64,000 nt of DNA, taken from Cornus controversa (Eukaryota; Streptophyta; Magnoliopsida; Cornales; Cornaceae). Positions 1 through 64,000 of the stretch are shown here, piece by piece. The notes under the pieces are model-generated. The model worked only from the letters and a program-made list of their open reading frames with translations. It made no database searches and had not been told where the DNA came from. The DNA is taken from positions 27,643,797 to 27,707,796 of the forward strand of contig CM048850.1 of NCBI GenBank assembly GCA_026545225.1, written 5' to 3'. Both the position numbers and the translations under genes were made by a program. The stretch's first letter is position 1. Every line of letters starts with the position of its first letter.

Positions 1-606
1 GGAACGAAGTTGAATTTTAGCAGTGCCTACCATCCTTAGACAGATGGTCAGACAGAGGTGGTGAACCGGAGTTTGGGGAACCTTTTGAGGAGTTTGGCAG
101 GAAATAAACCAAAGCAGGGGGATTTGGCATTACCTCAAGCAGAATTTGCTTATAACAGGTCGAAGAACAGATCAACAGGAATGAGCCCATTTGAGATTGT
201 CTGTGGTCAGAACCCGTCTGGGGTGCTTGACTTAGCCCCTATTCCGCGCGTGGGTCGTTTCAATCGCAAGGCAGATGAGATGGCAGAACATCTTCGAGGT
301 ATCCATGAGCAGGTCAAGCTGGCCATTCACGAGAGTAATGCCAAGTACAAGGTTCAGGTTGACAGCCACCGTCGTCAAGTACTTTTTGACGTTGGTGATT
401 TTGTTTGGGCGGTATTAACTCGTGATCGTTTCCCTGTTGGAGAGTATAACAAGTTAAAGGAGCGAAAGATTGGTCCCTGTGATATCCTACAGAAGATCAA
501 TGATCACGCCTACAGACTGCGCCTCCCCAGTCATTTGAGGACTTCTGACGTATTTAATGTGAAACATCTGAGTCCTTGTTTTATGGATTCGATGAAGCTG
601 CTGTAA
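1..606 (+). mobile_element. Array unit, left partial: gypsy integrase C-terminal part
   Basis: This is the right-hand third of one array unit, cut by the window edge. It encodes the end of the integrase core (the glutamate-containing GQTEVVNRSL block) and the C-terminal module with the VGDFVWAVL and RKIGPC segments. The coding part ends at 606, followed by the shared 140-bp spacer. The family is Ty3/gypsy, plus strand. It is a fossil fragment. Confidence 0.85.
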
Positions 607-745
607 ACTCGAGGACGAGTTCTTTCCAACCCGAGGTGACTGATGCAGGAGCATCCGAGTCAGATGATGCTGAGCTGTCAGACGACACGTTGATGGCACT
701 GAAATATCTTGAGTTGGCAGATCAACGTAAAGATGGCAGGAAATC

Positions 746-2332
746 GTGACCTTGTCACTAATTAGGGTGTTTTTGGATGCGCTTCAGTATTTTGGCCATA
801 ACTTTGGCTACAGGTGTCAGAATCGCCTTTATGACCACAATTATTCCACCTATGATCTGGAGTTTTATGCCATCATTCAGTCCCTAAAGCACTGGCGTCA
901 CTACCTAATACAGAGGGAATTCATTCTCCTCACTGGTCATGAGGCCTTGAAATACATCAATGGCCAGCACAAGCTGAGTAGACGACATGCCAAGTGGGTG
1001 GCATACTTGCAAGAGTTCACATTTGCGCTGAGGCACCAGGCAGGGAGTCTGAACCGTGTTGCGGATGCACTGAGCCGTCGTACGTTGCTCCTCACCACCA
1101 TGAGCACCAGAGTTGTAGGTTTCGATACATTCTCTGATATGTATTCTGCAGATCCTTCCTTCGGGAGGATAATTCAGGAGGTAACTGATGGTCAACGCCA
1201 TGATTTTATTTTGCACAATGGTTACCTGTTTCGTGGATTAAAGTTGTGCATCCCAGACTGTTCACTAAGGCAACAGATTATTGGTGAACTTCATAACGAG
1301 GGTCATTTTGGGCGAGACAAGACTTTGGGTCTGATCTCTTCCAACTATTATTGGCCCAAGTTGACCAGTGACGTGGCTCATTATGTGGAGCGTTGTTATG
1401 TATGTCAACGGTCTAAGGGAGTTCTCACTAATGTGGGCCTGTACACACCTTTACCGGTCCCTGAAGCCCCTTGGCTTGATGTCAGTATGGACTTTGTGTT
1501 GGGCTTACCTCGCACCCAACGGGCCGTGGATTCTATTTTCGTTGTGGTCGATCGATTTTCCAAGATGGCCCATTTTGTTACTTGCAGGAAAACAATGGAT
1601 GCTGCTCGGGTCGCCCATCTTTACTTCAAGGAGATTGTGCGTTTACATAGAGTTCCCTAATCCATTACCTCAGATCGTGATACCAAGTTCATGAGTCAAT
1701 TCTGGAAGAGTCTATGGGAGAAACTGGGAACGAAGTTGAATTTTAGCAGTGCCTACCATCCTCAGACAGATGGTCAGACAGAGGTGGTGAACCGGAGTTT
1801 GGGGAACCTTTTGAGGAGTTTGGCAGGAAATAAACCAAAGCAGGGGGATTTGGCATTACCTCAAGCAGAATTTGCTTATAACAGGTCGAAGAACAGATCA
1901 ACAGGAATGAGCCCATTTGAGATTGTCTGTGGTCAGAACCCGTCTGGGGTGCTTGACTTAGCCCCTATTCCGCGCGTGGGTCGTTTCAATCGCAAGGCAG
2001 ATGAGATGGCAGAACATCTTCGAGGTATCCATGAGCAGGTCAAGCTGGCCATTCACGAGAGTAATGCCAAGTACAAGGTTCAGGTTGACAGCCACCGTCG
2101 TCAAGTACTTTTTGACGTTGGTGATTTTGTTTGGGCGGTATTAACTCGTGATCGTTTCCCTGTTGGAGAGTATAACAAGCTAAAGGAGCGAAAGATTGGT
2201 CCCTGTGATATCCTACAGAAGATCAATGATAACGCCTACAGACTGCGCCTCCCCAGTCATTTGAGGACTTCTGACGTATTTAATGTGAAACATCTGAGTC
2301 CTTGTTTTATGGATTCGATGAAGCTGCTGTAA
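746..2332 (+). mobile_element. Array unit: gypsy RNase H / integrase segment, broken
   Basis: This unit has the same domain order as its neighbours. An RNase H C-terminal part (STYDLEFYAI, then DALSRR) is followed by the zinc-binding region (GHFGRDKT, CYVCQRSKG) and the integrase core (SMDFVLGLPRT, then GQTEVVNRSL). The last part is the GPY/F-like end at 2332. The reading frame is broken at about one place, so it is a fossil. Its sequence is nearest to the next unit downstream. Confidence 0.85.
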
Positions 2333-2470
2333 ACTCGAGGACGAGTTCTTTCCAACCCGAGGTGACTGATGCAGGAGCATCCGAGTCAGATGATGCTGAG
2401 CTGTCAGACGACACGTTGATGGCACTGAATATCTTGAGTTGGCAGATCAACGTAAAGATGGCAGGAAATC

Positions 2471-4057
2471 GTGACCTTGTCACTAATTAGGGTGTTTTTG
2501 GATGCGCTTCAGTATTTTGGCCATAACTTTGGCTACAGGTGTCAGAATCGCCTTTATGACCACAATTATTCCACCTATGATCTGGAGTTTTATGCCATCA
2601 TTCAGTCCCTAAAGCACTGGCGTCACTACCTAATACAGAGGGAATTCATTCTCCTCACTGGTCATGAGGCCTTGAAATACATCAATGGCCAGCACAAGCT
2701 GAGTAGACGACATGCCAAGTGGGTGGCATACTTGCAAGAGTTCACATTTGCGCTGAGGCACCAGGCAGGGAGTCTGAACCGTGTTGCGGAGGCACTGAGC
2801 CGTCGTACGTTGCTCCTCACCACCATGAGCACCAGAGTTGTAGGTTTCGATACATTCTCTGATATGTATTCTGCAGATCCTTCCTTCGGGAGGATAATTC
2901 AGGAGGTAACTGATGGTCAACGCCATGATTTTATTTTGCACAATGGTTACCTGTTTCGTGGATTAAAGTTGTGCATCCCAGACTGTTCACTAAGGCAACA
3001 GATTATTGGTGAACTTCATAACGAGGGTCATTTTGGGCGAGACAAGACTTTGGGTCTGATCTCTTCCAACTATTATTGGCCCAAGTTGACCAGTGACGTG
3101 GCTCATTATGTGGAGCGTTGTTATGTGTGTCAACGGTCTAAGGGAGTTCTCACTAATGTGGGCCCGTACACACCTTTACCGGTCCCTGAAGCCCCTTGGC
3201 TTGATGTCAGTATGGACTTTGTGTTGGGCTTACCTCGCACCCAACGGGCCGTGGATTCTATTTTCGTTGTGGTCGATCGATTTTCCAAGATGGCCCATTT
3301 TGTTACTTGCAGGAAAACAATGGATGCTGCTCGGGTCGCCCATCTTTACTTCAAGGAGATTGTGCGTTTACATAGAGTTCCCCAATCCATTACCTCAGAT
3401 CGTGATACCAAGTTCATGAGTCAATTCTGGAAGAGTCTATGGGAGAAACTGGGAACGAAGTTGAATTTTAGCAGTGCCTACCATCCTCAGACAGATGGTC
3501 AGACAGAGGTGGTGAACCGGAGTTTGGGGAACCTTTTGAGGAGTTTGGCAGGAAATAAACCAAAGCAGGGGGATTTGGCATTACCTCAAGCAGAATTTGC
3601 TTATAACAGGTCGAAGAACAGATCAACAGGAATGAGCCCATTTGAGATTGTCTGTGGTCAGAACCCGTCTGGGGTGCTTGACTTAGCCCCTATTCCGCGC
3701 GTGGGTCGTTTCAATCGCAAGGCAGATGAGATGGCAGAACATCTTCGAGGTATCCATGTGCAGGTCAAGCTGGCCATTCACGAGAGTAATGCCAAGTACA
3801 AGGTTCAGGTTGACAGCCACCGTCGTCAAGTACTTTTTGACGTTGGTGATTTTGTTTGGGCGGTATTAACTCGTGATCGTTTCCCTGTTGGAGAGTATAA
3901 CAAGCTAAAGGAGCGAAAGATTGGTCCCTGTGAGATCCTGCAGAAGATCAATGATAACGCCTACAGACTGCGCCTCCCCAGTCATTTGAGGACTTCTGAC
4001 GTCTTTAATGTGAAACATCTGAGTCCTTGTTTTATGGATTCGATGAAGCTGCTGTAA
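2471..4057 (+). CDS. Array unit: open gypsy RNase H / integrase frame (528 codons)
   Basis: This long open frame covers a complete array unit. Approximate residues are: 25-110 RNase H C-terminal part, 165-225 HHCC zinc-binding head (GHFGRDKT, YVCQRSKG), 240-390 integrase catalytic core with the DDE triad in SMDFVLG, SDRDTKF and GQTEVVN, and 440-528 the GPY/F-like module. The frame opens at a GTG rather than an ATG, so it is an internal piece of a former polyprotein, not a gene with its own start. The N-terminal half of pol is absent. It looks whole over this piece. Expression is not suggested by anything visible. Confidence 0.8.
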   Translation: MTLSLIRVFLDALQYFGHNFGYRCQNRLYDHNYSTYDLEFYAIIQSLKHWRHYLIQREFILLTGHEALKYINGQHKLSRRHAKWVAYLQEFTFALRHQAGSLNRVAEALSRRTLLLTTMSTRVVGFDTFSDMYSADPSFGRIIQEVTDGQRHDFILHNGYLFRGLKLCIPDCSLRQQIIGELHNEGHFGRDKTLGLISSNYYWPKLTSDVAHYVERCYVCQRSKGVLTNVGPYTPLPVPEAPWLDVSMDFVLGLPRTQRAVDSIFVVVDRFSKMAHFVTCRKTMDAARVAHLYFKEIVRLHRVPQSITSDRDTKFMSQFWKSLWEKLGTKLNFSSAYHPQTDGQTEVVNRSLGNLLRSLAGNKPKQGDLALPQAEFAYNRSKNRSTGMSPFEIVCGQNPSGVLDLAPIPRVGRFNRKADEMAEHLRGIHVQVKLAIHESNAKYKVQVDSHRRQVLFDVGDFVWAVLTRDRFPVGEYNKLKERKIGPCEILQKINDNAYRLRLPSHLRTSDVFNVKHLSPCFMDSMKLL

Positions 4058-4196
4058 ACTCGAGGACGAGTTCTTTCCAACCCGAGGTGACTGATGCAGG
4101 AGCATCCGAGTCAGATGATGCTGAGCTGTCAGACGACACGTTGATGGCACTGAAATATCTTGAGTTGGCAGATCAACGTAAAGATGGCAGGAAATC

Positions 4197-5783
4197 GTGA
4201 CCTTGTCACTAATTAGGGTGTTTTTGGATGCGCTTCAGTATTTTGGCCATAACTTTGGCTACAGGTGTCAGAATCGCCTTTATGACCACAATTATTCCAC
4301 CTATGATCTGGAGTTTTATGCCATCATTCAGTCCCTAAAGCACTGGCGTCACTACCTAATACAGAGGGAATTCATTCTCCTCACTGATCATGAGGCCTTG
4401 AAATACATCAATGGCCAGCACAAGCTGAGTAGACGACATGCCAAGTGGGTGGCATACTTGTAAGTGTTCACATTTGCGCTGAGGCACCAGGCAGGGAGCC
4501 TGAACCGTGTTGCGGATGCACTGAGCCGTCGTACGTTGCTCCTCACCACCATGAGCACCAGAGTTGTAGGTTTCGATACATTCTCTGATATGTATTCTGC
4601 AGATCCTTCCTTCGGGAGGATAATTCAGGAGGTAACTGATGGTCAACGCCATGATTTTATTTTGCACAATGGTTACCTGTTTCGTGGATTAAAGTTGTGC
4701 ATCCCAGACTGTTCACTAAGGCAACAGATTATTGGTGAACTTCATAACGAGGGTCATTTTGGGCGAGACAAGACTTTGGGTCTGATCTCTTCCAACTATT
4801 ATTGGCCCAAGTTGACCAGTGACGTGGCTCATTATGTGGAGCGTTGTTATGTGTGTCAGCGGTCTAAGGGAGTTCTCACTAATGCGGGCCTGTACACACC
4901 TTTACCGGTCCCTGAAGCCCCTTGGCTTGATGTCAGTATGGACTTTGTGTTGGGCTTACCTCGCACCCAACGGGCCGTGGATTCTATTTTCGTTGTGGTC
5001 GATCGGTTTTCCAAGATGGCCCATTTTGTTACTTGCAGGAAAACAATGGATGTTGCTTGGGTCGCCCATCTTTACTTCAAGGAGATTGTGCGTTTACATG
5101 GAGTTCCCCAATCCATTACCTCAGATCGTGATACCAAGTTCATGAGTCAATTCTGGAAGAGTCTATGGGAGAAACTGGGAACGAAGTTGAATTTTAGCAG
5201 TGCCTACCATCCTCAGACAGATGGTCAGACAGAGGTGGTGAACCGGAGTTTGGGGAACCTTTTGAGCAGTTTGGCAGGAAATAAACCAAAGCAGTGGGAT
5301 TTGGCATTACCTCAAGCAAAATTTGCTTATAACAGGTCGAAGAACAGATCAACAGGAATGAGCCCATTTGAGATTGTCTGTGGTCAGAACCCGTCTGGGG
5401 TGCTTGACTTAGCCCCTATTCCGCGCGTGGGTCGTTTCAATCGCAAGGCAGATGAGATGGCAGAACATCTTCGAGGTATCCATGAGCAGGTCAAGCTGGC
5501 CATTCACGAGAGTAATGCCAAGTACAAGGTTCAGGTTGACAGCCACCGTCGTCAAGTACTTTTTGACGTTGGTGATTTTGTTTGGGCGGTATTAACTCGT
5601 GATCGTTTCCCTGTTGGAGAGTATAACAAGCTAAAGGAGCGAAAGATTGGTCCCTGTGAGATCCTGCAGAAGATCAATGATAACGCCTACAGACTGCGCC
5701 TCCCCAGTCATTTGAGGACTTCTGACGTCTTTAATGTGAAACATCTGAGTCCTTGTTTTATGGATTCGATGAAGCTGCTGTAA
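4197..5783 (+). mobile_element. Array unit: gypsy RNase H / integrase segment, broken
   Basis: This is the next unit of the array with the same domain order, ending at 5783. It shares with the following two units a set of variants in the RNase H part (the LLTDHEALK form, and valine in QVFTF), so it belongs to a local subgroup. The frame has about one break, so it is a fossil. The integrase DDE blocks are all recognisable. Confidence 0.85.
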
Positions 5784-5922
5784 ACTCGAGGACGAGTTCT
5801 TTCCAACCCGAGGTGACTGATGCAGGAGCATCCGAGTCAGATGATGCTGAGCTGTCAGACGACACGTTGATGGCACTGAAATATCTTGAGTTGGCAGATC
5901 AACGTAAAGATGGCAGGAAATC

Positions 5923-7509
5923 GTGACCTTGTCACTAATTAGGGTGTTTTTGGATGCGCTTCAGTATTTTGGCCATAACTTTGGCTACAGGTGTCAGAAT
6001 CGCCTTTATGACCACAATTATTCCACCTATGATCTGGAGTTTTATGCCATCATTCAGTCCCTAAAGCACTGGCGTCACTACCTAATACAGAGGGAATTCA
6101 TTCTCCTCACTGATCATGAGGCCTTGAAATACATCAATGGCCAGCACAAGCTGAGTAGACGACATGCCAAGTGGGTGGCATACTTGCAAGTGTTCACATT
6201 TGCGCTGAGGCACCAGGCAGGGAGTCTGAACCGTGTTGCGGATGCACTGAGCCGTCGTACATTGCTCCTCACCACCATGAGCACCAGAGTTGTAGGTTTC
6301 GATACATTCTCTGATATGTATTCTGCAGATCCTTCCTTCGGGAGGATAATTCAGGAGGTAACTGATGGTCAACGCCATGATTTTATTTTGCACAATGGTT
6401 ACCTGTTTCGTGGATTAAAGTTGTGCATCCCAGACTGTTCACTAAGGCAACAGATTATTGGTGAACTTCATAACGAGGGTCATTTTGGGCGAGACAAGAC
6501 TTTGGGTCTGATCTCTTCCAACTATTATTGGCCCAAGTTGACCAGTGACGTGGCTCATTATGTGGAGCGTTGTTATGTGTGTCAGCGGTCTAAGGGAGTT
6601 CTCACTAATGCGGGCCTGTACACACCTTTACCGGTCCCTGAAGCCCCTTGGCTTGATGTCAGTATGGACTTTGTGTTGGGCTTACCTCGCACCCAACGGG
6701 CCGTGGATTCTATTTTCGTTGTGGTCGATCGGTTTTCCAAGATGGCCCATTTTGTTACTTGCAGGAAAACAATGGATGTTGCTTGGGTCGCCCATCTTTA
6801 CTTCAAGGAGATTGTGCGTTTACATGGAGTTCCCCAATCCATTACCTCAGATCGTGATACCAAGTTCATGAGTCAATTCTGGAAGAGTCTATGGGAGAAA
6901 CTGGGAACGAAGTTGAATTTTAGCAGTGCCTACCATCCTCAGACAGATGGTCAGACAGAGGTGGTGAACCGGAGTTTGGGGAACCTTTTGAGCAGTTTGG
7001 CAGGAAATAAACCAAAGCAGTGGGATTTGGCATTACCTCAAGCAAAATTTGCTTATAACAGGTCGAAGAACAGATCAACAGGAATGAGCCCATTTGAGAT
7101 TGTCTGTGGTCAGAACCCGTCTGGGGTGCTTGACTTAGCCCCTATTCCGCGCGTGGGTCGTTTCAATCGCAAGGCAGATGAGATGGCAGAACATCTTCGA
7201 GGTATCCATGAGCAGGTCAAGCTGGCCATTCACGAGAGTAATGCCAAGTACAAGGTTCAGGTTGACAGCCACCGTCGTCAAGTACTTTTTGACGTTGGTG
7301 ATTTTGTTTGGGCGGTATTAACTCGTGATCGTTTCCCTGTTGGAGAGTATAACAAGCTAAAGGAGCGAAAGATTGGTCCCTGTGAGATCCTGCAGAAGAT
7401 CAATGATAACGCCTACAGACTGCGCCTCCCCAGTCATTTGAGGACTTCTGACGTCTTTAATGTGAAACATCTGAGTCCTTGTTTTATGGATTCGATGAAG
7501 CTGCTGTAA
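5923..7509 (+). CDS. Array unit: open gypsy RNase H / integrase frame (528 codons)
   Basis: The frame is uninterrupted across the whole unit, with RNase H tail, zinc head, DDE core and C-terminal module in the usual order. It is nearly identical to the preceding unit, including variants such as VAWVAHLYF in the core and QAKFAYN near the C-terminal side. Such near-identity of adjacent units is what unequal crossing-over produces. It starts at a GTG and has no promoter or LTR of its own. It is a fossil piece that looks whole within its limits. Confidence 0.8.
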   Translation: MTLSLIRVFLDALQYFGHNFGYRCQNRLYDHNYSTYDLEFYAIIQSLKHWRHYLIQREFILLTDHEALKYINGQHKLSRRHAKWVAYLQVFTFALRHQAGSLNRVADALSRRTLLLTTMSTRVVGFDTFSDMYSADPSFGRIIQEVTDGQRHDFILHNGYLFRGLKLCIPDCSLRQQIIGELHNEGHFGRDKTLGLISSNYYWPKLTSDVAHYVERCYVCQRSKGVLTNAGLYTPLPVPEAPWLDVSMDFVLGLPRTQRAVDSIFVVVDRFSKMAHFVTCRKTMDVAWVAHLYFKEIVRLHGVPQSITSDRDTKFMSQFWKSLWEKLGTKLNFSSAYHPQTDGQTEVVNRSLGNLLSSLAGNKPKQWDLALPQAKFAYNRSKNRSTGMSPFEIVCGQNPSGVLDLAPIPRVGRFNRKADEMAEHLRGIHEQVKLAIHESNAKYKVQVDSHRRQVLFDVGDFVWAVLTRDRFPVGEYNKLKERKIGPCEILQKINDNAYRLRLPSHLRTSDVFNVKHLSPCFMDSMKLL

Positions 7510-7648
7510 ACTCGAGGACGAGTTCTTTCCAACCCGAGGTGACTGATGCAGGAGCATCCGAGTCAGATGATGCTGAGCTGTCAGACGACACGTTGATGGC
7601 ACTGAAATATCTTGAGTTGGCAGATCAACGTAAAGATGGCAGGAAATC

Positions 7649-9235
7649 GTGACCTTGTCACTAATTAGGGTGTTTTTGGATGCGCTTCAGTATTTTGGCC
7701 ATAACTTTGGCTACAGGTGTCAGAATCGCCTTTATGACCACAATTATTCCACCTATGATCTGGAGTTTTATGCCATCATTCAGTCCCTAAAGCACTGGCG
7801 TCACTACCTAATACAGAGGGAATTCATTCTCCTCACTGATCATGAGGCCTTGAAATACATCAATGGCCAGCACAAGCTGAGTAGACGACATGCCAAGTGG
7901 GTGGCATACTTGCAAGTGTTCACATTTGCGCTGAGGCACCAGGCAGGGAGTCTGAACCGTGTTGCGGATGCACTGAGCCGTCGTACATTGCTCCTCACCA
8001 CCATGAGCACCAGAGTTGTAGGTTTCGATACATTCTCTGATATGTATTCTGCAGATCCTTCCTTCGGGAGGATAATTCAGGAGGTAACTGATGGTCAACG
8101 CCATGATTTTATTTTGCACAATGGTTACCTGTTTCGTGGATTAAAGTTGTGCATCCCAGACTGTTCACTAAGGCAACAGATTATTGGTGAACTTCATAAC
8201 GAGGGTCATTTTGGGCGAGACAAGACTTTGGGTCTGATCTCTTCCAACTATTATTGGCCCAAGTTGACCAGTGACGTGGCTCATTATGTGGAGCGTTGTT
8301 ATGTGTGTCAGCGGTCTAAGGGAGTTCTCACTAATGCGGGCCTGTACACACCTTTACCGGTCCCTGAAGCCCCTTGGCTTGATGTCAGTATGGACTTTGT
8401 GTTGGGCTTACCTCGCACCCAACGGGCCGTGGATTCTATTTTCGTTGTGGTCGATCGGTTTTCCAAGATGGCCCATTTTGTTACTTGCAGGAAAACAATG
8501 GATGTTGCTCGGGTCGCCCATCTTTACTTCAAGGAGATTGTGCGTTTACATGGAGTTCCCCAATCCATTACCTCAGATCGTGATACCAAGTTCATGAGTC
8601 AATTCTGGAAGAGTCTATGGGAGAAACTGGGAACGAAGTTGAATTTTAGCAGTGCCTACCATCCTCAGACAGATGGTCAGACAGAGGTGGTGAACCGGAG
8701 TTTGGGGAACCTTTTGAGAAGTTTGGCAGGAAATAAACCAAAGCAGTGGGATTTGGCATTACCTCAAGCAGAATTTGCTTATAACAGGTCGACGAACAGA
8801 TCAACAGGAATGAGCCCATTTGAGATTGTCTATGGTCAGAACCCGTCTGGGGTGCTTGACTTAGCCCCTATTCCGCGCGTGGGTCGTTTCAATCGCAAGG
8901 CAGATGAGATGGCAGAACATCTTCGAGGTATCCATGAGCAGGTCAAGCTGGCCATTCACGAGAGTAATGCCAAGTACAAGGTTCAGGTTGACAGCCACCG
9001 TCGTCAAGTACTTTTTGACGTTGGTGATTTTGTTTGGGCGGTATTAACTCGTGATCGTTTCCCTGTTGGAGAGTATAACAAGCTAAAGGAGCGAAAGATT
9101 GGTCCCTGTGATATCCTGCAGAAGATCAATGATAACGCCTACAGACTGCGCCTCCCCAGTCATTTGAGGACTTCTGACGTCTTTAATGTGAAACATCTGA
9201 GTCCTTGTTTTATGGATTCGATGAAGCTGCTGTAA
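7649..9235 (+). CDS. Array unit: open gypsy RNase H / integrase frame (528 codons)
   Basis: The frame is uninterrupted, with the same domains in the same order as the other units. Its 5' half matches the subgroup of the two preceding units (LLTDHEALK, QVFTF). Its 3' half carries different variants (QAEFAYN, IVYGQNPSG) shared in part with the next unit. It therefore looks like a mosaic, as expected when units exchange sequence. It opens at a GTG and lacks the N-terminal half of pol. Confidence 0.8.
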   Translation: MTLSLIRVFLDALQYFGHNFGYRCQNRLYDHNYSTYDLEFYAIIQSLKHWRHYLIQREFILLTDHEALKYINGQHKLSRRHAKWVAYLQVFTFALRHQAGSLNRVADALSRRTLLLTTMSTRVVGFDTFSDMYSADPSFGRIIQEVTDGQRHDFILHNGYLFRGLKLCIPDCSLRQQIIGELHNEGHFGRDKTLGLISSNYYWPKLTSDVAHYVERCYVCQRSKGVLTNAGLYTPLPVPEAPWLDVSMDFVLGLPRTQRAVDSIFVVVDRFSKMAHFVTCRKTMDVARVAHLYFKEIVRLHGVPQSITSDRDTKFMSQFWKSLWEKLGTKLNFSSAYHPQTDGQTEVVNRSLGNLLRSLAGNKPKQWDLALPQAEFAYNRSTNRSTGMSPFEIVYGQNPSGVLDLAPIPRVGRFNRKADEMAEHLRGIHEQVKLAIHESNAKYKVQVDSHRRQVLFDVGDFVWAVLTRDRFPVGEYNKLKERKIGPCDILQKINDNAYRLRLPSHLRTSDVFNVKHLSPCFMDSMKLL

Positions 9236-9374
9236 ACTCGAGGACGAGTTCTTTCCAACCCGAGGTGACTGATGCAGGAGCATCCGAGTCAGATGATGCT
9301 GAGCTGTCAGACGACACGTTGATGGCACCGAAATATCTTGAGTTGGCAGATCAACGTAAAGATGGCAGGAAATC

Positions 9375-10961
9375 GTGACCTTGTCACTACTTAGGGTGTT
9401 TTTGGATGCGCTTCAGTATTTTGGCCATAACTTTGGCTACAGGTGTCAGAATCGCCTTTATGACCATAATTATTCCACCTATGATCTGGAGTTTTATGCC
9501 ATCATTCAGTCCCTAAAGCACAGGCGTCACTACCTAATACAGAGGGAATTCATTCTCCTCACTGGTCATGAGGCCTTGAAATACATCAATGGCCAGCACA
9601 AGCTGAGTAGACGACATGCCAAGTGGGTGGCATACTTGCAAGAGTTCACATTTGCGCTGAGGCACCAGGCAGGGAGTCTGAACCGTGTTGCGGATGCACT
9701 GAGCCGTCGTACGTTGCTCCTCACCACCATGAGCACCAGAGTTGTAGGTTTCGATACATTCTCTGATATGTATTCTGCATATCCTTCCTTCGGGAGGATA
9801 ATTCAGGAGGTAACTGATGGTCAACGCCATGATTTTATTTTGCACAATGGTTTCCTGTTTCGTGGATTAAAGTTGTGCATCCCAGACTGTTCACTAAGGC
9901 AACAGATTATTGGTGAACTTCATAACGAGGGTCATTTTGGGCGAGACAAGACTTTGGGTCTGATCTCTTCCAACTATTATTGGCCCAAGTTGACCAGTGA
10001 CGTGGCTCATTATGTGGAGCGTTGTTATGTGTGTCAGCGGTCTAAGGGAGTTCTCACTAATGCGGGCCTGTACACACCTTTACCGGTCCCTGAAGCCCCT
10101 TGGCTTGATGTCAGTATGGACTTTCTGTTGGGCTTACCTCGTACCCAACGAGCCGTGGATTCTATTTTCGTTGTGGTAGATCGGTTTTCCAAGATGGCCC
10201 ATTTTGTTGCTTGCAGGAAAACAATGGATGCTGCTCGGGTCGCCCATCTTTACTTCAAGGAGATTGTGCGTTTACATGGAGTTCCCCAATCCATTACCTC
10301 AGATCGTGATACCAAGTTCATGAGTCAATTCTGGAAGAGTCTATGGGAGAAACTGGGAACGAAGTTGAATTTTAGCAGTGCCTACCATCCTCAGACAGAT
10401 GGTCAGACAGAGGTGGTGAACCGGAGTTTGGGGAACCTTTTGAGGAGTTTGGCAGGAAATAAACCAAAGCAGTGGGATTTGGCATTACCTCAAGCAGAAT
10501 TTTCTTATAACAGGTCGAAGAGCAGATCAACAGGAATGAGCCCATTTGAGATTGTCTATGGTCAGAACCCGTCTGGGGTGCTTGACTTAGCCCCTATTCT
10601 GCGCATGGTTCGTTTCAATCGCAAGGCAGATGAGATGGCAGAACATCTTCGAGGTATCCATGTGCAAGTCAAGCTGGCCATTCACGAGAGTAATGCCAAG
10701 TACAAGGTTCAGGTTGACAGCCACCGTCGTCAAGTACTTTTTGACGTTGGTGATTTTGTTTGGGCGGTATTAACTCGTGATCGTTTCCCTGTTGGAGAGT
10801 ATAACAAGCTAAAGGAGCGAAAGATTGGTCCCTGTGAGATCCTGCAGAAGATCAATGATAACGCCTACAGACTGCGCCTCCCCAGTCATTTGAGGACTTC
10901 TGACGTCTTTAATGTGAAACATCTGAGTCCTTGTTTTATGGATTCGATGAAGCTGCTGTAA
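9375..10961 (+). CDS. Array unit: last complete gypsy RNase H / integrase frame (528 codons)
   Basis: This is the last full unit and the most divergent of the array, with private changes such as SLKHRRHYL and PILRMVRFN. Edge units of tandem arrays are usually the least homogenised, so this fits a true array end. RNase H tail, zinc head, DDE core and C-terminal module are present. The frame is open and starts at a GTG. Confidence 0.8.
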   Translation: MTLSLLRVFLDALQYFGHNFGYRCQNRLYDHNYSTYDLEFYAIIQSLKHRRHYLIQREFILLTGHEALKYINGQHKLSRRHAKWVAYLQEFTFALRHQAGSLNRVADALSRRTLLLTTMSTRVVGFDTFSDMYSAYPSFGRIIQEVTDGQRHDFILHNGFLFRGLKLCIPDCSLRQQIIGELHNEGHFGRDKTLGLISSNYYWPKLTSDVAHYVERCYVCQRSKGVLTNAGLYTPLPVPEAPWLDVSMDFLLGLPRTQRAVDSIFVVVDRFSKMAHFVACRKTMDAARVAHLYFKEIVRLHGVPQSITSDRDTKFMSQFWKSLWEKLGTKLNFSSAYHPQTDGQTEVVNRSLGNLLRSLAGNKPKQWDLALPQAEFSYNRSKSRSTGMSPFEIVYGQNPSGVLDLAPILRMVRFNRKADEMAEHLRGIHVQVKLAIHESNAKYKVQVDSHRRQVLFDVGDFVWAVLTRDRFPVGEYNKLKERKIGPCEILQKINDNAYRLRLPSHLRTSDVFNVKHLSPCFMDSMKLL

Positions 10962-11100
10962 ACTCGAGGACGAGTTCTTTCCAACCCGAGGTGACTGATG
11001 CAGGAGCATCCGAGTCAGATGATGCTGAGCTGTCAGACGACACGTTGATGGCACTGAAATATCTTGAGTTGGCAGATCAACGTAAAGATGGCAGGAAATC

Positions 11101-11511
11101 GTGACCTTGTCACTAATTAGGGTGTTTTTGGATGCGCTTCAGTATTTTGGCCATAACTTTGGCTACAGGTGTCAGAATTGCCTTTTGAAGAATCTCACAA
11201 TACCTGGGAACCTCGATAATATAGTTCAACCATTCAGTCCAGTCCACAGTTGCACCTATGTGGGACTCATATTCCGTAAAGCTGAAAGGGTAATCTCCGA
11301 GTTCCAATCGCAGATGTGGAATAGACTCAGGAATAACAGCAAAGTTTTTTAGGATATCATCTGTACTTAGTATCACAAGGTCGTCAGACACCTCCATATC
11401 AGGTATGAAATCCTCCATGGAACTCCAGAAGTAGTCGTGCTTCTTTTCAAAGAAGGGCGCCTTACACCACTCAGAAGAAGGAGGAACTAGGGGAACCACT
11501 CCATTAGTCAA
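11101..11511 (-). CDS. Unrecognised reading frame, possibly a plant-mobile-domain-like fragment, running into the array edge
   Basis: A minus-strand frame of 132 codons (11,113-11,511) begins with ATG and contains segments such as GDYPFSFTEYE, VDWTEWL and VPRYCEIL. These recall the N-terminal side of plant mobile domain (aminotransferase-like) proteins, a domain carried by some plant transposons and host genes, but the match is from memory and weak. Its last third lies inside the final partial repeat unit. The tandem unit therefore contains about 75 bp of this neighbouring sequence in reverse orientation relative to pol. The breakpoint is near 11,180. It may be a gene fragment or chance. No downstream catalytic domain is seen. 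Confidence 0.35.
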
Positions 11512-12430
11512 AGTCAGTCATTTTTTCTTAGTCATGGCAGTACACAAGATAAAGAGGTGTTCGAGAAGTTAACAGGGTAAAGAAAGCAAGGGATAAGAAA
11601 CAAGGAAGGAAAAAGAGGTAAAAAAGGAACAAAGTGGAGAAAATACCCAAAAAAATAGTAACATATATATGAAGCATTGAAGGCGCAGGAACCGAATGTA
11701 CACGAGCAGTTACTCGGCAGTCGAACAGCCACTTGGACCAGTCGCATATGGCACTCTACCCGTGAAGGGATAATGGACTCCAAAACAGGCACTCGAAAGA
11801 GAAGAGATTTCATGATTAAAGAGGGAAGCATTGCACTAATAAGGGAGGACAAGATTAAAAATGTTGTAAACAATACTTTGCCAAAGTGGTGCAAGCAGTT
11901 ATGAAGGAACAGAGAGAGCGCCTGGGTCAATCGCAAGTGGTACCTTACCCATAAAGGGACTAAAGACTCTGAGGCATTTATTCGAACAAGAAAGAGGCTT
12001 TATAGCTAAAAAGAATTGCCAAGGAAGAGCAGGGAAGACAAGGCAACAAGAACAATCGCCAAGGAAGCCGAACAGACCTTTTGGACAAATGGCACTAGGT
12101 AACCCATCCGCAAAGGGACTATAAATGCAGGAATAAATGAGCATGGAGGTAGAAAGCCTACGAAGAAAAGAAGAAAGGTTTCTAGTTACTATTTTAAAGA
12201 AATTGAATTTCTTTATATTATTAGTTTATTTTATTAATTCATGTGAAATGCCTTATTTCTATAAATTATCATTGTAATAAATTATCATTGTAGGTGAGTT
12301 GCTTTTCTTTTATATGCATCTTATCATTTTATGTGGATTACTTAGGTTTTATAGATTTAAATCATTTCATGTAAATTGCTCTGTTTAATTATTTATTTTT
12401 ATCATTTTATGTGAATTGTTATTGATTATG
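11512..12430. other. No recognisable gene; unclassified repeat-like sequence
   Basis: This stretch is purine-rich on the plus strand up to about 12,180, with two loosely similar segments (about 11,740 and 11,920) containing 'aaagggac' or 'gaaggga' motifs. It then becomes AT-rich. A TATA-like 'ctataaatg' occurs near 12,119 without a supported gene. Short frames on both strands here are not convincing. Confidence 0.4.
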
Positions 12431-12439
12431 TGTTATTTT

Positions 12440-13750
12440 ATTTAAATGCTTTGGTTTGGGCTAGGGAGGAATTTGGGCTGGAATGATTGGGCTAAGGTTA
12501 TGTTTAAATTGTTGGGCTAGGGTTATAATTATATTATTATTGTTATTATTATTATTATTATTATTATTTTGATTTTATTTAGTTTTAGAAAAATCAATAA
12601 TAGAATAATAATTAAGACAAAAAGGAAAAAGAAGAAATTAGGGTTTTTGCCGTTGCTTTACGCACAGAACTGAGGGAGTAAACGAAAGAGAGAAGGGAGT
12701 GACGATCAGGTGAACAAGTTAATTCGTCAAAGAGGCAAGTTTGATTCTTCTCTTCCCCTTTGAATCCGTATGCATAGTCTAGGTTTAAGAATTTGGTTTA
12801 TATTGAAAAATCTGTTTATAATTGTATTTTGTTTTGTTGCTTCTTATGGATAAATTTCGTGAAAATTTATTATCCTAAATTGTATATAGGAGTGTAGATA
12901 TATATATGTAAGAATATATGCATATATATTTCATGTATGTGTAAATTGTATAAGAATCTGTTTATGCATCAATTTAGGATGAGAAAAGATGTTAATTCGT
13001 AAGCATTCTCTGTTGTGATTGTCTAAAAAATAACCCTTGATCTTTAATAAAATAGATCGTGAGAAATTTGAGTTGAAATTTTTAAATTTTGCGAAGAACC
13101 CTAGAACTTGTGAATTAGGGGTTTTTGATTCGGACAATTTTTTATGGGGCTTTTTGTACTAATGGGTAGAGGGGATTAAGAGGAGAAGAACGGTACAAAA
13201 ATCAGGCTGAACAGAGGTCGGACGAAGCCGAAATCAGCGCCGGAAAATCCCCCAACGCGCTGGGGAAAACAGCCCAGCCTGCGCGTGACCCCCACGCGCG
13301 TCGCCGGCGAGTGGGGGCGCGTCCGGCCGGTGGTCGGAAAATTATTTTTGGGCCCCACTCGCGGGGGCCCACCTCTGGGTCCAATATGGGTCCATTCCGA
13401 ATTGTTTTGATATTTATTTTGTATTTTTGAAATTTTTGGAAAAACTTGAAAATCTGGAAAAATCATTTTTTAAAAATACTTTTATAATTCTAAAAATTCC
13501 CAAAATTTTATGTCAACTTCTTGGGAGCTTAAGGGGCTTGGGGTTTAAATTTCATATCAAAATTATTTACCATTGTCTTTAAATTAATTTTTAAAGTGTC
13601 TAAAAACTGAAATTTTCGGCCTCTTTAATTTTAGAAAATAGTTATAAATTTCCAAAAATTCTGAAATTTTTACTGTAGCTCTCTGGAGGCTAAATACACT
13701 TGGGTTTAAATTTTCAACTCAAAATAATTTTTCCTTATTATTCATGGTGT
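12440..13750 (+). mobile_element. Ty3/gypsy LTR fragment, related to the LTR at 41.1-44.1 kb
   Basis: The motif series 'gggctagggaggaat', 'gggctggaatg', 'gaagaaccctag' and the A/T-rich blocks around 'attttgaaatttt' recur in reverse orientation at 42.6-43.9 kb inside the minus-strand gypsy LTR. This copy is therefore a plus-strand fragment of the same LTR family. A short (tta)n tract lies at about 12,530-12,568. The segment at 13,200-13,380 is locally GC-rich. Edges are uncertain, neither a primer-binding site nor a polypurine tract is visible next to it, and it is an old broken piece. Confidence 0.65.
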
Positions 13751-16555
13751 CATAATGGAGTATATGGCGTCATGATCTCAAGCAGGAAGGTGGGTTGAGT
13801 GTGGTATGGAGGATTGAGAGGAAGGCTCGCTGGGCCATGAGCATCTAAGGACTATGCTAGCATGACTTGACACGGGCGTCATCATAGCACCTCTCGCTGG
13901 TATGACCAATCCCGCGAAGGGTACAAGGATCTGTTACAACCAAGAGTGGTGAAAGAATGGACACACGGCCAAGTGTCACATAGGATGACAGCTGTCATAA
14001 GCCCCATGCCTGAGACTTATACATATCCCATGGCATGGTGACATGTGGATTATTTTGGTGCCCCTCTCTCTCCTAATCACTCTTGTTTTCTCTCTTTCCC
14101 ATCTAGCACTCAGCTCAATTCTTCTCTCACCTAGTCCAGTCTTGTGATAGTCATTCCTCTCAGCAAGAACATTTTCCACTATTTTACAAGGTGCATCATT
14201 TAGCAAATGGGTTGTATATTGCAATTGCCAAGCTTCAATTGACGTTTAAGCTACCAATTTGAAGAAGAGGCACTGAATTCTATTTAGAAATGAATTTTCT
14301 TCTGGAGTGTGGATTAAAGCTCTGACGTGTTGCTAGAAACTATTCTGGCCAGTTACTGAATAGTATTATGTTCATGTATTTATCCCCTAGTTTTAATTCA
14401 CTGGATTGTTACAGCCCTAATGCATATACGGACCAATGGATCGGAAGCCACCCCCAAACTCTTTTGGTAACAGCATTGGTTACACCAAGTAATCACTCCT
14501 CTCTCTCACAAAACACACAAGAAACACTTCAGCTTTGTCTTGGACTCTATTGGAACAAAGAAAATGACTCTAACACCACATCATGTTATTGTCTAATACA
14601 TATATTTATGTATATATCTAACTATCATTGAGTTTATTATAGACAACCTCTATCGAAGTTGAAGGTGTTTTCAACAAACGAGTGTGTTATAATGTAGAAT
14701 GATAGCAATGGGACCAAAAAAAGTGTACTCATCTTATATGCATCACATGTCTAATCAATAGTGCAACACCCTACCCTGTTTCAATTTATATCCTGTTTGA
14801 TAAATACTTATATACACTCCCAAAAAGACCAATACGATGAGGGGTCAAAAAAAGTGCCAAATGATCTACATAAGTCTGCAATTGTTTCACTTTCCAAGTG
14901 GTATCCTAATATTTAGTCTACTTCCTGTTCTGATCATAATTCAACCTCTTATTGTTTCCCTTTCCTGTTGATTACTTCCTATCATTTCTTTGCTATATAC
15001 ATTTTTTCATATATTTCTTAATTTCTTGAGCTTTCGAGTGTGCTACCTTTTGTATTGATCTATCTTCAGGGAGAAAATCAACTCAGCTATTAATTTTGCA
15101 TCACATTTAGCAAGTAGAAATTTTTTTAAATAAATAATATTAATATTATTTTATATTAATATCAAAAGGTCATATATATTTAGAGTTTTCAATCTAGGCC
15201 TCAAATTAAATTGACTTGGCTCTTACCAGAGTCTTTTGACACCTGAATTATTTTCATTGTCTCTACTCTCTAGTTATGGAGATACAAAATTAGATGCATG
15301 GAGGTGTACAAGTTTTGGCTTTCTTTTATCTCTACAAATATGTGCTCTCTCTGAAACATTTAATTAATAAGACTAAACAAGTGGAAACTTAAGAGATATT
15401 CACGTCAATTTTCTCCTAAATTTTGAAAACCAAAAAAAAAATGGAGTACAAAACTCTAATTTTTTATTTTTATTTTTATAATTAATAATAGAAGAGGATT
15501 TCCAGTGGGAGGTGTGGCCTTCCTGGCTCCAATCTCTCCTGGAATCTGACTTTGCTCTTGTTTCTTGATTTCTCTTGTATTTGTCACGTTAAAATAATAA
15601 GAATATAAAAAACTAGCTTCATTGATCCTAAGAGACTCTTGTATCAAATTTAAAGTTCTTCTAAGATTTTTTTAACAATGTGACTTATTGTATAATTAAT
15701 TTGGACAATAGGGGTACATGTGTTAAAAATCCTTAAGATTTCTTTTTCGAAAGATAAAAAATTAAAAAAATACTTAAGATTTCGTGCAATATATTTAGTT
15801 TTAAAAGTCGAATAAAGTCACTGCTGAGGTGGATAATCTTCCATCACCATTCCCACTTAATCGCGAATTTGTATCTAGTCATAATCAATAAATGGTGGAT
15901 TTGTCACCAACTTTTAAAATTAAGGAGTCTTTATCTAGTGGGAGACTGAGATTTATATTATAAGTTTTTTAAAATATATAATACATGAACACTATGAAAA
16001 GCAAATTTAACAACGACACAATAAGTGGATTTCTCATTAGCAGCAGTAATGAATTATTCAAAGGGTCCATCAGTCAATGATATAGATATTTGGTGTCCGG
16101 AAGTACAGAAATACAGTACTCTTGGCCATTGACAAATTATCATTTTCTATTATCAAGAAGAATGAGAGATTTTTATTGACCAAAAACTACATATCCTTAA
16201 TCATTTTCTTTTGAGATATATTTATTACTTTCTTTCGTGCATCTGAATTCAATTACATAAAACTAAGGGACGGACTTCAAATTAGTGATGAATCATGACC
16301 TTTGAAATCCTGTAAAACCTCAAATTCTCCTTGCATCTTTTTAATTTTCTGTCCTTCCTATTTTGGAGTGTTAACCATCAGTGCTTAAAGTTGCGAATTG
16401 GAACCAATTTTTTTTTTTTCATCTTTTCTAAGTGAATCTTGTTGAGCGTTAAACTCAACGTTCTATTTTGTTAAACTATTTTAGAAAAATTCCAGTGTCT
16501 AATTCTGATTAAAACATGATTAAAGCAATTAGAGTGTTTTAGTGGCACTGATTTT
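13751..16555. other. No gene recognised; AT-rich intergenic sequence
   Basis: I find no supported coding sequence here. Short frames near 14,000, 14,400 and 15,500 have no recognisable domain. The segment 15,240-15,490 is a diverged relative of the sequence flanking the hAT element at 27.6-29.3 kb and marks its unoccupied site near 15,293-15,301. A poly-A/T-rich tract lies near 15,430-15,480. Confidence 0.5.
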
Positions 16556-16897
16556 GGTAATCAAATTTAATAATTCACCCCGAACTGGTCAAACGCCAAC
16601 GTGTAAAAAAGAACAAGAGAAGGGTAATCGAGAGGGCACCGGTGCGGTGCCGACCGACTACGCTCCGACCATCAAGTCAGAAATCGAAAAGACTTTTTAA
16701 AGCTGTAAAGGAGTTCAAAGGATATTAATTATGTATCTGGTATATGGACCGTCTAGCGATCAAGTGGGACTGTGTCCTACTAGGAGACTAGCTCCTAGAG
16801 ATACAGAAGTCATGGTTAAAATAGACTTCCTATCCACATCACCTTGAACTCAATCTCCACGTTGTACATGTCACAATTGGAGTCAAATACTCTATCA
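16556..16897 (-). repeat. 3' LTR of the gag-only gypsy derivative
   Basis: This is the direct-repeat partner of 20,358-20,705. Shared landmarks are 'actggtcaaacgcc', 'gggtaatcgagagggcacc' and the end 'aaatactctatca'. The left few tens of bases are poorly conserved, so the left edge is approximate. Confidence 0.8.
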
Positions 16898-17021
16898 GAT
16901 GCCCCCTGTTCATGAGGGTTGCTCGTCGGGCCTTAGGAACACTTTAGCTGACCTATTAGGCTTTATCTTGGGCCATGTATTTTAAACATACAAGTTATTA
17001 TTATTATTATTTTTTTTTTTT

Positions 17022-17470
17022 GGCGGGCCAGGAGCGCGGCGCCCGGCCTGGGCCGAGAGCTTGGGCCGGCCTTGGGCAGGAGCTTGGCTCCCTGCCTGGG
17101 TCGGGTGCGCGAGCCCGGCCTTGGCCAGGTGGCCAGAGCCTGGCCTGGGCCAGGCGCTGGAACCGGGCACACAGGCCCTGCCTTGGCCAGGCGGCCAGCG
17201 CCCGGCTTGGGCCAGGTACCAGGCCTTGCACAAGCCGTGATCGAGATGGGCTGGTTTCTTCTTGGGGCCGCCGCTTGGTCTGGACGGTTTCTTCTTGGGC
17301 CCGCCCTTGGTTGGGCCAATTTTTTTCCTAGACTTGGCTTTTGATTGGCCCAGTTTTTTCTTGGGCCCGTCGGTTTTTTCCTGGGCCCGCCGCTTGGTCG
17401 GGCTGATTTCTTCTTTGACCCGTTGCTTGGTCGGGTTGGTTTCTTCTTGGGCTTGGCCCTTGGCCAATAT
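17022..17470. repeat. GC-rich low-complexity block (gggcc/cttgg repeats)
   Basis: About 450 bp are built from variations of 'gcctgggcc', 'ggccagg' and, further right, 'cttcttgggcccg'. This is in sharp contrast to the AT-rich surroundings. All frames through it are open because of composition and give Pro/Ala/Gly/Arg- or Trp/Leu-rich sequence, so no protein is claimed. It lies between the 3' LTR and the gag region of the gypsy derivative and is followed by a (ta)n tract at 17,481-17,508. Confidence 0.8.
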
Positions 17471-17477
17471 ATAGAAC

Positions 17478-17480
<3 letters not shown>

Positions 17481-17508
<28 letters not shown>
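17481..17508. repeat. (TA)n microsatellite
   Basis: This is an uninterrupted run of alternating t and a immediately after the GC-rich block. Confidence 0.9.
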
Positions 17509-17511
<3 letters not shown>

Positions 17512-17754
17512 GATTGTCACTTTGAAGAATCAAACCTTAGCTAATAAGCTCTAATGGTCTCACCCTAACCATTATGCCAATGACTTACTTGGTTAATAAG
17601 CTTTAACTAATAAACTTCATAGCATAGCTCTTGATAAGCTATGCGACAAACTTGGCAGGACTTACCCGCCATTTGCTAAAAAATTTTAACGGGTTGTGCC
17701 CCTGTAGGATCGGTTGACAATGTTCTCATGATTAATTATCTCATCTTTTCATTT

Positions 17755-18312
17755 TAAAGGCCCTATAAAGAGGTGTGTCCCCATAGAGTCGTGTCCCCGT
17801 AGTTGGGCTGGGCCCCGTAGGGCTGTGTGCTCGTAAGGGTAGGGCTATGCCTTCGTAGGGCTATTTTAACAATGTTCTCGGAATTCATACATTCCGTCTT
17901 TTTCATTAAAGGCCCTCCTTGGAGGTGTATCCCCGTAGGGTTGTGCCCACATAAGGTTGTGTCCCTGTAAGGCTATTTTAACAATGTTCTCAGAATTCAT
18001 CTATCCCGCCCTTTTCATTAAAGGCCCTCCTTGGAGGTGTATCCCTGTAGGGTTGTGCCCACGTAGGGCTGTGCCCCCGTAGGACTATTTTAACAATGTA
18101 CTCGGAATTCATCCATCCCGCCCTTTTCATTAAAGGCCTTCCTTAGAGGTGTATCCCCATAAGGTTGTGCCCACGTAGTGTGCCCCCGTAGGGCTATTTT
18201 AACAATGTTCTCGGAATTCATCCATCCTGCCCTTTTCACTAAAGGCCCTCCTTGGAGGTGTATCCCCTTAGCGTTGTGCCCACGTAGAACTGTGCCCCTA
18301 TAGCACTATTTA
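17755..18312. repeat. 112-bp tandem minisatellite inside the gypsy derivative
   Basis: The motif 'attaaaggccctcctt' recurs at about 17,905, 18,017, 18,129 and 18,239, giving a period of 112, 112 and 109 bp, with a weaker first copy near 17,755. Each unit also holds 'aacaatgttctc' followed by 'gaattcat', and repeated 'cccgtagggttgtgcccac' blocks. Such arrays are common in the non-coding 3' part of Tat-lineage gypsy elements. Confidence 0.85.
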
Positions 18313-18657
18313 CTTTTTGTTTTAGTTATAACAACATATTTTAAAACAAAAATGACTGCTATAGATATTTTAGTGACAAATAGAGAATTATTCGAGCAAA
18401 AATCTCGGAGCTATCGTTCTAAGGCTCGATATTAAATTGAGTTTCAGCTAGAATTATTAAAGTAAATGCAACTTTTAAAAGAAAATCTTACTGGTGGCAC
18501 TTCCTTAGATGCTCAGCATTCCAAGGATAGGTCAACTGCCTCCCTTCTAATGTCTCTAGTCAGTATGCCCCCTGCCTTCTCCAAGTCAACCAGAGATAAC
18601 TCTGATTTCCCCTAATAGATGATTTTTTCAAGTGTTGTCATCTTTACCATCCTCATC

Positions 18658-19233
18658 TCATTGGCGGTTCCGTGTTCTCTTCTCACCTCTGGCCACGTAT
18701 CTTTGTAGTCGGCCCCTACGAATCAAACTTTCAATCTGCCTTTTCAAGTCTATGCACTCATCTGTATCGTGGTCATGGTCGCGATGGAACCTGCAATACT
18801 TGTCTAGGGACCTCTTAGATGGATCAGTTCTTAGTTTTGGGGGCCAGGCAATAACTGGTTCATCTTGGATGTAGATGAAGATTTGACTTATTGACGTGTT
18901 TAAAGGGGTAAAGGTGTTGAATCCCTTATCACGACGCGATGCTTTATCGGTCAGCTCCCATGACATTCTGCCATACTTGGGGTTTCTATCTTCCTCATTG
19001 GACTGTCCCCCCATTTTCCTATCTGCCTTTCTCGCCTCAAGGGCCTCCTTTGTGTTCATATACTTTTGGGCCTTTACAAGTAGCTCGGGCATACTTTCTA
19101 AAGGGTGCTTGGAAATTGAGTACAAGAACTTTGAAGGCAGTAGGTCTCCCATGAATGCGGTAACTGCCACCTTGTCATCTAGAGCATCGACCTGCAACAT
19201 CTCCCTATTAAACCGATTAATGTAGTCTCGCAA
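18658..19233 (-). CDS. Gypsy gag fragment with zinc-knuckle-like C-terminus (fossil)
   Basis: A minus-strand frame of 191 codons has the retrotransposon gag signature. The start MRDYINRFNREMLQV is the typical gag helix, followed by FMGDLLPSKF, a charged linker and, near residues 145-160, CRFHRDHDHDTDEC with LKRQIESLIRRG after it. Gag forms the capsid of the virus-like particle, and this is only part of it. It lies inside the gag-only LTR element and is treated as a fossil. Confidence 0.8.
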   Translation of the reverse strand: MRDYINRFNREMLQVDALDDKVAVTAFMGDLLPSKFLYSISKHPLESMPELLVKAQKYMNTKEALEARKADRKMGGQSNEEDRNPKYGRMSWELTDKASRRDKGFNTFTPLNTSISQIFIYIQDEPVIAWPPKLRTDPSKRSLDKYCRFHRDHDHDTDECIDLKRQIESLIRRGRLQRYVARGEKRTRNRQ

Positions 19234-19371
19234 TGACTCGCCCTTAGTCTGTCTTACATTCAGGAGATAGGTGGCTGGTTTTCTGTGCCTTCAAGTGGCA
19301 ATAAAATTTCCTACAAACAATTGGCTCAATTCTTTGAAGGAACGTACAGATGCTGGCTCCAGGTTGTTAAA

Positions 19372-19662
19372 TCATGACCAAGTAGAACCTTTCAATGTAG
19401 TAGGAAAAGCTATACATAGGATTTCATCCGGTATTCCTTGGAGGTGCATCAAAGCCTTGTAGGTCGCCAGATAATGTAACGGGTCCTTGGTCCCATCAAA
19501 GCTTTTAAGGGTGGGAATCTTGAACTTGTTGGGCAAATAATAGTTTATTATCCCCACAGAGAAAGGGAGGTTAGTTTGTTGGACCAGCTCCTCTACTATA
19601 GCCGGGCCCTTCCTCCTTATGGCGTGGGTTATGCTTTCTACCCTGGCTCTGAGGTCCTGCAT
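19372..19662 (-). CDS. Gypsy gag N-terminal fragment (fossil)
   Basis: A minus-strand frame of 96 codons contains KFKIPTLKSFDGTKDPLHYL, the conserved entry of plant gypsy gag, followed by LATYKALMHLQGIPDEI. It belongs to the same gag region as the frame at 18,658-19,233, from which it is now separated. The element is broken in a few places. Confidence 0.8.
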   Translation of the reverse strand: MQDLRARVESITHAIRRKGPAIVEELVQQTNLPFSVGIINYYLPNKFKIPTLKSFDGTKDPLHYLATYKALMHLQGIPDEILCIAFPTTLKGSTWS

Positions 19663-20339
19663 CTCTATGTCATAATAGGTAGTTTCCCCTGGGTGCCCTG
19701 AGTCTCCATGGGGTTGGTTCTTTTCAAGTGGGACTAGGTAACTGGGGTTCGTCCCACCTCTTACTCGGCTCTAAGCTGCATCGTCCGTTGGGACTTCACT
19801 GTCTCGCCCAACACCATCCCCTTCTGGATCAACAGGGTGACCCGGCAATGGTACTGGTGGCACAGGAGGGAGATATTGCAAAATTGCCGCATTTTGTTGG
19901 AGTATCTGGACCAGACTTTGATTCAAGTTTTGGACCTAGAATTCCAACACTGTGATCATCTCTAGTTGTTTCAAATTTCGAGGCGTGCCCCAGGGAAGTC
20001 CATCTGTCTAGGGGGTTGTTTGCCTCCTTGTCTTGTAGCAGGCACATTACAACCGGAAGGATTAGGGGCAGCAAGCGGGCCTTGTCCGTCTGAAGGGCCC
20101 AGTCCGCCAGGAAGGTCATGGCTGACATGAGGATCCTGTGCGATTAAAGGATTGTGACCTGCAGAAAGGTCCTGCACTGGAGGATTGTGGTTGGCAGGAA
20201 GGTCCTGCGCTGGAGGATTATGGCCGGCAGGAGGGCCCTACAAAGGAGGGTCCTGTACTACTGTAGTCTCTAACCCAGATTGTAGGTGCATCATGCTTCG
20301 TATATGATTCGTGTAGAACAATCAAGTTTGTGATTGATT
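19663..20339 (-). other. 5' leader and gag-proximal low-complexity part of the gypsy derivative
   Basis: Between the primer-site region and the gag core lies sequence with repeats of a 'ggcaggaaggtcctgc' type (20,100-20,240). It reads on the minus strand as a repetitive Pro/Gln/Asp-rich segment. I do not recognise a domain. Such disordered N-terminal gag segments are usual in this group. Confidence 0.5.
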
Positions 20340-20357
20340 CCCACAGACGGCGCCAAC
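20340..20357 (-). promoter_or_regulatory. Primer-binding region of the gag-only gypsy derivative
   Basis: Reading on the minus strand, GTTGGCGCCGTCTGTGGG follows directly on the 5' LTR end. This motif is the usual minus-strand primer site and leader start of many plant Ty3/gypsy elements, and it fixes the orientation. Confidence 0.8.
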
Positions 20358-20705
20358 TGATGAAACAAAAATCCATTCCAAACTGGTCAAACGCCAACCT
20401 GTAAAAAAGGACAAGAGAAGGGTAATCGAGAGGGCACCGGCATGGTGCCGGCCGACTACGCTCCGATGATCAAGTAAGAAATCGGAAGGACTTTTTAAAG
20501 TTGTAAAGGAACTCAAAGGGTATTAATTGCGTACCTGGTATATGGATCGTCTTTGTATTTATAGCGGTCAAGTGTGACTATGTCCTAGTAGAAGACTGGC
20601 TCCTGGAGATACAGAAGTCCTGGTTAAAATAGACTTCCTATCCACATCACCTTGAACTCAACCTCTACGTTGTACGTTTTACAATTGGAGTCAAATACTC
20701 TATCA
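20358..20705 (-). repeat. 5' LTR of the gag-only gypsy derivative
   Basis: On the minus strand it begins TGATAGAGTATTTGACTCC and ends at the primer-binding region. It is the 348-bp partner of the repeat at 16,556-16,897. A TATA-like 'tttgtatttatagc' lies inside it. Confidence 0.85.
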
Positions 20706-21072
20706 AAACTTTTTAAAAAAACAACTTGAATCAATTTCAGTCAAATTAAATCTACTGTCCACTCATTCAAACTTAACCTAAGTTTGAACCATCTTAAACC
20801 CATTCCACCCATGGCATGAATTACCATCGCACGACTGATAGTTCTATTAGTATAACACAAAGTTATGACCAGTCTTCTATTGCATAGTGTCTATTTGTAA
20901 CTTTAGGTTCTAAATGTGGTACTATGGATATCGTATCGCATCTAGGTTTATCGTATCCTTTTTTCCTTTTAAAATATTATTTTATTCTATATTTTATATA
21001 TTACTAGCCAAACTCCTAGTATTTTCCTTTTATGAGTAGTACTTTTCTTCTTTTACTTTGCCTTTTTCTTTT

Positions 21073-22069
21073 GGGCAAATTACACTTACCTCCCTTCTAG
21101 ATTGACTTTATAACACTTACCTCCCCTGTGTTTTGGCATGTAACACTTACTCCCCTCTAATTTGCACATTGGTAACAAATACCCCATTCTCTCAATCAAA
21201 CTAACAGTTATTGCTGATATTATCAAAATTTAATCTTAAAAGGACAATTATACCCCATCATGAGCCAAGCATACCCACTTTAGACCTTCAACCGTAGCAA
21301 CATCACCTCCAGCCGAGCCACTACCCACCTCCGTCTCCACCAAGCTTCACCACCTATACCATGACCACTCACCATTGAAACTACTGCCGAGAAGACCTAG
21401 CTCTGACCAAACTACTAGCCACTACCATCCCAATGCTGGAGCTGTCATTGAAGTTGAGATCCTCCACCTCCACTGTCACACTTAGAAAACCCATATCTCC
21501 ACTACCGTCATCACCTCGGCCAAACAGACCCAATGCCAATCAAACCCACCAAACCACCAACTCCACCACCATTATTCAAGCAACACCCAAATAGTTGTGT
21601 AGACCCCCTTCCCCCACCATGAGCCACCATTGTGAGTAGACCCACTTCAAACCTTCAACTGTAGCAACATCACCTCCAACCGAGCCACCACCCACCTTTG
21701 TCTTCACCATGCTTCACCACCTACGCCATCAACACTCACCATTGAAACCATTATCAAGAAGACCAAGCTCCAGCCAAACCATTAGCCACTACTATCCCAA
21801 TGTCGGAGCTGTCATTGAAGTCGAGAGCCACCAACTTTAGTCGCAACATTTTTAAGGGTATTATTGTCCTTTTAAGATTAAATTTTGATGACCTTAGCAA
21901 TAACCGTTAGTTTGATTGACAGAAAGGGGTATTTGTTAACAATGTGCAAACTAGAGGGGGGTAAGTGTTATTTGCCAAAACACAGGGGAGGTAAGTGTTA
22001 TAAAGTCAATCTAGAAGGGAGGTAAGTGTTATAAAGCCAATCTAGAAGTGAGGTAAGTGTAATTTGCCC
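21073..22069. mobile_element. Non-autonomous Mutator-like element (MULE) with long terminal inverted repeats
   Basis: The element begins GGGCAAATTACACTTACCTC and ends with the inverse, ggtaagtgtaatttgccc. It is flanked on both sides by the identical 9-bp ttttctttt (21,064-21,072 and 22,070-22,078), the target-duplication length of MULEs. The inverted repeats extend about 190 bp inward, and the right one carries an internal duplication of about 40 bp. No transposase is present. The interior (about 21,265-21,840) is relatively GC-rich and contains two diverged direct copies of a roughly 110-bp Pro/Thr/Ser-codon-like segment ('gtagcaacatcacctcca'). It resembles captured sequence, but I cannot identify a source. 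Confidence 0.9.
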
Positions 22070-22611
22070 TTTTCTTTTTTATGTTTCTTTAATGATGTAA
22101 TGCTAGTGGTCCATGACATGAAAATCACGTTCTTTTTTCCTTTCAATTTCTTTGTCGCTTGTAATCATTCTCATTTCCTTTTATTAGATTATCTCTCTAC
22201 GTCTTGTCATGACAAAGATCCACAAGATTTAATCATTTGTGTCTTTGTGTTTTAACTACTGTTATATAGTAAATGTTTTTTTTTTCAGTATTAAATGTTT
22301 TTAAAGGGATATGCAACGTTGCATTGTCTTTCCGTAAAATTATCAAAGAGTCATTTCATATTTAATTATGTATACTGTATTACTATGTTGAAAGATTTTT
22401 TAAAACTTAAGAATGTAATTATAGAAAAATTAAATTTATTTTACTTTGATTTTTTAAATGAACAAATATTTTGGAACAAGTCAAAAAGATAATGGACAAT
22501 TAATATGAAACGGAGAAATTACGTCAAAAGACGTTCAGGACTTTCATAGCAAATTTTTGATGTAAAACGTAATTTTTCCGTAATGTGAGTATAACTTATA
22601 AAGTGTAAGGT

Positions 22612-23059
22612 TAGATAAGGTTCGTTGTAAACCTCTTTCTCATCTCCAATACTCTATTTGGTAGGAATGAAAAAAATTAAATTGAAGGAGATACGAATGG
22701 ATGGACAAGACATTCTTAGGTTAGAGATAGTATCATTTCCTATTTTTGTTTGGTTGGAAGAAAAAGAATAAAATGAGATAATACTTTAGTGTATTGATTA
22801 GGAAAGAAGAGAATAGATTGTTAATATTGAGTTTATTTAATAATTACGAAAGATAATATTGTAATTTAAATTTCTATAACAACTTTTATTTCTTCCTCTC
22901 TTCCGTCCATATTTTGAGGGATAAAAATTTCTTCTTATCTTCCTTCTCATCAATCCTTTACCATTCCTTCCTTGTCGTCTTCCCTACTAAACGAAAACAA
23001 TTTGTTTCTTTTTTCCTATCTTCAATCTAACTCCTCTTCTTTCCTATCAAACACATCAT
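22612..23059. mobile_element. Possible MITE with 11-bp flanking direct repeats
   Basis: 'aagtgtaaggt' occurs exactly at 22,601-22,611 and again at 23,060-23,070. Between them are the mutually inverted segments 'tatttggtaggaatg' (about 22,650) and 'ttcctatcaaacac' (about 23,041). Composition is AT-rich, with no coding sequence. The class is uncertain. Confidence 0.4.
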
Positions 23060-23162
23060 AAGTGTAAGGTAGGACATGATATTTTACAGGTTGAAAAATT
23101 AAATTCTTTTGAAATTATTCTCAAATAATTTGCAATAAAGGAGTTGATATTGTAATAAGGGA

Positions 23163-23985
23163 GCTGATATTCGCACTCCAGAATAATACTAAGACGCTCC
23201 ACTTTTTCCTTTTTTAAAAATAAAATTACAAAAGAGTCCATAGAGTATACAATACTTACTTTTTATATATTTAATACCATAATTGACATTCTCTTCAACA
23301 TTTAAAAAGGTATGTGGTTAGTATAAAAAAGTATTTGAGTTTGAATCAAATTTTATATCAACGAATAAAACCTATCTCATCATAGAAAAAAATATTAAAT
23401 TGAAAGCAAAACAATCTCTACAATAAACCGTAATCTTTAATTGTTATTTTTTCTACTGAGATAATTCAATACAACATTAAATCAATCAAATCTTGTTTGG
23501 TGTGCACTCTGGAAACTTGAGTAAGGAGTAGATCTTTTGTTTTGGGGGGGTTTTTTTAGAATTTGAAAGCGAGAACTCCGTTCTTTATCTTTACTCAGTG
23601 TATATATATAAATTTGTGAATGCCGAGAATCAAAACGTGCAACGAAAAATTCTTGCTCATCCGTAGAGTAGGAAATTGTAGTGTTAAGGGAGGAAGTAGA
23701 GAGGCGTCTTGATGAAGATTTGCTTCAAGGAGTTATCATTGTTGTTTAGAGAAAATTTGATATTTGATTTATAATATTTCTCTTTCTTGTCGTGAATAAA
23801 AAAAAATTAATACATTAAAATTAAAGAACGCAAGAGAACACAATGAATTAGAATTGTAGAATCCTGACTTTAATAGTGAAGGACAATTATGATATAAAAA
23901 ATAGATGAACCAAATTTACTTTGATTTAGGGACTCTTTTGTAATTTTATTTTAACTTAAAAAGAGAGTGTAGCGCAAATATCAAC
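23163..23985. mobile_element. Foldback/MITE-like element, copy A (823 bp)
   Basis: The left end GCTGATATTCGCACT and the right end read in reverse (GTTGATATTTGCGCT) form an inverted repeat. It is extended by a second inverted pair, 'aaaattacaaaagagtcc' near 23,222 and its inverse near 23,931. A related copy lies at about 32,745-38,640, where it is split by the copia element. There is no coding capacity. It is probably a DNA-transposon derivative of MULE type, but no clear target duplication is seen. Confidence 0.65.
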
Positions 23986-23999
23986 AGCCTTGCAATGAT

Positions 24000-25215
24000 T
24001 ATCTGATTCATATAAAATGAAAGACTTATATATGCTTCGAAACAAATTATGTAGTATTCTAAAAGACTCGATACCTTTTTGTTTGGGTAAGTTAAAAGAT
24101 CCAATACCTACCGTCATTATCTACCAAATTTTTTAGATTTTTTCTGCAGAAAAAACCAATAACCAACTAAACATTGCCACTAACAACTTAGCTTTTGAAT
24201 TATTAATAGCATCTACAGGTGGAACCTTTTCCTTTTCAATCTTTAATGATGTCTTGTTTAAGCTTTTGAATTGTTAATTCATTCGTTTCTTTTCTTTTCT
24301 TTTCTTTTCTTTTTTTCTTTTTCTCCTCTTTAGACTCCTAATCATTCTCCTTTACTTTTACCTTTTAGTAATCCTTATCTCTTAAATCTTAATTCAAATT
24401 AGATGAAACAGATAGATCAACCTCAGTGATGGTGCACAATATGAAAGAATGAAAAAAAAAGAGAACGTATGTGCCAACTCCATTTTTACAAATATTTCTT
24501 CGAAGGACCCCTTAAAAGTAAAACAATATTTTTTATTCACCCCAAAAAAACTCTATTTTTATAGAATAATATATGATAATGAAACAGATGGGTCTGAAAT
24601 TACTGAATCAAGATTTGAAACAAGCCAGTTTTTTTTTTATTATTATTATTAATTTTTTTATGGGACACGATTTTCACACTTTCATTTTCTACCTTTACAC
24701 TCTTATCTTTAAAGAAATGACAATTCTAACATTAACTTCGTAAGTGAATGATTATTTTTTATCAAATTACACAACTACCCTTTCTAATATCCTCTCTCCG
24801 ACTCTAACATTTAATGTTTTCAATCTCTTTTGAAAGGATCCAAAATAATAAATAAAAAAATTACCCAAAAAAAAATTAAAAAAATAATAAATAAAAAAAT
24901 TACCCAAAAGAAAATTCAAAAAATAGTTCTCTTTATCGTTTGACACGACCCAAAAAAAGTTATCTAAATTAAATAAATTATCTCTTTTGACATGACCCAA
25001 AAAAGTACTAAAAATTTGTTAGCTTTATAAAATAAATTATCTCTTTTGATATAAACCGAATAGAAAAACTATCCAAAAAAAGTCATTTCTATCTTATCAT
25101 ACGCTATGCAAAAAAAATAAAAGGCTATTGAATATATTCTTTGTTGTTAGGATGAAAAAAAATATTATCTCTGTTGAATAAGAAATTTGGAAATACAAAT
25201 GCTCTTGCTAATTGA
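24000..25215. other. No gene recognised; AT-rich sequence with simple repeats
   Basis: This stretch holds a (ttttc)n tract at about 24,284-24,330, long A and T runs, and a small direct duplication of an 'aaataataaataaaaaaatta' type at 24,844-24,905. Reading frames here are composition-driven. Confidence 0.5.
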
Positions 25216-25224
25216 TTAACTTTT

Positions 25225-25440
25225 TAGCAAATAACTCGGGATACTTCAAGCGAACTTCTTGTTCCCGCTCTCACGTAGCCTCTTCGCCTCCGTGGTGTCT
25301 CCAAAGCACTCTGACCAACGAAATGATCTTGCCTCGAAGGACTTTCTCTCTAGAATCCCTGATCTCTATCGGTCCCTCCTCATATGATACGTCTTCACCC
25401 ACCTCAAGATTCGTCCAGTCAAGTACATGCGAAGGATCCG
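25225..25440 (-). mobile_element. Ty3/gypsy pol 3'-end fragment (fossil)
   Basis: Read on the minus strand the segment gives the C-terminal end of a gypsy integrase/polyprotein. It has PIEIRDSREKVLRGKIIS, VLWRHHGGEEAT and EVRLKYPELF, the usual end of Tekay/Del-like chromoviruses. It is a short broken fragment with no LTR identified beside it. Confidence 0.7.
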
Positions 25441-25863
25441 GTTCATATTTCCTCAGCTATGGTTATATTATGTGTATTAGTGTATGTATTATTATTACCT
25501 TAATAATCTATCCTACTTGTTTCATTCTCTCACTCAGGATAAGAACTTTGAAGTTAAATATATGGGCAATACTTATCTGTTCATTGGTGAGTAATAATTT
25601 TTTCCTCATCAGACACAATAATAGAATGACATGTATTTATTTTAAATTTAAAATAAGATAATGTTTGTCTCAGACTATATTAGGAGTTCCTTCTTCAAGA
25701 TCATACGGCCCAATGAAATATTGACACGTCTCAAACAAATATTAAAAAAATAAAAGTATAAATTAATTTTAAATGATGAACTCGATTTCAAGAAGTTCTC
25801 TCTCTTTCCCCAACTAATCTTCATGTCTATTTCCATCTCTCATATATATGCACACATATATAA

Positions 25864-25867
<4 letters not shown>

Positions 25868-25903
<36 letters not shown>

Positions 25904-25925
25904 CACCAAATTTACATTTCCATCC

Positions 25926-25978
<53 letters not shown>
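25868..25978. repeat. Two (TA)n microsatellite tracts
   Basis: Alternating ta runs lie at about 25,868-25,900 and 25,928-25,978, separated by a short unique segment containing 'ccatccctcatat', which also precedes the first run. Translated Ile-Tyr repeats here are an artefact. Confidence 0.9.
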
Positions 25979-25980
<2 letters not shown>

Positions 25981-26311
25981 CAATCCCAGTCAAGTCTAGT
26001 CCAATCCAATGGCAACAATACATACTTTGTTCTGTCCTTCGTTTGTCGTTTCTAATCATTGTCATGTAAATATTAGTCACTTACTAGAAAAATTAGAATT
26101 AAAATTGTGAATTTTTACTTTAATTTTTTTGCAAAAGAAAACTGTTGGACATCTTTTCCTACTTTTAGAGGTTCACGTCTATAAGTGATAGGTGCTCTGA
26201 TTTCCTCTGTAAAGCTTAAAAAGGACCTTGGTTTGTGAAGCCGGAGTTGAGTCACTATCTTGGAAAAAATGTTAGACCAATTCTTCTTCGTCAAAAGCCA
26301 ATGAAAATTCA

Positions 26312-26429
26312 ATGGTACGTTTGGGTCTCATGCACGTATATTGTAGACCCCTAAATTTTGTGATGTTCTAATGGTACGTTTGGGTCTCATGCACGTATAT
26401 TGTAGACCCCTAAATTTTGTGATGTTCTA
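26312..26429. repeat. Two-copy 59-bp tandem duplication
   Basis: A 59-bp unit starting 'atggtacgtttgggtctc' occurs at 26,312 and again, essentially identical, at 26,371. It includes 'tgtagacccctaaattttg', a motif seen at the start of some plant LTRs, but no LTR structure was established. Confidence 0.85.
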
Positions 26430-27590
26430 ATCATCGTACGATTGATCAAATAAGTCAAACACTCTTAATCAATTAAATTCTATGATTCTGAGTTCCGTCA
26501 ACGGACACGTGTCAAAATCTTGAAGGTTCAAGCCTTTAAAAAAAAGTGTAATTATTCAAATTTAAATTTGAATTTATTTTCATATAAAATGAGGCAAAAT
26601 CTCTTTATTTATAAAAATTGGCACAATTAAACGCGAGAAGTTATTTCGATCCAATGAACCCAATTTGTAAGATCACAATGACGATTCAATCCCATTGAAG
26701 GATAAGCGGAGTAGAGTTGACCCAACAGAAGTTGAAAACAATGAAGATTGGATTTGCTCTGCTCCCAAGTGAGGCAACAAATTTGTTTGTTTTCCAAGTT
26801 GAAAATGATGAATATTGGCCTCCCTTTACAGCTTTAAGGGTTCAAGTGTGAGATTTGATGTGATTTCTTTTCTGAGTGTTTCCATGGGAGGAGTCGGTTG
26901 AGTATACTTTGTTGCTTGCGATTTTATCTTTCTTATTATTAAGTGTGCATTGTTCCGGTGAGACTTTCCAGATATTTTTGTTCTGGTGAGTCCTATAGTA
27001 CTGTTGTTAGTCCTATAGTACCCTAGGTGGTCGATTTATGGCAGACCTGTATTTCTAATGGTGCTAAGACGAATGATGATATTTGCATCAAGATTGAGAT
27101 TGGAAATGTGGAGACGATTTGGGAAATGGCTCAAAATGGTACTGGATTTGGGAAGATATAGATTAGTATTTAAAAGGATGATGACAACTTTGAGGAACTC
27201 ATTTATTAGCCTTTCTCTGAGGGGCTTGTGGTGGAACATAAGGAATTGAAGTTGAAATGATGAAATTGAGAGTAAAGGCATTTGAGAACTTGCTAATGGA
27301 GTTATGACTATGGTCAGAGTTTTCAACGTAGTGGTCTCTCGTGGTGGTTGAAGAGAGAGGTATAAGGGCAAAGTTGTCAATTCAATTAATAGAAGAAAAA
27401 AGTGGAGCGCAAGAAGCTAAATTTGAAGCGCCAATAACACTACTTTTTTTTTCTTTCTTCTTTTTCATTCATTAGTTGTTTTTATATTATTTTATCGAAT
27501 ATTGTCATTGTAGATATATTGTATAAAACTGAATCAAAGAGTTTTTTTTATTATTATTTTGGGTAAGGAGAGAGAAATTAAAGGCATGAG
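26430..27590. other. No gene recognised
   Basis: Overlapping short frames on both strands near 27,036-27,380 share the same bases and show no domain. I treat the stretch as non-coding intergenic sequence. Confidence 0.5.
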
Positions 27591-29312
27591 TAGGGGTGCC
27601 AAAATTCGACACGACTCGCCAATACAACTCGAACACAACACAAAGTTAGCGTTTTGTGTTTTGGAGTTCAACCCGTTTAACCCGATTAAACTCATTTAAT
27701 TAATTGTGTCAGGTGGCCTCGTAACTTGTTTTAACTCAATTACTATGAACATTTCTATTATTTTAATATGAATATTGTTTTTGGCCATTTTTTGTAATTT
27801 TATTGTCCCAATTATTTCTTTTCATGAATTTAGTAATTTATGATCTCAATTTTTTCAGTATATTTACATTTTAATAAACGGATTACATGACCAATTTAAG
27901 TTTGTGGGTATTGATTACCAAGCACAGGTCATGTGTTCCTATTTGGCATTGTTTAATATTACTTTGACTTTTCGAAAAGGGAAGTAGATCCATCTGTTCC
28001 AAAACAAGGAGCTCGAGGGCCCACTAAGGGAGGAACCTCGAGATATACAAAATAAGGTGCTTGAGGGCCCATTAAGGAAGGGACCTCGAGATGTGTATCG
28101 GGATATGCAATGAGATGCTCATTCCAATGGATAAACATTACGAAAGTCCTTTCTACGGATTAATCTCCCGTGGTGGGGAACTCCTCTCTATAGATAAGCC
28201 TCAATTTGTATGGAGATCCTTTATATGGATTAATCTCCCATGACGAGGAGCTCCTCTTTACGGATAAACCTCGATCTGTGATGAACTCCTATTTACGGAT
28301 AAAACATCACGGAGGTCCTCTCTACAGATTAACCTCATTTGGAGAAAAATTCCTCCCTACGGATAAATCTCAAACCAATTGTTTTCTCTTCAAGGATAAA
28401 CCTTGGATGGTGATGAGTTCCTCTCTATAGATAAAATATCGTGGAGGTCCTCTCTACAGATCAACCTCCTGGCGTGGAGTTCCTCTTTACAGATAAATCT
28501 TGCGGCAATCCAAGGTCCCACGAGGGTAAAACTTCGGATCATTGTCATATAGGAACCAAGGGACTGAGTTCTATGATTGGAGTCCAAGGAATGCTGAATT
28601 AACAGTAGGCCGCATCTCTACCTAGGATGGGGTCCATTACTATTGATTGGCTTGTCACAAAGGAAGAAAGAGCACTTATGTGAGATGAGTGAAATTTTCT
28701 TTGAACCGACTATCATGCCCATTTTTCTTTCATAAAATAGTATCCGATATTTTTTTGGTCCCATACTTTACGATCAAAAAGGATAATATGTGTCAAGGGG
28801 TCTGCGCTCACATCTCTGAATACTATAAACAATAAGCTTTGTCTCGAAACCTTCGCCCTTCTTAATTGAGAAACATTTTTTAGTATAAATAAAGGAAGAA
28901 CAATAAAAAAAGGGATCGAAAAAAACTAAGATAAAAAGAAACTAGAATCGAGACTCATAATTTGAATGTAATTTATTTTTCCTACAGTTTAAGATTTGTT
29001 AAATTAAAATTCTCTGCATTATTCTCAGAGTTCAAATATACCATTGAACCCCTCTATGACAGCTTGGACTCCCACCTAAATCCTTCTTCTCTGGTGATCA
29101 TCATCATGAAAAATTTGACGAATTTACTACAACAAAGTTAAACGAGTTAAACAGGTCAACTCATTTAACCTGTTTAATAAATGGGTCGTGTTAATGTCGA
29201 GAGTCTCTGACACAATCATTAAACAAGTCAGGTTCAGGTTGATATATTTAGCAGAATACTCATAGATTGACACGATACGATTATGATCCGTCAACACGAA
29301 TTACCACCCCTA
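27591..29312. mobile_element. Non-autonomous hAT element (1.72 kb)
   Basis: The element begins TAGGGGTGCCAAAATTCG and ends cgaattaccacccctA, a typical hAT terminal inverted repeat. Flanks are ggcatgag (27,583-27,590) and aacatgag (29,313-29,320), 8 bp with two mismatches. The diverged paralogous sequence at 15,270-15,320 lacks the element at the equivalent point. No transposase is found. The interior contains a degenerate satellite-like stretch at 28,130-28,520 and a 379-bp segment (28,640-29,018) that recurs as filler in the gene fragment at 30.6 kb. Confidence 0.75.
27995..28520. repeat. Degenerate short tandem repeats inside the hAT element
   Basis: Variants of 'gaactcctctctacggataa' and 'ggtcctctctacagattaa' alternate about ten times with irregular spacing. 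They are preceded by two copies of a 'gagggcccattaaggaaggg' type motif. The pattern is that of an old minisatellite. Confidence 0.65.
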
Positions 29313-30181
29313 AACATGAGGTCTACACATTGGGCTTTCTTTTTCTCTATACAAATATTTTTTTTCTCTCGAAAACATTTAATTAGTAAGACTGACCAAT
29401 TGGTTAGTAAGACTAAACAATTAATGGAAACTTAAGATAAATTGGCCTCAAATATCTCCAAATTTTTGAAAAGATAAAACAAAGGAGTACAAATCTCTTA
29501 TTTTTATTCTTTTTGAGTATAATTAATAATAGCAGTGAAACATGAGCTCAAGCTTGAATATGAGCTTTATTTCATTTCTAGATTTTATATCTATTGTCAA
29601 AACAATGATAAATTTGAAAAATTATGGGAAAGAATGATAAATTTTAAAAATAGAAAAGTAGCTAGATTAGATGAAATGGGGTTCAACCGTTCAATCCTCA
29701 ATGGTAGTCTGATGTTTAATTATCTTATATTGGACTTAAGTTTATATATATCTATATATTGGACTTGATTAATGACTTTATGGAAGTAATGTAATTGCCT
29801 ACATGTATGGATTAGCCTTGAACATTTGACAACTATATATGCTTGTATTGTGATCATGCTTATTCAAATATTGTTGTTATTCCATATAATCAACTATTAT
29901 TAATTGTCACATCCAAAGAATCTTCGGTTTCTTCATCTAAATAGCCATTAAAGACAACAATGATACTAGCTAGAATCCATGAAAATCTTTGATTTAAACC
30001 CCTTCCTGGAGGATTATTAAACACTATCACCATTAACAAAGCAAATGAGGATAGAAGCCAAAAACCGAACTATTGGAAATCTCACCACACTTCCTGATAA
30101 ATTAGAAGAATGCCCACTGGTCATTTGGTGCCCTCTTTATATTACACCATTTTGAAGACAAGAATTTCCTGAGAGGCTCCA
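29313..30181. other. No gene recognised; 5' flank of the dioxygenase-like exon
   Basis: The stretch 29,313-29,540 is a diverged copy of 15,300-15,490. A TATA-like 'ctttatatta' at about 30,135-30,144 lies some 40 bp before the ATG of the dioxygenase-like exon and could be a relic promoter. Confidence 0.4.
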
Positions 30182-31130
30182 ATGGCACTACAAATCGAAG
30201 AACAATTTCTCGATTCACTGTCCTCAGTGGAACACAAATTATGCATCAAAAATTTCATATGGAGCAAGGAAGAATGGCCTGAAATAAGTCACAAAGACTT
30301 CACGGATGGAGATAATGACATCCCAGTTATAAGTCTAAGGGGAATTTTGGATGACAAGAAAGGGGAAGAGTATGCCGAGGTGTGCCAAGCTATGGTTGCT
30401 CCTAGTGAAAAATGGGTATTCTTTAAACTGGTGGATCATGCGATTACATAAACTCTTCGATCTTCCTATGGAGCAGAAGCTGAACGGTGCTAGATCAGCA
30501 AGCTTACCGTTGGGCTACTCTGCCACTAATCCTGATTATGGACACAACTTGCCTTGGGCAGAAATCTCACAACTTGCTATTGATTGGCTTGTCACAAAGG
30601 AAGAAAGAGCACTTATGTGAGATGAGTGAAATTTTCTTTGAACCGACTATCATGCCCATTTTTATTTCATAAAATAGTATGCGATATTTTGTTGGTCCCA
30701 TACTTTACGATCAAAAAGAATAATATATGTCAAGGGGTCTGCGCTCACATCTCTGAATACTATAAACAATAAGCTTTGTCTCGAAATCTTCGTCCTTCTA
30801 AATTGAGAAACATTTTTTAGTATAAATAAAGGAAGAAACAATAAAAAAAAGGGATCGAAAAAAACCAAGATAAAAAGAAACTAGAATCGAGACTCATAAT
30901 TTGAATGTAATTTATTTTTCATACAGTTTAAGATTTGTTAAATCAAAATTCTCTGCACAGAAGCTGAACGGTGCTAGATCAGCAAGGTTACCGTTGGGCT
31001 ACTCTGCCACTAATCCTGATTATGGACACAACTTGCCTTGGGCAGAAATCTTACAACTACTTCAGTCACCTCAACAGGTTTTGGCATTTGCAAGATTGGT
31101 GTTTGGTGATCAACAATATCAACCATTTAG
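30182..31130 (+). pseudogene. Gibberellin 2-oxidase-like (2-oxoglutarate/Fe(II) dioxygenase) first exon, disrupted
   Basis: The exon begins with ATG at 30,182 and encodes the N-terminal dioxygenase domain: KEEWPEIS, DIPVISLRGI, YAEVCQAMVA, EKWVFFKLVDHA, then (in another frame from about 30,450) KLFDLPMEQKLNGARS, LPLGYSATNPDYG and LPWAEI. These match C20-type gibberellin 2-oxidase / GA-oxidase-like proteins, which inactivate gibberellins. There is a frameshift with loss of several residues between the VDH and KLFDLP parts. At 30,575 the exon is interrupted by a 383-bp filler, after which 101 bp of exon (30,474-30,574) are repeated at 30,958-31,058. The exon then continues with LLQSPQQVLAFARLVFGD to a good splice donor (ag|gtaaat at 31,130/31,131). 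The catalytic HxD...H domain is not in the window. Confidence 0.85.
30575..30957 (+). other. 383-bp filler in the dioxygenase exon, copy of 28,640-29,018
   Basis: The insert is about 95% identical by eye to a segment inside the hAT element 1.94 kb upstream, in the same orientation. Both copies run from 'ctattgattggcttgtcac' to 'aaaattctctgca'. It has no terminal inverted repeats and is bordered by the 101-bp exon duplication, not by a short target duplication. It may be an unclassified repeat or templated repair filler. Confidence 0.75.
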
Positions 31131-32740
31131 GTAAATAATCCTTTTTTCCAAATTACAAAATTTAAACATTATGACAATGTTAATATTCATATCCTACATA
31201 AGTGAGTTTTGATGTTATGTTGGTTTTTGAAAATTTAAACATAAGTGAAAATTTAAACATTATATTATATATATATAATGTTCTCTAGTGGGAAGTGACA
31301 CGGTCACATCCTTTGATTACATTTGTTAAACTGAGAAGTGAGACCTACATAAGTGAGCTTTGATGTTATGTTGGTTTTTGAAATAAATGGAACTTTGATA
31401 ATGTATTTCACTTTTCACCTTTTACACACATAGTATAAACACAAGATATTATCCTGCGTTATTCCCACTGATACAGAGAATTTTTTTTTTTTTTTTTTTG
31501 GGAAGTTAACTGATGCAGAGTGCTTGGAGATCAAATATTTGTCATGATTTACAGAAATTAACTTTTCTCATACTTAAACTCATTTCATAATTGTTAGTTA
31601 AAACATTACACATAATAAATTTGAATTAAATCGAAGGTGAAAATAAGATTGACAAACTTGGTGAGGGGGGTTTTGAAAACCAAATGTATATATAAATGAA
31701 TCATATTTTAACAAGTTCATGGGGGTTTTTTTTAGAATGATGAAATAAGGGTTGAAATGATTTATGTGAGAATACTTTGGGGTTCTAGAAAAAGGGACGA
31801 AATCAAATAATCAAAATAATGTTTTTAGAAGTTTGGGTATTTGGGAGGAAAATGAAAAAATAAGGTCTCAATCAACTAACCAAAATAATGTTTTAAGAAG
31901 TTTTGGGTATTTTGGAGAAAAATGAAAAAACAAAGGTCTAAAATGACATTTTCAATAGCCTTTTAGCATTTGTAGTAGAAATAGAACCTCTTGAGATTCC
32001 AAGTTTTCAAAATAACAATTTTTGAAAAATGAATTTGAAATTAAGTTGACCAGAGAGGGTTTGAAACAACTTGGACAAAATTAAGTTTAGAATGACATTT
32101 TGATTAATTTGAGAATTTATTTTGAAAAAGTTCTACAGTGAGAATTTGTCCTCACCTATATATATATATATATTCGACTTTTAAATCTTTTATTTTAGTA
32201 ATTGACAAATTCTAATACAATATTATAATAATTACACTCAATGAGAACATAAGACATAAGCTTCATAAATAAAATATAATGTGAAAATATTTAGAAAAAC
32301 AACTTTCAAATGTTTTTTCTGACTACTCGGAATTGGCTATAATAATAATATAATGATACATACATATAAATATATGTATAAAATAAAATATGTATGTATA
32401 TAATAATACATACATATATGTTTTTTCTTCTCTGGTTCATTTTTTTCCTTGCCTGCATGATTAGAATATCCGAAAGAAAATAAAAATTTTGGTGGCCAAC
32501 TATAATCCTTTTGTCTTTATTGTTGCTGGTTGACTAGCGATTAATAGTGATTCAAACTATTCTTAAAGACATGTCAACTAATGGTAAACAATAAACTAAT
32601 CATTCAACGTAAATATATATATAATTTGTTGATTTTTAATAAAATTGACATCCCTTCTGCTATCAATTGTTATTTCTTTCTCCATAGACTCGATCATTCT
32701 TCAAGGGCAAAAAAAAAGTCATCCCAGCCTGAAATAAATA
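31131..32740. other. Intron or intergenic remnant; no gene recognised
   Basis: AT-rich sequence follows the dioxygenase exon donor. It contains a direct duplication about 148 bp apart ('gatgttatgttggtttttg' at about 31,210 and 31,358) and a 73-bp diverged pair at about 31,810 and 31,880. There is a poly-T run at 31,481-31,499 and a palindromic stretch at 32,338-32,421 built on 'atacatacatat'. No second dioxygenase exon was found. Confidence 0.5.
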
Positions 32741-32894
32741 ATCGAAAAGTAATACTTTTTTTGAAAAAAATAAAATTACAAAACAGTCTCTACATTACAC
32801 AATTTTTGTTATTATGTAATAATAAATCCGTTCTACCTAATGATATGATATTATCTGTGATTTTGTTCTTGAATTTTATCTCAAAAGACCCATT

Positions 32895-33015
32895 CCATTT
32901 GAAGAGAACACACTACATATAAGTACATCATCTTACATTATCTTTTCCACACTCAAGCGATGTGGGATTGAGCAACCTGTACCCTGCCAGTGGTAGCTCG
33001 CCCAGTGTCTCAATT
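32895..33015 (-). mobile_element. Fragment of the small LTR family of 46.9-47.7 kb
   Basis: Read on the minus strand, 'gattgctcaatcccacatcgc', split here as 'ttgctcaatcccacatcgc' and 'tatgtagtgtgttctctt', matches the LTRs of the tandem miniature element at 46.9-47.7 kb. It is a short broken piece lying within copy B of the foldback element. Confidence 0.65.
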
Positions 33016-33362
33016 ATAGTTCTAATGTCACAATTGCCCTTTTCCATTAAGTTTAAGACTCTTGGCCCTAAATGCAAATTTATTTGCGCAGAAATGAAAT
33101 ATTTTTAGTAAATCATATGATATCTAAGTTAAAGAAAATTAAGATAAACAATATGAAAAAATATCAGAATTTTATGAATTATTAAACACTTCTAATTCTC
33201 GTGGTAATGGTGGATTTTTTTTCAAAATATATTTATTGAGTTAATTTTCAAATTAATGATTTGAGAAAGTATCTATGATTAGGATGAAAATGTATCTAAT
33301 TAGGATAAAAAAAATATTTGAGTTGAAAACATATTTTATATCAATGAATAAAACTTATTTAT

Positions 33363-33616
33363 TAATACGTTTGAAGATATAAGAGAATATGGCATACTTT
33401 TCTATTGATCAATATCGGTATAAATATACATTGTTCATGACACTTAATTACCTATAATTAAGGTAGACCAAAACAATCTCCTCAAACAAGGGAATAGGTA
33501 AACAGTCTCTTATAATAAAGGTACAGAAAGTCAAATAAAATCACAAACGAAATATCTACAATTAAATCAAATATTATCTACAATTAAATCAAATATTTTG
33601 AGGATTATCTCTAACA
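33363..33616 (-). repeat. 3' LTR of the copia element
   Basis: This is the 254-bp partner of 37,910-38,163, running from 'taatacgtttgaagatat' to 'attatctctaaca'. The minus-strand LTR starts TGTTAGAGATAAT. Confidence 0.95.
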
Positions 33617-34280
33617 TGCCCCCTTAAGATGGAGCTCCTAGAGGAGAGTCCAATCTTGTCCCTGAGATAAAGAAATCGAGCTCGCGGTAGTGGTTTGGTG
33701 AGGGTATCCGCTAGTTGATCTGTTGATGAGACATGAGCAACACATAGAACCCCAGTCTGAACTTGATCTCGAATGAAGTGAAAATCAATAACAACATGCT
33801 TCATACGAGAATGAAATACTGGATTGGAACATAATTGTGTAGCTCCAACATTGTTGCAGTAGATCACGGGTGATTGAGGTAGCTAAATATGGAGTTCGGT
33901 AAGGAGAGAACGCACCCAAGTCAATGCAGCAGCAGTGGCAACAATAGACCTATATTCAACTTCAGTAAAAGAGCGAGCAATCGTATGTTGCTTCTTGGAA
34001 CTCCAGGAATAGGATTGCGGCCAAGATAAATAATATAAGCACTGGTAGAAGAGAAATCATCCTTGTTTCCTGCCCAATCAGCATCAGAATAGGCATGGAG
34101 TGATAGTGGAGAGTCACGATAAAGACAAATGCCATGATCAGAAGTACCACAGAGATAATGCAGGAGACGTTTCAAAGTAGTCCAATGGTCGGTGGTTGGA
34201 CGATGGATGTACTGAGACAATTTGTTTATCGCAAAAGCAATTTCTGGCCGAGTAAAAGACAAGTACTGTAGGCTACCCAC
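33589..34280 (-). CDS. Copia RNase H region (fossil)
   Basis: The segment holds MGSLQYLSFTRPEIAFAINKLSQ split into shorter recognisable parts: GSLQYLSFTRPEIAFA, SDADWAGNKDD, and YCNNVGATQLCSNPVFHSR with KHVVIDFHFIRDQV. The latter are the RNase H landmarks of Ty1/copia. It ends close to the 3' LTR. It is broken. Confidence 0.85.
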
Positions 34281-35120
34281 AATGGCTCTGTATTCAGTTG
34301 GGTCGTAAGGGCGGAGCCAGAGTGTAGTGTAAGTGTTGGACTAGTTGGAAGAGGGGTGAGTACTAATTTGCTATCCATTATGTTGGTACGAACAAGAAGA
34401 TCTAGGATGTACCGTCATTGAGAAAGAAGGATCCCATGTTCATGCGGAATGACTTCCACACCAAGGAAATAAGCAAGGGGGCCAAGATCCTTAATGGAGA
34501 ATCGTTGAGCAAGAGAGCTAACAATCCAGTTGACCATATCATTATTGTCACCTGTAATTATGATGTCATCAACATACACAAGGAGATATACACAATAGCT
34601 ACTAGTGTTGAGGACAAAGAGAGATGTATCTACATGTGAGTTCCGAAATCCAAATGTAACAAAAACTGGCGAAGCTCATTATACCAGGCACGAGGAGCTT
34701 GCTTAAGGCCATATATGGCTTTATGAAGTTTACACACATGAGTAGGATAGACAGGATCAACCAACCCATGCGGTTGAGCCATATAAACATCTTTTGTGAG
34801 ATGCCCTTGTAAAAAGGTATTATTGATGTCAAGTTGTCAGAGAGACCAGCCACGATTGATAGCAATGCTGAGGACAAGCTGGATTGTGGTGGGCTTAATG
34901 ACTGGACCGAATGTATCATTGTAGTCGACACCAGGTCGCTGGTGAAATCCTTTTGCAACCAACTGAGCCTTGTACCTGTCAATAGAACCATCAGAGTGGC
35001 GTTTGGTTTGGAAAATCCATTTGCATCTAACAATATTTTGGGAGGAAACAGATGGGACTAACTCTCATGTCTTGTTGCGAATAAGAACATCATATTCTTC
35101 AAACATGGCTTAACGCCATT
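34281..35120 (-). CDS. Copia reverse transcriptase region (fossil)
   Basis: Minus-strand coding similarity covers the reverse transcriptase, for example [11 protein letters not shown] and the region reading [15 protein letters not shown] and [10 protein letters not shown]-like in the usual copia order. Reverse transcriptase copies element RNA into DNA. The frame is broken in a few places. Confidence 0.75.
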
Positions 35121-35294
35121 TGGGATCTTTGAGGGCTTGGGTCGCGGTTGTGGATTCCAACTCAACGGGTTTAGAAAGTTGGGCAGTGAGATTGAGTTTT
35201 TGGATAGGTTTGTGAATAGTATTTTTGGCTCGGGTAGTCATAGGATGAGTGGTGTGAGTTTCTGTGATGGTATATAGATGGTTGGATGTCTGGT

Positions 35295-36140
35295 TCATTG
35301 GAATTTATGGTGGTAGCAGGTGATTGAGGAAAATGGATGGTGAGGTGAGGGAAGGTGGGTTTGGAGGTATCGGAGTGTTCGAGGGTGCATGTGGAGCAGG
35401 TGGTGTCGATACATCGCTTGAGGGCATAGAAAGAGACCGTTCAGTAGATGGCGTGGAGAGTGACCGAGGCTGAGTGTTGGATGATGGAAGATGTATAATT
35501 GGCGGAATCCAGGTGGAAACAGTTTGTGGTTGAGGACGAGGTAAGTGGTTGTGAAGAGAAGAGAAAGGAAGAACAGACTCAACAAACTTGACATGATGAG
35601 AGATAAACATTTTGGAGGTAGAAGGATCATAACAAAAGTAGGCACTCTGAGTAAGAGAATAGCCAAGAAAGACACAGGGAGTGGAGCAAGATTCGAGTTT
35701 GTGAGAAGAATGAGGCCTAAGCCAGGGGTAGCATAGGCAACCAAAGACCCTAAGTTTAGAGTAGTTTGGAGGAATATTAAAAATCTTTTCAAAAGGTGAA
35801 GAGAGATTTAGTGTTGGAGTGGGCATACGATTTATGAGGTAGACAACAGTGGTAAAGGCATGAGACCAAAAAGTTAAAGGAAGGGAAGCATAAGAGAGAA
35901 GTGTGAGACCAGTTTCTACTATGTGACAGTGATGTTTTTCAGAAAAACCATTATGTTCTGGTGTGTGAGTTGGAGTTGTAAGGTGGGAAATACCATGAGT
36001 GGCTAAGTAGGAAGTGAGACCAATATATTCTCCACCATTGTCAGAATAAAGGGTTATGATTTTTTGGTTAAAGTAGTTTTCAACAATAGTTTTGAATCTT
36101 ATAAAGACATCATGAACATCCGATTTGTGCTTGATTGGAT
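35295..36140 (-). CDS. Copia integrase C-terminal part and linker (fossil)
   Basis: The landmarks are KLRVFGCLCYPWLRP, CVFLGYS and YDPSTSKMFISHHVKF, typical of the copia integrase C-terminal side, followed by a Pro/Ser/His-rich linker before reverse transcriptase. Confidence 0.85.
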
Positions 36141-36144
36141 AAAT

Positions 36145-36732
36145 TTATATATATTTTGTATAGTGGTCAACAAAGAGTACATAGTATTTAAAGCCATCAT
36201 GGGAGAGGACGGGAGAAGTCCACACATCAGAAAAGAGGATTTCAAAAGGTTTGGTTGAGACAATAAAAGTAGTAGAAAATGGTAATTTGTGACTTTTATA
36301 GCAGTGACATGCATTATATGAAAAATTGGGCAAAATGGAAGACGAAAAATCTAATTTATACTGAGACGCAACATGTTTTAGAATAGAAAGAACGGGATGA
36401 CCTAATCTATGATGCCACTCGGACGAAGTGGTCTTGACACTAGAGAAAGCAAGTAAAGGTGATTTCACGGATGAGGAAGCCGGCCGCTCATACACTCCAT
36501 CCTTCGTTTGGCCCGTTAAGAGGATTGCCCCCGTGCAAAATTCCTTCACAAGAAAAGAAGCTGGTAAGAATTCAATGGATACGTTATTAGTGGTGCAAAA
36601 TTGAGAAATAGATATTAAATTCCCTTTCATGCTAGGAACACAGAGAACATTAGATAAGGTAAAGGAAGTGGTAGGGGTAGTGAAGGAAGTGGAACCGGTA
36701 TGTGTAATGGGTAGACCCGTGCCATCACCCAA
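36145..36732 (-). CDS. Copia protease-proximal, GAG-pre-integrase and integrase core start (fossil)
   Basis: The frame of 195 codons reads GDGTGLPITHTGS, NVLCVPSMKGNLISISQF and WHHRLGHPVLSILKHV (the HH of the integrase zinc head), then FEILFSDVWTSPVLS and YYVLFVDHYTKYI, the start of the DDE core. The order is that of Ty1/copia pol. Confidence 0.88.
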   Translation of the reverse strand: MGDGTGLPITHTGSTSFTTPTTSFTLSNVLCVPSMKGNLISISQFCTTNNVSIEFLPASFLVKEFCTGAILLTGQTKDGVYERPASSSVKSPLLAFSSVKTTSSEWHHRLGHPVLSILKHVASQYKLDFSSSILPNFSYNACHCYKSHKLPFSTTFIVSTKPFEILFSDVWTSPVLSHDGFKYYVLFVDHYTKYI

Positions 36733-36779
36733 TCATAACATCGTTTGTGCCTGTATATGGTGCATGAAGAGATAAGTTG

Positions 36780-37942
36780 CTCAGGTCAGCAGTGACATGA
36801 TGAGAAGCACCACTATCAAGGAGCCATAATGGAGTGGTGGATGCTGAAGTGGCCGCAAAATGAGCCTGAGGTTACCACGGTGTAGTAGAACGAGTAGGCA
36901 GAGATTGAGGTGAAGACGACAAGTCATTCGGTATAAGGCGAAATGAAGGGCACCGTTTGGCAGTATGACCCTGAATACCACAAATCTGATAATAGCCAAG
37001 ATATGGCCATAGTGGTGGTCGAGCACCCCAAGGCTAATTCGGGCTGGGAGAAGGGCGCAAGTTGTTGGTGGAAGATAGATGCCATCCGGTGTTGGTGGAG
37101 CCAAAAGGTGGCGACAGTGTGTGAGGCGACAATGGACGCCACCTAGAGGTACGAGAGCCTGTATTGATGCGTTGAGCGGGATTTACAGAAGCTGGTAGAT
37201 AAGACTGATTAGGCTTCTTCTCTTGCAAATGTGCTTCAAAAGTGAGTAGTTTTTCATGAAGTTCATCAAAAGTGAGGGGTGTATCACGAGCGTGAACGAC
37301 ATTGACAAGGTATTTGTAATCACTACCAAAACCATCAAGAATTTTTTCCGTGAGATCATCGTCATCCATAGGGACTCCAAGAAGAGTAAGTTCATCGGCT
37401 CGGGCTTTGACAAATTGTAGAAAATTAGTAACACTCTGAGAACCTTTGGTGGGATTTTTGAGGTGACCTTTAACTTGTTTGATCCAGCCTTGAGATGGCT
37501 TAGCATATGTATTAGCAAGAATCATCTAAGCTTGATGAGAGGTGGTTGCACGAGCAATAAAAGGAATGATAGTAGGAGTAAGTGAGCCAATGATAGTATT
37601 GAGTATAAGTTGATCCTGACGAATCCAAAAGGTATAAGCCAGGTTCAATTGAGTTGTTTGATTTGCAGTGATAGTGTCGGGTGGTCAAGTTTTGGTACCG
37701 TCAATATAGCCAAGGAGATCATAACCAACAAAAAGGGTTTGAAATTGGAGTTTCCATGAGGTATAATTGGTGGATGATAGTTTAAGAGGGACTTGGGCAG
37801 AAACGCTGATGGCAATGAGTGCTTGGTTTGCATCATTTGCATTGGGGATTGTGGGAGTAGTAATAGCAGTGGTGGGAGAGCTTTGAGTGGTCATGGTGCT
37901 TTGATACCATAATACGTTTGAAGATATGAGAGAATATGGCAT
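36780..37942 (-). CDS. Copia gag region (fossil)
   Basis: Near the 5' LTR the minus strand encodes gag: VPLKLSSTNYTSWKLQFQT at the N-terminal side, then GWIKQVKGHLKNPTKGSQSV, FLQFVKARADELTLLG and VNVVHARDTPLTFDELHE. A zinc-knuckle-like GIQGHTAKRCP follows near 36,950-36,990. The coding is interrupted in a few places. Confidence 0.85.
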
Positions 37943-38163
37943 ACTTTTCTATTGATCAATATCGGTATAAATATACATTGTTCATGACACTTAATTACCT
38001 AATATTAAAGTAAACCAAAACAATCTCCTCAAATAAGGAAATAGCTAAACAGTCTCCTATAATAAAGGTACAGAAAGTCAAATAAAATCACAAACGAAAT
38101 ATCTACAATTAAATCAAATATTATCTACAATTAAATCAAATATTTTGAGGATTATCTCTAACA
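37910..38163 (-). repeat. 5' LTR of the copia element
   Basis: This 254-bp LTR has about 10 differences from its partner at 33,363-33,616 by eye. The primer site TGGTATCAAAGCACC (minus strand) adjoins its end at about 37,895-37,909. Confidence 0.95.
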
Positions 38164-38642
38164 TTTATAACATTAAATTTAAGCAAAACAATCTCTACGA
38201 TGCATAGTAATATTTAATTGAATTGAAAATCAAAGGAAAATCTAGTTTTTTTTTTTTAAGGGAGAGAAAAACCTAATTTTACTTAAATAGAAACTTCGTT
38301 GTATAGTTCAATAAGCAAGTCAAGGAAAGATTGTTTGATTTAAGAAGGGAATTTTGAAAAATTATATTATTATATGATTAAATTTATTTTTAATTATTAT
38401 ATAATATATTTTAGATATATTTATAGTGTGTGTGTATATATACCGTGTGTCATTTCAATACGAGAGAGAAAAAAACTTGAGAAGGAATTCAAGAGTTCCG
38501 ACTTTAATAAAAAAAAGTACTTATGGTATTAAAAATATGATAACCAAGTATTTTATAGTTTGGGAACTATTTTGTAAATTTCATTTAGAAAAGAAAAAGA
38601 GTAGAGCCTCTCTGGTCATTAGTGGAGGGCGAATATCAACCA

Positions 38643-38644
38643 CC

Positions 38645-38685
<41 letters not shown>

Positions 38686-38686
38686 G
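38643..38686. repeat. (TA)n microsatellite
   Basis: This is a run of ta repeats with two interruptions immediately after the foldback element and just before the LRR exon. Confidence 0.85.
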
Positions 38687-38732
38687 AAGCGTAAAGGCTA
38701 GAAAGCGTTGAATACTCTATAACAAAGAATGA

Positions 38733-38975
38733 GAAGTAAATGCGTGTAAGAAGATGGAAGAGATAGTTGCAGTTGAAACTGGACAAGAAGAGAATAGTGA
38801 AGAAGATCTAGCTGATGATGAGATCCTCATCTTCCCTCAATTAAAGACTTCGACACTTGAATACTTGCCAAAACTCGAAAGCTTTTGCTATAGTTATGGA
38901 TCCAAAAGAGGGGGACAGGAAAACAAAAGAGGAAAGGAGACTACTCCCAGAGTGGAAGTACTCTTCAATGACAAG
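38733..38975 (+). pseudogene. NLR leucine-rich-repeat exon fragment, paralogue 1
   Basis: The frame reads ACKKMEEIVAVE, then DDEILIFPQLK and LEYLPKLESFCYSYGSK, ending at a splice donor (aag|gtacgt at 38,975/38,976). It matches the end of the LRR exons at 49.1 and 60.1 kb and the LRR part of plant CC-NB-ARC-LRR resistance proteins of the At4g27190/RPS2-like kind. Those proteins act as intracellular pathogen sensors. The 5' part of the exon is missing. A stop lies just upstream of the conserved part, and the sequence before it is the TA tract and foldback element. No NB-ARC motif is in the window. Confidence 0.75.
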
Positions 38976-38989
38976 GTACGTGTGTGTTA

Positions 38990-39756
38990 ACTCCTCACTA
39001 ACTGAAATTAATGGAACCTAGTAGTAATTATTTAGCAGTAGGAAGTCAGGAACTATTGGCACTCCAAATTAGAGTTCATTAACCTAACACCCAGAACGTA
39101 GCCAAGAATTTGTATAAGTGGGTACGAATGAAAAATTCGGACTATATTTTATTTTTTTATAAAACTAAGTGGGTACATCACTCAAGATTTAATAGGTCAT
39201 TACAATTCTAAATCTAAAAAATTGCATTTACTATATATATATATAAAAAAAATTATAGAATTAAGTGGGTACTAATGTACCCACTAGTACCTCTGTGGCT
39301 ACGCCACTACTAACCCCCACAGTCTGCGGTTGCATGCATCAGCCTCTTTACTCTTTCTATTCCCCTGTCATGTACCTCTGTAGCTCAATGACGACATCTC
39401 ATAGGATGAAGATCAGCTACATCATTAAACCTTCCTTCGGTGCCATCGCTTTCATGCTTGGTAGAATAACTAGACCTAATTAGGTCTCTATTGCACTATA
39501 AACAGTCACGACTCGCATCTATCTTCTTTTTATCTCCAAATTAACAGGTACTTAAAATCACTTAAAATCTGCATCATTGACTGTGTTTTTCCTTTTATTT
39601 TCAGTCCTTTTTGGCTCAATAATTTTTTTTTCTTGCGTAAATTACACTCACCTACCATGAGGCAGAGTAGGCCCCTCCTTTAGATTCAAAAACCACAAAG
39701 ACATCTTGAGGTAGGACTTCGTGACATGTTCTGCCTATGTCAACAAATAAACAGTA
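38990..39756. other. Intron-like sequence after LRR paralogue 1; possible MITE
   Basis: There is no gene. The segment 39,098-39,308 contains 'acgtagccaag' on one side and 'gtggctacgcc' on the other, with repeated 'taagtgggtac', as in small inverted-repeat elements. The rest is unclassified. Confidence 0.35.
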
Positions 39757-39860
39757 GTCAAAGATGGATGTGGCTGATGTCACCAAAATAAAATTTCAAA
39801 GGATGATATTTTCCCTTGTCTTAATTTAATCTTTTAGCTAAAATATAATATATTTTTTTT

Positions 39861-40691
39861 TGTTAGAAATATAGGAAGAATATATTGATTGAATTGATTT
39901 TACATCAAAGCCTATTTATAGGCACATAATCTTAGAGCTTGAGTAAAATTAGAATACAAGAAATCCTAATCCTAGATGGTTTAGGAGAAGGTGTGTAAGA
40001 AACATATTAGGAAAAGATATATAATCTATAATAAGAAATATATATAATCTAACAGCCCCCCGCAAACTCAAGGTGAGTCATATAAAGCCAACTTGAGTTT
40101 GGAGACAAAATATTGAATGCGGCTCGCGAAAGAAATCTGGTGATGTAACCAACTGTGGCTGCGAACACATACAAGGAAGCTGCAAAAGAGCGAACTCGTT
40201 GCAGCGACGGCAAGACCGAAACTTGCTCATTGGAGTGAAAACTGATTTGAAAATCAGAAAAGGGGCTTGTTGAAATCAACAACTTTGACACACAGATGCT
40301 AGTGGGAGTCGATGAATTGAACTTGAACTAGGCTGTCATTTTTTTTTATTATTATCTGCATAAAAATATATATAAGGCGGAAGCTATTTTCTACGATTGA
40401 CTATTTTTCGCCAGGGATGAAGCTAATGGTGCCATCCCCGGCGGTGACAACGATGGACTGAGAAAGATTTACCAAGGATCGGTTGGCTCTGATACCATGT
40501 TAGAAATATAGGAAGAATATATTGATTGAATTGATTTTACATCAAAGCCTATTTATAGGCACATAATCTTAGAGCCTGAGTAAACTTAGAATACAAGAAA
40601 TCCTAATCCTAGATGATTTAGGAGAAGATGTGTAAGAAACCTATTAGGAAAAGATATATAATCTATAATAGGAAATATATATAATCTAACA
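39861..40691 (-). mobile_element. TRIM-type miniature LTR element (831 bp)
   Basis: Two 194-bp direct repeats, 39,861-40,054 and 40,498-40,691, both begin TGTTAGAAATATAGG and end TATAATCTAACA. On the minus strand the primer site TGGTATCAGAGCCAACC (initiator Met-tRNA type) follows the 5' LTR directly, and a polypurine run ending ggggggct precedes the 3' LTR. The interior of about 440 bp has no recognisable gag or pol. Flanking ttttt on both sides is a possible 5-bp duplication. The paralogous block at 57,970-57,985 lacks the element at the same point. Confidence 0.9.
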
Positions 40692-41104
40692 TTTTTCATT
40701 GATAAGAAACTCAGACGTCCATTTTGTCTCTTTGGAGACTCAAATTCTTTCCTCTCACATTGAGAGGTAAATGAGATACCACCGGACTACACAGCCTTTA
40801 GTTCAAAAAATATATAATAATTGTTGAGCACAAAAATGTAAAATAACACTCTTTTAACATTATACAAAAATGTTTGATATAGGAGGTTAATGTCAACTTT
40901 TCAATCAACTAGGAAAGACTTGTGTGATTATGCTATAACCAAGAGAGGTGTGGGTGCATGAATCAACCAGGAAAGACTTGTGTAATTTACTTTTTTCCCT
41001 CAACTATTACACCTTAGAGAAATTTTTCTTTTGCAAGTTCCTTATAGCAAAGTCATATGGAGCTTGTTCAAGTTTTTCTGGGCAGTGATAGTGTGGGTGC
41101 ATGA

Positions 41105-44083
41105 TGTTATTTCCTAATAAATACTTAGAATTACTGCTAGTATTTTATAAAATATCTTCACAAAATTTCGCGCATGAAGTGGCCAGTCTCATACACAAAA
41201 CCTGAGAAATATTAACAACTCATAGCAACAAGCATAGAGTACAACAAGTAGAATGAAATAAAATTTAAAAGCAGGAAAGAAAGTCCCTCTAAATTAATAT
41301 AAACATTAAATAACTGAGTACGTGTCTCGTATTACAATGTGGAAGTCCCGTTACTCAAGAACCCCTTATCCACGAAGACCAAGAGTTTTTAATTCTAAAT
41401 TAATACCAACAATCAAAGTCTCAAAAGTTCATAGTCTAACTCTTGAAGAAGATAAGTTCCTACCCTGTAATCGATGAGAGAGAATATATCCGCCACAACC
41501 AAACCCTAAAACTCTATCCTAGAGGGGGAATCTGCCTGGTACCTAAAATCAACAAAGTGGGTTAAACCCACGAACAAGTCATATCTACTACATCCCAATC
41601 AGAGAAACAATATACATACCCTCAGTATGAGGGACACAAGAAAAAATATATATATATATATCATACAAGATATTCCTTATCCAGTTTATGTTTTCAAACC
41701 AACAGCCATTCTTTACAATGTTTCATTAAAACCCTTATCATAAAGTAATGAACACATTCTTTAAGTTTAGAAAACTGTAACATATGCATATATTTTATCA
41801 AGTTAAAGCAATCCTGACATGCTTCTGGCAATCCTTATGTGCCTCTTTAATTTAGATACCTTAATAGGTATTGGCAATCCTGACATGCCTAGCAATCCTT
41901 ACATGCCTCGTTTAATTTTAGATACCTTAATAGGTATTGGCAATCCTCACATGCCTGATAATCCTTACATGCCTCCTTAAATTTGAGATACCTTAATAGG
42001 TATTGGCAATCCTGACATGCCTTGGCAATCCTTACATGCCTTCTTTAATTTTAGATACCTTAATAGGTATTGGCAATCCTGACATGCCTTGGCAATCCTT
42101 ACATGCCTTCTTTAATTTTAGATACCTTAATAGGTATTGGCAATCCTGATATGCCTTAGAAATCTTTACATGCCTCCTTCCCAATATGAAACATAAAATA
42201 AAAACAAGGTGCAACGTGATTTTAATTTGCACAAACAAAGTGATTTAAGTTATCCGATATGCAATAATCATCATAAGACAATTCATTCACAGGTAAACTA
42301 TAATCAAGTATTTCATGGATATTGATAACCTCAAAGGAAAATACATTCAAGTAAATCAAATAACACAATTATCCACTTTAGAAGTAAACACCCAATCAAA
42401 CCTCCAATTTATCTAAACCTTCGAGGGAGTCAAAACCTAACTCGAATTTAGGTTCTCGGGCCTATTCTGTTCCTAAAACCGTGTTTAAACATTCTGAATT
42501 TTTTTTGATATTCTCGGGAATTTAAAAGAAATATTTTAGAATAAAAGACAAATAAAACATAGTCAGAGGCATACTTATACAACCGATACAACCTCAAAAG
42601 AAATTCCTTTTCACTTGAAATTTAAAACGCAGGTGCATTTTTATCCTGTAAAGTTACCTGAATATTTTTAGAATTTTTTGGAATTTTAAATATTTTCTAA
42701 AACAAAAGAAGGTAAAAAACTCAATTTTTAAACACTTTAAAAATCAATTTAACTACAAGGAGAGCTCATTTCGACATGAAAATTTAAACCCAATTTCATC
42801 TAACCTCCAAAAAGTTACAATAACAATCTGGGAATTTTCAAAATTTTTTAAGTATTTTCTAAAATGAAAGAAGGCCAAAAACCCAATTTTTAGACACTTT
42901 AAAAATCAATTGAACTACAAAGAGAGTTCATTTCAACATGAAAATTTAAACCCAAGTTCATCTAACCTCCAAAAAGTTACAGTAAAAATTTGGAAATTTT
43001 CAGAAATTTTTAAGTATTTTCTAAAAAATGATTTTTTTCAAAATTTCAACCCCCAGCCTGCGCGCACTGTTCATGTGCGCTGACATCCCCTTTCTGACCA
43101 TTTCCCAACCTCCGTTCGACCTAAATTTTATATCAATATGTTTCTCTCTTCGTAACCTATCTATTGGTACCAAAATCCCTATCAAAAATGCCCCCAAAAC
43201 GAAAACTCCCAAATCAGAATTTCTAGGGTTCTTCAACAAATTTAAAAAAAATTAAATTTAAATTCCTCCATGATCCATTCCCAAATGTTCAAGGGTAAAT
43301 TTAATCCAGCAAGAACCACTCAACAAACCACAAATTACTACAATAAACGTCCACGAATTTAAACTTACCATATCATTATATTCATCATATACATGTATGC
43401 ATATATCTATATGTGTGTAAATAAATAATCAACACCAATCCTCAATTGCCAATTTAATTTTAGAACCATCATAATTCACAGAAAAAAATTAGATTTATAA
43501 AAATCAATTTTATACCAAAATGAAAGATTTAAAAAAAAAATGCAACAAACAATTTACATATTACAAGATTTAGTCTATGTATACAGATTCAAAGGGGAAG
43601 AGAAGAGTAGAACTTACCTCTTCGATGATTCAAAATCCGTCCACACGATCGCTCTTTCTCTCTGTCCTCTCTTTTGTCTACACTCTGAGTTTCTGTGCGT
43701 AAGCTAACGGCAGAAACCCTAATCCCCTATTTTCTTTTCTTTTATTATTATTTTTTTTCTTAAGAAAACTAATTAAGACTAAATAAAATTAAAAGGAAAA
43801 ATTAATAAAACAAATCCTAGCCCATCAAAAATAAGTACACCTAGCCCAACCATTCCAGCCCAACTCAACCATGATTCCTCCCTAGCCCAATCCAAAATTA
43901 AAATAAAGAAAACACAAAGATCTAGTCCAAATAAAATAAAATAAAAATAAAGTAAACTACACCACAATATTTAAAGCACTCAAAGAATTTAATCCAACTA
44001 ATAAAGCAATTCAATTTAACTAATAAAATAAATAAATCATTTAAATTAAAATTAAAAGACCTCCAAAATTACGGGGTATTACA
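41105..44083 (-). repeat. 3' LTR of the Tekay/Del-like gypsy element (2,979 bp)
   Basis: On the minus strand it begins TGTAATACCCCGTAATTTTG directly after the polypurine tract and ends TTAGGAAATAACA. Typical Del-type LTR landmarks are 'taccaggcagattccccc' and 'gggctagggaggaat'. It contains the 66-bp tandem repeat at 41,815-42,180. LTRs of 2.4-4.5 kb are normal for this lineage. Confidence 0.8.
41815..42180. repeat. About five copies of a 66-70-bp tandem repeat in the gypsy LTR
   Basis: The unit 'taccttaataggtattggca' followed by 'atcctgacatgcc' and 'atccttacatgcc' recurs at about 41,858, 41,925, 41,990, 42,057 and 42,124. The paralogous block at 59,085-59,370 has about four copies, so copy number has changed since the duplication. 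Confidence 0.85.
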
Positions 44084-44314
44084 TTCTTTCCCCCTAAAAA
44101 GAGGAATTTCGTCCTCAGAATTCACTCCTATGCCTGAAATAAAAAGTTCTGGATATTTTGCCTTTATGTCATCCTCCCTTTCCCAAGTGGACTCCACCTC
44201 ATTATGGTTGCTCCACTGAACATGAACTAATGGAATGGTTTTCGATCGAAGGACCTGATCCCTATGGTCAAGAATATAGTAAGGTTGTTCCACATATATT
44301 GCATCTGGCTGCAA
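44084..44314 (-). CDS. Gypsy pol C-terminal part (fossil)
   Basis: The minus strand reads DHRDQVLRSKTIPLVHVQW, EVESTWEREDDI and KAKYPELF, the standard end of Tekay/Del chromovirus polyproteins, just before the polypurine tract and LTR. Confidence 0.8.
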
Positions 44315-44610
44315 CTCAGTCTCTCCTACCTCAATGTGCTAGTAAGTATCCTCATCTCTAAGGAACTTTCGCAGCATAGAGACATGAAAAACATTGTGCA
44401 CCCTGTGCATCGTGTCTGGTAACATTAGTCTATACGCTACCACTCCAACTCTGTCGGTAATCATAAAGGGACTATAAAATGAGGTGCCAGCTTCCCTTTC
44501 CTTCCAAACCACATAACTCCCTTCATGGGAGAAACCTTGAGTAGAACCTGATCCCCCACCTTGAACTCTAATGCACGAGTTCTTCGGTCAGCATAACTCT
44601 TCTGTTTGCT

Positions 44611-45260
44611 CTACGCAATCCTCATACGGTCTCTAATAAGGACAATTTTTTCTGACGTATCCTTAATGAACTTAGGACCCAAAAACCTATTTTCTCCAAC
44701 TTCCAACCAGCAAGTTGGCGATCTACATGGTCGTCTGTACAGAGCCTCAAATGGTGCCATACCAATAGTCTTTTGATAACTATTGTTATTGGTGAACTTA
44801 ACCAGCGGCAAGTAACTCTCCCAATTGCCCTTAAAGTCGAGTACATATGCTTGCAACATATCCTCCAGAATTTGATTAACCCGCTCAGTTTGACCATCGG
44901 TTTGAGGGTGATAAGCTATAGTGAGGTGTAAAGTTGTACCCATTGCCTACTAAAACTCTCCCAAAACCTTGAAACAAAACTCGGATCTCTATCCGATATA
45001 ATGGACAAAGGCACACCATGAAGCTTCACTATCTTTGCAATGTAAAGTTTTGCGTATTGCTCTGAGGTGTAACTCGAGCGAACTGGCAAGAAATGTGCTG
45101 ATTTTGTCAACATGTCCACTATCACCCAAATAGCATTATGATTTCGCTGTGAGGTGGGAAGTCCCACAATGAAATCCATAGAGATGCTCTCCCACTTCCA
45201 CTCCAGTATAGGCAGTGGTTGCAAAGACCCCGACGGTCTCTGGTGATCAATCTTGATCAT
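44611..45260 (-). CDS. Gypsy integrase core (fossil)
   Basis: The segments [35 protein letters not shown] and [19 protein letters not shown] carry the D, D and E of the integrase catalytic triad, with [15 protein letters not shown] after them. The enzyme inserts element DNA into the host genome. The coding is broken. Confidence 0.9.
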
Positions 45261-45348
45261 CTAACAAGTGTTACACTTAAAGACAAATATAGCAATGTCC
45301 CTCTTTATGCATGCCCATCAAAACTGCCGCTTCATGTCTTGGTACATT

Positions 45349-45753
45349 TTATCCCTTCCGGGTGTACCAAAAACTGAGAATTGTGGGCTCACCCATCACT
45401 GCCCTCCTCAAGTCCTCATTGTGAGGAACCACCAATTGCCCCTTGTACCTTAATCCTCCATCTCTATCCACTGTATAGAATGGTACCTTCCTATATTTTA
45501 ACTCGATCACCTTCTCTACGCACTGAGGGTCAGTAAGTTGCTCTGTTACTACCCTTCGTATAATCGCAGGTATAACCACCACACATGCTACAAAGAGATC
45601 AGCTAAGGCATCAACATTGCTCAAGTTATTCCATTCTGCTTCGAATAGGGCAGATAGACTAGCATAGGGTCGGCGTCTAAGCGCATCAGCTACTACATTT
45701 GCTTTCCCTAGGTGGTACTGGATGGAAAAATGATAGTCTTTCATAAATTCCAA
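45349..45753 (-). CDS. Gypsy RNase H end and integrase zinc-head region (fossil)
   Basis: This segment reads DYHFSIQYHLGKANVVADAL (end of RNase H), then an integrase N-terminal linker with LRYKGQLVVP. It is followed, closer to 45,300, by the zinc-binding head with the HHCC pattern. Confidence 0.8.
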   Translation of the reverse strand: MEFMKDYHFSIQYHLGKANVVADALRRRPYASLSALFEAEWNNLSNVDALADLFVACVVVIPAIIRRVVTEQLTDPQCVEKVIELKYRKVPFYTVDRDGGLRYKGQLVVPHNEDLRRAVMGEPTILSFWYTRKG

Positions 45754-45798
45754 CCACTTGTGCTATCTCATATTCAGCTCCTTCTGTGAAAATAGATA

Positions 45799-46344
45799 CT
45801 ATAGACTCTTATGATCACTGAATAATCTGAAGGTCTCAGCCAAAAGGTAATGTCTCCAAATCCTCAAAGCAAAAACCATAGCTGCTAATTCCAGATTATG
45901 CGTCGGGTAATTAAACTTATGAGGCTTAAGCTTACGTGACGCATATGATATCGGCTTCTCCTCCTGCATCAATACATATCCTAAACCCTGTAATGACGCA
46001 TCAATATACACCAAGTACTCAATGCCGCTCTGAGGAGTAGCTAGAACTGGTGCAGTAGTCAATCTGGTCTTCAACTCATCAAACGCTGCCTGACACGAGT
46101 CATCCCAAATGAAAATCACACCTTTCTTAGTGAGATGGGTAAGCGGGCCAGCAATCTTAAAGAAGCCCAAAATAAACCAACAAGAATAACCAGCCAACCC
46201 AAGAAAGCTGCGAATCTCTGAAAGTGAGGTAGGTTGTCCCCATTCTAGAACTGCTGACACTTTACTTGGATCGACCGTTATCCCTTTCTCAGATACTACG
46301 TGACCCAAGAACTTCACCTCATTCACATTTCTCAAATTTTGCAT
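45799..46344 (-). CDS. Gypsy reverse transcriptase thumb / RNase H (fossil)
   Basis: The frame of 181 codons reads [61 protein letters not shown] and [20 protein letters not shown]. These are the reverse transcriptase connection and RNase H of gypsy elements, including the catalytic D and E. Confidence 0.9.
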
Positions 46345-46450
46345 ACAACTGATGATATCTCAGTGTCTGCAAGATAATATGAAGATGTTTTGCATGATCC
46401 TCCTCTGAACTAGAGTAAACTAGAATGTCAACAATGAAGACAATAACAAA

Positions 46451-46840
46451 CTAGTCCAAGTAGGCCCCAAACACTCTATTAATCAAGTCCATAAAGATAG
46501 CTGGGGCGTTTATTAACCCAAATGGCATAACCTGAAACTCGTACGACCCATATTTGGTAAGGAAGGTTATCTTCGATACATCCTGCTCCCTAACTCGAAG
46601 CTGATGATATCTGGATCTCAAATCTATCTTCGAGAAATAGGTGGCTCCCTTCAACTGATCAAACAGATCATCAATCCTAGGCAACAGGTACTTGTTGTAG
46701 ATTGTGACTTTATTCAATTCCCTGTAGTCAATACAAAGACGAAGATACCCATCCTTCTTTTTCACAAACAACACCGGTGCTCCCCACGGTGAAGTACTCC
46801 TGCGAATAAATTTCTGACTAAAAAGTTATTAAATCTGATC
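46451..46840 (-). CDS. Gypsy reverse transcriptase N-terminal half (fossil)
   Basis: The landmarks are [20 protein letters not shown] with [20 protein letters not shown], then [16 protein letters not shown] and [20 protein letters not shown]. They cover palm and fingers motifs of the reverse transcriptase. The coding similarity stops at about 46,840. Confidence 0.88.
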
Positions 46841-46849
46841 CCTTAGCTC

Positions 46850-46932
46850 CCTCATACCATTTGAAGAGAACGCACTACATATAAACATATCCCTTCTCTA
46901 CACCCAAGCGATATGAGATTGAGCAATCCTGA
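46850..46932 (-). mobile_element. Inverted fragment of the small-LTR family
   Basis: Read on the minus strand this is the 'ggcatgtcaggattgctcaa' to 'ttctcttcaaatggtatgag' part of the LTR found at 47,172-47,400. With the following plus-strand LTR it makes a foldback with arms of about 60 bp. Confidence 0.75.
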
Positions 46933-47171
46933 CATGCCCCGGTAATCCACCTCACAGGTGTGGAGAAGGGGATGTGCTTATATGTAGTGTGTTCTTCTCA
47001 AATGGTATGAGGCCTTTTGAGGTAAAATCTAAGAGAAAAATCGTACGGGCTTAGGCCCAAAGCGAACAATATCATACCATGTGTTGGAGCGGGGTATTAC
47101 AGTTGGTATCAGAGCCTGACCCTAGCCGAAAGTGTGCCGACGAAGATGTCGGGCCTCATAAGGGGGTGGAT

Positions 47172-47400
47172 TGTAATCACCCGCGAGGTGGATTACCGGG
47201 GCATGTTAGGATTACTGCCGGAACATGTCAGGATTGCTCAATCCCACATCGCCTTGGTGTGGAAAAGGGGATGTGCTTACATATAGTGCGTTCTCTTCAA
47301 ATGGTTTTAGGCCTTTTGGGGTAAAATCCAAGAGCAAAATTGTGCAGGCTTAGGCCCAAAGTAGACAATATCATACCATGTGTTAGAGTGGGGTATTACA
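47172..47400 (+). repeat. Middle LTR of the tandem miniature element (229 bp)
   Basis: It begins TGTAATCACCCGCGAGG and ends GGGGTATTACA, and it is followed at once by the primer site at 47,403-47,415. It is shared between the left and right units. Confidence 0.88.
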
Positions 47401-47469
47401 ATTGGTATCAGAGCCTAAACCCAGCTGGAAGTGTGCCGACGAGGACGTCGGGCCTCATAGGGGGCGGAT

Positions 47470-47697
47470 TGTAATCACCCGCGAAGTGGATTACCAGGGC
47501 ATGTCAGGATTGCTGCGGACCATGTCAGGATTGCTCAATCCCACATCGCCTGGGTGTGGAGAAGGAGATGTGCATATATGTAGTGTATTTTCTTCAAATG
47601 GTATGAGACATTTCGGGGTAAAATCCAATAGCAAAACTGTGCGGGCTTAGGCCTAAAACGGACAATATCATACCATGTGTTGGAATGGGGTATTACA
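47470..47697 (+). repeat. Right LTR of the tandem miniature element (228 bp)
   Basis: It has the same start and end as the middle LTR, about 90-93% identical by eye, and is preceded by the polypurine run agggggcgg. Confidence 0.88.
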
Positions 47698-48939
47698 TTT
47701 TACTATTATTTTTCAATTTTTATCTAATTGAGGAATTTCCCTTGGTTTCATTCTTGAATAAAATTGGCTTGGTGCTTTGGTTTAGGTCTGCTATCAGATC
47801 AGAGTATTAGCTATTTGTATGCCTTTTTGGAAAAAATTTAGTTCATAATATGATTTCAATCATAAACTTTATGCTTTTGGTACACATTTTTATATATTAT
47901 TAATTAAATTCAGAATTACCAAGCGTTTTCTCTTGATACTAATGTTTTTTTCTTTTTAAAGTGATTGGATTATAAGTTGTGTTAAAAGAGAACTGGTTTG
48001 AAGAAATTACTAATACCCCCAGTGATGCTTTGAAGCTACAAGTTCTGAGTCATTTTGTGTCATTCGGGAATTAGCAAAATTATAATAACAATCTTATTCC
48101 TCCATCAAGGCTTGAAGGCAACAATAATGATAGGTTAACAAGTGTGTTACAGAATTTTGGTAACACTCTGATCAAGTGAAACCATTTAGATTTTATGATT
48201 TAAAATTAACTATATTGAGGGTCATTTTTAGGATGTTAAGAAAATAAGCTTCCAATCATGTACCACCAAATATTATGATGTCGCGATAAGTAAACATGTA
48301 CAAAACAATTTGAAAAAGCACAATAAGAATTATACGTGGTTCGGCCAAACAAGCCTACATCTACGGAGAGCCCGATTTCACTATATATATTGTAACAGGA
48401 CAAGTTGAAGGATTGTATCAAGAGTACGCTCAACTCTCAACCCTTATACACCAAATCTCACGCAAAAGGAAATCACAAATTCTAAACAAGAATTCTATCA
48501 CTAAGTGCCCTCTCAAAACAATAAAAGTATTACCTATACGCAAAAGTTGCCCTTTCAAAATAATAGGAGTACTGTCAATACGCAAGAGTTGCCCTATCAA
48601 AAAAAATGAAAGTGACCTCTTAATTTCAAAGAGAGTATTGCCTCTCTTCTTCTCATAAGTCTCAACCCATAACATAAGTAACTATTTATAGAGCCCAAAA
48701 CTCAATTCCTTGGTAGACAAGAATTATAATTCCTTAGAGCCCACGACTTGCCTAATAAGAACTTTCCTTCCTTGAGACCAAGACTTGCCTAGTAAGAAAT
48801 TACCAAATAAGATACAACTTTATAACGGAAACCTAATTACAATAGGTATTCGAGCCAACCCAACACATGAGGCTTTGGTTGATTGGGGTATTAAATTTGT
48901 GACAAGCTTATTATTCCACAAATCTCTAAAAGCCAAATG
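47698..48939. other. No gene; LTR-like fragment at about 48,233-48,790
   Basis: The segment from 'tgttaagaaaataagc' contains 'tacgtggttcggcc' and 'cctacatctacgg', motifs frequent in plant LTR elements, and a 70-bp internal near-duplication around 48,515-48,600 ('agttgccctttcaaaataat' type). Its right edge is not clear. The rest is AT-rich intron-like sequence. Confidence 0.35.
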
Positions 48940-49139
48940 TTGTTTATATAACCAAGTTATTAGCATTATATTACTTCAATCCTTCTTAAGTTGATTGGAA
49001 ATAGTACCACTCACTGACAAGGGTCTTTCAACGACTATTATTATTTTTGGGTTCAAATTTCATTAGACTCTATTAAGCCTAATTTTGTAGTTTATCCCCC
49101 AAATCATTTAACAAAATGTAATATAATTAAATTTCACAG

Positions 49140-49844
49140 GTTACATTCTCAGCCTTGGAGGAGTTGACAATTATAGAATTTAAAAGCCTTAGAGCAATAT
49201 GGAACAACAAATTATTCGAAGATTCGGAAGGAGAAGATTCGTTCCGGAAGCTAAGGTTTATTGAGGTGTATAGTTGTCAGAAACTGGTGAATGTGATTCC
49301 ATCCAATGTGCTTCCAAGGCTACAGAACCTTGAAAAACTCAATGTTGATTCATGTGCATCTGTGGTATCTGAAGTTGAAGTGCTTAATATTGAAGAAGGG
49401 TCTACAACATCAACACCAACAATCATACTCCGTCGGTTATGAGAACTGAAGCTATATTCACCGCCTAACTTGATGCGCACAGGGTTGTACCAAAAGGAAT
49501 ATTTGTATGTACATCATAGCTATTCTGATCTAATAGTTCTTGAATTTTTTGCTTGTGATAGATTGAGAAATGTATTCTCACTATCCATCGCAAAAAATCT
49601 TTGTCAATTCTGAGAATTGAGAATAGAACGTTGTTGGAAGATGGAAGAAATAGTTGTTGTTCAAAAGCAACAAGGAGAAGAAAAAGAAGTTGTTGATGAG
49701 ATCCTCGTGTTCCCTCAATTAAAGACTATGACACTTCAAATGTTGCCAGAGCTCAGAAATTTCTGCTACAATTGTGGATCCAAATAAGAAGAACAAATGG
49801 AGGAGGAGAGTATTCCCGAGTGGCGATCTCTCTTCAACCACAAG
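49140..49844 (+). pseudogene. NLR leucine-rich-repeat exon, paralogue 2
   Basis: The exon runs from a clear acceptor (tttcacag|g, 49,139/49,140) to a donor (aag|gtactt, 49,844/49,845). It is 705 nt or 235 codons with matching phase. It encodes LRR segments typical of the At4g27190/RPS2-like CC-NB-ARC-LRR family: LEELTIIEFKSLRAIWNNKL, SFRKLRFIEVYSCQKLVNVI, LPRLQNLEKLNVDSC, LRNVFSLSIAKNL, KMEEIVVVQ, DEILVFPQLK and LPELRNFCYN. The wild-type role would be pathogen-effector sensing inside the cell. Three in-frame stops (49,440, 49,611 and 49,785) show that this copy is not functional as a full exon. The N-terminal CC and NB-ARC exons are outside the window. Confidence 0.88.
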
Positions 49845-50035
49845 GTACTTATGTCCTAACACCTAATTAACCATTGATGAGCACTTGAAATTAACAGAAA
49901 TTAGTAGTTATTAAGCAATAGGGCTATTAGCGCTCCAAATTAGGATGCTCCAAAATCTTCTGTTTAAGAGTTTTTTTGCAAATAATCTATTAAAAGCTTG
50001 TTTTATTTGAAAAAAATATTGTTTAAATAAAGTAT

Positions 50036-50891
50036 TGTGATGACCTCTATGGGACGGTGTGGTGCGGGCGAACATTGGTAGGCTACAACTGTCACGATCC
50101 TACATTGCCTGGTCAGGTTAAGGTGAAGTGCTATATGTATGTTCATCACCCTTCTATGACACAATGTGTTTTAAAGTCATGAACCTACCAGAACTTTGCA
50201 GTTAGGCGTGCTTAGCTGGGAATAGACCTGTAAACGAATCGGATTCGGACCTAATAAGGTCTGATCCGATCCTAACTCGATAAGAAATATAGGCGATTCA
50301 ATTCAATCCGATAACCCGATAAATTATATATAATGAAATCCATATCCAATTTGTTATTAATCGGATATCCGATCCGAAAAAATATAATTTTTTTTAAAAA
50401 AAATAATTTCCAAAAAGATTAACAAATAATGAGTAGGAAAGAAAAATAAAATATAAAAAAAAGTAGTAGAAATGTAGGTATTTAACTTTTTATTAAAAAA
50501 ATAATAATAATGAAAGACAAAATAGAGAGAAGGAAGAATAAGAAGGAAATAATGATAAAAAGTATTTAAATAGTATGTAAATATTATATGTTATAACATT
50601 AGATAATATATTTAACATAAATTATTTCGGATCGGATTATTATCGGATTGGATCGACCATAATCTATATCTGATTTGTTTAGCTAACGAATTATCAGATT
50701 CGGATCGCTAACAAATTATTGGATTAAATGTCCAATCCATATCCTAATTATTGGCTAGGATTCATATTAAAATCTGATCCATTAACTGGTCTAACTAGGA
50801 ATAGTATCAGGATGGGTGATTTCTTGGGAAGCCTCTAGTCCGGGAGAGCAAAAACGGACAATATTGTGTCGAGTAAGAGTGGGGCGTTACA
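50036..50891. mobile_element. Solo Cassandra-type LTR with 5S rRNA-like segment, split by a hAT MITE (copy 1)
   Basis: The LTR starts TGTGATGACC and ends GGGGCGTTACA, flanked by agtat on both sides (50,031-50,035 and 50,892-50,896). Without the nested MITE it is about 277 bp, the usual Cassandra LTR size. It contains a 5S rRNA-like stretch: 'cagaactttgcagttaggcg' and 'tgcttagctggg' before the MITE, then 'aggatgggtgatttcttggg' after it. These cover the internal box A and box C promoter parts of 5S genes. It lies in the intron after LRR paralogue 2. It is a solo LTR, not a 5S gene. Confidence 0.85.
50223..50793. mobile_element. hAT-type MITE nested in the Cassandra LTR (copy 1, 571 bp)
   Basis: The ends are TAGACCTGTAAACG and its inverse (aactggtcta). 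The 8-bp flanks are gctgggaa and actaggaa, with two mismatches. The interior is AT-rich with 'cggatcggatt'-type subterminal repeats. No transposase is present. The insertion split the 5S-like segment. Confidence 0.82.
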
Positions 50892-51131
50892 AGTATTACC
50901 TATATTTTTGCAAGACTAATTAATTTTGTTTAAATAAAGTATTACCTAAGTTTTCAAGAAAGCAGCACGAAATGCTTTTATGCCCAAGTTTAGCTAAACT
51001 AAGTTCAGGTGGCCACACTGATGGAGTATTAATAAAAAGTTCTTATCTAATGAACTTCAACTTGTGGGTAAAAATAAAAATAAAAATAATGATTACTGGC
51101 TGGACGATAAAATGCATTATAAAGACTCTTA

Positions 51132-51744
51132 GGACAAGTTTGGTACGCAGGAATGGAGGTAGAATGGAATGGTCATTCCACATTTGATTCTCTTTCTCTC
51201 GTTTGTTGTGTTACATTAGAAATGGAATGGTCATTCCAAGTCATTCCCTTGGAATGCTCATTCCATCAAAACCATTCCACTTTTTGAGTCATGGAATGAC
51301 CATTCCATTTCCACTTAGTATTAAAATCATCCTCTCTCTCTTCATTAATGCGTCTCTCTTTTACAACTCACTCTGGAATATATATATATATATACATACA
51401 CATACCTATTAAAATATTAATTTTTATCACTTTCAGTTTTTAATAAAATATTAATTTTTTTTCGTATAAAAGATTATATTAATCTTGACTAGAAGAAAAA
51501 GACGGATTATATTTTGATTTATAAAGTTTTAATTGAATGGGTAATTAAATTTTTTTTTTCACATGGTAATTAAATTAAATTGGCCAAATGTCCTATTTTA
51601 AAAACTGATTCTATTTTATATAGAAAAATAAAACATGTTGGAAGGTAATACCATTTCATTCTTGTATCATTCTCTACCTGTAGCCAAACATTGGATTGAC
51701 ATTCCATTCCCACTTCATGTCATTCCAACGTACCAAACTAGCCC
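51132..51744. mobile_element. PIF/Harbinger (Tourist-like) MITE, 613 bp
   Basis: The ends GGACAAGTTTGGTACG and, inverted, GGGCTAGTTTGGTACG form the terminal inverted repeat. tta is duplicated on both sides (51,129-51,131 and 51,745-51,747), the target of this superfamily. The interior is full of 'ggaatggtcattcc' palindromes. The paralogous block lacks it (site near 63,283-63,288). Confidence 0.88.
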
Positions 51745-51790
51745 TTAATTCTATCTGGTTAGTCTACGGCAATTATGCAACAATTAAACT

Positions 51791-52734
51791 ATTACATTCT
51801 ACAAATCCATCAATTCTATCCTGCTTATACTTTTCATCTTCAATTGAATTGTAACATTCTACAAATCCATCAATTGTATCCAATACTGGAAATTAATATA
51901 CATAGCCTGATAACCAATTTTTGTCTTAATTGGTAGGCTCTCTTAGAATTAGTATACACAGAAGAGTTACCTTCACTAAATAGTTTAATCAATGATCTTT
52001 TTAAAATAAAAGTGAACTTTGAACCTTAGAACTGCTTCTCCATATCCAACCACTTATATAAAGTTCCAATTTTCAATTATTTTACTATTTTTCCCAGGTC
52101 CAAACTGGGCATTGGATAAAATGAAAAGCTTCTGGAACAGTTCAACAAACTACAGGAATGTGTGAAAATCCTGCAACACCAATTTGAACTTAAACTTAAA
52201 ATGTCTGTTTAATTACAGAGAAATTGTGTAAAAGTAAAAAAAATAATAGAATTGTGTTATTTTAATCCCAACCTCTTATAAGTTATTGAGCTATTCTTTT
52301 GTTTTCCTATATTTCCTCAGCAACTATTTTTTTTTTTTGTAAACTTGGAATTAATATTTGAGAGTGTGGATGATTCGTGAGACCCTTTGAAACCTAAACA
52401 ATGTGGATGATTTTTTTTTTTATCATTTTTTAAATCTTTCAAGTTGTACTTGCCACCACTTTTTCTTTGAGAAGTGAGACTTTTCTAATAAATATATATT
52501 CAAGAATATTAATGAATAGTGAGATAAATTTCATTGAATCCAGATCAGTGCTTCAACTTTTAAAATTTCAGTTAGTAGACATTAACTTAACTCAAAAGAT
52601 TGAGGTGCACCATCAACATTCTGATTTGCCTCTGTTTATTCTAAAAAGAGAGAAGAAACAGTTTTAGTAAAATTCATTTACTTCAAGCAATCGAAACAGT
52701 CAAAGCCTCAGAGGTGATCTACAACATACTCATA
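51791..52734. other. No gene recognised; intron- or 3'-flank-like sequence
   Basis: AT-rich sequence with poly-T runs near 52,328 and 52,411. A 27-bp approximate direct repeat ('acattctacaaatccatcaa') lies at about 51,794 and 51,853. No coding similarity seen. Confidence 0.45.
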
Positions 52735-53378
52735 TAGGGATACAGGTACGACACGATACGGATACTGCGATACGAAAAAGTTCAAGAAAAAAATAGGATA
52801 TGGACACAGCAAAGATACGTCAAATAAATAAATAAATAAAAATATAATATTATACATAAAATATTAAGTTTTATTCTTCAACTATACAATAAATATACTT
52901 AAAGCAATTATACAAAAGATAAGAAGTTAAAATCTAAAAATTTCCTATCTTTTATGATATTCTTTACAATGACTCACTTGCTTGGATTTTAAAAATATTT
53001 TTGTTTTATTATAAAATGACCCTTATTTTCTAACCCATAAATTTTTTAATATTACAATCTCAACCCCACTTTATAGAACAAAAAAATACAAATTAGCCCC
53101 GAAAAGTATCCTGAATGTATCCCAGACATATCCAAAACATATCTCATACGTATCCTAAAACATATCCTCGTGTATCCCAAATGTATCCGACATTCAAAAA
53201 ATAATTTTAAAAAATGGGATACTTTTTCAGAGTATCAGACATGTATTCTGTTAGAAATACAATCAAAAGACTCGGTTTTAACTGATTCTAACAAACCCTT
53301 AGATACTAGACTTCTGACTAGAGATACTGATGCATGACCTAAATGAGAATACCACAACACAAGAGTAGATACAATACT

Positions 53379-53723
53379 TCATGTTGATGCAGCTATGATA
53401 GATGAAGTAGGTAGATGTAAAGAACAAAACTCAAATAGTCGTCCTGTCTTACGGCATGTTCCAATGATCTGACCTGTCTGAGGATCCTGTACAACACAAC
53501 CATTAGAGGAAAATGTTATATTCAAACATAACTCAGTCAATTGACCAATAGATAAAAGATTAAGAGAAATATTGGGAACAAGATAAATATTGGAAACAGA
53601 CAAATTAGACTGAGAGACAGTACTTATGTGACTAATGGTCATAGTGGAGCCATTAGCTGTGTAAATAACAGGTGAATGAGATGTAGGAGTCTGAGTAGTG
53701 AGCAAAGTATGATCAGGGGTCAT
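53379..53723 (-). CDS. Copia protease-side / pre-integrase fragment (fossil)
   Basis: The frame of 114 codons reads VIYTANGSTMTISHIST, NIYLVPNISLNLLSIGQL and VVQDPQTGQIIGTCRKTGRL, the standard stretch between protease and GAG-pre-integrase in plant copia elements. Confidence 0.82.
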   Translation of the reverse strand: MTPDHTLLTTQTPTSHSPVIYTANGSTMTISHISTVSQSNLSVSNIYLVPNISLNLLSIGQLTELCLNITFSSNGCVVQDPQTGQIIGTCRKTGRLFEFCSLHLPTSSIIAAST

Positions 53724-54151
53724 ATGATTGCAGAAAGCAGAGTCAAAGAACCATGAATTAATTGTACCTGGTGTGGTTGAGAGAGTAGAGTTAGATGAGC
53801 TTGGACCTGACTATTTGGATAGAAATTGGTTGAGAATTGCCTCTAGATCAGCAGTAGAAAATGTAGATGGGGACTCTTCAGAAGGAGCAGTAACTAGTGC
53901 AGAAGAAGGATGAGATGTCTCTGTGGTAACTGTAGCTGCAGCTTTGCGAGGTCTAGTAAGTTTGAAGCACTCCTTAATTGTATGTCCGGATTTGCAACAG
54001 TATCTACATGAACGTTCACTAGATTTGGGTTGGAATGACTGTGCTCGCTGTTTGTTACCACCATTGCGATGAAAAGAAGAAGAATATCTGTGGAATGAAG
54101 GCCCAGACTGAAAGGCTGTGATTGCGAAGGCTTAGACTGAAAAGACTGGGA

Positions 54152-54793
54152 TTACGAAGACCGTGGGGGCATAAACTGAGAAGGGGCAATTGGTGTAACC
54201 AGGACAGGGAGATAAGCCTGAATCGTAGAATGAAGGGTTTGCAGACGTGTCTCCTCGCAGACAAGCTCATTAAGAGCTTCATCCAATGATGGGAGAGGTG
54301 AGCGATGAAGATACGAACCACGGACAAACTCATAATCATCACGAAGACTCATCAAAATTTGATAGAGGCGTATCTGATCATGATACTCATAAAATTTCTT
54401 GCTTTTTGAGATAACTATCCATAATGGCTCTGATAAAGCTTGTTGATCCCAAAGACACTTTATGCGAGCAAAAAACTCATTAATCCTTTGACCGGACTCT
54501 TGTTTAAGATGGCAAAACTGGACCATTAATTGATATTGATGAGCACTATTAGACCCAGAATATCGAGAGACAAGCATGTCCCAAACCTCTTTGGCAGTAT
54601 CATAACTACCAAATTCCATACTAATGGAAGAACTGGAAGTGCGAAGCCATGTGATAATCTTGTGATTATTGCTATCCCAGTCCTCAACACGAGTAGCAAA
54701 CGCTTTATCTTTCTCATTGGTATCCTGAATAGGTAATTTTCGATCCCCTGTAATGTAGGACCACAATTTGCATCCTTTAAGAAAGCTGCGCAT
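54152..54793 (-). CDS. Copia gag fragment (fossil)
   Basis: The frame of 213 codons has the gag signature: SFLKGCKLWSYITGDRKLP, ATRVEDWDSNNHKIITWL, YDTAKEVWDMLVSRYSGSN, QLMVQFCHLKQESGQRINEF and DQIRLYQILMSLRDDYEFV with DEALNELVCEETRLQ. A zinc-knuckle-like CCKSGHTIKEC lies further on near 53,965-54,005. Confidence 0.88.
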   Translation of the reverse strand: MRSFLKGCKLWSYITGDRKLPIQDTNEKDKAFATRVEDWDSNNHKIITWLRTSSSSISMEFGSYDTAKEVWDMLVSRYSGSNSAHQYQLMVQFCHLKQESGQRINEFFARIKCLWDQQALSEPLWIVISKSKKFYEYHDQIRLYQILMSLRDDYEFVRGSYLHRSPLPSLDEALNELVCEETRLQTLHSTIQAYLPVLVTPIAPSQFMPPRSS

Positions 54794-55432
54794 AGATTGA
54801 CTCCAAAAAATATAGTTGTCCCCATCGAGTGTAACAGAAATTGGGTGAGAAGCTCATTTTGAGCCATTTAGGAATTTCAAATGACAAAACAGACTGAAAA
54901 TTGGAATCAAAGTGAAATTTTAAGCAATGTAGGCCAAAAAAAATTTTTGCTGACGTGGCAGTGAAGGGCAGATGTGGAAGATAACGTGGCAAATACTGTG
55001 GCAGAAAAAATTGACATGGCAGATAAGTCAGCAAAGAAGATAACGTGTCAGATGATGTGGCAGGCTAGTCAGCAGAGAAACTGATGTGGCAGATGAGTCA
55101 GCAGAGAAGCTGACGTGTCATACTACGTGGCCGATGAGTCAGCAGAGAAGCTTACATGTCATACAACGTGGCAGATGAGTCAGCAGAAAACTTGACGTGG
55201 TGGCGCAGTTTTTTTTTTTTTTTTCAGAGTGCTCTGGTGGCGTGTGGGAGCGCGTAATGGCTCTGTTGGGGCTGAATTTTGTGGCGTCTTGATCGTATCA
55301 TCAAGGGCTTCAATCTGATATATTCAGAAGAATAAAACAAGTTCCAGAAGATGTAATTTCGGCACCAAATAAAAAAGAATTCTCTTTGAATGATGAGAAC
55401 AATTAAGCGGAAGAAAAAAAAAAGTGTTAAAA

Positions 55433-55449
55433 CCTTCGCTCTGATACCA
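55433..55449 (-). promoter_or_regulatory. Primer-binding site of the copia element
   Basis: On the minus strand TGGTATCAGAGCGAAGG directly follows the 5' LTR end and is complementary to the 3' end of initiator Met-tRNA, as usual in plant copia elements. Confidence 0.85.
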
Positions 55450-55663
55450 TGTTAGAAATAAGAGGAAAAGAGAGAAGATATCTCTGAAATATATTAATGA
55501 ATGGTATATAAAATAATATACAGTGAGAGCATATATATAGGAGAAGGAAAGAGTGGGAAACAAGTTATTCTATATATGGTAAGTCCCCAATCAAAGGAAT
55601 CCTAATTGGATGTGGAAAAGGACAAATATAAAATATACTAATATATACTAATATATATTAACA
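55450..55663 (-). repeat. 5' LTR of the incomplete copia element (214 bp)
   Basis: It runs (plus-strand view) from 'tgttagaaataagagg' to 'atatattaaca', between the primer site and the target duplication. Confidence 0.85.
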
Positions 55664-55849
55664 TATTCAGTCATATCGATGTTGGTCGTATTCATATCAA
55701 ATACGTGCCCGATACGGCCACGGGAGATTTTTTTGAGTATATGTGCTTTCTAGCTCATATGTATTAGGCATTTGAATAGTCACATGTCAATTTTTTATCT
55801 CATAAATTTTATTTATTTCACTTTTGAGAATTACATATGTGGAGACCTT

Positions 55850-56180
55850 AGTTGTGGTGTAGGTAGGTGAGTGGAAGAACTATTGTCAAGCTACTTCATT
55901 AGGGGCTAAGGTGATCACGATATCACATTGTCTAATGTGGAAAGAGGATGTGCTATTGAGATAAAATTCAAGAACAAAATTGTGCGGGCATGTAAGTAGA
56001 CGGATGGAAGAACCACTATCGAGTTATTGTATTAGGGAAAGAACAAAACTGTGCGGGGCTCAAGCCCAAAGCGAACAATTTTATATATCGTGGAGCTTCT
56101 CATGTATTAGGAGATGTATAAAGGGAAGAATAAAATTGTGCGGACTCTGAATCAAAGCGGACAATATCATACATTTGTTT
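55850..56180. mobile_element. Degraded small-LTR remnants
   Basis: Repeated words 'aaaattgtgcgggc', 'cccaaagcgaacaat' and 'ggaagaac(c)actat' recur two or three times within 330 bp. They resemble the right half of the LTRs at 46.9-47.7 kb. No complete LTR is left. Confidence 0.5.
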
Positions 56181-57885
56181 GATAAAGAAGATGAATTATT
56201 TATTTATTTTTATTAGTGTAAAACATAAAGATCGTGAATTTTTTTTTTTTTTTTTGTTGTTGTTGAAAGAAGTGTTAATACTAAAATATAAATATTATGT
56301 GCTGGGTTGAAGGGTAAGCCGCATAACAATGAAAGCTCCTCTTTTGTCTTTTGTAGATCCAAATTAATTTTTGTACTAAAAAATAATTATATTTTAATGA
56401 CACCTCAAATTATAAAAGATTTTATCTTCATATTACTAGAAGACAATTCACTCGAATAATAGAAATCTAATTCTTTCAATTTCCACAATTTGAACGGTTG
56501 TGGTCATATTTTCATTTTATAGTTTGCGTTAACAAATTTATATTAATGTCAACTTAAATTCAAAAATAAAAAAGACAACAGATTTTGATTTTTTTTAATG
56601 TCCTATCAAAGAACTTATAAATTATTTATTCAGTGAAATATATACCATCAACTTTTCACCCTCTTCCTGTATCTAATTTGAGAGTGTTAATTTTACAATG
56701 AAAATTAAAGATTGATTTATATTTCTATTTATATTTATATTTTTGTATCAATAGAAACATGACACTAATTATTCGTGATAAGAAATTTTTATCAAAGAAA
56801 AATACGATTTGACTTATTACTAATTATTCGTAATAAAAGTGACATGTTTAGTAGTTAAACGACTAAACTGCAAAACTAAAATTAAATTGTGTTGGGTTCA
56901 ACTACTGCTAGCATGCGTCAATTATTGCCCATTAATACGTTAAGTTGTTAGGAGACTGATGGACTCTTACATGATCCAAGTTACCGAGTAAAGACTCGGA
57001 CGAGTAGGCCCAATTATCCAATGCACATTTTGGACTCTGCATTTGCTGAACGACCCGTTCAGTAAATAGCTGGAGAGCCCACACTCGTCAGACCATTTTG
57101 GACCCTCTTCCCAATAATACCTCTCTCTCTCCCCCCGATAAACCCTCCTCCCCCTCTCTCTCTCTCTCTCTATCTCTATCTCTATCTCTATGCACATATA
57201 TAACGATGGCTTTGCATTCATTTGCATTTTAAAGAACATTTTGTATACTATTCAACTAAAATTTAGTTATTATCATTGAAATATTAGTTTCAATTTGTTT
57301 TCCCCAAACAGCCATGATGGTGAGTTATTGTTACATTAATGCTCTCACTTTTCAATTCCAAATTGTTCTTTGATCCTATTTTGATGGCAAATTATTGTGT
57401 TTGGTGTTATTACAGTTGAGAAGATGTCTAGTGTACCATGCAGAAAATGTCAGTTTGATCTTTGGATGTGCTCTCCTCTGTTCGTTACTGTAGATCTCTC
57501 TCTCTCTCTCTCTCTCTCATACTGTCCCAAATGATAGTGGGACTAGAGAACTGTTCTTGGACTACACATTGGGTTGGATTCTTTGTGATTTTTCAGAGGA
57601 GCTTTTGTATTGAGCAGCACTAAGAATGTGATTATGTTTGTAATGGACTCCATCAGTTTCAAAATATTTAGCCTGCAATGAATTTTTCTCATCAAAAAAG
57701 AAAAAAAAAAAAAAGTACTGAAAATGAAAACTCATAGCTCAAATGTAACAATCGTGAATTGAATATATATATATACATATACATATTTGTTGAAGTAAAA
57801 TTTAATTATTTTCTAATTTCAAGAATTGGAATTGTAATTAAATTTCATATGAATTCCAAAATTTTCCCTTAACACTAGTCAAAGA
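56181..57885. other. No gene recognised; simple repeats
   Basis: AT-rich flank of the NLR cluster with (tc)n/(tctatc)n tracts at 57,120-57,190 and 57,493-57,520. The segment 57,418-57,680 has an acceptor-like 'ttattacag' and could be 3' untranslated sequence, but no coding support exists. Confidence 0.4.
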
Positions 57886-59586
57886 TGGATGTGGCTCGTG
57901 TCACCAAAATAAAATTTCAAAGGATGATATTTTCCCTTGTCTTAATTTAATTTTTTAGCTAAAATATAATAATTTTTTTTCATTGGCAAGAAACTCACAC
58001 GTCCATTTTGCCTCTTTGAGGACTCGAATTCTCTCCTCTCACATTGAGAGGTAAATGAGAAACTACACAACTAAAAAAATATATAATAATTGTTGAGCAC
58101 AAGAATGTATAATAATACTCTTTTAACACTGTACAAAAATGTTTGATATGGGAGGTTAATGTCAACTTTTCAATCAACTAGGAAAGACTTGTGTGATTAT
58201 GCTATAACCAAGAGAGGTGTGGGTGCATGAATCAACTAGGAAAAACTTGTGTAATTTACTTTTTCCCCTCAACAGTTACACCTTAGAGAAAAGTTTTTTT
58301 TTTGCAAGTTCCTTATAGCAAAGTCATTTGGAGCTTGTTCAGGTTTTTCTGGGCAGTGATAGTGTGGGTGCATGACCTTATTTCTTAATAAATACTTAGA
58401 ATTACTGCTAGTATTTTTTGAAATATCTTCACAAAATTTTGCGCATGAGGTGGTCAGTCTCATACACAAAACCTGAGGAATATTAACAACTGATAGCAAC
58501 AAGCATAGAGTACAACAAGTAGAATGAAATAAATTCTAAAAGCAGGAAAGAAAGTCCCTCTGAATTAATATAAACATTAAATAACTGAGTACATGTCTGA
58601 TATTATAATGTGGAAGTCCCGTAACTCAAGGACCCCTTAACCACAAAGACCAAGAGTTTTTAATTCTAAATTAATACCAACAATCAAAGTCTCAAAAATT
58701 CATAGTCTGACTCTTGAAGAAGATAAGTTCCTACCCTGTAATCGATAAGAGAGAAGATGTCCGCCACAACCAAACCCTAAAACTCTATCCTAGCGGGGGA
58801 ATCTGCCTGGTACCTAAAATCAACAAAGTGAGTTAAACTCACGAACAAGTCCTATCTACTACATCTCAATCAAAGAACCAATATACATACCCTTAGTATG
58901 AGGGACACAAGAAAAAATATATATATCATACAAGATATTCCTTATCCAGTTCATGTTTTCAAACCAACAGTCATTCATTACCATGTTCCATTAAAACCCT
59001 TATCATAAAACAATGAACACATTCTTTAATTTTAGAAAACAATAACATATGCATATATTTTATCAAGTTAAAGCAATCCTGACATGCTTCTGGCAATCCT
59101 TACATGTCTCCTTAATTTTAGATACCTTAATAGGTATTGGCAATCCTGACATGCCTGGCAATCCTTACATGTCTCCTTTAATTTTAGATACCTTAATAGG
59201 TATTGGCAATCCTGACATGCCTAGCCATCCTTACGTACATGCCTCCTTAAATTTGAGATACCTTAATAGGTATTGGCAATCCTGACATGCCTTGGCAATT
59301 CTTACATGCCTCCTTTAATTTTAGATACCTTAATAGGTATTAGCAGTCCTGACATGCCTTGAAAATTCTTACATGCCTCCTTCCTAATATGAAACATAAA
59401 ATAAAAACAAGGTGCAACATGATTTTAATTTGCACAAACAAAGTGATTTAAGTTATCTGATATGCAATCATCATCATAAGATAATTCATTCACAGGTAAA
59501 CTATAATGAAGTATTTCATGGACATTGATAACTTCAAATAAAAATACATTCAAGTAAATCAAATAACACAATTATTCACTTTAGAT
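57886..59586. repeat. Segmental duplication block A2 (partner 39,757-42,381)
   Basis: It is collinear with 39,757-42,381. It lacks the 831-bp TRIM and includes a left part of the gypsy LTR from about 58,375 on, with about four copies of the 66-bp repeat at 59,085-59,370. Homology ends abruptly at 59,586, next to the foldback element. Confidence 0.85.
58375..59586 (-). mobile_element. Partial gypsy LTR (copy of 41,105-42,381)
   Basis: The sequence is the duplicated end of the Tekay/Del-like LTR, with the same 'taccaggcagattcccc'-type landmark and 66-bp repeats. Pol is not present on this side. It is a fossil fragment within duplication block A2. Confidence 0.8.
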
Positions 59587-59605
59587 ACAATTAGTAGTGT
59601 GTTGT

Positions 59606-59855
59606 ATCTCCCTCCTAATACCATGTGATCTGATAGGCTGTGACATGCTTAGAAAGAACAACTAAAAACTTGCCAAGATGGCGGTAATTCATTCATACAT
59701 ATATATGTTGTTGGTATAATTTAAAGTTTAAATGATCATATGTGTGTGCATGAATGAATTACCGCCATCTTGGCAAGTTTTTAGCTGTTCTTTCTAAGCA
59801 TGCCACAACCTATCAGATCACATGGTATAAGACCACATGGTATTAGGAGGGAGAT
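59606..59855. mobile_element. Foldback element with near-perfect arms of about 100 bp
   Basis: The left arm from 'atctccctcctaatacc' through 'aacttgccaagatggcgg' to 'aattcattcat' is matched in reverse by the right arm ending 'ggtattaggagggagat'. Only about 45 bp of AT-rich loop (59,700-59,745) lies between. The right arm repeats 'cacatggtat' once more. The structure would form a long hairpin in RNA. It is a MITE-like element and a possible small-RNA source. It sits where homology between the duplicated blocks is interrupted. Confidence 0.88.
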
Positions 59856-60065
59856 CACATGTTTATATAACCAAGTTCTTGGCATTATATTACTTCAATC
59901 CTTCTTAAGTTGATTGGAAATAGTACCACTCACTGACAAGGGTCTTTCAACAACTATTATTATTTTCAGGTTCAAATTTCATTAGACTCTATTAAGCCTA
60001 ATTTTGTAGTTTACCTCCTTTTCCTAAATCATTTAACAAAATGTAATATAATTAAATTTCACAAG

Positions 60066-61968
60066 TTACATTCCCAGCCATGGAAGAGTTGACAATTATA
60101 GAATTAAAAAGCCTTAGAGCAATATGGAACAACAAATTATTTGAAGATTTGGAAGAAGAAGATTCGTTCCGGAAGTTAAGATTTATTGAGGTGTATGGTT
60201 ATCAGAAACTGGTGAATGTGATTCCATCCAATGTGCTTCCAAGGCTACAGAACCTTGAAAAACTCAATATTGACTCATGTGTGAGTTGCGCAGTGTGGAA
60301 GCGGTTGCGAAAAGTATTTTAGAACCTAGAAGGGGGTGAATAGGATTACTTTCTCGTTTGCTTAATTTTTAATTAATTCAATTTTAAGTCTAATTAACCA
60401 AACAATCAAAGCAAGTAAATAAATAAAGTGCAAGTAAAGAAAAGAATGCACCAGATATACGTGGAAACCTAAGGCGGAAAAAACCACTGAGGGAGGCATT
60501 AAGCCTCAGGAAACCAATCCACTATGATGTAGCAAAGTACAACAGACTCTGTCTTAGTCTCACACCCCTCTTCACTCTGTCAAGAATCTGATACAGAACA
60601 CCTCAGGCTTATGATTGCGACAACACGTCCAACTGCTGCAGACTTTTGGCTAATGTCACGATCCTTACAGAAAGGTTACTGGAAGAACCAAAATACTCAG
60701 CAAGTATTTCGTTCCCTTCATAGTGCAATCTGATCACCTTTCTTCCTCAGCAAGCAAGCAAATGAAGAACCATCAATGCAATGTTCTGATCAGCAGATAG
60801 ATTTGATGCAGTCTCTGTGCAATTAATCAGAAGTAGAACATCATCCTAAATATCACTCGTGAAGTATGGATGTGTGTTTTTAAAAATATATAGCCTTAAT
60901 TATATTGTATATACTTTCTCTCTCTAAAAATAATAATAGTTCAGGCTTTTTCTTCACCAAATTGTAGAAAAAATATGAATACATATATATTGGCAAGTAA
61001 GTTCTAATTCTACTTGGAAAATAAGTTGAATACCAAAATAGAACTCTCCTAGAAGTTTCAAACCCAATAGAAATCAGAATTTCCGTCAAAATCTATTTCC
61101 TATTTGGAACAGGCTAAGTGGGACCGGTGCCAAATAATCAAGACCGGTGGGACTTTGTAAAAACCTACAGAAACCTAACCTACTGAGAGAAGTTGGACCG
61201 GTCCTAAAAATTGGGGACCGGTCCTACTTTGAAAAACCCTAATATTTTCATGTAAACCCTGATTTTTTAAAATAGGCTCGGAAATAAAAAGTGCAGAGTG
61301 TCCATACCATACTTACCTGTACTATATGGTGTTCTAACTGATTTATCTGCATCCATGCACTTGAATATCAGCTCGAAATTGTCGACGATCGATACAAAGA
61401 ATAAATCAAAAATTACAACTCGATCAATCAGGTTTTGATCACCAAAATATGCTAATTACAAATTTATATCTCACATCATGTGCATCAGTGGTATCTGAAG
61501 TTGAAGTGCTTAATACTGAAGAAGGGTTTACAACATCAACACCAACAATCATACTCCCTCGGTTATAAGAACTGAAGCTATATTCACTGCCTAACTTGAT
61601 GCACACAGGGTTGTACCAAAAGGAATATTTGGATGTACATCATAGCTATTCTGATCTAATAGTTCTTGACTTTTTTGCTTGAGATAGATTGAGAAATGTG
61701 TTCTCACTATCCATCGCAAAAAAACTGTCAACTCTGAGAATTGAGAATAGAACGTTGTTGAAAGATGGAAGAAATAGTTGCTGTTCAAAAACAACAAGGA
61801 GAAGAAAAAGAAGTTGTTGACGAGATCCTTGTGCTCCCTCAATTAAAGACAATGACACTTCAAATGTTACCAGAGCTCAGAAATTTCTGCTACAATTATG
61901 GATCCAAAGAAGAAGAACAAATGGAGGAGGAGAGTATTCCCGAGTGGCGATCTCTCTTTAACCACAAG
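60066..61968 (+). pseudogene. NLR leucine-rich-repeat exon, paralogue 3, interrupted by an LTR-like insert
   Basis: The first part (60,066-60,279) reads AMEELTIIELKSLRAIWNNK, SFRKLRFIEVYGYQKLVNVI and LPRLQNLEKLNIDSC. The second part (61,481-61,968) reads LRNVFSLSIAKK-like, MEEIVAVQKQQG, DEILVLPQLK, LPELRNFCYNYGSK and EEESIPEWRSLFNHK up to the donor aag|gtactt. It is the paralogue of 49,140-49,844. The 1,196-bp insert splits it within the codons after DSC. The acceptor differs by one base from paralogue 2 (acaag|tt instead of acag|gtt), which would shift the start. A stop near 61,566 corresponds to the first stop of paralogue 2, so the exon was probably already inactive before duplication. Confidence 0.85.
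60280..61475. mobile_element. LTR-like insert (probable solo LTR, 1,196 bp) with 5-bp duplication
   Basis: The insert begins TGTGAGTTGCGCAG and ends atatctcaca. It is flanked by tcatg on both sides (60,275-60,279 and 61,476-61,480). The intact site is tcatg at 49,350-49,354 in paralogue 2. Internal motifs 'cctagaagggggtgaatagg', 'tacgtggaaacc' and 'aaaaccactgaggg' are frequent in plant LTRs. No coding or primer site lies inside, so a solo LTR is the best reading. Confidence 0.78.
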
Positions 61969-62160
61969 GTACTTATGTCCTAACACCTAATTAACCATTA
62001 ATGAGCACTTGAAATTAACAGAAATCAGTAGTTATTAAGCAATAGGGCTATTGGCGCTCCAAATTAGGATGCTCCAAAATCTTCTATTTAAGAGTTTTTT
62101 TTGCAAATAATCTATTAAGAGCTTGTTTTATTTGAAAAAAATATTGTTTAAATAAAGTAT

Positions 62161-63023
62161 TGTGATGAACTCTGTGAGACGGTGTGGTGCGGGCGAACAC
62201 TGGTAGGTTACAAGTGTCACGATACTACATCACCTGGCCAGGTTAAGGTATTATATGTATATTCATCACCCTTCTATGACACAATGTGTTTTAAAGTTAT
62301 GAACCTACTAGAACTTCGCAGTTAAGCGTGCTTAGCTAGGAATAGACCTGTAAACGAATCGGATTCGGACCTGATCAGGTCTGATCCGATCCGAACTCGA
62401 TAAGAAATATAGGCGATTGGATCCAATTCGATAACCCGACGGATTATATATAATTAAATTCATATCCAATTTATTATTAATCGGATATCTGATCTGATAA
62501 CCCAATCCAAAAAAATATAATTTTTTTTTTCAAAAAAAATAATTTCAAAAAAGATTAACAAATAATGAGTAGGAAAAAAATAGGAAAGAAAAATAAAATA
62601 TAAAGAAAAAAATAGTAGAAATGTAAGTATTTGACTTTTTATTAAAAAAAAAACTATAATGATAGACAGAATAGAGAGAAAGAAGAATAAGAAGGAAATA
62701 ATGATAAAAAATATTTAAATAATATGTAAATATCATATGTTATAACATTAAATAATATATTTAAAATAAATTATATCTGATCGGATCGACCATAATCTAT
62801 ATCTGATTTGTTTGGCTAACGGATTATCAGATTCGGATCGCTAACGAATTATTGTATTAAATGTCCAATTCATATCCTAATTATTGGCTCGGATTCAGAT
62901 TAAAATTCGATCCATTGACAGGTCTAACTAGGAATAGTACCAAGATGGGTGACTTCCTAGGAAGCCACTAGTCCGGGGAGCAAAAACGGACAATATTGTG
63001 CCGGGTAAGGGTGGAGTGTTACA
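62161..63023. mobile_element. Solo Cassandra-type LTR with 5S rRNA-like segment, split by a hAT MITE (copy 2)
   Basis: It starts TGTGATGAAC and ends gagtgttaca, flanked by agtat on both sides (62,156-62,160 and 63,024-63,028). The 5S-like part is better preserved than in copy 1: 'agaacttcgcagttaagcg' and 'tgcttagct' before the MITE, 'accaagatgggtgacttcct' after it. The box A core 'gttaagcgtgct' and box C core 'gatgggtgac' are visible. Confidence 0.85.
62343..62926. mobile_element. hAT-type MITE nested in the Cassandra LTR (copy 2, 584 bp)
   Basis: The ends TAGACCTGTAAACG and gacaggtcta form the inverted repeat. The flanks gctaggaa and actaggaa match at 7 of 8 positions, closer than in copy 1. 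The interior is AT-rich with 'ggatcggattcgg'-like ends. Confidence 0.83.
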
Positions 63024-63325
63024 AGTATTACCTAAGTTTTTGCAAGACTAATTAATTTTGTTCATCATTAATTTTGTTTAAATAAAGTATTACCTAAGTT
63101 TTCAAGAAAGCAGCACGAAATGCTTTTATGGCCAAGTTTAGCTAAATTAAGTTCAGGTGGCCACACTGATGGAGTATTAGTTAAAAAAGGGTTATTATCT
63201 AATGAACTTCAACTTGTGGGTAAAAATAAAAATAAAAATAAAAATAATGATTACTGGCTGGACGATAAAATGCATTATAAAACTATTAATTCTATCTGGT
63301 TACTCTACGGCAATTATGCCGAAAC

Positions 63326-64000
63326 AATAAATTCCCGTAGTATATGGACAAAATAATTCAAATGGTGAGAGTTTTATATAATTGTTAAGAGTTTTATATA
63401 ATTGTCGGGAACAATATTCATTAACTGCTTCAACTTTTAGGGTAAGGGATATTCTAATATAGTTTCAGATTTTTTTCCTGGCAAGACTTGAAAATGGAAT
63501 CTAGTGTTTTCCAAGAATTCTTTAATTGAGAAGGAAGAGATTGCTTTTTCATCTTGCTAAATTTAGGGCTATGAGGCCATGGAAAGGAATTTGCAATACC
63601 TTTCTTGTTACAATAGCATCCAATTTTTGAAGGACTCAGATTGAATCCTAACTGGTGTTTTCCAAGAATTCTCATCATTCACTCTTCTACTTCTGCTCTT
63701 TCTAATTGAAATTAAACCATTTTACAACAGTCACTTCCATCATTTTCTTTGACATTGCTTCCACCGGTCTGTTTTTAATTGAAACTCTATCTATAATCAT
63801 ATTAAAATCACTTTCAGATGGGTACCTACAACACCAGTTTTCTTTTCAGCTTTAGCTTCATTGCTCTCCTCCACGAAGAGCTGATTTTCTTTGACATTGC
63901 TTCCACCGGTCTGTTTTTAATTGAAACTCTATCTATAATCAATTTTATGATCTAGGACCAAGAAGAGTAACTCTCAAGTATACTGGTGCTTATACTTTTA
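63326..64000. other. No gene recognised; contains a 58-bp direct repeat 142 bp apart
   Basis: The segment 63,742-63,799 ('attttctttgacattgctt' onward to 'ctatctataatca') recurs at 63,884-63,941 with no visible difference. The frames here are short and without domains. The sequence may be intron or 3' flank of the NLR cluster. Confidence 0.5.

Follow-up and report, generated by a model that had tools for sequence, protein, structure and literature searches.

Satellites derived from LTR, gag or pol parts of retrotransposons have already been described (PMC12628747; PMC3648361). For the maize tandem repeats CRM1TR and CRM4TR, a model has been put forward in which LTR pieces persist as direct repeats after internal deletions; LTR retrotransposon insertions serve for their dating, and CRM1TR occurs on a single chromosome at two loci separated by about 1.4 Mb (Sharma et al., 2013; PMC3648361). 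Like the Cornus controversa array presented here, CRM1TR/CRM4TR are tandem repeats of one Ty3/gypsy family with a monomer made of an LTR part and an adjacent internal part, and growth by local exchange is common to both accounts (PMC3648361). LTR-sharing tandem retrotransposons resemble the array in that internal region alternates with LTR sequence and the tandem starts, next to target DNA, with an LTR terminus (Morales-Diaz et al., 2025; PMC11899658), the Ogre-derived satellites of Lathyrus sativus in their expansion from retrotransposon-derived repeats (Vondrak et al., Plant J.; PMC7004042), and the Cassandra tandem arrays in being tandem LTR elements, for which LTR-LTR recombination and unequal crossing-over have been proposed (PMC7215508). 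Since such satellites are on record, the original prediction that this kind of amplification is uncommon is only partly right.

The window analysed, a stretch of 64,000 nucleotides, contains at positions 1-11,185 (forward strand, as for all features below) the right end of a 128.5-kb tandem array, amounting to about 6.5 of its 70 units. The head-to-tail copies that had been predicted there were confirmed in their period (1,726 bp) and identity (98.6-100% to the unit at 2,564-4,289), but they had been described as lacking LTRs, and the window cuts the array 117 kb short. BLAST of the 1,726-bp unit placed the whole array at C6:27,526,474 to ~27,654,981, reaching window coordinate -117322 on the left, with 69 complete or near-complete units and a further one interrupted by an LTR retrotransposon of 7.5 kb, all arranged head-to-tail on one strand. 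At the right end the BLAST match to the unit carries on to 11,188, and the last LTR-matching stretch ends at 11,185. The unit junction, searched across the assembly as a 24-mer with at most two mismatches, gave 70 matches in the 772-Mb genome, every one inside this array, with no reverse matches and none for the reversed 24-mer used as control. With the junction pattern confined assembly-wide to this place, rather than found at several loci or chromosomes as for a genome-wide satellite family, the array is one locus and no satellite family. The suggestion of a new satellite family accordingly fails, and the evidence supports that of a retrotransposon piece amplified into a satellite-like array, an incipient local satellite.

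Inflation of one or a few units by the assembler is highly improbable. Near-identical 12-unit blocks, with 23 differences between them, are difficult to assemble, and the copy number of 70 is an assembly count that may be wrong, above all in these blocks; against such an artefact stand 291 polymorphic columns among 69 units, an LTR retrotransposon with its target site duplication (TSD) inside the array, the absence of any N from the 240 kb that precede the window and the empty-site paralogs of the flanks. Assembly copying of a single unit was rejected on the unit-specific variants and the insertion with TSD.

The reference unit (2,564-4,289) is composed of the 3' part of RNase H and the integrase of a Ty3/gypsy pol (2,564-4,091), followed by the initial 198 bp of the 637-bp parental LTR (4,092-4,289), and is not the LTR-free internal coding piece first proposed. 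The same LTR positions 1-198 lie at 641-838 (placed by the unit frame and the LTR match), 2,366-2,563, 5,818-6,015, 7,544-7,741 and 9,270-9,467 (junction placed by the 24-mer search). Their presence at each unit end, together with the LTR terminus at the left edge of the array, rules out an LTR-free array. LTR and pol meet at 2,563|2,564 in a 4-bp microhomology, AATT, which follows both breakpoints in all eight dispersed copies compared.

These dispersed relatives are elements of ~5.6 kb with 637-bp LTRs, and in one of them (L013) Pfam identified gag, aspartyl protease, reverse transcriptase, RNase H and integrase in that order, as in Ty3/gypsy elements. Its LTRs measure 637 bp, its TSD is CAAGT, and the 5' LTR is followed by TGGTATCAGAGC, which we take to be the tRNA-Met primer site. 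The unit sequence is present once per element in the eight copies, to each of which unit positions 1-1,726 align as one piece, so that the monomer comes wholly from one LTR retrotransposon; three differences from the eight copies, one of them a 1-bp deletion, are common to all 69 units. Gag and reverse transcriptase are absent, as predicted: the parent stretch between the 5' LTR and mid-pol (gag, protease, reverse transcriptase) had no match at E 1e-3 in 304 kb, and LTR positions 201-637 had none anywhere in the same 304 kb.

The left edge of the array is the exact 5' LTR terminus, with TGATGCAG after GCATGACTCAG. The empty target site is kept in six of the seven left-side paralogs examined (a count that leaves out weaker left-flank matches of ~250 bp), which run on into TTAGCAG from the same place. 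On the right the array breaks inside the LTR: the last, incomplete LTR piece (10,996-11,185, its start taken from the unit frame) passes into flanking DNA at GCCTTT (11,180-11,185), common to the LTR and to the flank of the left neighbour, L038, L040 and L041, and the right flank (11,186-12,191) has eight paralogs on C6, six at 97-98% and two at 92%. The exact point of this break is uncertain because GCCTTT is found in these four paralog flanks only, the other four differing there, and the T before GCC in the last unit is flank-like. Unit DNA was absent from 7/7 left-side paralogs (500 bases each) and 8/8 right-side paralogs (901 bases each), on which grounds the presence of the array at the corresponding site of the other segmental copies was rejected.

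The array probably arose from one inserted element in which an internal deletion left 198-bp LTR direct repeats, and these then promoted its amplification and the exchange of blocks. The exact LTR terminus at the left edge and the empty sites of the paralogs show that a Ty3/gypsy element similar to the dispersed copies entered a single copy of a segmentally duplicated region; as the right TSD has been lost, integration is read from the left side. A deletion from LTR position 198 to mid-RNase H at the shared AATT, whose end product is the observed junction, would have cost the element its remaining 5' LTR sequence together with the primer site, gag, protease and reverse transcriptase, presumably either after integration or during reverse transcription. 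The intermediate would have been LTR(1-198)-pol end-LTR, with the 198-bp direct repeat at both ends; since no single copy of LTR position 198 joined to pol was found outside the array assembly-wide (all 70 junctions lie within it), we infer this two-repeat form. The LTR part of the unit is thus likely the repeat that started the amplification, and unequal exchange or repair between the 198-bp repeats may have duplicated and then expanded the 1,726-bp unit. A further deletion would have eliminated what remained of the 3' LTR along with neighbouring flank DNA, a loss that measures about 7.1 kb on one of the paralogs.

The integration-like left edge would also suit a tandem that formed in reverse transcription, through template switching on a read-through RNA that had been shortened, and that was already a short tandem when it inserted; for rice LTR-element tandems a single insertion is favoured in the abstract of the report and both routes are left open in its Discussion (PMC11899658). 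This origin is quite unlikely here, as a unit without LTR 201-637 and the primer site would yield RNA that could hardly be reverse-transcribed, and chromosomal exchange would still be needed to reach 70 units. Nor does the locus have the complete LTR between units or the pair of flanking TSDs expected of an LTR-sharing tandem retrotransposon: LTR 201-637 is unmatched in the 304 kb, and the right edge lies inside the LTR.

Local homogenisation and block exchange are evident as patterns within the array. Similarity between units at distances 1, 2, 4 and 16 was higher than in any of 2,000 random orderings of the units, no excess was seen at distance 12 (325/2,000 shuffles), and units 30-41 and 46-57 differ at those 23 positions over 12 units. 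Block exchanges, including this 12-unit duplication and 4-unit repeats, have reshaped the array, as these patterns show, and an unrelated LTR retrotransposon has landed in it (7,522 bp, TSD AGTAT, LTRs 99.09% identical over 1,435 bp). Rolling-circle copying of a circular DNA in which the LTR piece was joined to pol, with the concatemer reinserted in one step, is an unlikely source, although it would give the same junction in every unit and agrees with the excess of rare variants among units (Tajima's D -2.04). A burst without later exchange predicts ~955 singleton variants vs. the 131-141 seen; in simulations a near-instant array followed by ~80-120 block duplications gave similar variant counts. 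The left edge, however, is the exact LTR terminus at a target site intact in the paralogs, which random reinsertion of a circle would produce only through recombination with a resident copy. With respect to tempo, several modes of growth fitted the simulated variant spectrum, continuous growth about as well as a burst.

A 528-aa open frame (2,471-4,057) encodes the 3' part of RNase H, an integrase zinc-binding domain, the integrase core and an SH3-like C-terminal domain (PF17917, profile 45-105 of 105; PF17921; PF00665; PF24626), with its first 31 codons contributed by the LTR sequence that ends the unit before it. The frame is intact in 39 of 69 units, pN/pS is 0.68 in the array vs. 0.15 in the eight dispersed copies, and coding constraint on the array is, as judged from these substitutions, weak; open frames as a sign of selection were rejected. 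From pN/pS and the excess of CG/CHG transitions, the array would appear to drift as silent, heterochromatin-like DNA and not as genes. That the parent family has in this way produced a locus for its own silencing, in which 70 head-to-tail integrase/LTR-start copies kept as heterochromatin would supply small RNAs that maintain methylation of the dispersed copies, is a very doubtful proposal; if true, it would be the plant counterpart of a piRNA-cluster trap, born by one deletion and LTR-driven amplification.

Satellite origins often have to be reconstructed from arrays that are already old and homogenised. At this one locus the target site in its empty state, the end of the insertion, the microhomology deletion that founded the unit, the break on the right and the later block duplications are all still readable, the LTR retrotransposon inside the array sets a minimum age, and the model in which an internal deletion leaves LTR direct repeats that then undergo unequal exchange becomes testable in related accessions. 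Cassandra elements are small and without protein-coding domains, with at least 12 repeated LTR copies (PMC7215508). LTR-sharing tandems alternate LTRs and internal regions and are flanked by TSDs (PMC11899658), whereas this array, its right TSD lost, retains in its 70 units only 198 LTR bases and the pol 3' part. The Ogre-derived satellites grew from short tandem arrays inside the elements (PMC7004042), whereas here the unit is single in the eight dispersed copies, and the 198-bp LTR pieces were likely the starting repeat. With respect to CRM1TR/CRM4TR, where the monomer joins LTR and untranslated region (PMC3648361), coding pol is here combined with the LTR start, having been brought into the array by a short LTR repeat; the unit is 1,726 bp long, while the repeats of the two CRM1TR loci average 696 and 819 nt; a 4-bp microhomology marks the junction, whereas in maize no short direct repeat was found that would explain a single-step UTR-LTR junction (PMC3648361); and the LTR terminus and empty-site paralogs remain here. 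Overall, the best reading is that the array matches the mechanism proposed for CRM1TR/CRM4TR (PMC3648361), a known kind of event in an unusually well preserved state.

Comparison with the reference unit (window 2564-4289) confirmed that in window 1-11,185 a 1,726-bp unit is repeated head to tail about 6.5 times, as the original prediction had it, an array that Tandem Repeats Finder left unlisted because its longest period was 500. The genome assembly analysed comprises 771.7 Mb in 61 contigs, and the window corresponds to C6:27,643,797-27,707,796. When 240 kb to the left of the window were added (0 N in that stretch), the left end of the array was placed at window coordinate -117322 (C6:27,526,474; negative coordinates lie left of the window). 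Besides 69 complete or near-complete units, the array includes one that an insertion has split; all lie on the plus strand and are 98.1-100% identical to unit 2564-4289. The array spans 128.5 kb in total, or about 121 kb without the insertion.

The unit occurs once, unbroken, in each of eight dispersed copies (L001-L008) of a parent Ty3/gypsy element; a loose first genome look had counted 1,553 candidate places, of which 10 were scored. The dispersed copy at C6:42.04 Mb is 5.6 kb long; its 637-bp LTRs share 98.7% identity, its target-site duplication is CAAGT, and its 5' LTR is followed by the motif TGGTATCAGAGC, which we take to be the tRNA-Met primer site. Two open frames are present in the parent, one for gag, aspartyl protease and part of the reverse transcriptase (RT), and the following one for RT, RNase H and integrase. 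The array unit begins in the middle of RNase H, takes in the remainder of the internal region and ends with LTR positions 1-198; the array is therefore not LTR-free, contrary to what had been proposed. Neither LTR 201-637 nor the portion of the parent internal region that begins at the primer site and ends in mid-pol gave any match at E 1e-3 across the 304-kb region.

At the array junction, LTR sequence ending in GACCAC is followed by pol AATTATTCC. The corresponding sites in the dispersed copies read GACCAC/AATTCGG in the LTR and GAAGAAA/AATTATTCC in pol, and AATT, common to both sites, directly follows both breakpoints in 8/8 copies. A 24-base pattern across the LTR/pol join, searched with up to 2 mismatches over the whole genome, gave 70 matches, every one at C6 27,526,666-27,653,281; neither the opposite strand nor the reversed control pattern gave any. 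Three differences from the eight dispersed copies, one of them a 1-bp deletion, are common to 69/69 units (a looser count of differences fixed in the array gave 4 columns). Given the restriction of the junction to the array and these common differences, the array descends from one founder.

The locus lies within a cluster of segmental duplicates (C6 27.13-27.94 Mb) that includes paralogs of the array flanks. At the left edge, GCATGACTCAG is followed immediately by the LTR terminus TGATGCAG, with which the array begins. The empty site is found in six of the seven left-side paralogs examined (the left neighbour and L042-L046), which run unbroken into TTAGCAGTTT, preceded by GACTCAG in four, GACTTAG in one and GAATCAG in one; in the seventh, L047, the alignment is lost before the target site. 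Unit DNA was absent from all seven left-side paralogs (500 bases each) and from all eight right-side ones (901 bases each). On the right, the last LTR piece goes over into flanking DNA at GCCTTT. This motif is also present in the flank of four of the eight right-side paralogs (left neighbour, L038, L040, L041), whereas the other four have a different sequence at this point. The last unit has TGCC, like the flank, other listed unit ends being CGCC or shorter; both observations count against a clean right-edge microhomology. In the left neighbour the counterpart of the right flank follows the target site after about 7.1 kb. The size of the right-hand deletion is approximate only, because flank-to-flank spacing from match coordinates varies among seven paralogs (about 3.5, 7.1, 7.1, 9.5, 12.9, 16.7 and 16.7 kb), the right-side copy at 27,129,850 having no listed left partner.

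In the same cluster, right-flank copies are about 40-217 kb apart, and long stretches of window 11178-56816 align with -205774..-154851 in the left neighbour at mostly 95-98% identity, interrupted by indels. Other repeats include a 67-bp tandem repeat, nearly the same in two arrays 17 kb apart (41808-42179 and 59073-59382), and two further tandem repeats, one with 4.1 copies of 112 bp (17839-18311) and one with 2.5 copies of 299 bp (46957-47697). An identical 22-bp tandem pair occurs at 33553-33597 and 38100-38144, 4.5 kb apart, perhaps in the LTRs of a single element; open frames between the pairs (35295-37525, minus strand) appear copia-like by reading of the frames.

Array units differ by 1.50% on average (range 0-44 differences). 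Similarity at distances of 1, 2, 4 and 16 units exceeded that in all 2,000 shuffles of unit order, and no such excess was seen at 12 units (325 of 2,000 shuffles). A 12-unit block, units 30-41, recurs as units 46-57 with 23 differences altogether, and inside these blocks units 33-35 recur as 37-39 (3, 1 and 1 differences) and units 49-51 as 53-55 (0, 0 and 0). Derived variants in common sit in neighbouring units in 155/566 cases vs. 67.9 expected at random, and all four combinations were found in 707 of 5,565 variant pairs, as expected from exchange, to which recurrent mutation can contribute. Tajima's D was -2.04, an excess of rare variants that is descriptive, as units are not a random-mating sample. 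In simple growth simulations (12-15 runs per setting), a burst without later exchange was rejected, giving 955 singletons vs. 131-141 observed. Similar fits were obtained with fast growth and about 80-120 later block duplications, with growth spread over 25-50% of the time and fewer duplications, and with continuous growth and 0 later block duplications. Continuous growth came nearer for fixed variants (2.9 simulated vs. 4 observed) and derived variants per unit (18.8 vs. 18.0), fast growth for common variants (4.4 with 120 duplications vs. 8.2 under continuous growth; 4 observed).

The array is interrupted at -12257..-4736 by a complete-looking LTR retrotransposon of 7,522 bp (target-site duplication AGTAT), whose LTRs differ at 13 of 1,435 sites (99.09% identity). 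Assuming 0.7-1.3e-8 substitutions per site and year, as in herbaceous plants, the insertion is roughly 0.35-0.65 million years old, which sets a lower bound on the age of the array there; a slower clock makes it older. A 528-aa frame is intact in 39/69 units, but pN/pS was 0.68 among array units vs. 0.15 among the eight dispersed copies. Codons containing gaps or stops were excluded, as were multi-difference codons, which accounted for 2,359 comparisons among the array units, a number that covers the array alone. Variants of C-to-T type, their direction set by the commonest letter without an outgroup, affected 36/122 CG, 38/170 CHG and 59/522 CHH positions, a pattern compatible with past CG/CHG methylation.

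The end products of array formation are in evidence: the edge at the LTR terminus, the empty sites, the AATT fusion, the right-hand break and the block duplications. The array probably passed through an intermediate with two direct repeats, from which unequal exchange would have been the route of expansion. For the maize tandem repeats CRM1TR and CRM4TR, likewise derived from Ty3/gypsy retrotransposons, a model has been proposed in which intrastrand deletions leave LTR pieces as direct repeats and growth proceeds via gene conversion (PMC3648361); this model fits the Cornus array. Parts of pol are named among satellite sources in a review (PMC12628747). The array is therefore assigned to a known kind, retrotransposon-derived tandem repeats. 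Of the suggested birth of a new satellite family, "incipient satellite" is the strongest term that the data permit, and "family" is not retained, because the array is a single locus in the assembly. With respect to maize CRM1TR/CRM4TR, the Cornus array differs in that the deletion is on the other side and the monomer carries coding sequence (PMC3648361).
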